Below are positions 1 through 64,000 of a stretch of 64,000 nucleotides of DNA, piece by piece. Location of the stretch: positions 1,612,001 to 1,676,000 of the forward strand of contig CANXME010002127.1 of assembly GCA_948144175.1 (NCBI GenBank). The letters are read 5' to 3'. The first letter of the stretch is position 1. The number at the start of each line of letters is the position of its first letter. Source of the DNA: Closterium sp. NIES-65. Lineage: Eukaryota; Streptophyta; Zygnematophyceae; Desmidiales; Closteriaceae. The position numbers and the translations under genes are program-made. The notes beneath the pieces were generated by a model, which ran no database searches, had not been told where the DNA came from, and was given only the letters and a program-made list of their open reading frames with translations.

Positions 1-12
1 CCATCCCATCCC

Positions 13-262
13 GTCCCATCCCATCCCACCGCAGCGCACCGCATCAGTGGTGACGGCCTCCTTCTACTAGGCAGTCCAGATCTACTGCTCGCCGTCGTTC
101 GTCACAAACACAGATACCTCACGAGATACCCCTCACAGTAGAACACACCACACCACCACACCGCACTGCACCGCACCCCATCCCACCCCTCGGCACCGCA
201 TCGGTGGCAGCGGCCTCCTTCTGCCAGGCGGTCCCGATCTGCTGCTCGCCTTCGTTCTTCTG
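13..262. repeat. Imperfect direct duplication in C-rich DNA
   Basis: The block at about 13-105 recurs at about 165-262 with shared words such as CACCGCATC, GGCCTCCTTCT and CTGCTCGCC. From here to about 660 the plus strand is strongly pyrimidine-rich. Open frames across it encode only Pro/Arg/Ser or Gly/Arg low-complexity protein on either strand, which I read as composition rather than genes. Confidence 0.6.
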
Positions 263-659
263 CTAGTTCCACCACACCTCCTCATCCCCCACCACCTCCA
301 ACGGCACCACCTCCCCCACAAACGCCTCCCCCCGTGCCCACGCGCCCACGCTCTGCAAATCCCCTTTCCCCTCCCCACCTCCCTGCCCTTCCACGGCCAA
401 CTGCATCCCCCCTGCTGCTGCTACGGCACCACCAGCAGCAGCGGCGTCTCTTTCGCGGTCCTCCAGCGCCCACGCGGCTCGCATGCGCGCCCACCCGCTC
501 AGCCCCCTCATTGCCGCGGTCTTGCCTCCCACGCCTCGTCCTCCTCCTCCTTCCAAAACCGCTCGACCCCCCCACTGCGCGCCAAGTCCCCTTCCCCAGA
601 GTCCTCGTCCTCCCTCTCCTCCTCTCCCTCGTCTTTCTCCCCCGCTTCGTCCGCTCCCC

Positions 660-1049
660 TCACACTTCCTCATCCTCCTCCCCCCCGCTCCCCTCTCCGC
701 CATCCCTCATCCTCACAGGCACGTACTCGCGCCCCTCGGTGCGCGCCATGTGCACGCGCACGCACTTCAGCGGGTCCGCCTTGCCCACGAGCAAATTGCG
801 CGCGCGGAGGAAGCGCTCGCCCTCGTTGGGGCGCGAGCAGACAGGGCGGATGTAGATGAAGGGGGAGGGGTACGACTGGTGCGACACGAGGTAGTTTGGA
901 TTTGCGGATTCCTTTATACCCGTTATAAGAAACTCCTCGGCGTCTCTATACTCCACTGCAGCGCGCACTGCCTCTGCCTCCCGCCGATTCTCCTCCGCCG
1001 TCAGCCAACCCCTATCATCGACCTCCCCTGCCCCCATTCCCGCGCTCAT
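660..1049 (-). CDS. Unrecognised coding fragment, probably one exon
   Basis: This minus-strand frame stands out from the low-complexity surroundings because it has balanced amino-acid use. Its core includes NPNYLVSHQSYPSPFIYIRP and LLVGKADPLKCVRVHMARTE, followed by an acidic Gly/Glu tail. A plausible exon runs from 955 down to 717, bounded by an acceptor GCTGCAG and a donor GTGAGG; the acidic tail would then be intron read-through. I do not recognise the family and assign no function. No partner exon is convincing upstream (1050-2184). It may be a host gene truncated by the copia debris that starts at 2185, but this is inference. Confidence 0.45.
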   Translation of the reverse strand: MSAGMGAGEVDDRGWLTAEENRREAEAVRAAVEYRDAEEFLITGIKESANPNYLVSHQSYPSPFIYIRPVCSRPNEGERFLRARNLLVGKADPLKCVRVHMARTEGREYVPVRMRDGGEGSGGEEDEEV

Positions 1050-1317
1050 CTCACCCTCCCCCTCGACCTCCCCCTCCTCCGCCTCCCCCTCCGCGCCTGT
1101 CCCCGCGCGCGGGTCCCACTCCCCGTACCTCGCGTACCCCGCTCACTCGTATCTCCCCTTACCCTCCGCCTCCCCACTCGCTCGCGCATTTCCTACCTGC
1201 CGCCTGCCGCTGCTGCTGCTGCCACCGTCGCCTAAGGTTCGGCAATTGGCGTTCAATAAAACGCGTTGTGAAGAGGGGGCACGCACCAATGGGAGTCTGG
1301 CACAAGGAAATCTCCTG

Positions 1318-1518
1318 CAACACGAGAAGGAAGGGCGGGAAGGAAGGGGGGGAAGGAAGTGCGGGAAGGAAGTGCGGGAAGGAAGGGGGGAAGGAAGGGC
1401 GGGAAGGAAGTGTGGGAAGGAAGGGGGGATGAGTGGTGCCGCTGAGAAGCGGGTCACGCGAAACACGAGAGGAGCAGACTAGAGTGAGCGAGTGAGTGAG
1501 CGAGTGAGTGAGGGAGTG
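1318..1518. repeat. Simple repeats (GGAAGG-type, then GTGAGTGA)
   Basis: From about 1325 to 1432 the sequence is an array of GGAAGG and GGGAAGGAAGTGC variants. From about 1481 to 1518 it is GTGAGTGAGCGAGTGAGTGA. Long open frames on both strands here are by-products of the repeat. Confidence 0.75.
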
Positions 1519-2184
1519 GACAAACCTGACGACCGGTCGTCTCGAGACAGCACAGCCGCACCGCGCGGCCGCACGCAGCCTCGGCCGTCCTCCGTCTTGC
1601 CATTCGCTCGGCGACGGTGCGGCAGCGCGCAGAGGAGGCGTCGCGATCACCTCCATGGCGGCTCGCACTGGCGGCGCGCAGTGGCACGACATGTGTAAGT
1701 ATGATGGGTGGATGCACTAGCAGAAGAAAGTGCGTTGCAGACAGGCGGTTTGTGACTACACGGCTGCACGATGATCAGTGCGGTTCACCGCGGAGAGGAC
1801 GAGGGAAACCGCGAATGCGCTTCGCGGTAGTGCGTCACACGCGTGCACCTCTGATGGCACTTCAGGAGTTCTAGGGCTGAATTGATTGGCTGGTTCGGGT
1901 GCTCTCGCTATGGGATAATGAGTTAAGGTATTGCATCATAATAATGTGAAAGGAAGATAAAAATGAGCATTCTTGTTATGAATGAACTTGCAGAGTGCGC
2001 AGTAAAACGAATAGCGAGAATGGTTCAATACTGAATGACGATACAATGAGAATGGCATGAATAAATACGGGAAAGGCTAGCTAGGCGAGGGGTTTGGGAT
2101 GGGATGGCTCGGTGATGGTTGCGATCAGAGCCTCAGATTCACTTTTAGGGTCGTCGACCCATCGGGGTACCCCTGTGCAAAAAC
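1519..2184. other. No supported gene
   Basis: Unique-looking sequence. A short ATG frame at 1655 runs into GTAAGT at 1695 and could be a tiny first exon, but nothing confirms it. The 1860-2180 part is AT-richer and has no coding signal that I can see. Confidence 0.4.
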
Positions 2185-2295
2185 TAATGAGAAACGAGAA
2201 TGATTGAAATATGAAAGAGTTGGGTACAAGTTCTAACCCTAATTGGGATACCCCACTACAGCCTACACAAATTTATAAGCTATAATATTCTTACA
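2185..2295 (-). repeat. LTR of a copia relic (111 bp)
   Basis: Read on the minus strand it starts TGTAAGAATATTATAG and ends CGTTTCTCATTA. It carries the core TAGGCTGTAGTGGGG shared with several LTRs in this window and is clearly related to the solo LTR at 5747-5873. It lies just downstream, in minus orientation, of the copia pol fragment, so it is the 3' LTR of that relic. A polypurine-like tract (CCTATGGG) precedes it. Confidence 0.75.
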
Positions 2296-3160
2296 CAAAC
2301 CCATAGGCAAAGTGGGGGAGAACAAGGGGTCACAAGACCAGTCAAGCAAAGCAAACCAAGCTCAGGGTGGATCACAAAGTAACCACACAGTCCGAGCACA
2401 AGAGTAAGGCCACAAGGCCAGTTCACATGCAAGATCATATATATAAAGGTAAACAAGCAAGTGCAGATATAGAAAGAGTACAGTACAAACAAGATCAAGA
2501 AGTGAGCAAGTGAGGCCAGGTAGGCACAAGACCTAGCAAAGTACAGAAGCACTGATGATCACAAGGCAGAAGGGCCTTGGTGAAGATATCAGCAGTGTTG
2601 GCCTCATAGGCCACGTAGGTGAGATGGAGCTGACCACGCTGCTGCAGCTCACGAGCCAGGAAGTAGTGGAGAGCAATGTGCTTCGTTCTGTGCTCCAGTC
2701 TGTGCTCCCGACACAAGGCCAGCATGGCCTTGTTGTCTACGTACAGAACTGGAGGAGAACAAGGCTGCTCTCCTAGGTCAGTCAGCAGGTAGGTGAGCCA
2801 ACGTAGCTCCGTGCAGCCATGGCTCCTGCGTAGATCTCAGCCTCACAGCTGGAGCCGAGAACAGAAGACTAGCGGGTAGACCGCCGCGAAATAGAGCCGG
2901 AGCCAAGGCTGAAGGTGTAACCCTGTGACGATCGCTGCAGAGCCTGGTCGTCAGCCCAAAAAGCGTCAGTGTGACCTGCGAGGACCACTTGACGTCGCCC
3001 TCCAAGCACTAGCCCCATGCCCGGCGTACTGCACACGTAGCGCAACACCCCCTTCGCTGCAGCCATGTGCTCTGGTCGGTGTCTCCCAGGAGCAACATAG
3101 CGTGCCAAGATGCTAAGAGGGTATGCAAGGTCAGGTTGTGTGCAGGTCATCAGGTACATG
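2296..3160 (-). pseudogene. Copia pol 3' fragment (RT end plus RNase H)
   Basis: Two minus-strand frames carry the end of a copia polyprotein. At 2869-3159 is MYLMTCTQPDLAYPLSILAR, the segment linking RT to RNase H, followed by a degraded RNase H start (GHTDAFWADDQ). At 2495-2725 is the RNase H tail with REHRLEHRTKHIAL and EANTADIFTKAL. The same blocks appear in the full element near 39.5-40.1 kb, so this is a 5'-truncated relative. It begins abruptly at 3160, where an LTR-like remnant abuts it. Frame breaks between the blocks make it non-functional. About 200 bp of 3' untranslated sequence separates it from the LTR. Confidence 0.85.
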
Positions 3161-3261
3161 AACTAGCACAAGGTTGGGTCAAGTAGGAAACCCTAAGAAA
3201 CTGTACCCCATAGTGTCTACCCCACTATAGCCTAGACAAGCTATGTGATATAAGTTTGACA
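3161..3261 (-). repeat. Divergent LTR remnant
   Basis: On the minus strand it begins TGTCAAACTTATATCAC and includes TAGGCTATAGTGGGGTAG, a variant of the LTR core seen at 2185, 5747, 33193 and 56345. It joins the truncated pol fragment directly, so it marks either a large internal deletion of one element or a junction of two related ones. Confidence 0.55.
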
Positions 3262-3468
3262 GAATCGTGAACTTCCTAAATAACGAGTTCAAGCAGTAAT
3301 CAAGAATCGGGAACCCAAATCTGGCCAGTTCCGGCATTTAGGTAATAATTCCCCTTCTGCGTCGTTGCCTGCTAGTGATTCCTAGTTGTGAAGAACGGGT
3401 CCGTAGTGTAGCCGTGGGTGGATAGTCCCGTAAGTAGCAGTAGATTGAAGTGTCGGGAAGGTAAGGGA
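3262..3468. other. No feature recognised
   Basis: Short spacer between the LTR remnant and the TRIM array. It has no coding signal. Confidence 0.4.
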
Positions 3469-4024
3469 TGTCAGAATCCCAACCACTAGACCATTGGGAT
3501 AAAATGGCTTGTTTGTATAGTGGGTTTGTGCGCCCATAACCCCCCAGTCGAACGCGCCTATAACCCCCCTTAGGATCAATCGGGCATCCACAGTGTAGAT
3601 CTACTGACACCCCCCCCCCCCCCCCCCCCCCCCCCCCCACACACCGGGAGGCCCAGGACTGAGTACAGCGGCAACGCCCTACATGTGCATACACCGGGAT
3701 TCGAACTCGAGACCACTCTGATACTATGTCAGAATCCCAACCATTAGACCATTGGGATAAAAGAGCTTGTCTGTGTAGCGGGTAAGTGCGTCCATAACCC
3801 CCCAGGCTAATGTGCGTGTAACCCTTCCCTAGGATCTATTGGGGATCTTCAGTGGACCTCTGACACCCCTCCGCACTGGGATGCCCTAGGTGCACACACT
3901 GGGATTTGAACCCAAGACTTTTTCTTTGATACCATGTCAGAATTCCAACCACTAGACCGTTGGGATAAAAGGGCTTGTTCGTGTAGCAGGTTTGTGCGCC
4001 CACAATCCCCTAGGCGAACGCGCC
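3469..4024 (-). mobile_element. TRIM/SMART-type array: three short LTRs, two interiors
   Basis: Three copies of a 139-141 bp LTR lie in minus orientation: 3469-3609, 3727-3865 and 3935-4024 (the last truncated). Each complete copy is bounded by TGTCAG and CTGACA type inverted ends. The interior at 3866-3934 is only 69 bp. On the minus strand it starts TGGTATCA (primer-binding type), holds GGGTTCAAATCCC and ends in a purine tract. The interior at 3610-3726 is longer because of an approximately 30-bp C run. The unit matches the complete element at 41061-41408. LTR-interior-LTR-interior-LTR arrays arise by recombination between copies. No coding capacity is present. Confidence 0.8.
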
Positions 4025-4086
4025 AGGGGAAACGAGAAAAATCTTCAACTCGTGAAAAGCTGCCTTAACTTACTTTTTTTACCAGG

Positions 4087-5218
4087 CTGTGAGCGTGCTC
4101 CAGGGCGGTTCTTCCATGTGCAAGGGAATGGGGGGAGTGAGAAAGCATCTGCCAAGGAGGGAACAAAGCCTAATCCTCCCAACACTTGGATTCTGGACTC
4201 TGGAGTGGCGTTTCACATGAACCCAAGGCGGACCTGCTGGACGAGATAAGGTGAACGAGCACCCCTGAAATGAATTTAAGATGCAGTTACAAGATGAAGG
4301 TGATGGGAGTCGGCAAGGCAGCCTTCAAGGGAGCTGACGGAAAGCCGATTACCTTAGAAGACGTGCTCTTGGTGCCGGAGCTGAAGGGGAATTTGATTTC
4401 CTTGCGGAAGATGGGACTTGCAGGGGTGTGCAATGGAGCGAAAACCTTCGAAGGGCGCCTTGGCGACCGTGTGTTGTGGGACTTGCACGAGAACAAGGAC
4501 CTGCATGATGAGCTATGGCATGTGCCCGTGGTGTCGTGGAAGGAAGAGGTACCTAAGATGAGGAATAGACTTTGTAACTGCAAGGGGGAGTGCGCTGCAG
4601 TGGCTGCTGAAACAATTAAGGAGTTGAAAGTGACAGTGGAGATGCTAGTGCAGCAGCTGAAGCAGGTGAATGTTCAACTTGCAGTGGCTGAAGAGCGAAA
4701 TGCAGCTAGTGGTGATGAGAAGAATGATGCTGGAACCTGAGGGAGTGAAAGCAAGGCTGCTACTGTAAACAAGGAGAAGGAAGTGCACAAGGGTGAGACT
4801 TGTAAGCAGCAAAAGCCAAAAGTCATGGTGCAGCCAAAGGGTGAAGCTGCTAAGGAGAAGGCGTTACTGCTGAATGTGACAAGCACTAAAGGAGATGAAA
4901 AGAAGCTTATTGGAGAACTTAAGGTGGACTTGGGCTTCAACGAAGCTGAAACTATTGCAAGTGATAGCAGCAATGCTTTGGTGAAGCTGCAAAATTTAGC
5001 AGCAGATAATGCGAAAGCTGAATTTGTGGGGGAACAAATAAGTGCCTTCTCTAACATTGGTGTTGAGATCAACCATGCAATGGAGCTGATGACACTGAGA
5101 ATCTGGTGTTAGACATAAAGGGGGAGCTGTTTGACAAGGATGTGAAGTCTCCTATGCCAATGGTTGAAGTGGTGAAAGGAGTTGTCGAGTCCGTGAGTGA
5201 CGGAGGTGGGTGCGAATA
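4087..5218 (+). pseudogene. Copia protease remnant joined to a Lys/Glu-rich coiled-coil-like region
   Basis: At about 4186 the frame reads TWILDSGVAFHMNPRR, the aspartic-protease motif (D-S-G) of copia polyproteins. After a frame change near 4230 it continues with VMGVGKAAFKGADGKPI, DVLLVPELKGNLISLRKMG and LWDLHENKDLHDELWHV, the usual protease to pre-integrase segment. Instead of an integrase, the same frame (4270-5112, one TGA at 4738) runs into about 200 residues rich in Lys, Glu and Val (for example IKELKVTVEMLVQQLKQVNV). A further frame change near 5085 carries it to 5218. The second half is not a copia domain I know. It may be another ORF captured by or joined to the relic. Confidence 0.6.
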
Positions 5219-5379
5219 GCTGTCAGGTTGTGAAAGAGTTTGTTGAGTGCAGTACATGGTTTTGAACGACAACCTACCACCTATTCATTGTTGTTGAGTG
5301 AAAGTGAGGTGTTTTGTTTGAAGGTTTTTTTTTTGGTGTAAGAAGCGCATTATTATGCTTTACGTTTGTGCATTTACAG

Positions 5380-5665
5380 CTTGTGAATCACCTCGACGGT
5401 TCATGAGTTAACTGCGTTTCCGTAAAAGGTTGTATTCCTGAGTGTTCGTGAAACTGCGTGAGTGACTGCAAGACTTCATGTGCGTTTGTGTTGTTTCGCG
5501 AATTGTCATGACTGTGCGTTGATTTTATGTTCACGAATTCCTATGTTTGTGAAAGCTCGTGAAGTCTGTACATTGTTCATGCATGTTTGTGAGCGTTCAT
5601 GTTTGTTTCTATTTTTCTGTTTTTGTTTGTTCGTGAAGAGTCGCGAGTGTTCGCGAGATAAGTTC
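5380..5665 (+). repeat. Dispersed TTCGTGA / GTTCGTGA motif cluster
   Basis: The heptamer TTCGTGA and variants (TTTGTGA, CTCGTGA, TTCGCGA) recur at irregular spacing through about 290 bp. The region otherwise has no gene; the frames crossing it are Cys/Phe-rich and unconvincing. Confidence 0.45.
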
Positions 5666-5746
5666 GTGCTGGTCAATGTCAAGGGTGCGAGAATCTTGAC
5701 CGCGCGTGTGGGCTTTCAGGGCCCGAGCGTGTGGCTCGGAACTGTT

Positions 5747-5873
5747 TGTCAGAACATTATAGTTTATACATTTGTGTAGGCTGTAGTGGGGTAGCCCATA
5801 AGAGGTACAACCCAATTAGGCTTAGTACTTGTACCCAACTCTTTCATAGCTCAATCATTCTCGTTTCTCGTCA
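5747..5873 (+). mobile_element. Solo LTR with 5-bp target duplication
   Basis: A 127-bp LTR starting TGTCAGAACATTATAG and ending TTTCTCGTCA is flanked by identical CTGTT at 5742-5746 and 5874-5878. No internal region is attached, so this is the product of LTR-LTR recombination. It has the TAGGCTGTAGTGGGG core and is a relative of the LTR at 2185-2295. Confidence 0.85.
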
Positions 5874-5878
5874 CTGTT

Positions 5879-6453
5879 GCGAGCATGTGTGTCGCGTAAT
5901 TAACACACAGCTGAAGGTGTATTACACAGCAGCTATTGTGAGGGTGTTTTATATTTCATTTTGACAATTTGTTTCGTTTGTGTGTTTGGAGTGTTTTCGT
6001 TTTTGTACTTTACAGAGCCGAGTGGGTGGGGAAATGTCGAGGGAGTTGGTGGAGGCGCTAGCATGGCAAAGGAATTTGATTCCTTGCCAGCCAGCCTGGA
6101 TGGCGGTGCATGGCCAGTGGGGTGGGCGAGCAACCAGCTAGCACCTAGGTGCCTCCGCGACCAGCTGAGCTGGCTCGCGATCAGGCGCTAGGGCCAGTAG
6201 GAGTACTCTGCTCTAGGCAGGCAGGGAGGAGGATGAATACCAAGGACCTGCTTGGACTCGTTGCTTTTTGCCTGTTTGTTTCTCGTAATGCTACAATTCG
6301 TTTCCCTAACCAAGGAATCAAGTAGCTAGGAGAAGCATAGGCAATTCGGAAGGCCCTTACTAGGGAGTTCACAGCTGATTGCAAACAGGCAAAAAGGAGG
6401 CTGGTTTGAGCTTGAAAAGCTCCATAGTGTGCTACGGCTAACTGCCGTGAGGG
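5879..6453. other. Probable 5' leader of the gypsy element, no gene
   Basis: No coding signal and no clear LTR. It probably includes the upstream end of the gypsy element whose frame starts near 6454, but I could not define its 5' LTR or primer-binding site. Confidence 0.35.
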
Positions 6454-7761
6454 ATGAACGGTGAGCAGTTCGATCTGCACTCTCATCAACTAAGATCGGG
6501 ACAAAGCTACCCCACCAGGGTGATGGAGGGACGGGATCCACCACCAGTAAGGCAGTATAGGGTCGGCGAAGGTGATCCGAATGCTGCTGGCGGCAAGGAG
6601 GCCGATTCGCCGAAGGACAGTGACAGAGATCGGGAAAAAACAGCAAGCACGGCCTGCAACACGCCAGAGGGAGTGAGCGGTGCAAAACCAGGCGAAGGTT
6701 CGCGAGGAGTGATAGCTTCTCCCACAGCGGAATCAGCGCACGAGCAGGTTTGGATGCGCTCACGAGGAGGGAACTAAAGCCGCCAGCAGGAGTTTAACCG
6801 AGCAGCGCTGGCTGAAGATGATGAATTTGGACCTGGAGGGAACTGAGGAAGAGGGGCTGCAAGTTGGGGGTCAGGGAGAAGCATGAATCCGCTGATACCA
6901 AAGATCGAGGTACCAGATCGCTTCTCAGGAAATCCGGGAGAAGAACCATCGCTAAAAAATTACCTCATGGTGGTGGAGGATCTGAGGTACTGTTGGGATC
7001 AGGAGGGACTGGGCCTTATAGAGTTCTTCAGAGGGCTCGGCAAGACGCTTAAGGGAGAAGCCCAGACACACTATCGCGTGGAGAGGCAGGGATTGCTTCT
7101 GCAGTGCGGGCGGGGGGACTTCCCAGCAGTAGAAATCACGGATCGCTTTCTAGAAATGCTGCAGGAGCAGTTCCCGGGACACTCGGCAGAGCGGATGCTG
7201 GAATTCCAGGAGTTCAAGCGCGGGCGAGGGGAGTCCTTGTTCGCCTACTACAACCATCTGGTGGAACTCGCCAAGGATATGAGCTGCCCAGAGGAGAGGA
7301 CACTGGTGACGAAGTTCCTGGGGGGATTGGAGGAGGAGCTAGTGCACGAGATGAAGCCGAGGCTGTACTCCTTGGGGATGAAGGCAAAGCTTCGGCAAGT
7401 GTACCTGGTGGCCAAGGAAGTGGAAGAGGGTCGTCGCTTCTTTGACAGACTGAGGAGCTCCACCCGTAGTACTGAGAGAAGGTGTCCTGCTTGGGCTGCA
7501 GGAGAGGGTTGGAGGATGGAAGAGGAGAGGCATGAGTGGTTAGGTGACAATCGCAGGTGTCATAAGTGTGGGGAGAAGGGTCATATTCGAAAAGATTGTG
7601 CAGCAGGCGTGATCTGCGACACATGCGGGGTGAATGGGCACTTTCGGCGTGTCTGTCCCAAAGCTCCAACCTGTTCAACATGCGGCAAGAAGGGGTATGC
7701 AGAGGAAAGGTGTTACAGTTGGAGGGTCAGGGGGAAAGGGAAAAGCGCACGGGAAGTGTAG
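6454..7761 (+). pseudogene. Gypsy gag with three zinc knuckles
   Basis: The N-terminal part (6454-6774) is a polar linker containing DLHSHQLRSG. After stops at 6775 (TAA) and 6844 (TGA) the conserved capsid-like region starts at the ATG at 6883 (PLIPKIEVPDRFSG). It includes MLEFQEFKRGRGESLFAYYN and KFLGGLEEELVHEMKP, typical of retrotransposon gag. Three Cys-rich knuckles follow near 7558-7710: CHKCGEKGHIRKDC, CDTCGVNGHFRRVC and CSTCGKKGYAEERC. The third has Tyr in place of the zinc-binding His. The frame stops at TAG 7759 but resumes in phase, so gag was probably the N-terminus of a single polyprotein. Confidence 0.85.
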
Positions 7762-7794
7762 TTGGAAATGGAAGTGGCAAAGTTGAAGGCATAG

Positions 7795-8598
7795 ATGAGC
7801 AAGATGGAGGTGAGCGAAGATCCTGAGAAGGCGCTGTTGGCATGGGGAGAAGGAGAGTGGGATTCAGTAGATGAGGAGCCACCGGAGCACTCAATGGTGG
7901 CCATGGCGCCTAGATCACGAGAGGACCTAGGACTGAGGAGTGGAGGGAAGGACGGCAGAGTGGAACTCAAGACCTATGCACGGAGGCCGAGAGGAGTGCA
8001 GCAGGGAGCTAGAGAGAAGCGGAGCGCTCGCCGCCGCCTGGAGGAGAGGCTGGTGGTAGAGGCGGGCGCAATGGCAGTGAAGGGGGTGAAAGTGGAGCAC
8101 GCGGTGGCAGATACCGGCGTGCAGAGTGTGCTGATCGGCAAGCGGTTGGGAGAAAAGCTCAAGGCACGAGGAGACCTGGAGACAGTGGAGAAGGGCATGT
8201 TGATCATGACGGCAGAGGGAGGCGCGCCGAAATGGATGCCCAGCACGAAGGAGCCGATCGAGACAGCATTGCAGCCAGGGGAGAAGACACAAACACGCAT
8301 CACAGTGCAGTGTGGAATAACAGAGTCAGATTATTACTATGTGCTGCTCGGCATGGATATACTGTAAAAGATCGGCACAACGATATGCACCTGGGAAGAA
8401 AAACTGCTGTACTACACCAAGTACTAGGAAGAGGAGAGTCCTCAGGGAGAGCTACCGGTGAAATTCGTCAGGACAGAGCCACGGAGGGCCTGGAGGGCGG
8501 GAGGCGTGAAGGAATAGGAAGGGACCAGAGAGGGGACAAGGGTACAGTAGGGTGAGAGGAAGAGCAGCGCAAGCCTGCCAGACTACAGCATATGTCTG
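7795..8598 (+). pseudogene. Gypsy protease region and linker
   Basis: The frame 7795-8367 is in phase with gag and with the downstream RT. Around 8098-8115 it reads EHAVADTGVQSVLIG, which I take as the protease active site with A-D-T-G retained. It ends YYYVLLGMDIL, a typical end of retropepsin domains, just before TAA at 8365. The linker to 8598 remains in frame but has three TAG codons (8425, 8515, 8548). Function would need all of these to be sense or read through, so I call this copy broken. Confidence 0.7.
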
Positions 8599-11007
8599 GT
8601 GGAACTGTTTGGGGGGCTGGGAGCAGGTCTAGCGGCGGCGCTGGAGGTAGGGCTGGAGGTGCGCCGGTGGATCTACGTGGAGGTGGACCCCGAGGTGAGG
8701 AGGATGGCATGGGGGCATGCCAGGCTGCTGCAGGAACGCTACCCCGCCCAACTTCCGGCAGCGACAGTGCGACGCGCCATGAAAGAAGGGACCTGGGACG
8801 TGTGGCAGATTACACGCGAGACCGTGCGGATCTGGGGCGAAGTGGATCTGCTGGTAGCGGGATGGGAGTGCCAAGGCACTTCACGGGCCGGCAAGGGGAG
8901 AGGAATGCAAGACAGCAGGACCACATTACTAGACAAACTGCTGGAGATCATGCAGTGGATGAGAGAAGAAGGGAAGGAGTATGCGTATGTGCTGGAGCAT
9001 GTGGACATGACTGGGGACATGAGGGAGCCTGTGCGGGCAGTAAGAGAGAAGGTGGAAGGGTGCCTAGGAAGGGGGGTCAGTTGGGACGGTGCGCAGATGG
9101 GGGCGCGGTGCCACAGGTCCAGGATGTACTGGCAGAATGTGCTGCCGGAACGAGAATTGAGGGCGAGGGCAGCAAGAGTGGTTAGGGACGACAGCAGAAG
9201 GGTGGAAGAAATACTGGAGCTCGGGCGAGTGGCAGCACCGGTGGTAAAGCCCGATCACCCCAGACAGCACCAATGCAACCATGTGGGAGAGCCCCGGCGC
9301 GCCCTGCCCACACTAGTAGCGTATCGAGGGGCAAGGGGATTCGTGGAGACGGAGGGAGGTCCAGGGCCCAGAATGATCTATGATCCCCGCAGGAAGAAGT
9401 TGGAGGATCCCACTGCGCTGGAGCAAGAGCTAGCCATGGGTTATGCAGCCAGAGCGACAGCAACAGCCGGGGTGGATGAGCAGGCCAGGAGGGTAGCGCT
9501 GAGGAGAGCCATGGACCAGCACTCACTGCAGTGGCTGATCAAGGAGATGGCGAAGGGAGTCAGGGTGGAGCCGGTGGTAAGGAGGCAGCCAGCGTATGTG
9601 GCACAAGGGACCAAAGGGGGGGTCGCCATGGCTGGGGGCAAGGAAGGGATGAGACAGGAAAAGGAATGGGAGTTAGCAGATGACCTCGCATCGAAGGTTT
9701 CCAAAAGCATAAGGAAGCTGCTGGCAGAGCATCGCAACACCTTTGCCTACAGCCTGAAGGAGCTTGGTAGATACAAGGGAGGAGAACTAGAGATCAACTT
9801 GACCTCAGCAATCCCTACCTACCAGCGGAAGAGGCAGATGAGTGCGCAATATATCAGCATCTGCAAGGAGAAGTGTGCAAAGCTGCTAGCGGCGGGACTC
9901 ATCCGCCCCTCCGAGTCCAGCTATGCGGCAGCCACAGTGGTGGCGGCCAAGACCGACCTCACATGCGAAGTCCTATCCAGGCGGATGTGCGGTGATTACC
10001 GCGCTTTGAACAAAATCATAGAGCCTGATCTCTACCCCATGCCACAGGAAGAGGACATCTTCGACAGACTGGAAGGAGCGATCATCTTCACAATGCTAGA
10101 TCTCAGGCAGGGCTTAAACCAGATCAAGATAAGGGAGGAAGATAGGAGGAAAACTGCATTTCATGGCGCGGATGGGCTGTATGAGTGGGTTACAATGCCG
10201 TTTGGCCTGCGCAATGCATCTGCAGTGTTCCAACAGGTTATGGACCAGGTGCTGAAAGGGGTGCCAGCAGCAGCCTGCTACATTGATGATGTGCTCATCT
10301 ATAGCAGCAGTGACGAGCAGCATGAACACAACCTGAGAATGGCGCTGGAGGCCATAGCAGCAGCCGGGCTTACTTGCCATCCAGAAAAATGCAGGATAGC
10401 GTGCAGGTCGGTGGCCTACCTTGGGTTTGAAGTAAGGGGAGGTCGCCTGGCAATCCAGGAGGCAAAGGTGAAGGTGTTGGACAGGCTGGCACCACCAAGA
10501 GACAAGGCCAGGCTGCGGGCGCTGTTGGGCTTCCTAAACTACTATAAGAAGTTCATGCCCAACTTCAGCCGTCGCGTGGACGTTTTGAATCAACTGCTGC
10601 GGGAAGGGAAGAGCTGGCAGTGGGGGCAAGAAGAAGAAGCAGCACGGCAGGACCTGCTAGAAGCTGTGAAGACTGGGACGCTGCTGCAGATCCCAAGAGA
10701 TGATGCACTTTTCGTACTATACACTGACTGGAGTAGTACTGGGATAGAGGCGGTCCTGTGCCAGGAGATAAAAGGGGAAGAGAGGGTTGTGGCGTTCGCG
10801 AGCAGAAGCTGCAGCCCCACCGAGGCCAACTACTACTCCTACAAGGGGGAGGAGTTAGCACCCGTGTGGGGGATTACACATTTCAAGGTTTACCTGCAGG
10901 GGCGTCACTTCGTGTTGGTCACCAATCACCAGCCACTACTGTGGCTGATGAAGAACCAAGACTTCACTGGCCGCAATGCGCGGTGGGCTATGCGGCTACT
11001 GGGGTAG
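8599..11007 (+). CDS. Fusion protein: cytosine-5 DNA methyltransferase, reverse transcriptase, RNase H
   Basis: An 802-codon open frame. Residues 1-18 (MELFGGLGAGLAAALEVG) match methyltransferase motif I, the AdoMet-binding loop, and YVEVDP near residue 28 resembles motif II. Cys91 lies in GWECQGTSRAGKGRG, the motif IV catalytic position, with Glu where Pro is usual. E133 in LEHVDM resembles motif VI, and Q166 begins QMGARCHRSRMYW, like motif VIII. RT follows from about residue 393: YRALNKII, LDLRQGLNQIKI, MPFGLRNA and YIDD at about 561. RNase H starts near 705 (LYTDWSSTGIEAVL). The sense frame extends upstream of this ATG (DYSICLVELFGG), so the ATG is a frame opening and not a proven start. 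The protein would copy element RNA and might methylate DNA. The downstream integrase is missing. Confidence 0.85.
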   Translation: MELFGGLGAGLAAALEVGLEVRRWIYVEVDPEVRRMAWGHARLLQERYPAQLPAATVRRAMKEGTWDVWQITRETVRIWGEVDLLVAGWECQGTSRAGKGRGMQDSRTTLLDKLLEIMQWMREEGKEYAYVLEHVDMTGDMREPVRAVREKVEGCLGRGVSWDGAQMGARCHRSRMYWQNVLPERELRARAARVVRDDSRRVEEILELGRVAAPVVKPDHPRQHQCNHVGEPRRALPTLVAYRGARGFVETEGGPGPRMIYDPRRKKLEDPTALEQELAMGYAARATATAGVDEQARRVALRRAMDQHSLQWLIKEMAKGVRVEPVVRRQPAYVAQGTKGGVAMAGGKEGMRQEKEWELADDLASKVSKSIRKLLAEHRNTFAYSLKELGRYKGGELEINLTSAIPTYQRKRQMSAQYISICKEKCAKLLAAGLIRPSESSYAAATVVAAKTDLTCEVLSRRMCGDYRALNKIIEPDLYPMPQEEDIFDRLEGAIIFTMLDLRQGLNQIKIREEDRRKTAFHGADGLYEWVTMPFGLRNASAVFQQVMDQVLKGVPAAACYIDDVLIYSSSDEQHEHNLRMALEAIAAAGLTCHPEKCRIACRSVAYLGFEVRGGRLAIQEAKVKVLDRLAPPRDKARLRALLGFLNYYKKFMPNFSRRVDVLNQLLREGKSWQWGQEEEAARQDLLEAVKTGTLLQIPRDDALFVLYTDWSSTGIEAVLCQEIKGEERVVAFASRSCSPTEANYYSYKGEELAPVWGITHFKVYLQGRHFVLVTNHQPLLWLMKNQDFTGRNARWAMRLLG

Positions 11008-11485
11008 CCTGCAGTGGGCATGGTGAAAGGAGCACAGAGGGACCAAGAAGGGGTGAGGCAAATGGAGGAGAAAGGAAGAAGGCGAAACAGGAGAGGCAGG
11101 AGTTAGGGGAGGAGAAGACGAGGGCAGCAGCCAGCGAGAAGGAGGATTCACGACATGTGCCTTGTCACTGTTGCGTGAGAGCACAAGGCCCATGATCGCA
11201 ACGTGACAGTGCACGTCCATGTAATGTAGAGCAACGACCGAAATATCGGTCGTGATATGGTTGCGTCGGCAGGGGCGCGCGTGTGTTTCGCGGGGTGCTG
11301 CGGAATTCTGAGGGGTGCTCGGGTGTGACTCGAATATCCCCAGGTGCTCTGGTCGACCCCCAAGTGCCTCCTGTCGACCACCGGGTCCCTCTGGTCGACC
11401 ACCAGGTGCCCCAGGTCAACCACAGCTCCCGTCGAGCTACCTCCTGGTCGACGGACCCCTTCCGTCGACCAGAACAGTCAACGGT
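11008..11485. other. Junction region without a gene
   Basis: Lies between the RNase H stop and the recognisable copia LTR. It contains a perfect small hairpin at about 11235-11252 (CGACCGA, loop AATA, TCGGTCG). From 11340 the sequence is rich in GTCGAC and GGTCGACC, like the tail of the copia element at 17.2-17.8 kb, so its right part may belong to that element's LTR or flank. Confidence 0.4.
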
Positions 11486-11759
11486 TGTCGCCGTTGACCT
11501 TGCCATGCTGGAACGCGGTCGACCAAGCTGCGCTGGCAGTTGACCGACCTGAATGCTTGCTCTCATGTAGTCTTGCTATGCCAACTTCATTGTACCATTG
11601 TTCTGAACGTTTCCTAGTGGAACTCTTGCCAACTTTCCCCGTGAACTAGCAAGTAGTGTGTGCACAAGGAAAACGACCAAGGACTAACGAACGCAGAGAT
11701 CACACGAGCATCCGTGCCTAGCCCGTAGTCTAGCTCCCGTTGTAGCAGTTGTCTCCGCA
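11486..11759 (+). repeat. 5' LTR of the GTCGAC-rich copia
   Basis: Matches 17815-18088 almost base for base from GACCTTGCC through GCTCCCGTTGTAG to TCTCCGCA. The start is set where similarity begins. It could be longer if the GTCGAC-rich flank is also LTR. Confidence 0.75.
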
Positions 11760-12122
11760 TGGTGCGGTGAGCGTGGACGACACCGCGACGTAGTTCAGTC
11801 TAGCCGCCTTAGCACTTACCGATCGTGTTCGTAGACCGGCAGCCGTGCAGTCACTAGCTTGCGCGTAGGTGACGCCGAGGTGATGGACACCCTGGAGGGA
11901 CGGCTGGAGGATGCGAGGAGACGCCATGAGGCCCAGGAGTATGGGGCGATACCCTGGGCAGTCGTCGAAGCCGGACTCCGCTCCGTGTGGGCGGCGGAGC
12001 ACCCCCCTTCTCGACCTGCCTCTCCTCGACCGGTGAACAACGACGGCGGCGTCGACGTGGGCATCAACGCCGGTGGAGGTCAGGTCGGCAGCAGTGCGGG
12101 AGGCACGCCGAGGTAGCGAGGT

Positions 12123-13660
12123 GTGATACACGCCGGTGAAGTCGGCGGCGTTCAGGCGCGAGGGATGCAGTCGTCGGCGGCTGCAGGCTCTTTGCAGGGT
12201 GACATCGGAGGTCGACGGAGTGGGCTGTCGCCGATGTCGGCGTCCCAGGTGACGGCAGGTGGGATTGCGCCGAGCTACGGCTACTTCAAGTTTACGCCGG
12301 ACAGGATCTCGGTCACCCCTCCACTGGTCGGTCGACTCGACATTCTCACCTGGAAGGAAGCTATCGAGCCCCAGCTTGAGATGGCCGGGCTGATTGGCTT
12401 CGCCCGAGGGACCGTGGCGACGCCGGGGGAGCACCACCCCGACCTGCGTGCGGAGTTTCGCGCCGTGCAGCTGTTGACCTTCACGGTCATCTCGCGGTGC
12501 TGCTCGCCGGGCGTGCAGATCGCCTTGAAGTGGTGCTGGGAGTACATCGACGCCGGTCACCGGGCGTGGCACTTTATTGAGTCAACGTACCAGGTCACCG
12601 ACGACCTGTTCATCGCCCAGCTGGAGGGACAGCTGACGCACATGCGTATGGGTGACGAGGAGACAGCGACTGACTACTGCAACCGAGCCCGGCGAATTCT
12701 CGCCACTATCAGGATGGCCGGCGCGCAGTACTCCACGGCGTCGTACATCACCCATGTCATGCAGGGACTTTCTAGCAGCTATAACCTCCTGAAGCGGCTG
12801 TCTATGGCGCCGAGCACGAGGGCGACGCTCAACGAGGACAACCTGACCTCGTACATCCTGCAGGACGAGGCGATGCAAGAGGCTGAGCGGTCACAGGAAC
12901 TCTTGGCGCACGCCAACTTCGTCGCCCCGGCGAAGCAAGGAGGTCGACCGGGACAGCGCGGATAGTGTGGTGGCGGCGGGAGCAGTTGCTGGAAGCCGGC
13001 CAAGGAGGTTGACAAGAAGAAGTCGACCAAGGACAGCGGTCGGGGAGGAGGAGGTCGACGTCGGGAGTGCTGGCTGTGCGGCGACCCCGACCATCTCTCC
13101 TTCGAGTGTCCCAACCACAGTGACTCCGACGACGACGACGCTAAGGGAAGCCGTGGGAGGTCTGGCAGCCGTCGTCCTCGTCGTGGAGGAAACCAGCCGC
13201 GCAAGGAGAAGTAGTCGACCAAGACGTCGGCTTCGGCAAAGGACTCCGACTCCCCTGCTGGCGGCAAGGCGCGGGATGACAAGACGGCGTCGTGCTCGCT
13301 GGTCGGCGTCGTGGAGCCGACCATCTCGCTGGCGCCGGAGGCCGGGGAGGACTTCCAGGCGGTGGCGGCAGCTGTGCAGGCGAACCCGGCGGTAGTACTG
13401 CTCGACAGCGGCTGCTCCCACCACCTGATGGGGACGAAGGAAGCCTTCGTCGACCTGCATCCGAGCGGCACCATCAGGCATGTGCGCGGCTTCAATGGGG
13501 CGCTGCAGGACGTCCAGGGCCGTGGCACCGTCGCCCTACAAGGGGAGGCCGGGAAGCAGGTACTCATCCCCGACGTACTGTATGTCCCGGGTGTGCGGGC
13601 CAACCTGCTGTCGTCCGGCCTGCTGAAGGAGCACGGCGTGAAGCTGCAGGAAGGACGGAG
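12123..13660 (+). pseudogene. Copia gag and protease
   Basis: The gag region includes YFKFTPDRISVTPPLVG, WHFIESTYQV and NRARRILATIRMAGAQYS, consistent with the UBN2-type copia gag. After TAG at 12963 the same frame gives the zinc knuckle CWLCGDPDHLSFEC, then an Asp/Ser-rich stretch, TAG at 13212, and the protease core VLLDSGCSHHLMGT followed by VLYVPGVRANLLSSG. A frame change near 13660 moves the sense frame to 13666. Two TAG codons and one indel make it a pseudogene in this copy. Confidence 0.85.
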
Positions 13661-13665
13661 AGGGA

Positions 13666-14166
13666 ATGATGCTCGTCTCTGCAGCCGGAGTGGTGCTTGG
13701 TCGGGCGACGTACTCCGGGCGTGTCCTCTGCACCGACCTGCGTCCCTTCTCAACGAGGTCGACGTCGCCCACGACAGAGGTTGTGGCTCTGCGGGCGATC
13801 GTCTCGAAGACGAAGTCGACGCCGGACCGGATGCATGCGCGGCTTGCACATGTCAGCATGGACACCATACGGAGCTCGGCAAAGAACGAGGTCGCCATTG
13901 GGCTGGACCTCAAGTCGGCGACGGACGCCGACTCCCCGTGTGTCTCGTGCGTCGGCGGGAAACTGGCGTGGCACACCTTCCCCGACCAAGGCTCCGACGC
14001 CGACGACGTGCTGGTCGTCGTGCACATCGACCTGTGCGGGCCGTTCCGCGTGGCTGCCAAGGATGGCAGCCTGTACTTCTTGCTGCTGAAGGACCGCAAG
14101 ACCCGCTACGTGTGGGTGCAGCCGGTCGCCAAGAAGTCAGATGCGTTGCAGGTGTTCATGCAGTAG
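13666..14166 (+). pseudogene. Copia pre-integrase and integrase start
   Basis: Continues the protease after the frame change. It has MHARLAHVSMDTIRSSAKNE (pre-integrase region), the finger cysteines CVSCVGGKLAW and the first catalytic Asp in VVVHIDLCGPF. It ends at TAG 14164, and the next frame (14173) is in the same phase, so a single nonsense codon separates it from the rest of the integrase. Confidence 0.85.
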
Positions 14167-14172
14167 CTGGCG

Positions 14173-17013
14173 GTGGCTAAGCGGCAGACGAAGAAGCCGG
14201 TGTTGATGCTGCGCTCTGACCGGGGAGGGGAGTTCCTCGGGAAGCAGTTCACCGACTTCGTGAACGGCAAGGGGATCGTCCACGACCTGACCTGCCCATA
14301 CACCCCGCAGCAGAACGGCATGGCGGAGCGGGAGATGAGGACGGTGGTGGAGTCGGTGCGGACAATGCTGCTGCACATGGGCGTGCAGCACCACTGGTGG
14401 CACCTCGCTCTCCGGCAGGCCGTCTGGGTCCGCAACTGCCTTGAGAGGTCGGCGCTGCCGCCGGGGATGACGCCGTACCAGCTGCTGACCGGGAAGAAGC
14501 CCGACTTGTCGCTGGCGCGGGTGTGGGGCTGCATGGCGCAGTTCCTTGTCCCTGAGCAGCAGCGTGGTGGGAAGCTAAAGCCGAAGGCCAGGTGGGGCCT
14601 GCACCTTGGCGTGTCGGCGGCGAGCAAGGGCTGGAAGCTCCTCGACGTCGACACCGACCGAGTGGTCACCACGTCGGACGTGGTGTTCTACGAGGAAATG
14701 TCGCTGGCCGAGTGGAAGACGGAGCATGGGCCGGTGTCCGGCCGCTTGTCGTCCACCCCGCCCTCTGACACCTCGTCGTCGACGCTGCCACTGCTTGCCG
14801 AGGTCGGTGAGCTTGCTTCTGAGGACGTCGAAGACGTCCGCACCCCTACCCCTCCCCCTCTGACCCCTGCCCCTCCCCTCGTGGCCGACCTGCGTGGGCT
14901 GACCTCGGTGTCAGCCTCCGGAGTGAAGGGGAGTAGTGGGACGTCGCCTTCGACCAAGTGCATCGCCGGTGGCCGAGGTGACGAGTGGCAGGTTGACGTG
15001 GGTTTGGAGTCGACGTCGACAGGGGAAGAGCAGGTCAAGGAGCAGGCAGCCGTGAAGCCGACTACGGAGCAATCGGCGACCGCGCAGCCGGCAGGGGAGC
15101 AGATCACAGGGGAGAAGTCGGCTGGGACGCCGACCACAAGGGAGAAGTCGGCAGGGACGCCGGATGCAGTACAGCAGAACGCCAAGGGCAGCGACAGCGA
15201 CGATGGAGGGGAAGCCGAGGAGGTCCAACCAGGACCACGACGTTCACGCCGACTTCGGAGGCCGCCTGACTTCTTCGTCCCCGCGGCGTTCACCACGGTG
15301 TACGACGTGGACAACGATGACGACGACCTGCTCTACGAAGACGCCGAGGAGGATGAGGAGTTTCCGGAGCTCAACCCTGACATGCTAGCCGACCCGGAGC
15401 ACCGTTGGGACATCTCGACGATGACGGTGAAAGAGGCATTGGCAAGCTGGAAGGGCCCGGCGGTGAAGGCCGCCATGGAGGAGGAGATTCGCAGCCTCAT
15501 CAACATGGGCACTTGGGAGCTGGTCGAACGCCCGCCAGGAGTGAACGTCATGAAGAACCGGTGGGTGTTGACGACGAAGTACCACATCGACGACACCGTC
15601 GAGCGAGAGAAGGCGAGGCTGGTCGTGAAGGGCTTCACACAGGTGTACGGCGCCGACTACGACGAGACGTTCGCGCCGGTGAGCAGCTACGTCATGCTGA
15701 GGATCTTCCTCAGCATCGTCGCCGTCCTCAACTTCAACCTGATGCAGCTTGACATGAAGAACGCCTTCCTGCAGAGCAAGCTCGATCGGGTGCTGTACAT
15801 GTCCCAGCCGGACTACTTCAACGACGGAACCGGCCGGGTGTGCAAGCTGCTGAAGAGCCTGTACGGGCTGAAGCAGTCGCCGCTATTGTGGTACTTGGCG
15901 CTCAACGATGTGCTGGTCGACGCCGGGTGGAAGAAGAGTCAGGTCGACGAGGCTCTCTACTTCAAGGTCGACGAGTGTGGAGTGGCCTGCTGGGTGCTGG
16001 TCTACGTCGACGACCTGCTTGCCGCTAGCAGCAGCGCCGCGATGCTGAAGGAGCTGAAGGAGCTGCTGGAAGTCGCCTTCGAGCTGCGCGAGATCTTGCC
16101 GGTGCAGAATTACCTCGGGCTGGAGATCGTGCGCGACAGGTCGGCGGGGAAGCTGTGGCTGCACCAGCAGGGCTACGCCGACAAGTTGCGTAGGCGCTTC
16201 ATCGACGAAGAGCAGACCGGGCGCACCCCGAAGACGCCGGTCTCGGTCGGCGCCTACACCGAGCTCACCTTCAACGATGAGGAGGCGCAGGAACGGCAGG
16301 AGGAGGAGTACCGGCAGAAGGTCGGCTCGCTGCAGTTCGCGGCGACGACGACGAGGCCAGACAACGCCTTCGCTTGCAGCAAGCTGGGGAGCGGCCTCAC
16401 GGTGAGGAGCGACCAGCACTGGCGCGAGGTCGACCGCTGCCTCGCCTACCTCGCCAACACACGTGACACCGCCCAGGAGTTCGGCGGTGGACCTGGGTCG
16501 CTGGAGCTGGTCGGCTACGTGGACGCCGACAACGCTGGTGACAAGCAGAACAGGACGAGCACGGGCAGGTACGTGTTCGTCTACGGAGGGGCTGCAGTCT
16601 CCTGGTCGAGCCAGCGCATCAAGTGCGCGACGTTGTCGTCGACCGAGTCGGAGTACGTGGCGGCCACTGAAGCTGGCAAGGAGGGACGCCGCCTTCGCTT
16701 CCTCCTCACCGAGTTCCGGCAACTGGACGCCGTGAAGCCGACTGTCTTGCGCGTGGACAACAAGTCGGCCATCACGGTCACCGAGGGCATGGGGTTGACA
16801 GGCAACCTCAAGCACATGGAGCGGCGACAGGCCTGGCTGCAGCACATGGTGAAGCGCGGGAAGTTCTCGCTGCAGTACATCCCAACCGTTGAGCAGCCGG
16901 CTGACTTCCTGACGAAGGCGCTGCACTATCCGGCCTTCAACCGGTGCTTCGTCGCAATCGGCCAGGTGCGCTTGGCCGACGTGGGCGACGGCGACAACGA
17001 CGTGCAGCAGTAG
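14173..17013 (+). CDS. Copia pol: integrase, reverse transcriptase, RNase H
   Basis: A 946-codon open frame. Integrase residues: D in MLRSDRGGEF (about residue 14) and E in QQNGMAEREMR, completing D-D-E with the Asp upstream of the TAG. A Ser/Thr/Pro linker of about 200 residues follows. RT starts near residue 420 with GTWELVERPP and KNRWVL, then ARLVVKGFTQ, QLDMKNAFLQ and the catalytic YVDD at about 611. RNase H includes GYVDADNAGDKQNRTSTG and LSSTESEYVA, and ends QPADFLTKALHY. All visible catalytic residues are kept, so this is the healthiest copia pol in the window. The sense frame contains many GTCGAC hexamers (Val-Asp codons). Confidence 0.93.
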   Translation: MAKRQTKKPVLMLRSDRGGEFLGKQFTDFVNGKGIVHDLTCPYTPQQNGMAEREMRTVVESVRTMLLHMGVQHHWWHLALRQAVWVRNCLERSALPPGMTPYQLLTGKKPDLSLARVWGCMAQFLVPEQQRGGKLKPKARWGLHLGVSAASKGWKLLDVDTDRVVTTSDVVFYEEMSLAEWKTEHGPVSGRLSSTPPSDTSSSTLPLLAEVGELASEDVEDVRTPTPPPLTPAPPLVADLRGLTSVSASGVKGSSGTSPSTKCIAGGRGDEWQVDVGLESTSTGEEQVKEQAAVKPTTEQSATAQPAGEQITGEKSAGTPTTREKSAGTPDAVQQNAKGSDSDDGGEAEEVQPGPRRSRRLRRPPDFFVPAAFTTVYDVDNDDDDLLYEDAEEDEEFPELNPDMLADPEHRWDISTMTVKEALASWKGPAVKAAMEEEIRSLINMGTWELVERPPGVNVMKNRWVLTTKYHIDDTVEREKARLVVKGFTQVYGADYDETFAPVSSYVMLRIFLSIVAVLNFNLMQLDMKNAFLQSKLDRVLYMSQPDYFNDGTGRVCKLLKSLYGLKQSPLLWYLALNDVLVDAGWKKSQVDEALYFKVDECGVACWVLVYVDDLLAASSSAAMLKELKELLEVAFELREILPVQNYLGLEIVRDRSAGKLWLHQQGYADKLRRRFIDEEQTGRTPKTPVSVGAYTELTFNDEEAQERQEEEYRQKVGSLQFAATTTRPDNAFACSKLGSGLTVRSDQHWREVDRCLAYLANTRDTAQEFGGGPGSLELVGYVDADNAGDKQNRTSTGRYVFVYGGAAVSWSSQRIKCATLSSTESEYVAATEAGKEGRRLRFLLTEFRQLDAVKPTVLRVDNKSAITVTEGMGLTGNLKHMERRQAWLQHMVKRGKFSLQYIPTVEQPADFLTKALHYPAFNRCFVAIGQVRLADVGDGDNDVQQ

Positions 17014-17814
17014 GTGCCATGCCCTCTTGCATGGCTGGTGCGGTGACCGGCATGCTGTGTGTTGGGTGCACGCCGACGGGCTATTCTCGGAGCTGTACTA
17101 CCGTGTGGGCTGGGTGCCCAAGCGTGAACGCGGCAGGGGAGTGTCAACGGGAGTTGTGTGTTGGCCCCGTCCTCGCTTGGGCGGAGCCGACATCGTGGTC
17201 GGGTGTGTGGGGAGCAGCCGACCTGCAGCAGTGGGCGAGCTGGTTGACGAGGAGGTCGACCTGCACGGGGACCACTGCACGGGCGCCGACTTCAGGGTGG
17301 CGCCAACTTCGGGGAGGTCGACTTAGGAGTCGACCTGCGGAGGACGTCAACTTCGTGACGCCAACTTCGGGTGGCCGACATGGGTGGTCGGCCGACGACT
17401 GTGCTGGTCGACGTGGAGCTGGTCGACCAGGAGGGACGTCGACCTGGAGGAGGTCGACCGAGGGGCGTGGTCGACCTGGTGAGGTCGACGTGGAGGTGGT
17501 TGTCAACTTGGGAGGTCGATGGGCACGTACGGGAGCTGCTGGTCGACGTGGTTGCCCGGTCAACCAGGTTACCTGGTTGACGAAGTGCTGCGGAGGAGTG
17601 CTACGGTCGCCCAGGCGAAGTTGGCGAGACCGACCTCGGTGGTGGTATCCCGAGGTCGTCGTGGCGGATCAGAGGCAGTCGTCAGCTCGAGGTTGACGTG
17701 GTGTCTGCGCTGTGCAGGTGACGAGACTCTGCACGCCAATCATCTGCGCGCACCTGCGAAGCGGGTGCACTGCTGTTCTGCGCAAGCAACGCTGGCACGC
17801 CGTCAACCTGCGAC
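17014..17814 (+). other. GTCGAC-rich 3' region of the copia element
   Basis: No coding signal. Between about 17220 and 17580 the hexamer GTCGAC and the octamer GGTCGACC occur very densely, far beyond expectation for random sequence of this composition. A milder version of the same pattern occurs at 11340-11480. It may be part of a longer LTR or a satellite-like 3' UTR. Confidence 0.5.
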
Positions 17815-18088
17815 GTACGCCGTCGACCTTGCCGTGCTGGAACGCGGTCGACCAAGCTGCGCTGGTAGTTGGCCGACCTGAATGCTTGCTCTGATGTAGT
17901 CTTGCTATGCCAACTTCATTGTACCATTGTTCTGAACTTTTCCTAGTGGAACTCTTGCCAACTTTCCCCGTGAACTAGCAAGTAGTGTGTGCACAAGGAA
18001 AACGACCAAGGACTAACGAACGCAGAGATCACACGAGCATCCGTGCCTAGCCCGTAGTCTAGCTCCCGTTGTAGTAGTTATCTCCGCA
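17815..18088 (+). repeat. 3' LTR of the GTCGAC-rich copia
   Basis: Copy of 11486-11759 with few differences, ending TCTCCGCA. It runs directly into the 60-bp minisatellite. Confidence 0.75.
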
Positions 18089-18600
18089 TCCTCTGGCGCG
18101 GGATCTGCCGCAGTGCTTTCGCCGCGCCTCGCACCTCCGTCGCGCATCTCCTCTGGCGCGGGATCTGCCGCAGCGCTTCCGCCGCGCCTCGCACCTCCGT
18201 CACGCATCTCCTCTGGCGCGCGATCTGCCGCAGCGCTTCCGCAGCACCTCGCACCTCCGTCGTGCATCTCCTCTGGCACGGGATCTGCCGCAGCGCTTCC
18301 GCCGCGCCTCGCACCTCCGTCGCGCATCTCCTCTGGCGCGGGATCTGCCGCAGCGCTTCCGCCGCGCCTCGTACCTCCGTCGCGCATCTCCTCTGGCGCG
18401 CGATCTGCCGTAGTGCTTCCGCCGGCCTCGCACCTCCGTCGTGCATCTCCTCTGGCGCGCGACCTGCTGCAGCGCTTCCGCCGCGCCTCACACATCCGTC
18501 GCCCATCTCCTCTGGCGCGCGATCTACTGCAGCGCTTCCGCCGCGTCTCGCACCTCCATCGCGCATCTTCTCTGGCGTGCGATCTGCATCCGCTAGGTTC
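18089..18600. repeat. 60-bp tandem repeat, about 8.5 copies
   Basis: The unit contains CCTCTGGCGCG, GATCTGCCGCAGCG, CTTCCGCCGCGCC and TCGCACCTCCGTCGCGCATC and repeats every 60 bp with few substitutions, plus one single-base deletion near 18423. Because 60 is a multiple of three, long repetitive open frames appear on both strands. They are not evidence for genes. Confidence 0.9.
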
Positions 18601-18731
18601 CCCTGGCGCCTCTTCCCACTCCTGCACACCTCGTCTGCCAAGCGAGTCGCTTCACCTCCGCGCTCTTCGCGTTCTTCTCCCCTGGGCAGCGTATTTTTCA
18701 CGTATTCTTGAGTAACCCATTCAGCGCATCC

Positions 18732-18771
18732 CGTATTATACGCAAGCGTATATACGCTTGCGTATAATACG
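18732..18771. repeat. Perfect 40-bp palindrome
   Basis: CGTATTATACGCAAGCGTAT followed immediately by its exact reverse complement, with no loop. It lies between the minisatellite and the hAT gene. It could be a recombination or replication structure, or a fold-back transposon tip. No function can be assigned. Confidence 0.85.
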
Positions 18772-18864
18772 CTAGGCGCGACTTTTCCAACATAGCTAAG
18801 CAGCAGTTGCCTGAAGAACGTCGTGACCCGACATGGGTGCCGGGTAATGCGGATGCTGGCGCTG

Positions 18865-21378
18865 TGAGTGACGGTCAAAGCGGTGGCGAGGGTGGGGGGG
18901 GGGGCGTGTGGGGCAGAAGAGAGCACGTGTTGGTGGAGGTGCTGTACCTACTGCCGTGTTTGCTCCTGCTGTTGGTGTGCCTGCTGTTGCCACTACTCGT
19001 GCTGCTACCGCAGGTGGTTCAGCTCCTACTGCTGCTGGGCGTCCGCCCTCTACTACTGCTGCTGCTGCACGTCCTCGCGCTGCTTCTGGCAGACACCCTC
19101 GCGCCAACGCTGCAGCTGCTGCTGCTGCCGCTCCCAGTGCTGGAACGCGCCGCATTGGTATTTCCTGGGCTTCTATCTATGCAATGCGGGAGGCCAACCA
19201 GCTGCCGACGAATAAGGACCTGGATCCTATCCTGGAGAGCGCTCTGAGTAGGAAAGAGTCGGGCTTGGTGAAAGGCATGTTCAGGGCGCTGAACAACGAT
19301 GCTCGGGGGGCAGGCGTTTGAAGAGGGCGTACTATCCTAGCCTTCAGATTTGGATCCGTTGCTTTCTGGACCCAAACAAGTCTCATGGGCTTGTTTTCCC
19401 GGATGGGGGTTGGGGACCTATAGTACCGGATAAGACTAAGTGGTCGTGGGAGCACGTGACACATGGCCAGACGTTCCGGCAGCCGAGACGGGGGCCGGGC
19501 CGGGTGGATTGACCGGAGGAGCCGCCGATCGGGGGGGTAGGCAGGGTACCATCGATCAGTATGTCATGGCTCGGGATGGAAAGCGGCAGCTGCGCAAGGG
19601 CCTAGTGATGCTGTTCGCTGGCCTTGACTTGTCGTTCTGTTCTGTCGACGGGCCAGCGGTAAGATATGTGCGCATTCTATTTTGTACACACGCACGATCG
19701 AGAATACATTGACGTACTGTGCGCAATATTTTGTCTCCACTCTCTTCTTCCACTCCCAACCATGTTTGTGACCCTCCACATGGCAGTTTTGTGACTTCGT
19801 CACCCTGCTGAACCCCGACGCGGCACAGCATCTCGGCACACGTTTCCGCCTTGCACGGGACCTGCTATCTGCGGTCGAGTCGGCTATGGCTCAGCTTCGA
19901 CAGCTGTTGACGGGGGAAGGTCTGGCGGGGCGGGTGACACTCACCACGGACATATGGACCAGTGAGAACAACGTCGCCTTCATGGTGGTGACTGCTCACC
20001 GAGTCACCTCGGACTTGCAGCTGCAGCAGATGGTGATCGACTTCCGGCCGCTGGAGGGCCGTCACACAGGGGATAAGATAGCGGGCGAGCTGGAGCAGGT
20101 CATAGGGCAGTGGGCATTCGGTGGTGGTGAGTTCTTTGACGTGACCACGAACAACGTCGAGAACAACAACCGGGCGGTTCGTCTACTGACCAGCGTCGCT
20201 GACGACACACCCGGGTCACGTCCGCGTGTCCCCCCCCTGATGTCCTTGTCTCGGCACTTCAGGTAAGTGCCAACCGCTGTTGCCACAAGTGTCTGGTAGC
20301 ATATTGTGTAATGCCAAGTACGCCAGTGACCCTATACCAAAATGGATCATACCCATCTCTGTATGACAATGCTTGCCCTCCAGGTGCATGGCCCATGTCC
20401 TGAACCTCGCAGGGCAGTACGCAATGAAGGTTGAGCCGGTGGTCGAGGCGCTCCGGAGGCTGCGAGCTGTGGCTAGCTACATCGAGTGGTCGTTGCAGTG
20501 GTCAGAGCGGTACATCCAGAAACAGTATGATGCTGGCCGTGCGGCGACAGAGGCAGAGGAGGGCACTAAAGAGGGGGGGGGAGAGGCAGGCAGAGGGTGG
20601 CACAGCAGAGGAGGGGGCGACGCAGGCAGAGGGGGGCAGCAGTGCGCGCAAAAGACCTGCTGACTTGCGCCTAATCATTGACTCGGACACGCGCTGGGGT
20701 TCCACGCTGGAGATGGTGGTGAGGGGGTGTGAGCTGCACATTCCTCTCACGATGTACTTTGATGAGTCCACCGTAAGTATGGGATTACCATCACGTCACC
20801 ATGAATTTCCCGCATTACACCTCCACTTCATATCTTAACCACTTTGGAGTGCATGTTCTTATAACGAATGGTTGGGACATCCATCCCATGTGGGCTCTCA
20901 CGTCCTCTCAACCTCGTCATGTCACCATGTACTTCCCGCATTTCACCTCCACTTCATCTCTTAACCACTTTGGAGTGCATGTTCTAATAACAAATGGTTG
21001 GGATATCCATCCCATGTGGGCTCTTAAGTATTCCCAACCCCATCACGTCACCATGTACTTCCCGCATGTCACCTCCACTTCATTTCTTAACCACTTTGGA
21101 GTGCATGTTCTTATAACGAATGGTTGGGACATCCAAACCATGTGGGCTCTCAGGTCCTCCCAACCCCTCTCCATCCGTTCCCTCTCTCCCCCTCTCAGCC
21201 AAACATCACCAAGGCCACATGCACGGCATGGGCAGAGATCAGGCTGTCCGATGCTCACTTGACAGCTCTCAACGAGCTGCGGGCTTTCCTCGAGCCGTTT
21301 GACAGCATCACCCTGTTCGTGGAGGGGTCTTTGTACCCCACCATGGGATCGGCCGTGCCACTGTACAATATGCTATTG
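18865..21378 (+). pseudogene. hAT-superfamily transposase gene with introns, damaged
   Basis: Exons can be traced by splice sites and protein similarity. An Ala-rich N-terminal exon (to about 19320) contains ISWASIYAMREANQLPT. The next part, ending at 19658, has GTIDQYVMARDGKRQLRKG. An intron lies at 19659-19786 (GTAAGA...GGCAG). Exon 19787-20262 carries VTLTTDIWTSENNVAFMVVT and EGRHTGDKI, classic hAT core motifs. An intron lies at 20263-20383. Exon 20384-20772 starts CMAHVLNLAGQYAM, has a frame change at a G-run near 20574-20583, then IIDSDTRWGSTLEM. An intron lies at 20773-21198. Exon 21199 on has ALNELRAFLEPFDSITLFVE, then breaks off near 21375 without the C-terminal dimerisation domain. 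Frame changes near 19320 and 19490 also occur. Confidence 0.8.
20789..21165 (+). repeat. Three tandem ~125-bp repeats inside a transposase intron
   Basis: Units start at about 20789, 20918 and 21041. Each contains GTCACCATG, TTCCCGCAT, CCACTTTGGAGTGCATGTTC and ATGGTTGGGA.ATCCA. They fill most of the third intron of the hAT gene. Confidence 0.85.
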
Positions 21379-21850
21379 CTTTATGTTTTCCTTTGTGTGT
21401 TTAGGACTTTATATAAATGTGTGCTTGTACTTGCTTCAAGTCAATGAATGTCATTATGCCTTTTCTAGCTTGGAATTCTACTACTACGTATTGACGAGAG
21501 TAGAAACGTAACGTGGTGCTGCCGAAACGCTGCTCGACCAGATTCCTCACTCCACAAATCAAGCAAGGCATAACTACTCACTTTGTATCTATTATACTCT
21601 TGGCTATCAGGTGACTAGCTGTCACACTCGGAGGGTTCAAAGTGAAGTTAAGTGTTGCCAAGTTTGAGTTCGTGGTTCAGTTTTAAACGCTTCCGCATAG
21701 TACTTAGAGTCAACAGTCAGACCCCAGATTTTGTTTCCATTCATTTCTGATTATATAAAAAGTACTAAATAATAAGACCCGGGTACTATGTAGCTTCTTC
21801 CATTGAGGAGAAACCCCCAATTTTTTCCCAATAGTTATCATAATACCCTA
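21379..21850. other. No feature recognised
   Basis: AT-rich sequence after the hAT gene breaks off. I see no coding frame or repeat structure of note. Confidence 0.4.
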
Positions 21851-22474
21851 GGGTGTTATGTCCGGGAGAATACGGTATTACCGTATGGCCCCGGATATAT
21901 GTGCTGTCCGATTAAAGGCGCCGGCGCTTCTATCTGGAGAATGGTGCTTATAGCCGGAACTCGATCATAAGCGCCCCCCTGTAAAACCCTGATTTATTAT
22001 AAGCGCATGCATAATTTTGTTTTCCAATCCTGATAAATACGGTAACGAATTTTCCAGCGCGTCAACACCTATTTTCACTTTGTTTGAATTTCGAGGGCCT
22101 CACTGGTTGCGCGTCCAGTCAAGATGAGCTGGCACGCGGGCAAAGTGACGTGCCAAAGCTCCGTGCACAGTAAGAGAATCACCCTCGCGTGATTCTGATT
22201 CTGGACGCTGTAAAATTTTGATTCGATTAAACTTACGAGATTGAAGTGTACAATCTGGTGCATTTAAGTTGTATTTATGTATTTGTCATTATATCAGCGT
22301 CGGCTCTTATGGCCGATACACAATTACAACCGCCCCCCTTAAAAAACGGATTTCATTATAAGCACATATGCGCTACTACCCAGGGTGATACGGGTGTTTT
22401 TTTTTGCGTGGGGGGGAGGGGGAGTCTTATATGCGAGAACATGCGGTAGATACGTTTTGCAAGGGTTTTTTTTA

Positions 22475-23350
22475 GTATTTGGAAAGTACGGGTTGACCAA
22501 CACGTCCGCAAACCCATAACTTCTTCAACACTGCTACAAAGAAGTCACTCCATACTTGGGGTTGAGTGGCTTTTATAACATCCTGAGTAACACACAAGCA
22601 ATATTGTAGAATTACGGCATTACATTTTTACAAAGGGACAAGGGGAGGTGGAGCATTTCCCTCGACGCTTAGCCCTACAAACAGGACCCTGAGCTGCCAA
22701 CCCGACGGGGTCCTCTGCGTTATTCATTTGTGCACCCATTCTTGCGTTTTTCATTCGATTTCCCATTCTCTCCCACCTGGCTGTAGAAGCCATGGCAAAA
22801 TATAGTGTCGCCCACATTCTTTTCAAGAAGTAGCCCAGGCCCGCGTTTAGAGTGACCGCTAATGACTAGTATAGCCGTGTCCCACCAGATCCTCTGGAGC
22901 CACCACAGCCTCCTACGCCACCTGCCCCCCCTGCTCCTCCTGTGCCTCCAACGCCTCCCGCTCCTCCGAATCCGCCAGCTCTAGAAAACACGGGCAATCG
23001 GCCTGTCCTCACGCCCTTGCTGTCATCGGCGTTCGATGATTTCCTGTCGGAACCACAAGCTAACAAGCCCCTAGATGAGTGGATTGAAGCTCCGGCGCTG
23101 TCACCACGTTAGGGCGCACCCGAAGATAGCATGTGAGACGAGTCCGTCGTGGGCGCTGACGACGATGTGACCGCCGATGACGAGCACCGCGCCGAGGCTG
23201 GCACCAAAACTGCACCGAGGCTGGCACCAAGGTCGATGCGTTCCCGAGGGTGGTGTGGGCGGTGAGGACGACGACAACATCGAGTACTGGTCGCGCAATG
23301 GCCTACCTGAGAAGCTACCGATTCTGTCATATCACGCTATTAATTGAAGG
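22475..23350 (+). repeat. Direct repeat copy 1 (~876 bp), coding-like
   Basis: Aligns with 23644-24504. Shared landmarks are GTATTTGGAAAG at the start, TTCCCTCGACGCTTAGCCCTA and CAACCCGACGGGGTCC in the middle, and a proline-rich reading PPEPPQPPTPPAPPAPP-like near 22890 in one frame. Both copies end with a frame reading NIEYWSR.GLPEKLPI.SY near 23275-23330. The conserved protein tail suggests the 3' end of an unrecognised gene. In-frame stops upstream make it a pseudogene here. Confidence 0.65.
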
Positions 23351-23643
23351 TGTCTCCACCCTTCTTCTGAGAACCGTGATGTCCGCCCCCCCTCTCCTAG
23401 GCAAAAGCCGTCGCAGCACAAGTGTCATGCTTATACCGCCCAAGAAAAGCTGAAGTGGCTCGTGGCGTGGATTTGGCTGTTTCGGTGCGCGCGTTGTCTG
23501 GTGAATCTGGCATCCACTGCAAGTGTTTGCCAGAGTGAAAGAGAGCTTGGGAGGTTCTCAAAGATGCTCACAGCGCACGGAAGCCCATGCACGGGCGTGG
23601 CATAGCATCGTGGTACCGGTTGATGGAGCTGAAAATGTACCCG

Positions 23644-24504
23644 GTATTTGGAAAGGATCGGTTAACCAACACGTCTGCAAGCGTCTAACCCATAACTTCT
23701 TTCCAAGAATCAACACTGCTACAAAGAAGCCACTTCATACTTGCGGTTGTGTGGCTTTTATAACATTTTGAGTAACACACAAGCAATACTTTGCGGCATT
23801 ACGTTTTTACAAAAGGACGAAGGGAGGTGGAGCATTTCCCTCGACGCTTAGCCCTAGAAACAGGAAACTGAGCTGCCAACCCGACAGGGTCCCTGCGTTG
23901 TTCATTTGTGCACCCATTCTTGCGTTTTCTCATTCAATTTCCCATTATCTCCCGCCTGGCTGTAGAAGCCATGGCCAAATTCATTGTCGCCCACATTCTT
24001 TTCAAGAAGTAGCCCAGGCCTGCGTATAGAGTGACCGCGTTTAGCCATGTCCCACCAGATCCTCCAGAGCCACCTCAGCCTCCTACGCCACCTGCCCCTC
24101 CTGCTCCTCTTGTTCCTCCAACACCTCTCGCTCCTCCGAATCCGCATGCTCCAAAATACACGGGCAATCGGCCCGTCCTCACGCTCTTGCTGCCATCGGT
24201 GTTTGATGAGTTCCTGACGGAACCGGAAGCTAACAAGCCCCTGGATGAAGCTCCGGTGCCGGCACCACGTTAGGGCGCACCCGAAGATTGCATGTGAGAC
24301 GAGTCCGTCGTGGGCACTGACGACGATGTGACCGCCGATGACGAGCACCGCGCCGAGGCTGGCTGTGAGACTGCACCGAGGCTAGCACCGAGGTCGATGT
24401 GTTTCCCGAGGGTGGTGTGGGCGGTGAGGACAACGACAACATCGAGTACTGGTCGCGCGATGGCCTACCTGAGAAGCTACCAATTGTGTCATATTAACTG
24501 AAGG
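23644..24504 (+). repeat. Direct repeat copy 2 (~861 bp), coding-like
   Basis: Second copy of the unit. A proline-rich frame at 24031-24273 gives PEPPQPPTPPAPPAPLVPPT and TGNRPVLTLLLPSVFDEFLT before a stop. Another frame ends EDNDNIEYWSRDGLPEKLPI then VSY and TAA near 24498. The spacer between copies (23351-23643) may contain part of the unit's 5' coding sequence (HAYTAQEKLKWLVAW in one frame), but I do not recognise the protein. Confidence 0.65.
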
Positions 24505-24538
24505 CGAGGACAGCGCTTATATCCGGGGTCATACGGTA

Positions 24539-25442
24539 AATGTTCACCCTAGCAATGTTGGCTAAAATTCTAGAAAGTCCCCTTTGGGAGAATAGGGTAC
24601 AACAATGGAGTGCATCTTACAAACAATGAAGTCCACACCCACTTGAGGACCTAATGTCATTGCTCGAGTATAAGACACACATGTCTTGTCTTATACACAC
24701 AAAAAAATGCTTGGGTTGTCTTGTAGTTGGGGTGGTTTAGGGTGTCTTACAATTCTTATAAATGGACAAAGAACCGTTTAGAAAACACCCCCTCATAAGA
24801 TTACCCCTTAATCCTACTGCGGTACTATTTAGGAGACACTGCCTTAACTCGTACCGTATAGTTCCGGCTAGAAGACCTGGGGGACTCTCTACAAATGCTG
24901 GAAATTGTGCTTGGGTGGACATTATGGCAGCAATTTTTGAAGACCCGGGGTAACCTATTTATCAATTATCAATCTGATATTTACGGTGTACAACTCAATT
25001 TGGGGTGGGGGGGTCTTATATTCGTAACGAATTCGCGAAAATTTCGAGTGTGCGGCGCGTCAGATCTGTGTCAGATGTTGAGACTAACACAAATGAAGTG
25101 TCAGAATTCGAGTCTGACACAAAAAGTGTGTCAGAGTTCGAATTTACACCAGTAAAAGCTAACGCACAATAGCAATTATAACTATTGTATACAGAAAACA
25201 GGGGTCTTATGATGATTAGAGGCCAAAGGGGGTCCTAAAAAAAATCGGCCATAATAAGAGTCGCCCTACCTATTCAAGAGTCTCGAGGGACCTTCTTACC
25301 GGCGGGTCTTCTAACCAGAACTATACGGTACACACGTACAAGTGTCTTGCAATCAGGAACACCCGTTTATAAAAGACACCCGTTTTAAAGACACCCCCTG
25401 TCTTCTATTCAACACTGTCTTATATCCGTGTGATGGCGGTAA
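24539..25442. other. Non-coding, with transposon-end remnants
   Basis: No gene. Contains further GTCTTATAT-type ends (about 25015 and 25425) like those at 22425 and 24520, and a cluster of GTGTCAGA / TCTGACAC words at about 25060-25145. Confidence 0.4.
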
Positions 25443-26958
25443 TCATGGCACACAAATGAACTTGTACCCTACACTCCCAACACACTTCTTCTCATTGTAC
25501 ACATAATATTTTGAAACCGCTCCATTTGCAGCTCCACCATAGAAGCTGTAAGCACCCGAGCACGTCAATGAGGGTGACACTGGTTTTTGCCTGCCCTTCT
25601 TGCATATGCCAACAACGAATGGCCAATACTTAGCTCTTAGGCAAATCTGAAATGGCGATATTTTGCAAACACAGCAAAGGAAAGGAACATGTATTGAGAG
25701 AAAAAGATAGGCACACACTCAACAAACAATCGTTTAAGTAAACACTCTCTGGAATATGACGAATGACTCCTTGCCCCCTAACCCATTAAATATAGGTTTG
25801 AGTCACCAACCAATTTCCCCCCCATTTCCTTCCCATTGCTTGCGCCCCCAACCCAGTTCCCCTCCACCTCTCACCTGCACGCCGCTATTGCTGCCAACAG
25901 CAGAGGCGGAGACTGGGATGACACTCGAGCAGATGAGGCCGGGATTGTTGCGGTACAACTCAGCCCAGTGCATGGCATTCACCTTCACAGCCCCCGATGG
26001 GTCTTCCTCACTCCCCGCCACCTGCTGCAGCAGGCGCTCACATGTGTCCTGTGCTGTGAGCACACCGTATTGCAAGCACCGAGGCACGGTGAAGGCGAAG
26101 GTGGCATTACGCTCGACACACAGATAGCGGCCCGCCTTGATGGGCTCTGAGCAGCCGAGGCCGGGATTGAGAGCCATGAGGTTAATCTGGTGATGCCCAC
26201 CTGGGCGCTGATGGACCAGCATGTGTCGCCCTGGAGGGTTGAACCACGAAAGGAGGCACAGATGGCTGAGGTTAATGGAGCACGGAAGTACTATGAGCAC
26301 GGTGGAGTCGATAAGACAGCGTTGCCGTGCTGACACAGAAGAGCAGTGAGGGGATAAGAAAAAAAAGGGACAACAATGCTAACGGTCAAGAGGAGGGTGT
26401 TGAAGAAAGCGTTGGAGGTTAAACAAGAGGAGATAAGTTACAATAGATGAGGTGAATTGAGAGTTGCTGTACTGTGCACAATGCTGATGTAGGCTGGGCT
26501 GGCAAGACAGCCATATTTTGATGGGATACAGTAGAAAGAAGAAAATTAACAAGGACGACAGCTCACACTGAGGGTGTAGAAGAATGCGGTGCAGGGAACG
26601 AGGAGAAAACTCCCCAGCTGAAGCACGAGGTTACGAGGCAAAGGATGACTGCAGTCAATGGTGTGCAATGAGGAGCACACACAGATTTGCGTTGAGCATT
26701 TGATAATTTGATGTCTAGCCAAGTTAGGATCCTGCGAAGTCACTACTTCCATTCGATTCAGCGAAAAGGTTCAATAATATTCCCTGCAACGATGATTCAT
26801 GTTTCCTCTGATCTACCACATGCTCTGCCCTACTTCTCATCTCTCCCAGCCTCTCCCTCTCCACTGCTTACCGCATTCAGCTGCGCAAATTGGGCAAGTG
26901 AGAGGCCCACAAGAGCAAGAACACCGGAGCACCACCAGTTGCTCCCACTCACTGCCAT
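25443..26958 (-). CDS. Secreted protein with two LysM domains, four exons
   Basis: The minus-strand model has exon 1 at 26872-26958, exon 2 at 26567-26617, exon 3 at 25875-26230 and exon 4 at 25443-25646. All introns are GT-AG and phase 0, giving about 232 residues. Exon 1 encodes a signal-peptide-like start (CSGVLALVGLSLAQF). LysM 1 spans exons 2-3: FYTLS, GDTCWSISAQVGIT and INLMALNPGLGCSEPI ending RYLCV. LysM 2 has QYGVLTAQDTCERLLQQV, WAELYRNNPGLICS, and ends ICL at the start of exon 4. A Cys-containing C-terminal tail of about 60 residues ends FICVP. LysM domains bind N-acetylglucosamine polymers, so a cell-wall or extracellular role is likely. One base appears missing in a C-run of exon 3 (between GIT and INL), either a sequencing error or a null mutation. 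It begins 79 bp after the stop of the mosaic gene. Confidence 0.72.
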
Positions 26959-27036
26959 GGTGTTGGCTGTGACGTTGGCTGGAGAGGTGAGAGCGTGGAA
27001 CAAGGGAATGGAAGGGATTCAACAAAAGCGAGTTTG

Positions 27037-27278
27037 CTAATTGTTTGTGCACAGTGGTAGAGACTGGAAGCAGCTCACAGGGGCCATGGGAAGGCCAAAT
27101 GATGATACAAGAGTAACCAAAGCCATGGCAGCAGCACCTGGATCGCAGGTGGGGAAGTTGTCAATGGTTGTGCTTTCAACGTAGTTGGGAGGGCAGATGC
27201 AGGAGTAGGAGCCCTTGCCGTCATTGATGCATGTGCCCACGTAGCAGGGGTTCTTCAAGTCAGCCCCACACACGTCCA
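27037..27278 (-). CDS. EGF-like module and C-terminal tail (mosaic gene)
   Basis: After acceptor TTGCCAG the exon reads DVCGADLKNPCYVGTCINDG and SYSCICPPNYVE with six cysteines in EGF-like spacing. A GTGCTG at 27137 could be a donor, but the frame stays open through a moderately hydrophobic tail (AAAMALVTLVSSFGLPM) to TAG at 27037. The tail could be a membrane or GPI-attachment signal. This is inference. Confidence 0.65.
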
Positions 27279-27467
27279 CTGGCAAGCAACACAAGCGTGA
27301 AGAGAAATGGTGAAACCAGAGCGAGACACGTGCGTTTAGGGTTTAGGAAAGAGCAGGCGGAGGGAGGGGGAGAATAGGGAATACGCCAATTGTTCTGACA
27401 ATGGCCGTTGTTTTCACAATGGCCATTCTTCTAACAACAGCCATGGATCGACATTCAAACAACTTAC

Positions 27468-27665
27468 AGTAAGCACATGTTTGGTAGCCGTATCCGTTTG
27501 CAACTTCAACAAATGGTTGACTGGCTTCATTCGGAATGGTGCAGTTGCACGAGTTGCTGTTGCTGCGTAGGTTAGCCCGGCATGAGAAGCGCCCACACGG
27601 GTTCATGCTGGGCTGCAGTGCGCCATCACCCTTGAAGCTCCTCTGGCCGCAAGGGTCCTTGGGGA
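27468..27665 (-). CDS. Cys-rich exon between peptidase and EGF (mosaic gene)
   Basis: Acceptor CTCCAG and donor GTAAGT bound a 198-bp exon reading PKDPCGQRSFKGDG, MNPCGRFSCRANL and CNCTIPNEASQPFVEV, then GYQTCAY. The cysteine density fits an extracellular disulfide-bonded module. It joins the papain exon in phase 1 and the EGF exon in phase 1. Confidence 0.65.
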
Positions 27666-27988
27666 CTGGAGGGTGTTACATGCGAGAATAGGACGAGTAG
27701 AAACATGTGCACTAGAAGTTACGCTGAGAACGACTCTGGGAAGGCAACAATGAGTCAGTAATTGACCAACCCACAGACGTGGACAACACTGCCTCACACT
27801 CTCTTCTCTCTGTTGACGATCCCTTCACTCCATCCACCTTTCTCCACAAACAAAACATGGAGCGATCCTCTGCACTCATTAAGGTTGGTTTGACGCTTGT
27901 CCCAGCCTCACTGTCAAACATAGTTGACACTGTGAGTGCTCAAAGGTGGGGATAGAGATATGGAGAACAATGGAGGAAGTTGGCTCAC

Positions 27989-28229
27989 TCTTTACAATGG
28001 GGTAGATGCCAGGCAGCACGTTGATGCCACACACACCATCCCCTCCTTGGATATCCATGCGCATGTGGCCTCGGTCACCCCACTCCACTCCCCACGAGTT
28101 CCGGACTATCCAAAATGGAGGCGCAATGCGATTTTGGCTGCCGTCATTTCTCAAGACGAAGTACCCAACAACAAGTACAACATGGTTCAGTCTGCCAGTA
28201 TAGCATCCAGGATCCTGGTACTTGAAGGT
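27989..28229 (-). CDS. Papain-like peptidase, His/Asn half (mosaic gene)
   Basis: Encodes TFKYQDPGCYTGRLNHVVLV then VGYFVLRNDGS, and PPFWIVRNSWGVEWGDRGHM ending GVCGINVLPGIYPI. The catalytic His (LNHVV) and Asn (RNSWG) of C1A peptidases are present. Bounded by acceptor TTTTCAG and donor GTGAGC; the upstream intron is 28230-28364 (135 bp). Confidence 0.8.
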
Positions 28230-28364
28230 CTGAAAAGACATAGGGACACCACGACGAGAAAAAGAATGGGTGTTCTTGAGGCATGAAGCCAATGCAGGCA
28301 AAACTTTAATCCAACTTCTTACATCGAATGTACAGCATGTAGGATCAATGCAAGCAACACCCAC

Positions 28365-29121
28365 CCCGTCATATTGTGCAAACACTAGAGCAGAAGCCTC
28401 GATATGAACCACCACTGGCTGTCGTTGCACTGCCAGCATGAGCCCCACAAACCCCTTGAACCGTGTGCGCTAAAAGCCGTGCACAGGGCGCTGAAACGGC
28501 TTCACAGTGGTGGATGCCACGAAGCCAAAGAAGAAGGCGGCTGCTCGGCTGCACCCTGCAGCACCTCACACAGCGCCAGCCTCCTCTCCAGCAGTGCCCG
28601 CTGCGGCTTCTCCTGCGAGTCAGCCAGGAAGACGTGGAAGGTGCCGGGGTCCCCCGGCTCATAGTCCACCCACGCCGTGTACGCCTTCCTGTTGCTCAGA
28701 GGGAAGGGCAACCTCACAGCGGCTAGCGACCTGTCCTCGCCTCGAATGTTCAGCCCCACATGCTGGCCGCTCATGTCACCATGCTCCTTATTCTGCAGAG
28801 TGTCAAACTCAACTGCGATGCTCCGTGTGTCCATTCCACCATACCCCACACCTACACCACTCCCCACCAGGTCTATCGCGGAGACGACAAAGGCAAAGCC
28901 GTTGAAGCCCACGCGGCCGGATCGAGGCGAGAGGGAGAAGGTGAAGTTGGCGTGGAAGGCAAGCTCCAGCCCACACCCCAAACGTGTCTGCCCTGCCTCG
29001 TACACAAACAGCGTCACCGGCGCTGCAGTGAAGTTCCCCCCTGTCTCGCGCTGCACCCCCTTGGTGAGCACAGACAATGACTGGAGAACCGGCTGGCTTC
29101 TTGAGTGATTCTTGTTCTGGC
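28365..29121 (-). pseudogene. L-type lectin domain running into papain (mosaic gene)
   Basis: After acceptor TTGTGCAG at 29122 the frame reads NFTAAPVTLFVYEAGQTR, GFNGFAFVVSA, TRSIAVEFDTLQNKEHGDMS and YTAWVDYEPGDPGTFHVFLA, the core of a legume-type (L-type) lectin. A one-base deletion near 28530 shifts the frame before AAFFFGFVASTTV, the usual lectin end. TAG at about 28470 follows, then RFKGFVGLMLAVQRQPVVVH and IEASALVFAQYDG, the middle of a papain domain. The region that should carry the catalytic Cys (about 130 residues) is absent. The lectin would bind carbohydrate outside the cell. Confidence 0.7.
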
Positions 29122-29556
29122 CTGCACAAACATATCAGAGGGACGGCAGGAATGAGATATGCGCAAGAATCTGAGCGAGAATTATTTGAATAGAAAAAGG
29201 AGCTCAAGGTTCTTAAGTACATGAATTGAAACAGATGGGCAGGGAATCTGGGGCAATCCCCAATTAGATCGGCTGAAATCTCCAATAGGTGGGGTTGAAG
29301 ATTTTGGTTGATCACATCACATTTGGGCTGGGTTGGGAGATTGGTGTAACACCCCAACCACGAAAACTAAAACTAGAGGGTACTAAGACATTCAAACTAC
29401 AAGTAAAAACATGGAATGGAAGCCTCTCTCTCATAATACAAAGGTTGAACAAATTTCCTATTTACAAGCTACATGAGTCCATGCGAGTTGGACATTCCAC
29501 CATTTTGTGAATCCGTCTGTGGTCAAACTTCATTGATTTCAAGTGGTGTCCCCTAC

Positions 29557-29919
29557 CTTGAGCAACACAGCTGATCTCTCCAAATTGCACAAATCCCACG
29601 TCGCACAGACATGTGGGTGCCAAGCTAGCTCCCTCTGGATAGCACACCTTATGTCCACCACACGCAGCAGCAGCACCAGCAGCAGAGGAGACGCCACAGA
29701 ATGCATTGCATGCTGCCTCCTGCCGTTGCGGTACCAGGGCACAGCCAAGCGGCAGCGTGAAGCAGTTGGCATCCAAAGAAAGAGGCTGGCATCCCCCGTC
29801 GGGCAGAGGGCCCGAGAGGTAGTTGCTGGAGAGATCCAGGGTGCGTGCAGCAAGAGGCATGACTGCAGGTCCTGTGAGGTAGTTGTGGGAGAGGTCGCTG
29901 CAGTGGGGTGGGGCAGGTG
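29557..29919 (-). CDS. LRR cap and Cys-rich exon (mosaic gene)
   Basis: Acceptor CTCCCAG, donor GTAGGG. It reads CSDLSHNYLTGPAVMPL, RTLDLSSNYLSGPLPDGG (LRR consensus LxLSxNxLxGxLP), then a stretch with about ten cysteines including CNAFCGV, CGGHKVCYPEG and CLCDVGFVQFGEISC. It ends in phase 1, matching the lectin exon. This looks like the end of an extracellular LRR array followed by an EGF-like cap. Confidence 0.7.
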
Positions 29920-30659
29920 CTGGGAGAAAGACACATGGGGATCAACTCATTGCATCCAGACTTGAAAAAGTGGTTTTCAGGAAGGGAAGGTGTGAGGGGT
30001 TGTTGAATAGCATGTGTATGGATGATGTGTGGGGAGAAGATGACGGACACGTGAAGGCATAAAAAGGAAAACAAGGAGTATGAGAAGCGGAGCAGAGGGG
30101 GAACAGGAGGTAAATGAGGAGGGAGCAGGCAAAATCCATATAATCGAATTGACGCATTGACATGAAGATGAAGAAGAGACATATCAGGAAATGGTGGGCT
30201 GAGTTGGGGGAAGTATGATGTGAAGAGAGACGAGATGAGGAAGCACCCCAAAGAATGTCGAGGTGGAGATTTTTGAAGGCCGCAAGCATGGCAACCATGA
30301 GCAATCACGTGGTGATGTTGAAGTCAGTTTCCACAAAAAAACCATAGTGCATGCTTGGTTGGCACGTCCCACAATCAATCACCTGGATTCCAAGTGGCGC
30401 ACATTCATTCATTTAGTTCTGGTTAGTGTTTGGTGTTCATTACCCTCACTTGAATACTTCCACCTCTCTGCTTAAGATTTTTTTTTGTTTTCCTGATCTT
30501 TGTGACTAAAGACCATGCCTCGCACGGCTGGTTGCTGTTGGCTTGCTCACAGCACAGTTTCGAGAAAACAGCAAGCATGGGTGCGTGACTTGCCGAGTGC
30601 AAACGAGAAGGAGAATGCCAGAGCATGCGGAAAGGAGTGAGGAAGTGTGTCGGTCGTAC
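29920..30659. other. Intronic sequence of the mosaic gene
   Basis: No further LRR exon was found by eye, although the phases of the flanking exons (2 versus 1) do not match directly, so a short exon may have been missed here. Confidence 0.35.
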
Positions 30660-30731
30660 AAGTATGTGAGCTGTGTGAGCTTGGTGAGAGTGCTCGGTAT
30701 GCTCCCATACAGCTCGTTGAAGGCGAGAGAC
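30660..30731 (-). CDS. 72-bp LRR exon (mosaic gene)
   Basis: Exactly 72 bp between acceptor GCCATCAG and donor GTACGA, phase 2 at both ends, reading SLAFNELYGSIPSTLTKLTQ then LTYL. A 72-bp phase-2 exon encoding one 24-residue LRR is the standard architecture of plant LRR receptor genes. Confidence 0.75.
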
Positions 30732-30892
30732 CTGATGGCCATGGCGGGGAGACGGAAAGATTTTAGAGGAGGGCGACCGGGAATATAGAAGGGGAGAATG
30801 AGGAGGGATGGAGACCAGGTTGGATAGGTGAGCGAGACATAAATCTTGGCTAGAGTCGTGGTGGTGATATAGAAGAATGGTGCAATACTCAC

Positions 30893-31603
30893 ATGCTAAA
30901 TTGACACGCTAGATTTACTTGCTATATTTTCTTACTACATTCACGTGCTGGATTCACTTGCTAAATTTACATGCTACATTCAGTTGCTAGATTCACTCGC
31001 TATATGTACTTCTAGATTCACGTGCTTGACTCAGTTACTAAATTCGCTTACTAGATTCACTTGCTAGACTTTCTCGCTAAATTCACTTGCTAGATTCACT
31101 CACTAGATTCACTTTCACTCGGTATAGTGGCTTAGAGTCATGTGCTGGATTCAGTTGCTTAATTCACCTTTCTAGGCTCAATTTCTAGATTCACTTGCTG
31201 GATTCACTTCCTAAATCCACTTGCTATGTTTAATTTAATTATGTGCTGGATTCACTAGCTTAAACCCCTTACCAGCTTCACTTGCTAGATTCACTCGCTA
31301 AATTCACTTGCTAGATTCACTCAGTAGATTCACTTTCACTCGGTATAGTGGCTTAGAGTCATGTGCTGGATTCAGTTGCTCAATTCCCCTTTCTAGACTC
31401 AATAGCTAGATTCACTCGCTGGATTCACTTCCTAAATCCACTTGCTTTGTTTACTTTAATTCTGTGCTGGATTCACTAGCTTAAACCCCTTACTAGCTTC
31501 ACTTTCTAGATTAACTCGCTAAATTCACTTGCTACATTCACTCGCTAAATTCACTTGCTAGATTAGCTCGGTAGATTAACTTGCTAGATTGACTTGCTGC
31601 CTG
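30893..31603. repeat. 13-bp minisatellite TTCACTTGCTAGA with higher-order structure
   Basis: Degenerate copies of ATTCACTTGCTAG / ATTCACTCGCTAA fill about 700 bp. A longer block containing CACTTTCACTCGGTATAGTG and GGCTTAGAGTCATGTGCTGG recurs about 221 bp apart (near 31110 and 31331), so the array has a higher-order repeat. It lies in an intron of the mosaic gene. Confidence 0.9.
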
Positions 31604-32022
31604 TTGGAAGTGTCTCCGGTGGTACTCAGCACACGAGGTTCACGCTAACGCCATAACACAAAGCACCAAGAAGCCACACAGGTGGTTGCATGTTAGATGC
31701 ATTTCGCAAAGACATGATTTCCTATAATTGCCATGGATTGAGAATCGACACTACAACTACGAAGAGCAGGGTGCTAGGGCCATGCTAGTTTCAAGGAAAC
31801 GAAAGAAAACAGTACCATTCTTTTCCAGAATTGCAGCCGCATGTAAGCTCACAGGTAGCGTAGTTGGGATAGTTCCCCAAGAGAGTCAGGAATCCTCCCA
31901 CTCATACGATTGTCATGAAAGGACCTGTGAAGTGCACGTGCACATACAAGTTACAGAGAGGGGACGCATGAAGGACACTGTTCTGGTAGCATACCCAACA
32001 CAACAAACACATGCATACAACG
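31604..32022. other. No feature recognised
   Basis: Unique-looking intron sequence between the minisatellite and the hAT element. The open frame at 31728-32033 has no recognisable domain. Confidence 0.35.
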
Positions 32023-32675
32023 CACTACAGTAGACATGAGCAACGAGACGAGTCAAATATTTTACTCGACTCGTATTCGTTACTCGGTTTGGGCGACTAA
32101 CACGGCTGTTTCTGAGAAATTACTCGATTTTGTTGAGTCGAGTATTTCTCGTCAGAAGTAGAATTACTCGTGAGCACACGAGTTCTCGGCGGGTATCAAT
32201 GTTCTCAAATAAACGAATACTCGAAAATTAACGAGTATTGGATTACAAGATTTCGACACTGGCAGAGGGAGGGGGGGGGGGGGAGGGGGGGGGAGGGCGG
32301 GGAGATTTGTGAAATTTGTGTTTCTAGATCTGTTTCCCGCTAGACCAGCCAACACACATTGTGTTTGCAGATCAATTACCACCTCGAGCTGCCAACAAAC
32401 CCTTGTGTTTGCAGATCAGTTTCCTCCGCGATCCGCGAACACACCTTTGTGTTTGCAGGTCAGTTTTCGCCTAGATCTGATATAGTTACTACTCGATCTG
32501 CAAGACACAAGCTTCTGTTTTGATGTAATCTAGCCTCAAGTCTAGCACGCGCACGCCAATGTGCGCACCATACCCTTGCGTACCTTCATTTAATCTTACC
32601 TTAGTGTGAAGGTACTTATCCCAAAGATCGCCCCATTTCCTCTACCGAGGTTACTTATATCAATCAACCATCGAC

Positions 32676-33128
32676 ATGGAACATCTCCATTGGCGATCGA
32701 TGGGCTGCACGAAGGAGGCTGCGGGGCGAGGCCCTCGTGGTCATGGCGGGCACGGCGTTGATGGGCGAGCAGACGTAGGTGGACAGGTGGGGATGCCCAC
32801 GAGTGCGGAGCAACGGCGGCGACTTAAGGGCATTGCGGACATTGAGCGAGCCACGGTTGCCACCGCAGCAAGGGTGCGGGGTGTTGGTGGATCCCAGCAC
32901 ACCGCCGCAAAAAACGCCGCCGTCGCTCCCATGGTGCAAGGCGCAGCGCAGAGAAGGTTTTTCCTCGAGCTCGCTACATTAATTGGCTACTCGATCAAGC
33001 GGGCTGCGGCTTTTGAGGAGGAGCAGAGAACCCTTTACCACGGGAAGCCCATGCTCAAGATGAAGCGGTACAAAGAGGTTTGCTGGGGATCCAGTCACGC
33101 GATGATCATCCGAGTGCGAGGCAATTGA
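32676..33128 (+). CDS. Possible N-terminal exon of the hAT transposase
   Basis: A 150-codon frame within the hAT element, upstream of the copia insertion. It has a Gly/Arg-rich start and then RRFFLELATLIGYSIKRAAA and EEEQRTLYHGKPMLKMKRYK. I do not see a BED finger. Position and strand fit the N-terminus of the transposase; sequence similarity does not prove it. Confidence 0.35.
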   Translation: MEHLHWRSMGCTKEAAGRGPRGHGGHGVDGRADVGGQVGMPTSAEQRRRLKGIADIERATVATAARVRGVGGSQHTAAKNAAVAPMVQGAAQRRFFLELATLIGYSIKRAAAFEEEQRTLYHGKPMLKMKRYKEVCWGSSHAMIIRVRGN

Positions 33129-33192
33129 CACTTTCGTGCGCCATGGTGTGGTGAGTGTTGGATGCCTAGATTTCACGCTATTAGGGATATCC

Positions 33193-33318
33193 TGTCAGGC
33201 ATATATGCTATAGTCTGTGTAGGCTGTAGTGGGGCAGTTCATATGGGGTACAACACTTTAGGGTTTACTACTTGTACTCCTCATTCAGCTCAATGCATCC
33301 ATTCCTCGTTTCTTATCA
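33193..33318 (+). repeat. 5' LTR (126 bp)
   Basis: Identical in length to 40349-40474 with only a few differences. Contains TAGGCTGTAGTGGGGCAG. Confidence 0.92.
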
Positions 33319-33399
33319 TGGTATCGAGCAGGTTCCCTAATGGGAATGATTCCTAGGGCCCACCACGATATTTTTTTCCTGCCCGGAGCGCGCTTCCCT

Positions 33400-34345
33400 C
33401 CTGCCCGAGTCGCGCTCTCTGTGCCCTCCCTACCGTCGCGCCCACTCACGGCCCCTTACGCCGCCCTTACGGCCACTCGCGCTGCCCTTTACGGCCCCTC
33501 ACGCTGCCCTCTACGGCCCCTCGCGCCGCCCTTACGGCCCCTTACGGTCCACCCCCGCGACGCCCGTCGGCTCCCCTCGCGGCGCCCTTACGGCCCCTTA
33601 CGGCCTCGTCGCCGCCCCGTCTAGGCCCCTTACGGCCCCGTCGCCGCCCCGTCTAGGCCCCTTACGGCCCCGTCGCCGCCCCGTCTAGGCCCCTTACGGC
33701 CCCGTAGCGGCCCCGTCTAGGCCTCTTGCGGCCCCGTCTAGGCCCCGTGCGGCCCCTCTACGGCCCCGTCTAGGCCCCTTGCGGCCCCTCTGCGGCCCCG
33801 TTGCGGCCCCTCTGCGGCCCCGACGCTGCCACCTGCGGCCCCGTCGCCGTCACCTGCGGCCCCGTCGCCGTCACCTGCGGCCACCCCGCCGCCACCTGCG
33901 GCCCCGTCGCCACCATCTGCGGCCCCGTCGCCGCCAACTGCAGCCACGCAACCGCCACCTGCGGCCTCGCCACCACCTGCGGCCCCGTCGCCGTCACCTG
34001 CTGCCCCGTCGCCCTCCCCTAGCGGCCACGTCGCCGCCTCTACCGGCCCAGCGACCGAGCCGCCGAGCAGCCAAGCAGCCGAGCCGCCCAGCAGCCGCAC
34101 CGCCCAGCAGCCGAGCCGCCTACCTGCCGAGCAGCCGAGCCGCCCTGCAGCCGAGCCGCCCAGCAGCCGAGCCGCCCACCTGCCGAGCAGCTGAGCCGCC
34201 CAGCAGCCGAGCCGCCCAGCACCCGAGCCATCGAGCAGCCGAGCCGCCCACCAGCCGAGCCGCCCACCAGCCGAGCCGCCGAGCCGCCCAGCAGCCGAGC
34301 CGCCCAGCAGCCGAGCCGCACAGCCGCCGAGCCGGCGAGCCGCCC
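33400..34345 (+). repeat. Tandem repeats in the copia leader
   Basis: Between primer-binding site and gag there are three families in a row: CCCTTACGGCCCCGTCGCCG-type units of about 31 bp (33510-33790), GCCACCTGCGGCCCCGTCGCC-like units (shorter variants, 33830-34020), and CAGCCGAGCCGCCCAGCAG units (34050-34340). Long Pro/Arg/Ala or Gly/Ala frames here on both strands are repeat artefacts. Confidence 0.85.
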
Positions 34346-34405
34346 TACTGTCGATCCGCTGCTGTTCCTACTCGTGAGCTCACTCCCTACTAGGCCCTTG
34401 CAGTC

Positions 34406-35493
34406 ATGGCTACCCCCAGTGTCCTTACTTTTGATGCTGAAGGCCATGCCGTTGACTTTGAGGTCTGGGTCGATGACCTCCAGCTGTTCCTCCAGTGCGA
34501 TAGGGCAGACGGCTTCTCTCTGTTTGACCTCACCTCTGGTGCCTCCCCTGCCCCGCCTGCTACTGCTAACAGCACTGTTCGCTCACAGTGGGCGACACGC
34601 GATGCTGCTGCCCGTCTTGCTGTGCGTCGCCACTTACCGACCACTGAGCGTGCACACTTTAGCCAGTACAAGAGTGCTAAGACCTTGTACGACACTGTAG
34701 TTGCACGCTACTCTTCCCCTGCCACTGCTGCACTGAGCCGCCTCATGCTACCGTACCTCTTCCTTGACCTTGCTGCCTTTCCCACAGTCGCTGACCTCAT
34801 TACGCACCTCCGCACTAGTGACACTCGCTACCGCGCTGCGCTTCCTGCTGAGTTCTGCGCCAAGAACCCCCCCCCCCCCCCCCCATGTACATCACCCTCT
34901 ACTACATAGTCACCCGGCTCCCTGACTCTCTCCGCGTAGTCAGGGACCACTTCCTCTCAGTTTGCCCCACCACTCTCACCGTTGACCTCCTCGAGAAGGG
35001 CCTCCTAGCTATAGAGAAGAGCATAGTCGCTGTAGGAGCCTCTCGTGGTGACCCTCGCACCCCCGTCTTTGAGCGGTGTTCCCCCTCCCCCCTCTTGCCC
35101 TCTGTTGCTTCTGCTGCTGCGGCCGACCTCGTTGGTTTTGAGTCGGTCGGCGCTGTGTCTGCCCCTAGCGGGAGACGCCGCCCCGGCAAGGGCAAGGGGG
35201 GCATGGGCACAGGAGGGACTAGCGGGGGCGGTGGAGGTAGTGGTGGAGGTAGTGGAGGGGGTGGGGGTGGTGGTGGGAGTGGTGGCGAGGGTGGCGGCCG
35301 CGGCGGCAGCAGTGGAGGCGGAGGAGGCGGCGGTGGTGGCGGAGGGAGCGGAGGCGGCGGAGGTGGCGGAGGAGGCGGAGGTGGAGGGCGGTGGTGGAGC
35401 GGGTCGCGACTCTGCGTAGAGGAGTGGGTCAGGTGGTGGTCCGCGCCAGGAGCAGCGGAGTGGTGTGACTCTGTCCCCTCAGCAGCTTCCTGA
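34406..35493 (+). pseudogene. Copia gag, frameshifted at a C-run
   Basis: Starts FDAEGHAVDFEVWVDDLQLF and includes AHFSQYKSAKTLYDTVVARY, matching copia gag. At 34867-34884 a run of 18 C shifts the frame; the sense frame resumes at 34885 as MYITLYYIVTRLPDSLRVVR. A Gly-rich tract follows (35210-35390). The shift is most simply explained by slippage in the C-run. Confidence 0.85.
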
Positions 35494-38344
35494 GTGGTAC
35501 GCTGCGCGTCAGCGCGGTGGGGGTACTGGTCCCTGCACTTACGTCCTCCGTACCGGCGACCGAGCTGGTGAGCAGTGCGAGGGCCCGCACTCCGCCCAGC
35601 GCTGCTTCGATCGCCTGACAGACGCGTGGCGTCGCCAGTTCCGTGAGGCGTCAGAGATCCCTCGCTGGGGAGATCTGTCTAGGGCGAGGGTTGCCATCTT
35701 TGATCTTGACTATGATGCTATCCTTGCTGCCATGTATTCTGTGACTACTTGTGTTGAGGGTGACTGTTACCTGTGTGTACCGCCTGACCCGGGCATTGAG
35801 GCCACTGCTCTATGTGCTGGTGAGGCTGCTGCTCTAGGTGCTAGTGCGTCTGCTGCCCCAGGTGCTAGTGCGTCTGCTGCCCCAGGTGGTGGTGAGTCTG
35901 CTCTCTCAGGCACTACGTCGGCTCAGGCCTTACACACCTTCACCCTTGACTCGGGTGCGTCCCGCTCCTTCTTTCGAGACCGCACCACTCTTACGCCGCT
36001 CAGTCGGCCGGTTGCAGTCTCCCTGGCGGACCCCTCTGGGGGTCTTGTCCTTGCTAGCTTCTCCACTGTCTTACTGTGCCCGGCAGCCCCCTCTGGCACC
36101 CTGTCAGGTCTCTACCTCCCCTTGTTCTCTACGAACTTGGTGAGTGGAGCGGACCTACAGGATAGAGGGGTTGACCAGTTCACTCCTGCGAGTCAGCGGG
36201 TGACCCACTGCACGTGTGCTCGAACAGGCCGTCACTTGGCCACGTTCACCCGTCGGCCAGGGTCGAGTCTGTACACCCTTACTACTGAGTCTCCTCCGGC
36301 TGCTGAGTCTGGCCAGGTAGCTGCGTCGAGTCAGGTGTTTGCTGCAGCGTCCAGGTCTGGTCCTGCGTCTGCTCCCTGCTCGTGTCGTCTCCTGTCCCAC
36401 CAGACTCTCCTGTGGCACTACCGCCTTGGTCAATCCTCCGTGCCTCGTCTCCGAGGCATGGCCTCCCATGTCCTTGTCTCTGGTCTCCCCCGATCTCTCC
36501 ATCCCCTACCTCTGGGGCCTGCCCCTACCTGCGTCCCCTGCGTCGAGGGGCGACAGCGCGCCGGCCCTCACTCCTCCGAGTTTCCTCCGACAGAGGCTCC
36601 GCTGGAGACTCTCCACATGGACGTGTGGGGCCCCGCCCGCGTCCGTGGACAGGGACACGAGCGTTACTTCCTGTTGGTGGTTGACGACTACTCGCGTTAC
36701 ACCACAGTCTTCCCCTTGCGCAGCAAGGGTGACGTCACTGGAGTGTTGATCGACTGGATCCGCGCAGCTCGTCTCCAGCACAGAGAGAGTTTCGGCTCGG
36801 ACTTTCCTGTTCTGCGTCTGCACTCGGACAGAGGCGGGGAGTTTTCCTCTACCCATCTGGGAGCCTTCTGTCGGGCACAGGGCATCCGCCAGACCTTCAC
36901 GCTTCCGACCTCTCCACAGCAAAATGGGATTGCTGAGCGCCGCATTGGCATGGTCATGGACGTCGCCCGTACGTCCATGATCCATGCAGCTGCCCCCCAT
37001 TTTCTGTGGCCGTTTGCGGTTCAGTACGCAGCGCATCAGCTCAACCTTCAGCCCCGGGTCTCCTTGCCAGAGACCTCCCCCACCTTGCGGTGGACGGGGA
37101 AGGTTGGCGATGCGTCTGCGTTTCGGGTCTGGGGATCTCGGGCGTTTGTCCGCGACTTGTTTGCGAACAAGCTGTCCCCCCGTGCTGTTCCCTGCGTCTT
37201 CCTTGGCTTACCCCCTGACGCGCCTGGTTGGCAGTTGTACCACCCCACCTCGCGCCGTGTTCTGTCCTCCCAAGATGTCACCTTTCACGAGGCGGTGCCT
37301 TACTACCGTCTCTTCCCCTACCGCACTGCGACCCTCCCTCCACCGCCGCTCTTCCTTGCGCCAGGTCCTCCCCCGGTAGACCCTCTCCCCCCTCAGGATC
37401 CTGCCCCGTCAGGTGTGTCCCAGGTAGACGCAGTCGAGACTATCGAGGTAGCTGTTGACTCTGGTGGTGCTAGAGGTGTTGAGCCTGCGGGTGCCGGGTC
37501 TGGAGGTGCTGAGCCTACGGGTGCTGAGTCTGGGGGTGCTGAGCCTGGGGGTGTTGAGACTGGGGGTGCTGAGCCTGGGGGTGCTGAGTGTGGGGGTGCG
37601 GAGCCTAGGGGTGCGGAGCCTGGGGGTGCGGAGCCTGGGGGCGCTGGGTCTGTTCGTGTGGCCGCCGGGGGTGCTTCGTCGAGGCGGGAGCCACTCTCTC
37701 CGCAGGAGCTGCGCGAATGGTTTGCCTGGCGCTGGAGTCGTGCTGCTGGAGCTGGAAGCACTACTGTTGCTGCTGGTTCTGGAGGTGCTCGTACTGGCGG
37801 TACTAGAGCTGCTGGGATTGGGGGTGCTGCTGGAGCTGCTGGAGTTGGTCCTGCTGGAGCTGCTGGCGGTGCTGGAGCTGCCGGTCCTACTGGAGTTGGT
37901 ACTACTGGAGCTGCTGGAGCTGGAGCTACTGGGGGTGTTGGCGCTGGTGTTTCCGCTGACGCCGGTGTGTCTGAGGGTGCTGGAGCTGACGCTGTTGGAG
38001 CTGGAGGTGCGGCTGGCGCTGGTGCTGCTGCTTGGGGTACTGGTGCCGTCAATGCTGGTTCTGGAGGCGCTACGCGGCCGAGGTCGTACTTCGTTCCGCT
38101 TCTTGAGCAGATTCTTGGTCTCCCGCCCTCTACTGGTCCTGCTCCTCCCTTAGAGTATCTCTTCCACTGCGTCCTTCCACTGCTCCTCTGCGTGTCCCGT
38201 TGCCATCTCCTCCAGAGTCCTCTCTTCCTCTTCTTACTGACCCTGAGTCTGACTCTCTTCGTGCTGCCAGTCCTACTGTCACGCGTCTCCTGGCCACTGT
38301 TGTCACTGACCCTTCCTTTGAGTCCACTGTTGCGTCTGCCTTAG
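35465..38344 (+). pseudogene. Copia gag end, protease and integrase
   Basis: A 959-codon frame. It begins with an expanded Cys/His knuckle (CTYVLRTGDRAGEQCEGPHS then AQRC), then the protease FTLDSGASRSFF, the pre-integrase LLWHYRLGQSSVPRLRGMA and the finger CVPCVEGRQ. The integrase triad is D in MDVWGPARV, D in LHSDRGGEF and E in QQNGIAERR. After SRRVLSSQDVTFHE come a Pro-rich linker, a GGAEPGGAE repeat and a Gly/Ala-rich tract. From about 38150 the sense frame shifts, so the C-terminal part of this ORF is out of frame. Confidence 0.87.
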
Positions 38345-40089
38345 CGGCTGAGCTTGTGGACTTCACTGCTCGCTGTCGTCTAGACTACGCCACTATTCTT
38401 GTTGCTGTGTCCGAGTCTGTCTGTCCTCCGTCCATCGGGGGTGGGTGTGCTCTTAGCACGGACGTCCTTGAGGACAGGCAGGAGGAGTTCCAGTGTTTTG
38501 CCGCTGCTTTGCGTCATCTCGTGTCCACGCTGATTGCCCCTGAGGGAGACCCGAATGCACCAAACATCCCGACTCCTCGATCGTACGCTGAGGCGTCGAG
38601 GGTCCCTACTCCTCTCAGTGGGAGTCAGCCATGGACGCAGAGATGGCTTCCTGGAAGTCCACAGGCACCTACGTCGACGAGGTTCCCCCACCTGGGGCGA
38701 ACATCGTCAGTGGCATGTGGACTTTCAGGGTGAAGCGGCCGCCGGGTTCTCCGCCTGTCTTCAAGGCGCGTTACGTGGCTCGAGGCTTCAGTCACCGGCA
38801 GGGAGTTGACTACTTTCAGACCTTCTCTCCCACCCCGAAGATGACCACTCTTCAGGTGCTGCTGCACATAGCCGCTCAGCGCGACTACGAGCTTCACTCT
38901 CTTGACTTCAGCACAGCTTTCTTGCAGGGCAGCTTGCACGAGGAGATCTGGCTGCGCCGCCCACCTGGCTTCACTGGGTCGTTTCCTCCTGGTACCCAGT
39001 GGAGCCTCAGGCGGCCAGTCTACGGTCTCCGCCAGGCGCCCCGTGAGTGGCACGACACACTGAGGACTACACTTGCGGCTCTTGGGTTTGCTCCTTCTAC
39101 AGCCGACCCGTCGCTATTTCTGCGCACCGACACCTCTTTGCCGCCGTTCTACATCCTCGTGTACGTCAACGACTTGGTCTTTGCCACTGCTGACATTGCT
39201 GGACTCGCCCACGTGAAGTCCGAGCTGCAGAAGAGACACACGTGCACAGACCTGGGTGAACTGCGCAGCTACCTTGGCTTGCAGATCACCCGGGACAGAG
39301 CACAGCGCACCATTACCCTGACTGAGTCACACATGGTGCAGCAGGTTCTTCAGCGCTTCGGCTTCACGTACTCCTTGCCTCAGGCCACTCCTTTGTCTAC
39401 TCGCCACTCGCTCTCAGCTCTGCCTTCGGATGAGTCCGTAGAGCCGAGTGGCCCGTACCCAGAGCTTGTTGGCTGCCTCATGTACCTGATGACCTGTACA
39501 CGACCTGACCTTGCATACCCTCTTAGCATCTTGGCACGCTATGTTGTCCTGGGAGACACCGACCAGAGCACATGGCTACAGCGAAGAGGGTGTTGCGCTA
39601 CGTGTGAAGTACGTCGGGCATGGGGCTAGTGCTTGGAGGGCGACGTCGAGTGGTCCTCACAGGTCACGCAGACGCTTCTTGGGCTGACGACCAGCCGACA
39701 CAGCGGTCATGACAGGGTTACACCTTCAGCCTTGGCTCCGGCTCTGTTTCGTGGCGGTCTACCCGCTCGTCTTCTGTTCTCACCTCTAGCTGTGAGGCTG
39801 AGATCTCGTCTTCTGTGCTCGCCATGGCTGCACAGGAGCTACGCTGGCTCACCTACCTGCTGACTGACCTAGGAGAGCCGCCTCGTTCTCCTCCAGTTCT
39901 GTACGTAGACAACAAGGCCATGCTGGCCTTGTGTCGGGAGCACAGACTGGAGCACAGAACGAAGCACATTGCTCTTCGCTACTTCCTAGCTCGTGAGGTG
40001 CAGTAGTGTGGTCAGCTCCGCCTCACCTACGTGGCCTCTGAGGCCAACACTGCTGATATCTTTACCAAGGCCCTTCCGCCTTGTGATCA
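38200..40089 (+). pseudogene. Copia RT and RNase H
   Basis: The linker frame (38200-38700) passes into the RT frame at 38631: GMWTFRVKRPPGSPPVFKAR, HSLDFSTAFLQGSLHEEIW and VYGLRQAPREWHDTL. The catalytic box reads LVYVNDLVFA, that is YVND instead of YVDD. The RNase H region changes frame near 39600 and continues at 39815 (AAQELRWLTYLLTDLG, VLYVDNKAMLALCREH). TAG at 40004 replaces a Gln codon present in the related copy at 2.6 kb. The end is ASEANTADIFTKALPP. Confidence 0.85.
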
Positions 40090-40348
40090 TCAGCGCTTCT
40101 GTGCTATGCTAGGTCTTGTGCCTACTTGGCCTCACTTGCTCACTTCTTGACCTTGTTTGTAGTGTACTCTTTCTATACCTGCACTTGCTTGTTTACCTTC
40201 AGATATATGATCTTGCATGTGAACTGGCCTTGTGGCCTTGCTCTTGTGCTTGGACTGTGTGGTGACGTTGTGATCCACCCTGAGCTTGCTTTGCTTTGCT
40301 TGACTGGTCTTGTGACCCCTTGTTCTCCCCCACTTGCCTATGGGGGTG

Positions 40349-40474
40349 TGTCAGGCATATATGCTATAGTCTGTGTAGGCTGTAGTGGGGCAGTTTATAT
40401 GGGGTACAACACTTTAGGGTTTACTACTTGTACTCCTCATTCTGCTCAATGCATCCATTCCTCGTTTCTTATCA
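40349..40474 (+). repeat. 3' LTR (126 bp)
   Basis: Pair of 33193-33318, followed by the duplicated target TATCC. Confidence 0.92.
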
Positions 40475-41060
40475 TATCCGTGATGGTAAGAGCTCCTCTG
40501 TGTTCCTGGTAAGCAACGTGTATTCCACCATGACCGTCAGACACTCCCCTCCACTTGATATATTTCAGCCCTCTCTCAACCAACACAATTGCCATGGGTG
40601 GGGGGCCACCACTCCTGCATAAAAGGAGCATGATTCCGCGCTCCGGATCATTCCGCAACAGTGGCAGGCACTAGATGAGCTCGCGGCCTTTCTCCGTCCC
40701 TTCAACACCATGACACTTGCGGTTGAGGGGTCTCTTTACCCTACGGTCAACTGCGTGGTGCCGTAGTTCAACAGCCTCATGAACAAGCTGGAGAAACTGC
40801 AGAACGACCCCCCCCCCCCCCGCCCAAGAGTTCATTGATGCGTGCATGAAGGCAGCAATGCCGAAGCTACAGGAGTAGTACGCGTCCAGCATCAACAGCT
40901 GAGCATCGCAATATTCCTTGATCCCACATTCAAGCTCGGTTACTCCGATCTGCCCAGGGCTGAAGCTGAGGCAAGGGCGAGCACACAAGGTTGGAGCTGT
41001 ACACGACCCTGGTGTGCGGGATACCATGCCAAGGAGAGGGAGGGGGGAGGGGGAGGGGGG

Positions 41061-41408
41061 TGTCAGAGGTCCACTGGTGATCCCCGATTGATCCTAGGGA
41101 AGGGTTTCAGGCACGTTGGCTTGGGGGGGTTATGGGCGCACTGACCCGCTACTTATCAAACCCTTTTATCCCAATGGTCTAGTGGTTGGGATTCTGACAT
41201 GGTATCAGAGCGAAGGTCTCGTGTTCGAATCCCGGTGTATGCACTTCGAGCATCCCAGTGCGGGGGGGTGTCAGAGGTCCACTGGTGATCCACGATTCAT
41301 CCTAGGGAAGGGTTACAGGCACGTTGGCCTGGGGGGGTTATGGGCGCATTGACCCGCTACTGAAACAAGCCCTTTTATCCCAATGGTCTAGTGGTTGGGA
41401 TTCTGACA
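41061..41408 (+). mobile_element. Complete 348-bp TRIM/SMART element
   Basis: LTRs 41061-41199 (139 bp) and 41269-41408 (140 bp) both start TGTCAGAGGTCCACTGG and end GGGATTCTGACA. The 69-bp interior (41200-41268) is a primer-binding site TGGTATCAGAGC, a GTTCGAATCCC box and a GTGCGGGGGGG polypurine tract, with nothing else. It is flanked by runs of G on both sides, compatible with a GGGGG duplication but weak evidence. It interrupts a hAT transposase. It matches the array at 3469-4024. It has no coding capacity and must be moved in trans. Confidence 0.85.
41168..41240 (+). promoter_or_regulatory. tRNA-like segment with Pol III A- and B-box matches
   Basis: TGGTCTAGTGG (41175-41185, A-box-like) lies in the LTR end and GTTCGAATCCC (41223-41233, B-box-like) in the interior, with the primer-binding site between them. 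The spacing of about 47 bp and the total of about 73 bp resemble a tRNA gene, and TCTGA/TCAGA can pair around a seven-base loop. It is not a canonical tRNA (poor acceptor stem). Confidence 0.5.
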
Positions 41409-41773
41409 GGGGGGCTGACAAGGGGGGGAGGGGGGGAGGCGATGGCCAGGGATTACCTGACCATCTCAGCTACGTCTGCCGCGAGCAAGAGGGTTTCTTT
41501 CACACCAGGATTCTCGTCACCTGGCAGCGTCATCGCCTTGGGGCTGAGCATGTTCGTGCATGACTTAGCATCGCGACTCATCCGGGCGAGAGGCTCGTGC
41601 CGAACTGTACCACTCTTGCGTTTGAGGAGGATGTCATGTTGGAGATCGAGGAGGGGTTGTGATGTGGTACATGCATAGCGATGGCAAACTTTGCATGCGT
41701 GTACTTTTACATTGCACTAATAAAATTACATGGACGCTCACCTGGGTGCATCACCAGGTTCCATTACCCTGTT

Positions 41774-41975
41774 CTGTAAAGGGCCCTGCCCTACCTTGCC
41801 CTGCTTGGCTTTGACATGCACTGACCTGCCCCACCCTGCCCTGCCCTGCTCTTCCCTGCCCTGCCCTGCATGCCCTGCCCTGCCCTGCATGCCCTGCCTT
41901 GCCCTGCCCTGCCCTGCCCTGCATACCCTGCCAGCCCTGCCCTGCCCTGCATACCCTGCACTGCGTCGCGCTGTT
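41774..41975. repeat. CCCTG pentamer repeat
   Basis: Degenerate array of CCCTG/CCTGC with interspersed CATGCCCTG and CATACCCTG, near the 3' end of the hAT element. ORFs of Pro/Cys/Leu or Gly/Gln/Arg repeats on both strands are artefacts. Confidence 0.85.
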
Positions 41976-42426
41976 CTGTCTTGCCGTGCACTGCTGCATG
42001 CATAGGCAGGCAGGCATTCAAAGCCTTTCCCATCCTGGTTTAGAAAAGAGGGGCGGTTGGTTGGCCACTTCTATATTGCACTATTGTGGTGAACTTTGTT
42101 GTATGTGGTTTCTCATAAACTAGAGCTGGGTGGGTTGTTGCAGGTGGTGGAGGTTGCTGCAACGGTGGGCTTGTGTCACAAACAGACGGCGTGGGTACAA
42201 ATACCAACAAAAAACTAAGAAAAAAATGAGTCGAGCATTTCTTCATATAAAACAAGAACTTCATTACTCGGTCCGAGTAACAAGTACTCGTTTGTTTACA
42301 CGATTTAACGAGTCGGGACTAGGGGTAAAATTGCTCGGGCAAGTAATACTCGACTCAACACGTTTTCAAAAGGAGTAGGCTGAAAATGTGTCGAGGATTA
42401 CTCGACTCGACCTGCGAACACCACAG

Positions 42427-42668
42427 TCAGACATGCAATGAAGCAATCCGCCAGTACATGCACCACAAAAACCCTGATGACCAGTTTCCTAGACTGAGAA
42501 GCATGCAGCGGGCATGTTAGATGAGTTCTTCAATTCGGAAAGGTAAGAGATTGTGTGTAGAGAAAGATTCTCAGAGCGTTCTTGGTGCGACTAGCTTTTA
42601 ACCCAACTAGTACAGGTTCAATTCTTGCTCATTCCACACTCTCGACACAAGGAGAAGTTACCACCCAC
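42427..42668. other. Intron sequence of the mosaic gene
   Basis: Unique-looking sequence between the hAT right flank and the displaced LRR exon. No feature recognised. Confidence 0.35.
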
Positions 42669-42740
42669 AGCGATGTCAGATTGGAAAGGCTGCTGATGGA
42701 AGATGGAATGGACCCGATGAGGTTGTTCATGCTCAGTACC
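42669..42740 (-). CDS. 72-bp LRR exon, displaced upstream (mosaic gene)
   Basis: Exactly 72 bp between acceptor CTGTGCAG and donor GTGGGT, phase 2 at both ends, reading VLSMNNLIGSIPSSISSLSN then LTS. Same length, phase and strand as 30660-30731, so I assign it to the same gene. The sequence in between is mostly transposons. Confidence 0.75.
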
Positions 42741-42851
42741 CTGCACAGGTAAAGATGATTGGCAATGTGAAGGTGCATTAGCAGGATGATGGTGTTAGTG
42801 TTAGCCCTCAATCTCACACTTGCATTTTGCACTTTCTATATCCTAGCGTAG

Positions 42852-43081
42852 TGTAGTTTGCACTTTGTGTTTGGTTGGGTGTACACCTACATCCAAACCA
42901 AACCCAAATGTAATTTCCAAGCAATCTCCAACCCACCAATTGGAGATTGTCTTGGGATTATCCCCAATCCCTAGAGATTGCCCCCGATTCCCCTCCCCGT
43001 CTATTGCTTGCCCATCTTGGATGTACTTAAGGAGCTTCAAGCTCATTACTAATGCATCGGTTCTAAGCTTAAGTTGTGACG
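42852..43081 (+). repeat. 5' LTR of the old copia (approximate)
   Basis: Begins TGTAGTTTGCACTTTG and ends AAGTTGTGACG just before the primer-binding site. The right edge lacks a clean CA, so limits are approximate. It starts 112 bp from the displaced LRR exon. Confidence 0.5.
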
Positions 43082-43309
43082 TGGTATCAGAGCCATTCAG
43101 CCACACACGCGGATTGTGATCCTCTTATCTCTGCCGATCTTCATCCTGCAAACCTCGGCGTAGCCGCCTTCAATCCCGTCGACGTATATTCGCGACATCC
43201 GAGGCTGGAAATCCTCCCGCGCCACTTTCCATTCATTCTCGACGACGACTTCTACAACTTCTTTGGTAAGCGCATCATCGGCGCTATAACCAATCGCAAT
43301 TTTCGACAG

Positions 43310-43760
43310 ACATCTTCGCTTCAACGCAGCTTCTCGTCAAGCCGTCGCCCGTCACCCCGCAGCTTCTCATTGGGCCGCCGCCCGTCGCACTGCAGCTTCT
43401 TTTCGGGCCGCAGCCTGTTGCCCTGCATCTTCTCGTCGGCTGCCGCCCTGCAGTGTCACCTTCGAGCTGCCGCCCGTTGCCTAGCAACAGCACTTCTACC
43501 CCCATCCCCCCTTCCCGCAGCTGAACAGGTCTAGCAGCGAAGCCGAGCAGTAGCGTAGCAGCGAAGCCGAGCAGCAGCATAGCCGTGAAGCTGAGGGTGG
43601 TGTGTGGGAATAGGGTTAGTAGTTAGTTGACACTAAATCGGCGATTCCGTCAAATTCTCCTTCGAAAACCCTAAACCTCAAAATTCTCTTTCGTAAACCC
43701 TAAACCTGAAGTTCTTCGAATTCTCCTTCGGAAACCCTAAACCTCAAGTTCCTATCGCTG
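43310..43760 (+). repeat. Leader repeats and three telo-box motifs
   Basis: GCAGCTTCTCGTC.GGCCGCCG units of about 36-40 bp (43315-43500), then GCAGCGAAGCCGAGCAGCAG units (43530-43590), then three copies of AAACCCTAAACCT (about 43672, 43696 and 43732), each followed by CTTCGAATTCTC-like sequence. Confidence 0.75.
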
Positions 43761-43804
43761 ACTTACGAGCGCACTTTGCGTGAGAATCAAAGGGGCTCTT
43801 CATC

Positions 43805-44760
43805 ATGGCTTTCACCTCTTCCACCATCGTCAACCCCATCACCCCTCTCCGTCTTGAAGCCGACGACACTAGCTCCAACTTCAAGGCATGGAGCTACGGG
43901 ATTGACAAGCACCTCCTGAGCCGTGATGTGCAGGGATTGGACCTCAAGGACGTCCTTCTCAACCGTGGCATGGGAAAACAACCCCCTCTTCCCATTGAGC
44001 AGACTGAGCCTTCAAGTGACGCAGACATGAGGGCGTACGAGGATGCTGTTGACAAATATCGTAAATGGGAGAAGGCCGATGCGGCTATCATCAGCGTCTT
44101 CATCGGCTCCACCCCTCCCAAACTTGTCAACACTTTCCATAACTACCCCACCTCCAACGCCATTTGGAAGTATCTCCAGAATCGATTCACGAACAAGACG
44201 GCAGTCGGAGTTGCCATCCTCATCCCCAGCATGTTCCAGGTCTGCCTTGAGGATTGCTCAGGAATGGCTGACTATATTGCCAAGGTGCAGACCATTCATG
44301 GCGAACTCAAGGAGCTGGGTATAGTCTTCCCCAAACAAGCTCCTGCAGCCGCCCTTCTTATTGGCCTCACCTCGGCATATGAAGTCACGAGGAAGGTGCT
44401 CTCCTCAATTCGGCGGAGAACCTTACTTTCGCTAAAGTCTCCTCTACCTTCCTCCTTGCCGAGAAAGACTCCACGGCTCAAGCCAATGCCTATGCCCTCC
44501 GTGCTCCCGTGCCTCAAGCAAGTGTCGCCTCGGCACCCTTCTAGCGCAACCGTTTCCCTCCGTGCACCTACGTCGTCAAGTATGGCAACTGCAAGGGACA
44601 AGTGTGTGGTGGCACTACCCAAGGACCCTGCTTCGACTAGTGCTATTGATAGTGCTCCCGTTGATGTGCGTATCAACTTCCTATTCCCTAGCACTGTCAT
44701 GATTAATTAAGCAACCTCCCAATACATCGGCTCATCACAAACACCTCAATACATAGAATT
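43805..44760 (+). pseudogene. Gag of the old copia
   Basis: The frame 43805-44710 begins MAFTSSTIVNPITPLRLEAD, with FKAWSYGIDKHLLSRDVQGL, KADAAIISVFIGSTPPKLVN and DYIAKVQTIHGELKELGI, typical copia gag. A frame change near 44400 spoils the C-terminus. It is cut by the younger copia at 44761. Confidence 0.8.
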
Positions 44761-45252
44761 TGTTGTGCAAGCAAGAATGTCCCAGTGGGTAGATTATCAC
44801 CTTTGGTCTTAGAGGTCGTGGGTTCAACTCTCAGGAGCTGCATTCTCTCTTCTCATCATGCCCAACATGACATTCCCACACTCCACCATACTCACCCACT
44901 GTGAAGTGTGGTCACAGTTGGCTTTGCCATCTGTCCACTCATCCCATACTCACCTTGCTGGCCCCTATGGTGTGCCACATGCTGCCATGTAGGCTGTTGT
45001 ACCAGCCTGGACCACATGTGCAACATGTGGCCTTAGTTGCTAGCTTGGCAAGGTTGGCTAGCCTTGCCCTCAGCTTTGAGGTGCTGCAGCTAGCCTCAAG
45101 AGTTCAGCCACATATATGTGGCTTCCCACTTCTCTAGAAATTATCCTTGGCAAAGGACATTGCTCTAGCCTCTCAGGCTTGTACCATCTTCCTACTAAGG
45201 ATATATTGTTCTTCTCTCATTGTGCCTTAAGTTCACCGATCCTCATTCTACA
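44761..45252 (+). repeat. 5' LTR (492 bp) with tRNA-like words
   Basis: Pair of 49765-50256. Near its start CCAGTGGGTAGA and GGGTTCAACTC lie about 40 bp apart, resembling Pol III A and B boxes. The 3' LTR repeats them (CCAGTGGTTAGA, GGGCTCAACTC). Confidence 0.92.
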
Positions 45253-45279
45253 TGCTATCAGAGCTAGGCTTCTAGCTTA

Positions 45280-47613
45280 GTGAACGTTGCACACTTGATG
45301 GGTCAAGTTGAAACGCCTCTCGGTCGGCACACCCTTCCCATCTTGGAACCAGATGGTTCCAACTTCATTCCATGGAAGAAAAAGATATGCTACATCTTCA
45401 ACGTCCTTGGGCTGATCTCCCTCCTTGGAGATCCCAAGGTTGCTTCGCGTCCTTCAATTTCCTCTTCCACAACCAGCGGTGGAGAGGCTACCGAAGGCAA
45501 CAGCGGTGCAGCCCCTAAAACAGCCCATTAAATTGCTTCGCTGCCGGATGAAGAAAAAGAGGAGCATGCATACTATCTTCTCATGTCGGCCGTCCATCCT
45601 CAACTATCGCTCACTCTTGCTCAAGCAAACATGAAAAAGGATATGTGTGGATGCATCATGGCGTGGTTCGACTGCATGGGCAACCATGCACAAGTGGCTC
45701 TCCTCCGGGATCTCATCACTACTCGGATGGACCCAACAACAAGTCTTCGCTTCTACTTCGATCGAGTTGGAAACCTTACACACCAACTCAAATCTGCCGG
45801 CTTCCAGTTACCATCATGGGTGGTGATAATCTCCATCATCCTCAACCTTCCGGGCTCGTTCAAGACTCTTACTGAAACCATTTGCACCGTGAAAGACATC
45901 AAGTCTATGACGGTTGAATACCTACAATCACGCCTGCTCGATGCCGATTGGGAGCGGTCACAATCTGGTACAAGCCGCAACATGGAGGGTGCCTGCAACC
46001 TCAATTCTCAGCCCTCCCACCCTCTTCGCTCCGGTTCCCGCCAGTCGCCCACCTGCCGTTACTGCAAGAAAACTGGTCACGCCATCGACGAATGCTTCAA
46101 ATTGAAAAAGAAGAAAGAGCTTGAAGAAAGCTCTAAACAGGAGAAATCCGTCATCCAGCCTTCGGTGCATGTCTCCACCAGCTCCTCTGCTGAAATTACT
46201 CCGACCCCCACACCACCTCCTGCCCCATCAGCCCCTCAGTCTGTACCTGATTCCCGGTACGTTGACATTGCTGTTAGCACTAGCCACCACCCCATGATCT
46301 CCTCATGGACTCCTCTCGTCGCTACTGTCTTCATTTTCACCATCCTCCTTCTCCTCCCCCTCTTCCCTTATGGGGCTCCCTTCGCATCGGCATTCACGGC
46401 CTCCTCATTCAACATGGACCGGACTTCGTCGTGGCTGGTGGACAGCGGCGCATCCTCCCATATATGCTCGGATCGTTCGCTGTTTTCGTCTCTCCAGAAG
46501 CCAAACAAAGATATCCTTGTTCGTTTTGGTGGTGGAGAGACTTACGAGGATTTGGGAGTCGGCACGTTGGTGGCTACTCTTCGGTCACCAACATCGGAAA
46601 CCACCATTCAGCTGGACAACGTTTTATTTCTCCCTTCATCAGTTCACAACCTTCTCTCTGTTCGTGCACTTGCTGCTGCCGGCGTTGCCGTCTCGTTCCC
46701 CGCTGCTAGGCGCGTTGTTCTCACAGCAGATGACGCTCCTATTGGCGAGGGTTATACCCGGAACAACCTGTTTTATCTTCAACTGCATCATGGGAGCAGT
46801 GCTGCTCCTTCTATCAAGCCAACGGCATGTCCAGCCTCCACCACTACCTCCTCGTACCTCTGGCATCGTCGTTTCGGGCAACTCAACATGCAGGACTTGT
46901 CAACACTTCATCGACAGCAGCTGGTCACCGGTCTTCACCTCTCCTCCACCTCGATTCCCCATTGCATCTCGTGCTATCGTGGGAAACAAACACGTCAACC
47001 GTTTGGCGTGTCCCATTCTCGCACCACAGCACCACTCCAACTCATTCACTCCGATATTGCTGGACCGTTTTCATATGGAACTACCCTTGGCGGCGCTCGC
47101 TACCTTCTCACCTTCATTGACGACTACTCCCGCCACATTGCAGTGCATCTCCTACGCCACCGATCGGAGGCACTTTCATGCTTCAAGGCTTACATCACAC
47201 GGGTACACAACATGCATTCCCCACACACCATCAAAGCCTTTCACTTTGACGGTGCCTTGGAGTTCACTTCCAAAGCCTTCACTTCATTCCTTACAGCTCA
47301 TGGCATCGCTCGCCACCGCTCTACGCCATACACACCCGAGCAAAATGGAGTAGCCGAGCGCGCCAACCGCACTTTACTTGAGATGGTCTGTTCCATGCTA
47401 CATGATGCACACATGGACAAAGGCGGGTGGGGTGAAGCCGCTCTTACTGCTGCCTATCTCCGTAATCACGCCATTAGTCGGGGTGGTTCAACTTCTAAGA
47501 CTCCCATGGAACTATGGACCGGTGCACGTCCGGATGTATCACACCTCCGCATCTTTGGTTCACCTGTCTCGGTCCTCATTCCTTCCCAACGACGTTCTAA
47601 GCTCGACGACTGA
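45280..47613 (+). pseudogene. Copia gag, protease, integrase
   Basis: The gag N-terminus (45280-45531) has ILEPDGSNFIPWKKKICYIF and stops at TAA 45529. The frame 45583-47613 continues gag (TSLRFYFDRVGNLTHQLKSA), the zinc knuckle CRYCKKTGHAIDEC, the protease WLVDSGASSHICSD, VLFLPSSVHNLLSVRAL, the pre-integrase WHRRFGQLNMQDLSTLH and the integrase with D in IHSDIAGPF, D in FHFDGALEF (usual NGG replaced by GAL) and E in EQNGVAERANR. It ends at TGA near 47611, and the conserved continuation (VGYGHLDGTKANCIYIPS) follows after 47629. Confidence 0.87.
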
Positions 47614-47628
47614 AACACGGCCGGCATC

Positions 47629-48773
47629 ATGGTTGGATATGGTCATCTTGACGGCACCAAAGCTAACTGCATTTATATCCCATCTCAGCACTGTGTCATC
47701 CTTTCTCGTGATGTCATCTTCATGGCGCCCTCTGCACCACCTTCCGACGACCCTCGAGACCCTACATCGTCATCTCCACCCACATCCTCCTCACTACCTC
47801 CTCCTCCACACCCTACTTCCTTGGCCCCCACCTCCCCTCCCTCTCCTTCCCCCATCATACCCTCCTCCGCCAACCCCCACCCACAATCCCCAAACCTGCC
47901 CGCACCAGCCACATGTTCTCCTCCATTGTTTTCCAACCTTCCTCTGCCCTCGACGCCGCACGACTTTCACCTTCCATCCTTCTCTCCTCCCTCTTTGCCT
48001 CCTCCTCCCCATTGCACGACTCGCTCCTCATCACCATCCCCTTCAGCTCTTCATGATCCTTCCCTTTAATCCTTGCTCAAGGTCGTACCATCCCCTTCCG
48101 AGCCCATTGACTTCACTCTTCCTCCTCTTTCCAACACCTACACCAATGCTGCCCTTCATCATCATTACGAACCTCAACCATTCATGAGGCTCGTACCGGT
48201 CCTGATGCTGCTGAATGGATCAAGGCTACTGATGCGGAACTTGCTGCCCTGCACGCTAATGACACCTATAGCATTGTTCCTTGACCACCCAAGTGCAAGC
48301 CGATTCCATGCAAATGGATTTTCAAGGTCAAGGATAATGCTGATGGTTCTATTGAACGCCGCAAAGCCCGCCTTGTTGTCAAACGCTTCAAGCAACGTGA
48401 TGGTGTTGATTTTCATGACACCTTTGCCCCTGCAGTCCGCTTCGCCACTCTCCGCTTGTTTCTCACCATAGCTGCCGCTTTCAACCTGGACGTCCATCAG
48501 CTGGACATCTCCAACGCCTTCCTCAACGGCACCCTTGATGAGATTCTCTACATGATGCAGCCTCCCGGTTATTAACTTCCGGCGGTCCGTGGTGTTGAGC
48601 AAGTCTGTCTTTTGCACAAACCGCTGTACGGGTTGAAGCAAGCACCGTGATGCTGATACCGCAAGCTTCGTGAGGAGCTTGCTGCCTTTCACCTCTTTGC
48701 TGCTCGTGCGGACCCCGGCCTCTTCATTGCTCCTCCTCACTCACCCTATCGGCCTACGGCTGCATCCTTCTTC
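47629..48773 (+). pseudogene. Copia linker and RT fingers, with stops
   Basis: After a Pro/Ser-rich linker (47730-48060) the RT starts near 48200: AAEWIKATDAELAALHANDT, KPIPCKWIFKVKDNADGSIE, FHDTFAPAVRFATLRLF, HQLDISNAFLNGTLDEILYM and LHKPLYGLKQAP. Stops interrupt it near 48284, 48574 and 48647. Confidence 0.8.
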
Positions 48774-49730
48774 ATGCTTCTCGTCTATGTTGAGGACCTC
48801 ATCATTCTCTCCTCCTCCTCCTCCTCCTTCTCCTCCTCTCTTCTTGCCTCATTCAAGCATGCCCTTTCATCTCGCTTCAAACTTCGTGGCCTCGGACCTC
48901 TTTCCTACTACCTTGGCTTTCACATCACTCGTGATCGAACTTTCCGCACTCTCCACCTTCATCAATCCAAATTCATCACCTCCATTCTAGACACCTACTC
49001 ATTCTCTCCACTAAACCCCGCTGCCACTCCCATGGACACAAAGTTTCAGCCACCTGTGACTTCCTCCCCGCACTCCTCCTCCTTCCCTTACACCTCGTTT
49101 GTCGGATCCATCATGTATGCCATGGTGGGGACCCGTCCCGACCTCGCATACAGCGCTGGAGTTCTTGCTCGTCACCTTCATGATTGGTCTACTCCTCACG
49201 TCTCGGCTGCCAAACGCATTGCTCGCTACTTGAAAGGGACTCCCTCCCTTGGGCTTCTCCTTGGTGGCATTCCCGACACCCTCGAACTTCATGGCTGGTG
49301 TGACGCCTCTTGGGGACCGGAGGGGGAGCTGCGTCGCTCCGTTATGTGCTACTTGTTCTTCCTCGGTCCGTCACTCATCTCTTGGCAGTCCAAACGCCAA
49401 GCTGTCGTTGCTACCTCTTACTGTGAAGCTGAATATTACTCTTTGGGCGCCGCGGTGCACGAGGCATTATGGCTTCGTTCCCTCCTTACTTGTATCTCGT
49501 GTGACAACAGTGCCATCATTCTCGCCAAGGACGATGGCGTCTTTCATCCCAAGGCCAAGCACATCGACATCAAGCACCATTTCATTCGCGATCGTGTTGC
49601 CGACCACTCCGTCACCCTTCACTATGTTCCTACTCAAGACAACCTCGCTGACATTGGCACCAAGCCTTTGCCCCGTGACCCTTTTCTTCGCATTCGTGGT
49701 CTTCTCGGTCTCACCCATGTTTCCTCTTGA
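48774..49730 (+). pseudogene. Copia RT palm and RNase H
   Basis: Begins at the RT active site, which reads LLVYVEDLIIL (YVED instead of YVDD). It continues YYLGFHITRDRTFRTLHLHQ, GTRPDLAYSAGVLARHL, and RNase H with WCDASWGPEGELRRSV, KRQAVVATSYCEAEYYSLG and IDIKHHFIRDRV, ending NLADIGTKPLPRD. The RNase H catalytic acids look present; the altered RT box should disable reverse transcription. Confidence 0.85.
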
Positions 49731-49764
49731 AGAACCCTATCCCGGGGACATCCTTGAGGGGGGG

Positions 49765-50256
49765 TGTTGTGCAAGCAAGAATGTCCCAGTGGTTAGATTA
49801 TCACCTTTGGTCTTCGAGGTCGTGGGCTCAACTCTTAGGAGCTGCATTCTCTCTTCTCATTATGCCCAACATGACATTCCCACACTCCACCACACTCACC
49901 CACAGTGAAGTGTGGTCACAGCTGGCTTTGCCATCTGTCCACTCATCCCATACTCACCTTGCTGGCCCCTATGGTGTGCCACATGCTGCCATGTAGGCTG
50001 TTGTTCTAGCCTAGACCACATGTGCAACATGTGGCCTCAGTTGCTAGCTTGGCAAGGTTGGCTAGCCTTGCCTTCTGCTTTGAGGTGCTGCAGCTAGCCT
50101 CAAGAGTTCAGCCACATATATGTGGCTTCCCACTTCTCTAGAAATTATCCTTGGCAAAGGACATTGCTCTAGCCTCTCGGGCTTGTACCATCTTCCTACT
50201 AAGGATATATTGTTCTTCTCTCATTGTGCCTTAAGTTCACCGATCCTCATTCTACA
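49765..50256 (+). repeat. 3' LTR (492 bp)
   Basis: Pair of 44761-45252, followed by the duplicated target GAATT. Confidence 0.92.
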
Positions 50257-50293
50257 GAATTCACACTCGACATCGGGGCCACTCACATAGTGC

Positions 50294-50669
50294 TAGAGAT
50301 GAGCAACCGGCCCGGCCCGGCCCGACCCGACCACGGGTCACGGGTCACGGTCACGGGTCGGGTCGGGTCGGGCCAGTCTGACCCGCCCCTTTAGAGGGAG
50401 CAGGGGTGTTTTTTATCTGTAGTGGATTTTCAGTATGTCAAAATCGGGTCGGGCCTAAAGCCCGACCCAATTTCCCTGGTCCTTACCCGAAGTTGGGTCG
50501 GGTCAAGCCTGACCTGAAACCCGACCCGACTCGGCCCAAGTTTCCTGCTCGGGTCGGGTTTTAGCCCGGGTCGGGTCGGGTCGGCCCGCACGGGGCAAGC
50601 AAATGAAACCACTGACCCGACACGGGCTAAACCACGGGTCGGGTCGGGCCGGGCAAATGCTAATCTCTA
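50294..50669. mobile_element. hAT-type MITE, 376 bp
   Basis: The ends TAGAGATGAGCA and TGCTAATCTCTA form inverted repeats, extended inward by CCGGCCCGG / CGGGCCGGG. The flanks CATAGTGC (50286-50293) and CACAGTGC (50670-50677) are an 8-bp duplication with one difference. The interior is mostly GGGTCGGGTC and ACCCGACCC repeats and can fold on itself. It sits inside the old copia protease. Confidence 0.8.
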
Positions 50670-51226
50670 CACAGTGCTCAAGGAGACACCCTCCTTCAAA
50701 CCCTACTCCACACCTATTCCTCTCTTGGAAGCTGAATTCAAGCTTCACCACTTTTGCCAAGGGTTCGTCCACTGTCCCATCCCATGCTCCACCTTCCCAT
50801 CCGGCACTGTGACTGGCATGTGCGTGCCTTCACTTTGACACAATCTATTGGCTGAAAAATGACTTCAGGAAACAGGGGTGCGCACCATAATTTCGGAATA
50901 GAAGTACTATTGTGACATCATCAACCCACTCACCAACAAGGTCTTAGCTCGCTTCACCCTCAACAGTAGCGATCTCTACACGTTGCGTATATCCATCCCA
51001 CATGTGTCTACTACCCAGGCACAGGCTACTATTACACCATGCTCATGCCGCAGTTTCGCCAATCCGACCATCCTCTACCACCATCGACTCGGGCACCCAA
51101 ACTTCCGCACGCTTGCTGACATGGCCTCCAAGAAGCTTCTTCTTGGCCTACAAGCCTCACTTCCTCCACCACCTGACTCCCCCGCTCTGACATGCCTTGA
51201 CCAAGGTGTGGTTGCGAGATAAATGG
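50670..51226 (+). pseudogene. Old copia protease end and pre-integrase
   Basis: Downstream of the MITE the degenerate protease continues (LKETPSFKPYSTPIPLLEAE). At 50983-51222 the pre-integrase region reads ILYHHRLGHPNFRTLADMAS then KKLLLGLQ and LTCLDQGV. It ends at a stop near 51220. Confidence 0.7.
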
Positions 51227-51579
51227 AGGCCCAATCATCTTGGCTCACATATGACCAAGACTATTGGACCCTTCGGTCCAAACTTTGCGAGTTGGGGCCA
51301 ATAATGTTGGCCAAGGTCCGAACCAGCCCCCCATTGGCTCTCTCAACATTGTATACCTCCCTCATTCTTAATCTAATCATCCGTTCGTTGTTACACTCCC
51401 GATTTTTCACAATTACGAGTGTCACTTACGGGGATAAGAGGCTGGCTGGCTCACCACAAGCTTTTCTGACTCGTCACAAGCCACGAGCCAGACATATTTT
51501 CTTTTTCAACAACAGCAGCCACAGAATCCGTAGCACAGCAGCCCTTCCACTCTCATATGCCTTCCAATCTTGTGCACCT
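51227..51579. other. No clear feature
   Basis: Possibly rearranged copia sequence (a frame near 51500 reads HEPDIFSFSTTAATESVAQQ), but not assignable with confidence. Confidence 0.3.
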
Positions 51580-51938
51580 TGTTAGAATTTATGTATTATA
51601 GCATGCGAACACTTGTAACTGTACACCAAGAGTGGTGTACAGTTGGGTTGGTTCAGGTTCTAGTTCTGGGTGTATTGCGGGTAGACACTCTAATTGGGGT
51701 GAACCCAAATATCCTAGCTTAGACTTGACTCCAACCTTGTTGGCCAAGTGGGGCAACCAACTTTGGTTGGTTGGCCACCACCCCACTAGGGCTGGTTGGA
51801 TGGTCCTCCCTCCCACTAGCCTACTTGGTCTTGGTGTCTTATGTGCTAGGTTTGGGTTCCTCTCCAACTTTCTCTTCCTTGTATAACCTTGTGCTCTCTT
51901 GAGTTAATCTTAATGATTCTACTTCATAGTTTCTTTCA
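51580..51938 (+). repeat. 5' LTR (359 bp)
   Basis: Bounded by TG and CA and followed directly by the primer-binding site. Contains TTGTATAACCTTGTG near its end. No second copy is present in the window. Confidence 0.75.
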
Positions 51939-52209
51939 TGGTATCAGAGCCTAAGGCAAATGCCACTAGATCCTAGGCCTGATAACAAATTTCCTTCTAC
52001 CTTTTTTTTAACACTACAGCACCTAAGCGAAATCGTCGCGCGGCCTCTCATACCAAGTCGATACCTTGTTCTTAACAAACTCACGGGCCCCTCTGCCTGT
52101 GGCATAACCTCTGCTAGCATCCGCGAGAGCCCCTCTGCTCATCGCGTAACCTCCGCTAGCGGCCGCGCGGGCCCCTGTGCTCGTCGCGTCACCTCTGTTA
52201 GCAGCCGCG

Positions 52210-52990
52210 CGGGTCCCGTTTCTCACCGCGTCACCACTGTCAGCAGTAGTGCGGACCTTTCTACCGTTGCGATTTCACTGCCAGCAGTAGCGCGGACCTT
52301 TCAACCGTCGCAATTTCACTGCCAGCAGTAGCGCGGACCTTTTAACCGTCGCAATTTCACTGCCAGCAGACGCGCGGACCTTTCTACCGTCCCAATTCCA
52401 CTACCAGCAGTCGCGCGGACCCTTCTACCGTCGCGTTTTCCTTGCCAGCAGTCGCGCGGACCTCTCCTAAGGTCGCGTTACCTCTACCGACAGTCCCGCG
52501 GACCCCTTTGACCGTCGCGTCACCCTTTCTAGCGACCGCGCGAACTCCTTTGCCCGTCGCGCTACCTCTGCCAGCACCACGGAGCAGCTGCGCGTCCCTC
52601 CCCACATTGCGCGGCGGCGGAACTGAATAGCAGCAGCAACGGCGGAGCTGAACAGCAGCAGCAGCGGCTGAGCTGAAAAGCAGCAGCAGCGGCGGAGCTG
52701 AACAGCAGCAGCAGCGGCGGAGTTGAACAGCAGCGGCGGAGCTGAACAGCAGCAGCACCGGCGGAGCTGAACAGCAGCAGCAGCGGCGGAGCCTAACAGC
52801 AACAGCAGCGGCGGAGCTGAACAGCAGCAGCAGCGGCGGAGCTGAACAGCAGCAGCAGCGGCGGAGCTAAAAAGCAGCAGCAGCGGAGGAGCTGAACAGC
52901 AGCAGCAGCGGCGGAGCTGAACAGCAGCAGCAGCGGCGGAGCTGAACAGCAGCAGCAGCAGCAGCGGAGCTGAGCAGCAGCAGCAGCGGC
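52210..52990 (+). repeat. Leader tandem repeats
   Basis: First, units with GCGCGGACCTTT.TACCGTC (about 35-45 bp, 52240-52530), then GCGGAGCTGAACAGCAGCAG units of about 27 bp (52615-52990). Poly-Leu/Cys frames on the minus strand come from the AGC repeat. Confidence 0.88.
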
Positions 52991-53009
52991 GGCAGCAGGA
53001 GCGACACTC

Positions 53010-54200
53010 ATGGCGACTGACACTGTGCCTATTCACACCGGCTCCATCGTTTGCCTAGAGGTCCAGGACGGCACTACCGCACTGAATTGGCACCGTTTCT
53101 TACAGAGTCTCACCGGCGTCCTCGGCTCCACCATTATTGGCGGTGTCAACCTCCACTCCGTTGTCTTTGCCGAACCGGATGGCCTTGAGCCCAAGCCACC
53201 TCCCCTCCTTGGTCTTGAACCTCCTCCTCCACTACCCTATCCTGTCGAAGCACCTCGCCCGCCCGATCTCCCTCGCCTCGTTTCTAACACCACCACCAAT
53301 TCCTCGCGCCTCACCACCTACGCGAAGGAGGTAGCGACACACACACGACTGGTAGATACCCACAAGGCAGCCCTTGCTGCTCACACCACGGCTGCAGCCC
53401 TTCATGCGAAGTACACTGTTGATAAGACGTCATACACATCCCAGCTGACTGATTTCCATACTCGCCATGCCGCGTGGTGCATTGCCGACACTCAGGCTAT
53501 TGGCCTCATCAACTCCTGCATCCCGACCTTGCTGCAGAGCGAGCTTGACGCCACTTCCTCTGCAGTTCTCTGGCGCGCCCTCAATGATTTGTATGACCGT
53601 CGGGACATGGCATCTCTTCATGCCCTGTACCATGACTTCAACGCTATCTCCCTTGACAACTGCACCGGCGCAGCTGACTATACCTGTCGCCTCAACAACA
53701 CGGCTCGGCGTCTTCGGGAGCGTGGGGCCACTATTGACGACCCCCTCCTCATTTGGCGCATCCTCGAGGGACTCACCCCGGCTTATGAGATGCACCGCAT
53801 TGCCTACGACATTGTTCTCTCTCCCCACGCCACAGCTGCCGAAGTCACCACATGGGTCCTTGATACTGAAGCCAAGCTTACCTGCCAGTCCCCCTCCACC
53901 CTCAACTTCACACAGGGACGCGGAGGACGTGGGGGGCGTGGTGGCAAGGGTCGTGGTGGAGGGAGTGCCGGAGGCGGTGGTGGTCGAGGTGGAGGGGCTG
54001 GCAGTGGCACTACAGGTGGGACATCGGGAGGTGATGGGGGTGCTGGTCGTGGTGGACGCTCAGGGGGTTTCCCTCCTTGCTCCTATGTCATTCGACAAGG
54101 CCCCGACAAGGGCCATCGCTGCAACCAAACCACCCATCCTGCTAAAACCTGCTTCAAGGCGCGCACTGAACCACTGAGCTCCTTGGAGCCGATCGAATAG
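53010..54200 (+). pseudogene. Copia gag with an expanded Cys/His knuckle, truncated
   Basis: Includes LEVQDGTTALNWHRFLQSLT, DTQAIGLINSCIPTLLQSEL and ALYHDFNAISLDNCTGAADY, YTCRLNNTARRLRERGATID and LEGLTPAYEMHRIAYDIVLS, a copia gag. A Gly/Arg-rich tract follows, then [20 protein letters not shown] and PAKTC, a knuckle with 13 residues between the first two cysteines. From about 54160 the frame reads antisense gypsy sequence to a stop at 54198. Confidence 0.82.
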
Positions 54201-55634
54201 ATCCTCAATTCGGTAACTGTTCTTCACCGTAATCTTGTTCAAGGCACGATAATCTACGCACATGCGTAATCCTCCGCCCTTCTTGTTAACGAACAAAATT
54301 GGTGCTCCGTAAGGGGATGCACTGGGTTCAATCCATCCTTTTCTGAGGTATTCCTCGATCTGTTGTTTGGCCTCTTCGTACTCAGCTGGACTGAGGCGAT
54401 ACAGAGGTCGAAAGGGTGGAACCTTTCCCGGTTCAACAGGGATGGTGTGACCCACTGCGCGGCCAGGCGGAAGTCCATCAGGGATGGTTTCAAACACTTC
54501 CTTAAATTCCTCTGCTATTATTTGCATCTGAGGAGGGAAATCCTCAATTGCTGGCTCCAAGGCCTAAGCATTCTCAAGCTGTACCACGAACAGTGTATCA
54601 GCTGACTTAACAGAATGCCCGAACTGGTTGGCCAACACACACAGCGCGCTGGGATGTTCAGGCGTCTCTGTTTCAGTGGGCAAAGTATCATTGACTTGCC
54701 ACCGGATTGCCTTTCCGTTCTTGTTGAACGAGACAATGTTGTACTGGAAGTCTAGAATGACTTCGTTGGCTTGCAACCAATTCATGCCCAGGATGAGGTC
54801 GACACCTGACAAAAGTGGTAGGACATACACGCGAACTGTTTCGCTATAGTCCTGTACATTCATGTCGATATGTGTCTGTCCTTTACTTGGAATGACACGA
54901 TCGTCACCCAAGCGGATGGGACATGACAGTCCTACAACAAAGACGTTGTGTTTCGTGACCCAAGTTGCATCAACAAGGGAAACCGACGCGCCTGTATCGA
55001 CGAGAATCCTTGCTTCGTCCCCATTCATGCGTCCAGATAACAGTAGATTCTGTTGGAATCTTGGACGGATGGGACAAGCGACAACAAGTTTAGGAGGTCG
55101 ACAGTACACCCTAAATTTGTTGTGAGCACGTCCAAACCTTTGGGAGCTGGTCCACCAGATGTGGTGCCCTTTGTCCCATGTTGCCATGATATGCCATTCG
55201 TGAAAGCGGCGGAATAACTCTCCTTTCACGATTCGAGTCACCAATCCCACTGACATGAGCGGGTGCTCTTGGACACAACGTTCCACAATATCCATGATTG
55301 CTGGCAACTCGTTGAACGAGCAAGAGATGATTGAAAACTTATCTCTCAAGGATTCAATTGAGATGTTTTCAAGTGGGTACGATCGAGCTTTAAAAACAGA
55401 TTTTTCATTAATAGAAGAGGCATACAAACAAGCGATTTTGCATGATGCAAGCTTCTCTAGCTTTAGCAAATCCTCATCACAAAGGACATAAGCCTCATCT
55501 ACTCGATCTCGCTCACCAACTAGGTACCCACCCCCTAGTTGGACTTCGGAAAATCCTTCGGGCCCGAAGGGCCAGATGCATCCGGCTTCTTGCCCTGGTT
55601 GGGCTTGCCGGAGTTCTTGACGGACTTCCTCCAA
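54160..55634 (-). pseudogene. Gypsy protease and RT N-terminus
   Basis: The frame 54564-55634 includes the protease ARILVDTGASVSLVDATWV and PLLSGVDLILGMNWLQANEV. TAG at 54564 interrupts the frame, which then continues in phase: [40 protein letters not shown] and [20 protein letters not shown] to AQWFSA, the fingers of a Ty3/gypsy RT. The palm with the catalytic box is absent. Confidence 0.85.
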
Positions 55635-56344
55635 CGGCAGTGATAGGACTTGTGGCCGAGCTTGCCACGGATGCGGCAGCCCGCCGGGGGCTTATCCTCA
55701 TCTTGAGGATCCTTGGCAGGCCCACCATGGGCCCTCTTGGACTGAGTCCCAGAGGATTCCCCCTTCTGCTGATAGGGCCTCTTCCAAGAGCCACCGCCCC
55801 TGTGGGCCTGAGTCCTGCTACCACCCCCCCTAGGGCCTTCGGCACTAGGCTGCTGCTGAGCACGAGCGTGAGTCATGTACGCACGGAAATTCACATCCGT
55901 GTCAATGACCTGCTCCTTGCACTCCTTGTAGGTCCTCCACTGGTGCTCCCCACACACAACATGCACACGCTTGATGTGCTCAGGGAGTCGCTTGAAGAAC
56001 TGGTGGATGACCTCGCTCTTAGGAAGAGCAGTCTTCAGCAGCAATAGAGTTTTCTCAAACTCCTTGGCGTACTCGCGTACAGGCTAGTCACCGCACTGGA
56101 TGTTCTCCAGGCGGCTACGCACCTCGAGCGCCGGGGGCTGACTCATAAATGCCACCAACATGGCAGCTTTGAACTCCTCCCAGCCAAAAGGATGGCCATT
56201 AGCCTCTGGGTGGCGCTTGTTGGGATACACCAACTTGCTCGCACTGTCGTCCAGGGCAAGGGTCGCAGCGACCACGCGAGCCTCGCTACGCACATTGTGG
56301 ATGGACATAAAGTCCTCCGCAATGGAGAGCCAAGTGTCGGAAAC
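55535..56344 (-). pseudogene. Gypsy gag
   Basis: From 56344: TWLSIAEDFMSIHNV, PFGWEEFKAAMLVAFMSQPP, then TAG at 56084, then PVREYAKEFEKTLLLLKTAL and LPEHIKRVHVVCGEHQW. The knuckle is CRIRGKLGHKSYHC (second Cys replaced by Arg). A frame change near 55540 leads to the protease frame. Confidence 0.8.
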
Positions 56345-57178
56345 AAGAAGTGATCAACTAGAAACATTTGGGAGTACACGTATGAGACCCTAGAGAAGTG
56401 TACACCCTAAAGGCTAACCCACTGTAGCCTACAAAACAGAAACATATACAATGTTTGACACACCCCCATAGGCTAAGTGGGGGAGAACAAGAGGTCACAA
56501 GACCAGTCAAGAAAGACAAAGCAAGCTCAGGGTGGATCACAACGTCACCACACACTCTGAGCACAAGCAAGAAGCATATATGTAACACAAGCAACACAGT
56601 GATCTATACCTAGCAAAGCAAGCATGCAGGTATATATATATATATATATATATAGATCATAGTACAGGCAGAGCCTACAACAAGTGAGGAAAAGTGGGCA
56701 CAAGCCCTAGCAAAGTGCAGAAACGCTGATGATCACCAGACTGAAGCGCCTTGGTGAATATATCAGCAGTGTTGGCCTGAGTGGCCACGTAACGCAGACG
56801 AAGCTAACCACGCTGCTGCAACTCTCGAGCCAAAAAGTAACGTAGAGCGATATGCTTCGTTTTGTGCTCCAGTCTGTGCTCCTCACACAAGGCAATGGCG
56901 GCCTTGTTGTCGACGTACAGCACTGGAGGAGAACAAGGCCGCTCTCCCAGGTCGGTCAGCAGGTAGGTGAGCCACCGTTAACTCCTGTGCAGCCATGGCT
57001 GTGGCGTAGATCTCAGCCTCACAACTGGAGCTGAGAACTGAAGACGAACGCGTAGAATGCCATGAAACTGAGCTAGAACCAAGGCTGAAGGTGTAACCCT
57101 GTGACAACCGCTGAGTAGCCTGGTCGTCAACCCAAGAAGCGTCTGAGTGCCCAGTGAGAACAACCGAGGACCTAGTGG
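56345..57178 (-). pseudogene. Copia 3' end (RNase H and LTR), minus strand
   Basis: The LTR at about 56345-56460 (minus: TGTCAAACATTGTATATG... with TAGGCTACAGTGGG) is preceded by a purine tract and by the RNase H frame 56883-57178 (SVVLTGHSDASWVDDQATQR and SQGYTFSLGSSSVSW). It is related to the element at 33193. A TATATA run of about 24 bp lies at 56632-56655. Confidence 0.75.
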
Positions 57179-57725
57179 AACCTGCGTTGATCGGTTTACG
57201 GCCTGTGCTAGGCTCCCTGCGTATGGCACAACACTCTCCGCACCCGCACGACCCTAGTGGCACTTGGTTTCTTCCCGTCGTATGCTGACCGGTCGCTCTT
57301 CATCTCCCGCACCTCAACATGTCTATATCCTAGTCCACGTCGACAATTTGGTCTTTGCCACTCCCCAACAAGAGTGCTCTAGACTCGATGAAAGCCGAAC
57401 TGTAGACGAGGCACACGTGCACTGACCTTGGTGAGCTGCAATGCTATCTTGGCCTGCAGATCACCATGGACAGAGCTGCTTGCACCACTATGCTGACACA
57501 ATCGCATAAGTTGCAGTAGATCCTCAAGAAGTTCTGCCTTCAGTTCTCCCCACTTGCTTCGATCCTAAGCTCACGGCTCCACTTTTGGATGAGTCATTTG
57601 AGCCCAGTGGTCCATACGCAAAGTCGGTGGGTTGTCTCATGTACATGATGACCTACACTAGCCCAAACCTCGCTTTCCCTCTCAGCGTCATGGCTCACTT
57701 TGTTGCAACTGGGAAACACCTACCT
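57179..57725 (+). pseudogene. Copia RT fragment, plus strand
   Basis: Reads VYGL, APCVWHNTLRTRTTLVALGF, then a box PQHVYILVHVDNLVFAT (HVDN for YVDD), and SHVHDDLH-type remnants of the YLMTC segment. It is the RT of a copia like that at 38.9-39.5 kb, but meets the minus-strand RNase H fragment head to head at about 57178, so an inversion or a junction of two copies has occurred. It is cut at 57725 by the gypsy LTR. Confidence 0.7.
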
Positions 57726-57855
57726 TGTGAGGATCTGGTTCAGGAAGGATGATTCTATTGAATGATTCACCTCGGTACAACACGAGGCTATATATAGCCT
57801 CGACACAAGGCCAGTTACCCAGGTGTTACGCGAATGTTCTGGATCATCCTGTACA
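57726..57855 (-). repeat. 3' LTR of gypsy
   Basis: Pair of 63087-63216; the start TGTACAGGATG is more diverged than the rest. Confidence 0.82.
57783..57800. promoter_or_regulatory. Palindromic TATA box in gypsy LTR
   Basis: GAGGCTATATATAGCCTC is a perfect 18-bp palindrome centred on TATATA. The 5' LTR copy at 63145-63162 has one substitution (GAGACTATATATAGCCTC). Probable core promoter of the element. Confidence 0.6.
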
Positions 57856-57881
57856 AATAAAGGTGGTGGTGGCGGGAACTG

Positions 57882-58699
57882 TCATCCCTGGAACTGCTGG
57901 TTGGGGTCCTTGTAGGGCTTCAGTAGCTGAACATGGAAGCATTGTGAAGCTTCCAAGTAGTAGGTAAGCGCAAGCGGAATGTTACTGGTGTCCCCTGTGC
58001 CTCAACGCGAAAAGGACCACAGAAGCGAGGCCGGAGCTTGGACGGAAGGTGAGATAAGTTCAAGTTGCGTGTGTCGAGAAGCACCTGATCTCCGACTGCT
58101 ACTGAGTGATCTTGTCTCTGGCGATCGGCATACTGTTTATGGGAGTTCTGCATCGTGGAAAGACGTCGCTGAGTCTTCTCCCATAGCTGCTGCATGGTGG
58201 TGACGAAGTCATGTGCGGCTTGGACGTGTGCCGGTGTGGTTGGCTGCTCTGGTGTAAGTGGTTCCCGTCCATAGCACAGGAAGAAAGGAGATTTCCCTGT
58301 GGCCGCATGTGACGCGTTGTTGTATCGGTAACTGTGAATCCTAGTGACTGACGTTGTCTTTGCAAGCGGTGTGCAGTAACTTTTCAACCACCTGATTGAG
58401 TCGCTCTGTCTGTCCGTCAGTCTGGGGGTGGTATGTTGAAGACATTGCGAGCTTTGTCCCCAACAAACCCATGAGTTCCCTCCAGAACTTACTGGTAAAT
58501 TGTGGGTCTTTGTCTGAGATGAGTGTAGCGGGGATGCCATGGATGGTGATGAAGCGGTCGAAGAAGAGGCGAGCAGTTGGTTCAGCTGTAGCCGTGGCGT
58601 TGGTCAGGATGAAGTGTCTCATTTTAGAGAACTTGTCGATCACCACGAGTATAGCCTCATGCCCTCGTGAGGTTGAAGGTAGCCCACTGATGAAGTCTA
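57882..58699 (-). pseudogene. Gypsy integrase, C-terminal part
   Basis: The frame from 58646 has RFITIHGIPATLISDKDPQF and AMSSTYHPQTDGQTERLNQV, carrying the second Asp and the Glu of the integrase triad. The overlapping frame 57920-58540 has YNNASHAATGKSPFFLCYGR and SVAVGDQVLLDTRNLNL. After a frame change the end reads FHVQLLKPYKDPNQQFQG with TGA at about 57882. Frame changes near 58400 and 57925 break it. Confidence 0.83.
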
Positions 58700-60033
58700 T
58701 GTGAGAATGTTACTATCTAGCCTGTACTGGGGTGCTCTATAGCGAGTACAACCCTGTTAGGGTTTGCTATATGTATCCCAACTGCTGCTAGTGAAACCCC
58801 TCCTTTCTTCATTTCTCTCTTGCCTAGCTAGCTAAACCCTAGCTATGGCTCCTTACTCTTACCACGATTCTCACATGCTATCAGAGCATCTACGCTCCTG
58901 GCCTGTGGGCCCACCTAGCTGCTTCCGCTGCTACTCTGTCTGTTGCACGCCCCGTGGCGTGCCACTCCTCCTTCCTGCCGGTTTTCTGCCCGCCGTGCGC
59001 CCCGAGGCGCGCTGCGGTTTCCTTCCTTGGGGACCCGCGCGCGGCCCTCGCCCTGCTCGTCGCGGCGCCCTGGGGAACACGCGCGGCCCCCCGCCCCTCA
59101 CGTCGCGGCGCCCTGAGGAGCTGCGCGCGGCCCCTCGTTGCCCTGTGGTGGTGCCCTGGGGGCCGCGCGCCACCCCTGGAGCCGCGCGCGGCCCCTCGCT
59201 GCCCCGTGGTGGCGCCCTGGGGGCCGCGCGCTGTCCCCATTGCCGTCCCCCGCGCTCCTACCCCGTGCCACCCGTTTTAGGGTTTGGGGGTGGGGAGTGT
59301 GGGGGTGACGGTTGTGGGGTTGCCAGTTGTGTGCGCCGTCCCCTGCTCCTCCTCCTCCTCCGTCTCCCGCTGCTGCAGCTGCCGCTCAAGGGGGTGGGTG
59401 TGTGGGAGCCGAAGGAGTGGTGCTAGGGGGGTGACGTGGGAGTGGAGTTAGGGGTTCAGCAGGGGGTGTGTGTCAATGGTGTGGGTCAGTTGGAGGAGGT
59501 TGTGTGGAGGTAGCTGTCGTGTCGCGTGCAGCGCCTGTAGTCCGTCGCCCTTGCTTCGGTAGCCAGTGAGCCTGTTGCACCAGACGCCAGTGGGTCCGTT
59601 GCTCCTGCCGCTCGTCTATAGCCGCGGAGCCAGTCACTCCAGTAGTCCGTCGCCCTTGCCTTGGTAGCCATTGAGTCAGCCGCTCCTGTGCCCGTGCCTC
59701 TGCAGCTTCAGTCGTTGCAACCCATCTTCCCTCCGTCCACAGTACTCTCCTCCTCCTCACTTGCCCTCTGTGATAGCCTCTAGCTTTGCTTGCCATTGTG
59801 AACCTGCTCTATGACTGTGTGCTCTGCTGATTACACCCCACTTTGGCTATGGGGGTGTGTCAGAATGTTATTATCTAGCCTGTAGTGGGGTGCTCTATAG
59901 CGAGTACAACCCTGTTAGGGTTTGCTATATGTATCCTAACTGCTGCTAGTGAAACCCCTCCTTTCTTCATTTCTCTCTTGCCTAGCTAGCTAAACCCTAG
60001 CTATGGCTCCTTACTCTACCCACGATTCTCACA
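58700..60033 (+). mobile_element. Non-autonomous LTR element, TSD GTCTA
   Basis: LTRs 58700-58875 and 59858-60033 (176 bp each) begin TGTGAGAA / TGTCAGAA and end TTCTCACA. GTCTA flanks both sides (58695-58699, 60034-60038). The primer-binding site TGCTATCAGAGC is at 58876 and the purine tract CTATGGGGGTG precedes the 3' LTR. The 982-bp interior has no gag or pol, only a GC-rich leader with tandem repeats (CGCGCGGCCCCTCG, TGGTGGCGCCCTGGGGGC). The ORF from 58845 begins inside the LTR and looks non-functional. It inserted into the gypsy integrase. Confidence 0.9.
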
Positions 60034-61053
60034 GTCTAGGCTGACAACTGGCCATGGTTGCTCCGGTACGGGTAGAGGCTGAAGTAACCCTGCTTATTTC
60101 TGCTTGCTACTCTTCATCCGCTGGCACGTTTTGCATGAGGTGACGAACTGCTGCACGTCTGCTGCCATCCCAGGCCAGTAGTAATACTTCGCTATCCCTG
60201 CTAACGTTTTGTTGCTCCCGAAGTGTCCCGCGTACTGTACGTCGTGAAACTCCTCCAGCAGAATCTGTCGGAGCGGGGCATAGTTCGGTACCCAAATCTT
60301 TCCTGATCCCTCTTACAGCTAAGTCCTTCTCCCACTGTACAGCTTCTGTTTCTCTGCCGTAGTAATCTCTGCGTCCACGGAGTACCCATGTTGGAATAGA
60401 CCCTTGAGCAGAGGGTTCATCCCTTCGAGCTGGATGCCTGCTATATGTCCGAGGCGTCTCAACGCGTCTGCTTTGTTGTGTAGCCCGGGCTTGTGGACGA
60501 TGTCGTAGTGGAAGTGGGTCTCCAAGAAGTCCAACCACCGCACCTGTCGACGTGAGAGTGTCGGCTGCGACTTCAGGTATCTGAGACTGCAGTGGTCAGT
60601 ATAGACTGTAGTCTTGGCTCCCTCTAGGTAAAACCTCCACGCCTTGAAGGCTATGACTAGCTTCCTTGTCATGGATGGGGTAGTTCAGTTCTGTCCGTGT
60701 AACTTCTTACTGCGGTAGGCGAGGGGCTGCAAACCGCGTCCGTGATCCGGCATCACTACTGCTCCGACTGCTTGGTCACTAGCGTCTGCTTCCACCATGT
60801 AGTCCTTGTCTGGGTCCGGTAGGATGAGTATTTGCGCTGTGGTCAGTGCTGTCTGTAGCTGCTCCATGGCTTGCCGTTGAGGAGTACCCCATTTGTAGGG
60901 CGTATGCTTTTTCAGTAGGTCGGTCAGTGGCGCTGCTGTCTTAGCATACTGTGGCACGAACCTACTAGAGTAGTTGGCGAAGCCTAGGAACTGCTGCAAC
61001 TCCTTCACGTTCTCAAGAACATTCCCTATATCCGTCCAGCTTCGCAGCTCCAC
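60034..61053 (-). pseudogene. Gypsy connection, RNase H and integrase zinc region
   Basis: The frame 60685-61053 reads NVKELQQFLGFANYSSRFVP, TPYKWGTPQRQAMEQLQTAL and MVEADASDQAVGAVVM (RNase H start). 60319-60672 has KTTVYTDHCSLRYLKSQPTL and HYDIVHKPGLHNKADALRRL. 60107-60538 overlaps the integrase N-terminal region. Frame changes separate the blocks. Confidence 0.85.
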
Positions 61054-61698
61054 TCGTTTCCCATTGTTGTAAATGCACGTTTTCCGGTTGACCTAGTCGA
61101 TCTCGGGGTTGAACCGCTTCAGAAAATCACGCCCCAGTATGAAATCCAATCCCTTGATGTTCGTGATCGGCAACGTCGGCTTCCACCTCAACGCCCCTAT
61201 CTGTAGCTGCAGTGTTCACTCGTTGTGGATGGGAAGCTTCGTACCGTCCACCATTGTTGCTGCAAACTGGGTCTCTTCTGAGGATTCTCCAATTTTCTCC
61301 AACGTCCTGCGGTCGCACAACGAGTGGGACGCACCACTGTCCACGAGGGCCTGGAGGCGTCGCCCATTGCAGATCACCTCGAGTACTAGTGGTTGTTGCC
61401 GCTCCGAGTAGCTGTAGATGGTGTTGATTAAAGGATCATTGGGTAGACCAAATGTATCATCCCTTGGTCCTGCGCTCGAAGCTGCAGCTTCAATATCAGT
61501 TTTCAACTGAGAAATGTTAGAAGGATTTATCCGAGGCTGATTCAGCTTCTCTTGGGCTTGGAACCTTCCCCTAAACCTTTGCCGTTGTATAGGCTTCATC
61601 TGTGGGGAACAGGGAGCCTTTAAACAGTGCTTTTGGGAGAGAATATTAACTCCTCGGAACGCTCGACCCGTATTAGCGCTTTGGAGTAGGGTCCTCAT
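61054..61698 (-). pseudogene. Gypsy protease, fused to the connection domain
   Basis: 61216-61698 carries VLEVICNGRRLQALVDSGAS then HSLCDRRTLEKIG (D-S-G active site). After a frame change come GLDFILGRDFLKRFNPEID, a TAG, and VNRKTCIYNNGKRVELRSW, which passes straight into the post-RT connection. The whole RT (fingers, palm, YxDD) is missing between them. Confidence 0.82.
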
Positions 61699-61827
61699 AT
61701 TACCCGGTACCGGTTTAATTTCTGACTCTCCCTTAATAACAGCTTGAAAACCACAAGAAATAATATTCTTACTTGTCGGGGTGTACGGCTGGAGTTTCCC
61801 AGTCGGTGCAGGGTCTTATTTCGCGGA

Positions 61828-62440
61828 TCATCCTTTAGTCTCGGCGATTTCCCCTGGTGCCAGCTGGTCGTGACGTTTTAAATTTGCGACACCATATTCT
61901 CCTTTTGTCGCCCTCTTCGAAGTTGCCACGTTGTCCGTTTTCTGCTTCGAGGGTGCCACACTGTTCTTGTCCCTCAGCTCCGCACGCCTTCTCTTCATTT
62001 TCCAACACGCCAAGATACGATGCCCTGTAGCGCCGCAAAATTTGCACGTCTCATTTTTTGCTAGCCGCTGCTCCATATCGCCCTTGTCGTTCTCCATCGG
62101 GTCGGTAGTCGTTGGTGGTGCCAATCGCCCCATGCCACTATTTGGCTTATTGCGTCGTGTTCCGTAGTAGCTACTATTCAATGCGTCGAACTGTTCGATC
62201 AGTGCTGCCCGAAACTGCGCCCACGTCCCCTCGCCTTAGACTTTTCTGTTTTTGATCCACTCTAGAGTTGGGCCTTGTAACAGTGTTGCTGCGAGCCGTA
62301 TGCGCATTGCGTCTTTTGTCGGGGTCGTGCATCCAACGGCTTCGAAATAAATTTCGAGTTTAGCTACAAATCGACGAACGTCGTTCCCTTTACCTATAGG
62401 ATCGAACGCCTCTGGTAGCCTCAGCTTTACTGCTTCGAGG
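61828..62440 (-). pseudogene. Gypsy gag
   Basis: From about 62440: LPEAFDPIGKGNDVRRFVAK, YFEAVGCTTPTKDAMRIRLA and GPTLEWIKNRKV, then TAA near 62237, then WAQFRAALIEQFDALNSSYY and the knuckle CKFCGATGHRILAC near 62035. A Lys/Arg-rich C-terminus follows. Confidence 0.82.
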
Positions 62441-63086
62441 TTAACTGTAGCTGTTTCCGTTGTCGCATGTAGAATTGCCGGTGTCGCCGCTGCTGCTGCG
62501 CTGGTGTTGTCGCTGCTGCATTCGCTGCTGTTGTGGCGGTTGCCGTCTGATTAGCAATGAGTTTTTCGAGTCGTGGGAGCATTGCACGTATTTGCTTATG
62601 CTCAGCACGAAACTCCGCGATTTTTCCGTACGGAGTTATCTCTATTTCCCTCTATTTGGCGATTTGCAGGAAGATGTGCGACGAAAATAATCGAATTCTC
62701 GGTGCTTGTTGACTTACTGCGAGTCGAGTTGACTGTAGAATCGACGAGCACAAATTCTGTAGTTCGCGTGAATCTCCCTTAGTCAAAATTCGCGTTCGAT
62801 CTTGGCCATTGAGGAGAAACTCGATCTGACGCTCCAAATTCCAACGTTTTTAGGCGAAATTCTATGGGCCGTTGAGATGAAACTCGATGGAACGGTCGAA
62901 ACTCCAACTGTTTCACCAGTAAATCTGAGGGGTGTTCGAAAACCGAATCGAGGGGGACTTCAAAAAAATTGTGCGGAACTGGTTTTACATACCCGTATCG
63001 GCGCTTTCGTCGTCGCCCCCGCGGTTTTTAAAGGCCGGTTTTAAGCGGTTGAAGTCCTCGCATGGAGACCCGCTCTGATTACCAAG
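62441..63086 (-). other. Leader of the gypsy element
   Basis: Region between 5' LTR and gag. It contains the primer-binding site next to 63087 and no convincing gene. Confidence 0.45.
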
Positions 63087-63216
63087 TGTGAGGATCTGGT
63101 TCAGGAAAGATGATTCTATTGAATGATTCACCAGGGTACAACACGAGACTATATATAGCCTCGACACAAGGCCAGTTACCCAAGTGTTACGCGAATGTTC
63201 TGAGGCGTCCCGAACA
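63087..63216 (-). repeat. 5' LTR of gypsy
   Basis: Pair of 57726-57855. Similarity stops at TGTTCGGGACG (63216). Sequence beyond to 63322 is not shared with the 3' side. Confidence 0.82.
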
Positions 63217-63322
63217 GAACCTTCCCGAACTCAGTAAAAAGCAATTCGGTGGAAACCGAATAGGCTTGAGTTCGGTACACGTAACCTGGTTCGGTGCTAT
63301 AACTATAATAACATATAGGAAT

Positions 63323-63975
63323 CAGGGCCCAAAATATCAGGGTAAAATGCCCTGATTACCCTGGGGGCCGGCCGCTTTTTCAGGATTACCCTACCAAAAT
63401 CAGGATTTCACGATAGTTACCCTTCTGCAAAAAGAGCATGTTTTTTTTACACTGATTGGATTTATGGTTAGCCGGACGGTGTCAGGGTAGGGTGTAGACT
63501 ACCTTGATACCGAAACTTCTTTACCGCGGATCAGGCAATTCCGCGTGGTGACGAACTGTACCACACTCACACAAACAGACATTTCCAAAAAGCCCTGGCA
63601 GCAAATTTGCCCTGGCACGGTAGTTTCGTGCTGTCAGAGCACAGCGGCCCGATCACAGTTTTGCGCTGTCAGAGAGCAGAAAATTTGCCCAATCACAGCG
63701 GAATTACCCTGACACAAGACCAGATTCGCCCTTACACGGGATTCGCCCTGTCAGACACTATTGTGAGTGCTTCTTTATTATGTTAGTATAAAAAACTTAG
63801 CTCACAAAATATTAGCCGAAACAGGCTTAGCCTAAAACTACCCTGCTCAAATCAGGCTATAGGTTGATTTACCCTGCTGAAAACAGGGTACGAAAATTTT
63901 TACCCTAGGGGTCGGGCTAAGGAGGGGCTGGAACCCTGATTTGTAAGGGTAGGCCTAAACCAATTTTGGGCCCTG
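63323..63975. mobile_element. Non-autonomous hAT-like element, 653 bp
   Basis: Ends are CAGGGCCCAAAATATC and the inverted CAGGGCCCAAAATTGG. An exact 8-bp duplication ATAGGAAT flanks it (63315-63322, 63976-63983), which together indicate a hAT-superfamily element. CAGGGTA, TACCCTG and CCCTGA words recur throughout in both orientations, probably subterminal transposase-binding motifs. No transposase is encoded. Confidence 0.85.
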
Positions 63976-64000
63976 ATAGGAATGCACATAACCTAGGAAA

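Follow-up and report, generated by a model that had tools for sequence, protein, structure and literature searches.

A Ty3/gypsy retrotransposon family of Closterium with a DNMT3-like cytosine methyltransferase domain upstream of the reverse transcriptase

Introduction

In the available text of de Mendoza et al. (2018; PMC5890265), DNMT3 is described inside the Pol of Gypsy elements of Klebsormidium, named KnitGypsy-Dnmt3, and in DIRS elements of Symbiodinium. Two of the Symbiodinium DIRS enzymes were active and gave CG methylation in yeast; the Klebsormidium Gypsy enzyme gave no methylation there, a result that the authors deemed inconclusive, and methylation of the retrotranscribed cDNA was proposed for the elements bearing such an enzyme (PMC5890265). 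In the available part of a paper that cites the 2018 study, streptophytes and dinoflagellates are said to carry DNMT3 members in their LTR Copia and DIRS elements, and a lineage termed ChloroDNMT is recognised in chlorophytes and charophytes (PMC12344493). Another host-type nucleic-acid-modifying enzyme captured by a plant Gypsy element, an AlkB-type m6A RNA demethylase, is described for Ty3/Gypsy of orchids in the accessible sections of PMC9289625; it differs from the case presented here in the enzyme, in its RNA substrate and in being an additional ORF.

The family that we describe from Closterium is most like KnitGypsy-Dnmt3 in its host, a streptophyte alga, in its Gypsy-type Pol with a DNMT3-class methyltransferase (MT) inside the Pol ORF, and in its conserved key residues (PMC5890265). 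The MT is conserved in both, as judged by Ka/Ks for KnitGypsy-Dnmt3 and by a protein-level proxy for Closterium (PMC5890265). The repeats of KnitGypsy-Dnmt3 are arranged in the fashion of DIRS elements, whereas no LTRs were found for the copy in the window, that is, the whole 64,000-nucleotide stretch of Closterium sp. NIES-65 DNA that was analysed; the comparison is with the published description only (PMC5890265). SymbioDIRS-Dnmt3 also has a DNMT3-class MT in a retrotransposon Pol and is a model for self-methylation of cDNA, but it is of the DIRS class, with a tyrosine recombinase, and lives in a dinoflagellate (PMC5890265). The hosts of DNMT-bearing retrotransposons in the available text of that study are K. 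nitens and Symbiodinium; here the host is Closterium.

The class of element is not new, DNMT3 in a Gypsy Pol having been described from Klebsormidium (PMC5890265). What is new is the Closterium family and the difference in the order of the MT, because we found no mention in the open-licence literature of this family, of two MT orders or of a glutamate in motif IV; nor was a paper found there that treats Closterium, retrotransposons and DNA methyltransferase together. A further streptophyte host, a kinship with elements of a chlorophyte and two different places within Pol would make clear that the capture of such enzymes and their long retention are more than a Klebsormidium oddity.

Results and Discussion

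The open frame and the state of the window copy

MT, reverse transcriptase (RT) and RNase H are joined in a single open frame on the forward strand at 8596-11004 of the window, with no stop between them, as the preliminary description had it, and the frame is open from 8551 to 11004. The ORF named there, 8599-11007, is found in the ORF list of the window with 802 codons, but its GTG at 8599 is only a mechanical start: the same frame extends upstream without a stop to 8551, and the first residue of motif I is at 8596. All the motifs that had been pointed out were located, namely motif I (LVELFGGLGAGLA) at 8596-8634, motif IV (ECQGTS) at 8866-8883, motif VI (LEHV) at 8992-9003 and motif VIII (RCHRSR) at 9106-9123 of the MT, and YIDD of the RT at 10279-10290. 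Motif IV agrees with such a motif in its catalytic cysteine (8869-8871) but not in its first residue, the canonical form being PCQ and the present one ECQ. The motif VI glutamate lies at 8995-8997 and two motif VIII arginines at 9115-9117 and 9121-9123.

The DNMT3-like cytosine-5 MT domain, recognised from motifs, Pfam, profiles and predicted fold, spans 8596-9558. A profile match had been proposed as a check, and Pfam DNA_methylase does match residues 1-330 of the ORF (E 5e-5, 23.2 bits against a cut-off of 22), while on the whole 802-residue ORF the score is slightly below the cut-off, 21.7 bits; the NCBIfam match is weak (dcm, 6e-6) and below its cut-off. A linker (9559-9678), which lies between the stretches compared as domains, leads to the Ty3/gypsy RT region at 9679-10620 (RVT_1 at 9982-10434, E 3e-28) and to RNase H at 10621-11004 (RT_RNaseH, 2e-27; RT_RNaseH_2, 8e-24). 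TAG follows at 11005, and here the element is apparently truncated. Directly beyond this end lies a separate element of Ty1/copia type (11489-18089, +).

Upstream, on the same strand, Gag with CCHC zinc knuckles is found at 6883-7758 (zf-CCHC, E 7e-7) and is ended by TAG at 7759; it is 69% identical to Closterium protein P0013 over 295 columns. Retrotrans_gag scored 0.055 on it, below the cut-off. A possible N-terminal extension, in frame with gag, lies at 6454-6774 and ends in TAA at 6775, and by eye the stretch immediately 5' of 6883 is similar to the N-terminus of P0013. The aspartic protease (PR) occupies 7795-8364, with DTG at 8110 and TAA at 8365, and is 58-65% identical to the proteases of P0002, P0003, P0004 and P0013; its Pfam scores (gag-asp_proteas 7e-4, Asp_protease_2 2e-3) are both under the curated cut-offs, so that zf-CCHC is the only gag or PR match to pass. 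The spacer between PR and MT (8365-8595, +) holds stops at 8365, 8425, 8515 and 8548, and its equivalent in the relative P0002 is open.

Gag, PR, RT and RNase H thus lie in one frame of Ty3/gypsy type, which fits the retrotransposon polyprotein of the preliminary description, but stops break this frame in the window copy and separate gag and PR from the MT, so the unbroken fusion is here only MT-RT-RNase H. Between 6454 and 8550 there are eight stops (6775, 6844, 7759, 7792, 8365, 8425, 8515 and 8548). No integrase could be assigned to this copy 3' of 11005 when integrase pieces of seven relatives were compared with the window; they match only at 13.8-14.5 kb and 47.0-47.6 kb, both within copia-like ORFs, and at 58.1-58.7 and 60.1-60.4 kb on the reverse strand, which belong to another gypsy element. 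A repeat comparison within the window gave no direct repeat pair flanking 6000-11200 that could be LTRs, and the 3' end of the copy is missing. The working element that had been implied is therefore not present: because of the upstream stops and because no integrase or LTRs were found, the window copy is a decayed, 3'-truncated and dead one in which the MT-RT-RNase H core is open. The base composition of the MT is not sharply set apart from that of gag and PR (GC3 0.70 as compared to 0.64-0.66). ARAGORN found no tRNA genes in the 64-kb window, and no Rfam family reached its gathering score there.

The methyltransferase domain

Motifs I, IV, VI, VIII, IX and X of the C5 cytosine methyltransferases (PF00145) are present in order, with two exceptions in the residues of the window MT: the proline of motif IV is glutamate and the glycine of motif X is arginine. 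We compared 42 near-full-length MT domains, the window and 41 of 66 related proteins, the other 25 being excluded as incomplete by profile coverage. The catalytic cysteine, the motif VI glutamate and a motif VIII arginine are kept in all 42, and in 39 a glutamate stands in place of the motif IV proline. The motif X glycine is kept in the other 41, with arginine only in the window copy; this arginine, the eight stops and the lack of an integrase match mean that the window copy cannot itself show function. Among all 66 proteins motif IV reads ECQ in 58, while PCQ, ACQ, ACE and ECV occur once each; four are without a match, P0061 and P0063 having ECA and P0011 and P0012 no site.

DNMT3 is the nearest class to the MT, both in sequence profile and in predicted fold. 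Family profiles matched DNMT3A/B in the PDB at 3e-10 when built from 7 sequences and at 1e-18 when built from 10, and DNMT3 ranked ahead of DRM-type enzymes, M.HhaI and DNMT2-type chains. DNMT3 also gave the best Z for the predicted fold, with M.HhaI and M.MpeI just about 3 lower. It is conceivable that the domain acts on RNA in the manner of DNMT2-type enzymes, on the RNA of the element or on a tRNA primer, or that it binds nucleic acid and does not methylate. The MT adjoins the RT, RNA methylation has been suggested for the LINE class in the available text of PMC5890265, and the change from proline to glutamate in motif IV could alter the activity of the MT. We consider such a role very unlikely, as the catalytic residues are kept, profile and fold are DNMT3-like, and DNMT2-type chains are far behind (E 1e-3 as compared to 1e-18 for the 10-sequence profile).

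A bacterial, phage or giant-virus origin of the MT was also considered and rejected for the sampled IMG/VR and GTDB genomes, in which tblastn found no relative, while an unsampled virus is a conceivable source. Scans with the MT alignment gave 114 pattern matches in IMG/VR and 29 in the GTDB genomes, none of them a relative by tblastn. Among viral structures the model matched a phage C5-MTase best (E 2e-11, 17% identity), less strongly than it matched DNMT3 in the PDB (E 2e-14).

Relatives and domain order

Protein sequence searches, each scoring about 8000 candidates, gave at least 66 related proteins, from Closterium NIES-53, NIES-54, NIES-65, NIES-67 and Naga37s-1, from Chlamydomonas eustigma (three) and from metagenomic sources. 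No Klebsormidium protein was seen in these searches among the relatives that bear an organism name. Closterium NIES-65 is a zygnematophyte of the Streptophyta. The order of the domains was counted in proteins with an RT-RNase H match at E<=1e-20 and an MT match, excluding P0001, which is the locus itself. The MT lies 5' of the RT in all five Closterium relatives, as in the window, and after RT-RNase H in all 27 non-Closterium elements, from Chlamydomonas eustigma and metagenomes, and the placement upstream of a gypsy RT is indeed unusual, as had been remarked.

The elements of Chlamydomonas eustigma and metagenomes (P0031-P0066) resemble the window in having a homologous MT, mostly with ECQ, and an RT and RNase H of Ty3/gypsy type. 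They are unlike it in that the MT comes after the RT and, in five of the six scanned with Pfam, before an integrase (no match in P0062); RNase H precedes the MT in five of the six (no match in P0061). All six have a PHD finger C-terminal of the MT, which might guide integration to marked chromatin, and in precomputed Pfam domains the finger is listed for 22 of the 36 proteins P0031-P0066, or 23 of 37 counting P0014. The region that follows the integrase core in the non-Closterium elements has a homologue in the tail at the end of Closterium P0005, which suggests that an integrase was present in the Closterium family too.

The copy is broken and stands beside a copia element, as could be expected if an assembly error or a local rearrangement had brought MT and RT together. 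The chance of this is negligible: proteins of NIES-53 and NIES-54 show the same domain order, and P0001, a publicly available Closterium sp. NIES-65 gene model, agrees with the window at 100% of the 285 MT residues that it covers. As the same order recurs in other Closterium strains, the fusion is not a local accident found only here. We are highly confident that Closterium harbours a Ty3/gypsy family with a DNMT3-class MT between protease and RT in Pol.

Two MT proteins, P0015 (Closterium Naga37s-1) and P0026 (NIES-53), share by eye a similar N-terminal stretch, and P0015 has no Pfam match besides the MT; they may be genes that stand alone, members with a different architecture or truncated gene models. 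The last 180 residues of the polyprotein P0014 have no Pfam match at E<=1 and resemble by eye a second methyltransferase-type fold (EPCxGxG, then ASPHF).

Conservation of the methyltransferase

In near relatives the identity to the window is 69-71% for the MT, 67% for RT-RNase H (P0002 only), 58-65% for PR and 69% for gag (P0013 only). In far relatives it is 48-52% for MTs without internal gaps, 51-57% for RT-RNase H, 42-49% for PR and 31-39% for gag; this is a protein-level proxy, in which the MT and RT figures of far relatives stem mostly from different proteins. The MT has changed at about the pace of the RT, lagging it slightly in near relatives and outpacing it slightly in far ones, and since it is conserved about as well as the RT, these comparisons suggest that it is in use.

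A passenger MT, retained only because the frame must stay open, appears quite improbable when this conservation, in far relatives well above that of gag, is considered together with catalytic positions that are intact throughout the 42 domains. It would agree with the gaps within the MT of five Closterium proteins (P0008, P0009, P0010, P0011 and P0012), in which MT identity to the window is 37-49%, but decayed copies annotated by automatic gene prediction may account for these. It would also agree with the relics of at least one other gypsy element at 53500-62300 on the reverse strand (pieces of gag, PR, RT, RNase H and integrase), where the MT queries found no match; the MT is therefore not needed by every gypsy element here.

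One origin or two

The window MT is 26-36% identical to that of seven aligned non-Closterium elements, and the window RT-RNase H is 33-39% identical to that of non-Closterium elements over at least 430 columns. In the MT tree a single branch sets the eight Closterium rows apart (100/100), and they are grouped with P0038, a non-Closterium element with the MT after the RT (98/95). In the RT tree, which is without an outgroup, P0038 sits with P0031 and P0032 (94); its different place in the two trees speaks against simple co-descent of MT and RT. IMG/VR yielded no reference RTs with which the RT tree could be rooted. The distances of MT and RT are correlated: over 24 rows the Mantel r is 0.78, and it is 0.58 when the two Closterium rows are taken out; in neither set did any of 5000 permutations reach the observed value. 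The correlation is inflated by near-identical rows, and it fits co-descent with a change of place. The distances between Closterium and the others are larger for the MT than for the RT by a factor of 1.3, against a 5-95% range of 0.7-1.6 among the other elements, which gives no hint of a recent swap of the MT.

It may be that one ancient lineage of DNMT3-bearing Ty3/gypsy elements spans the chlorophytes and streptophytes, and that the MT was relocated within Pol, from the gap between RNase H and integrase to that between protease and RT, or the reverse. The catalytic residues would have been kept and the unusual motif IV glutamate would be common to both orders, with the MT as a self-contained module retained because methylation of the element's own DNA pays. 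We regard this scenario as possible and on the whole rather doubtful. Alternatively, the MT may have been captured on two occasions from a related donor, or exchanged, given the conflict over P0038 and an RT tree without an outgroup.

Proposed function

Transposons are often silenced through DNA methylation, and an element with an MT of its own may therefore turn this weapon of the host into a tool. In intact members of the family the MT would be produced as part of Pol and packaged with the RT in the virus-like particle, where it would methylate cytosines in the newly synthesised double-stranded cDNA, either ahead of integration or in the course of it. Each new copy would then be inserted into the genome with its mark in place, and the mark could lower its recognition as foreign DNA or set the later expression of the element. 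The observed basis is the domains and their order, the kept catalytic residues, the recurrence across strains and a conservation of the MT about like that of the RT.

For methylation of the cDNA as the mechanism, of which the activity, the target and the benefit are all inferred, we put the chances a little short of even. The motif IV glutamate, the gapped proteins P0008-P0012 and an MT slightly less conserved than the RT in far relatives count against it, as does the Klebsormidium Gypsy enzyme that did not methylate in yeast (PMC5890265, in its available text). The MT could also mainly methylate DNA of the host or the element after integration, as self-restraint or with altered host chromatin near the insertions. 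The evidence from the enzyme is identical for the two, and the available text of PMC5890265 raises both self-restraint and host effects. A domain embedded in Pol would be expected mostly in particles together with the cDNA, and we find it unlikely that methylation after integration is the main role. The full explanation, a decayed copy of the Closterium family in the window and intact members that would methylate their own cDNA, has in our judgement an even chance of being right. Strains of Closterium are a possible natural material for studying methylation of cDNA before integration.

Other elements in the window

Several further retroelement remains were observed in the window. The copia element beyond the truncated gypsy copy is bounded by LTR matches of 272 nt at 11489-11760 and 17818-18089, 97% identical; its gag (PF14223) and its pol (RVT_2, 3e-53) are encoded by different ORFs. 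A direct repeat pair of 492 nt (44761-45252 and 49765-50256), 97% identical, lies around ORFs at 45583-49730, judged copia-like by eye, which include the integrase match at 47 kb; 44761-50256 is probably a second copia element with LTRs. Just past the first copia element there is a tandem array of units of about 60 nt at 18029-18661.
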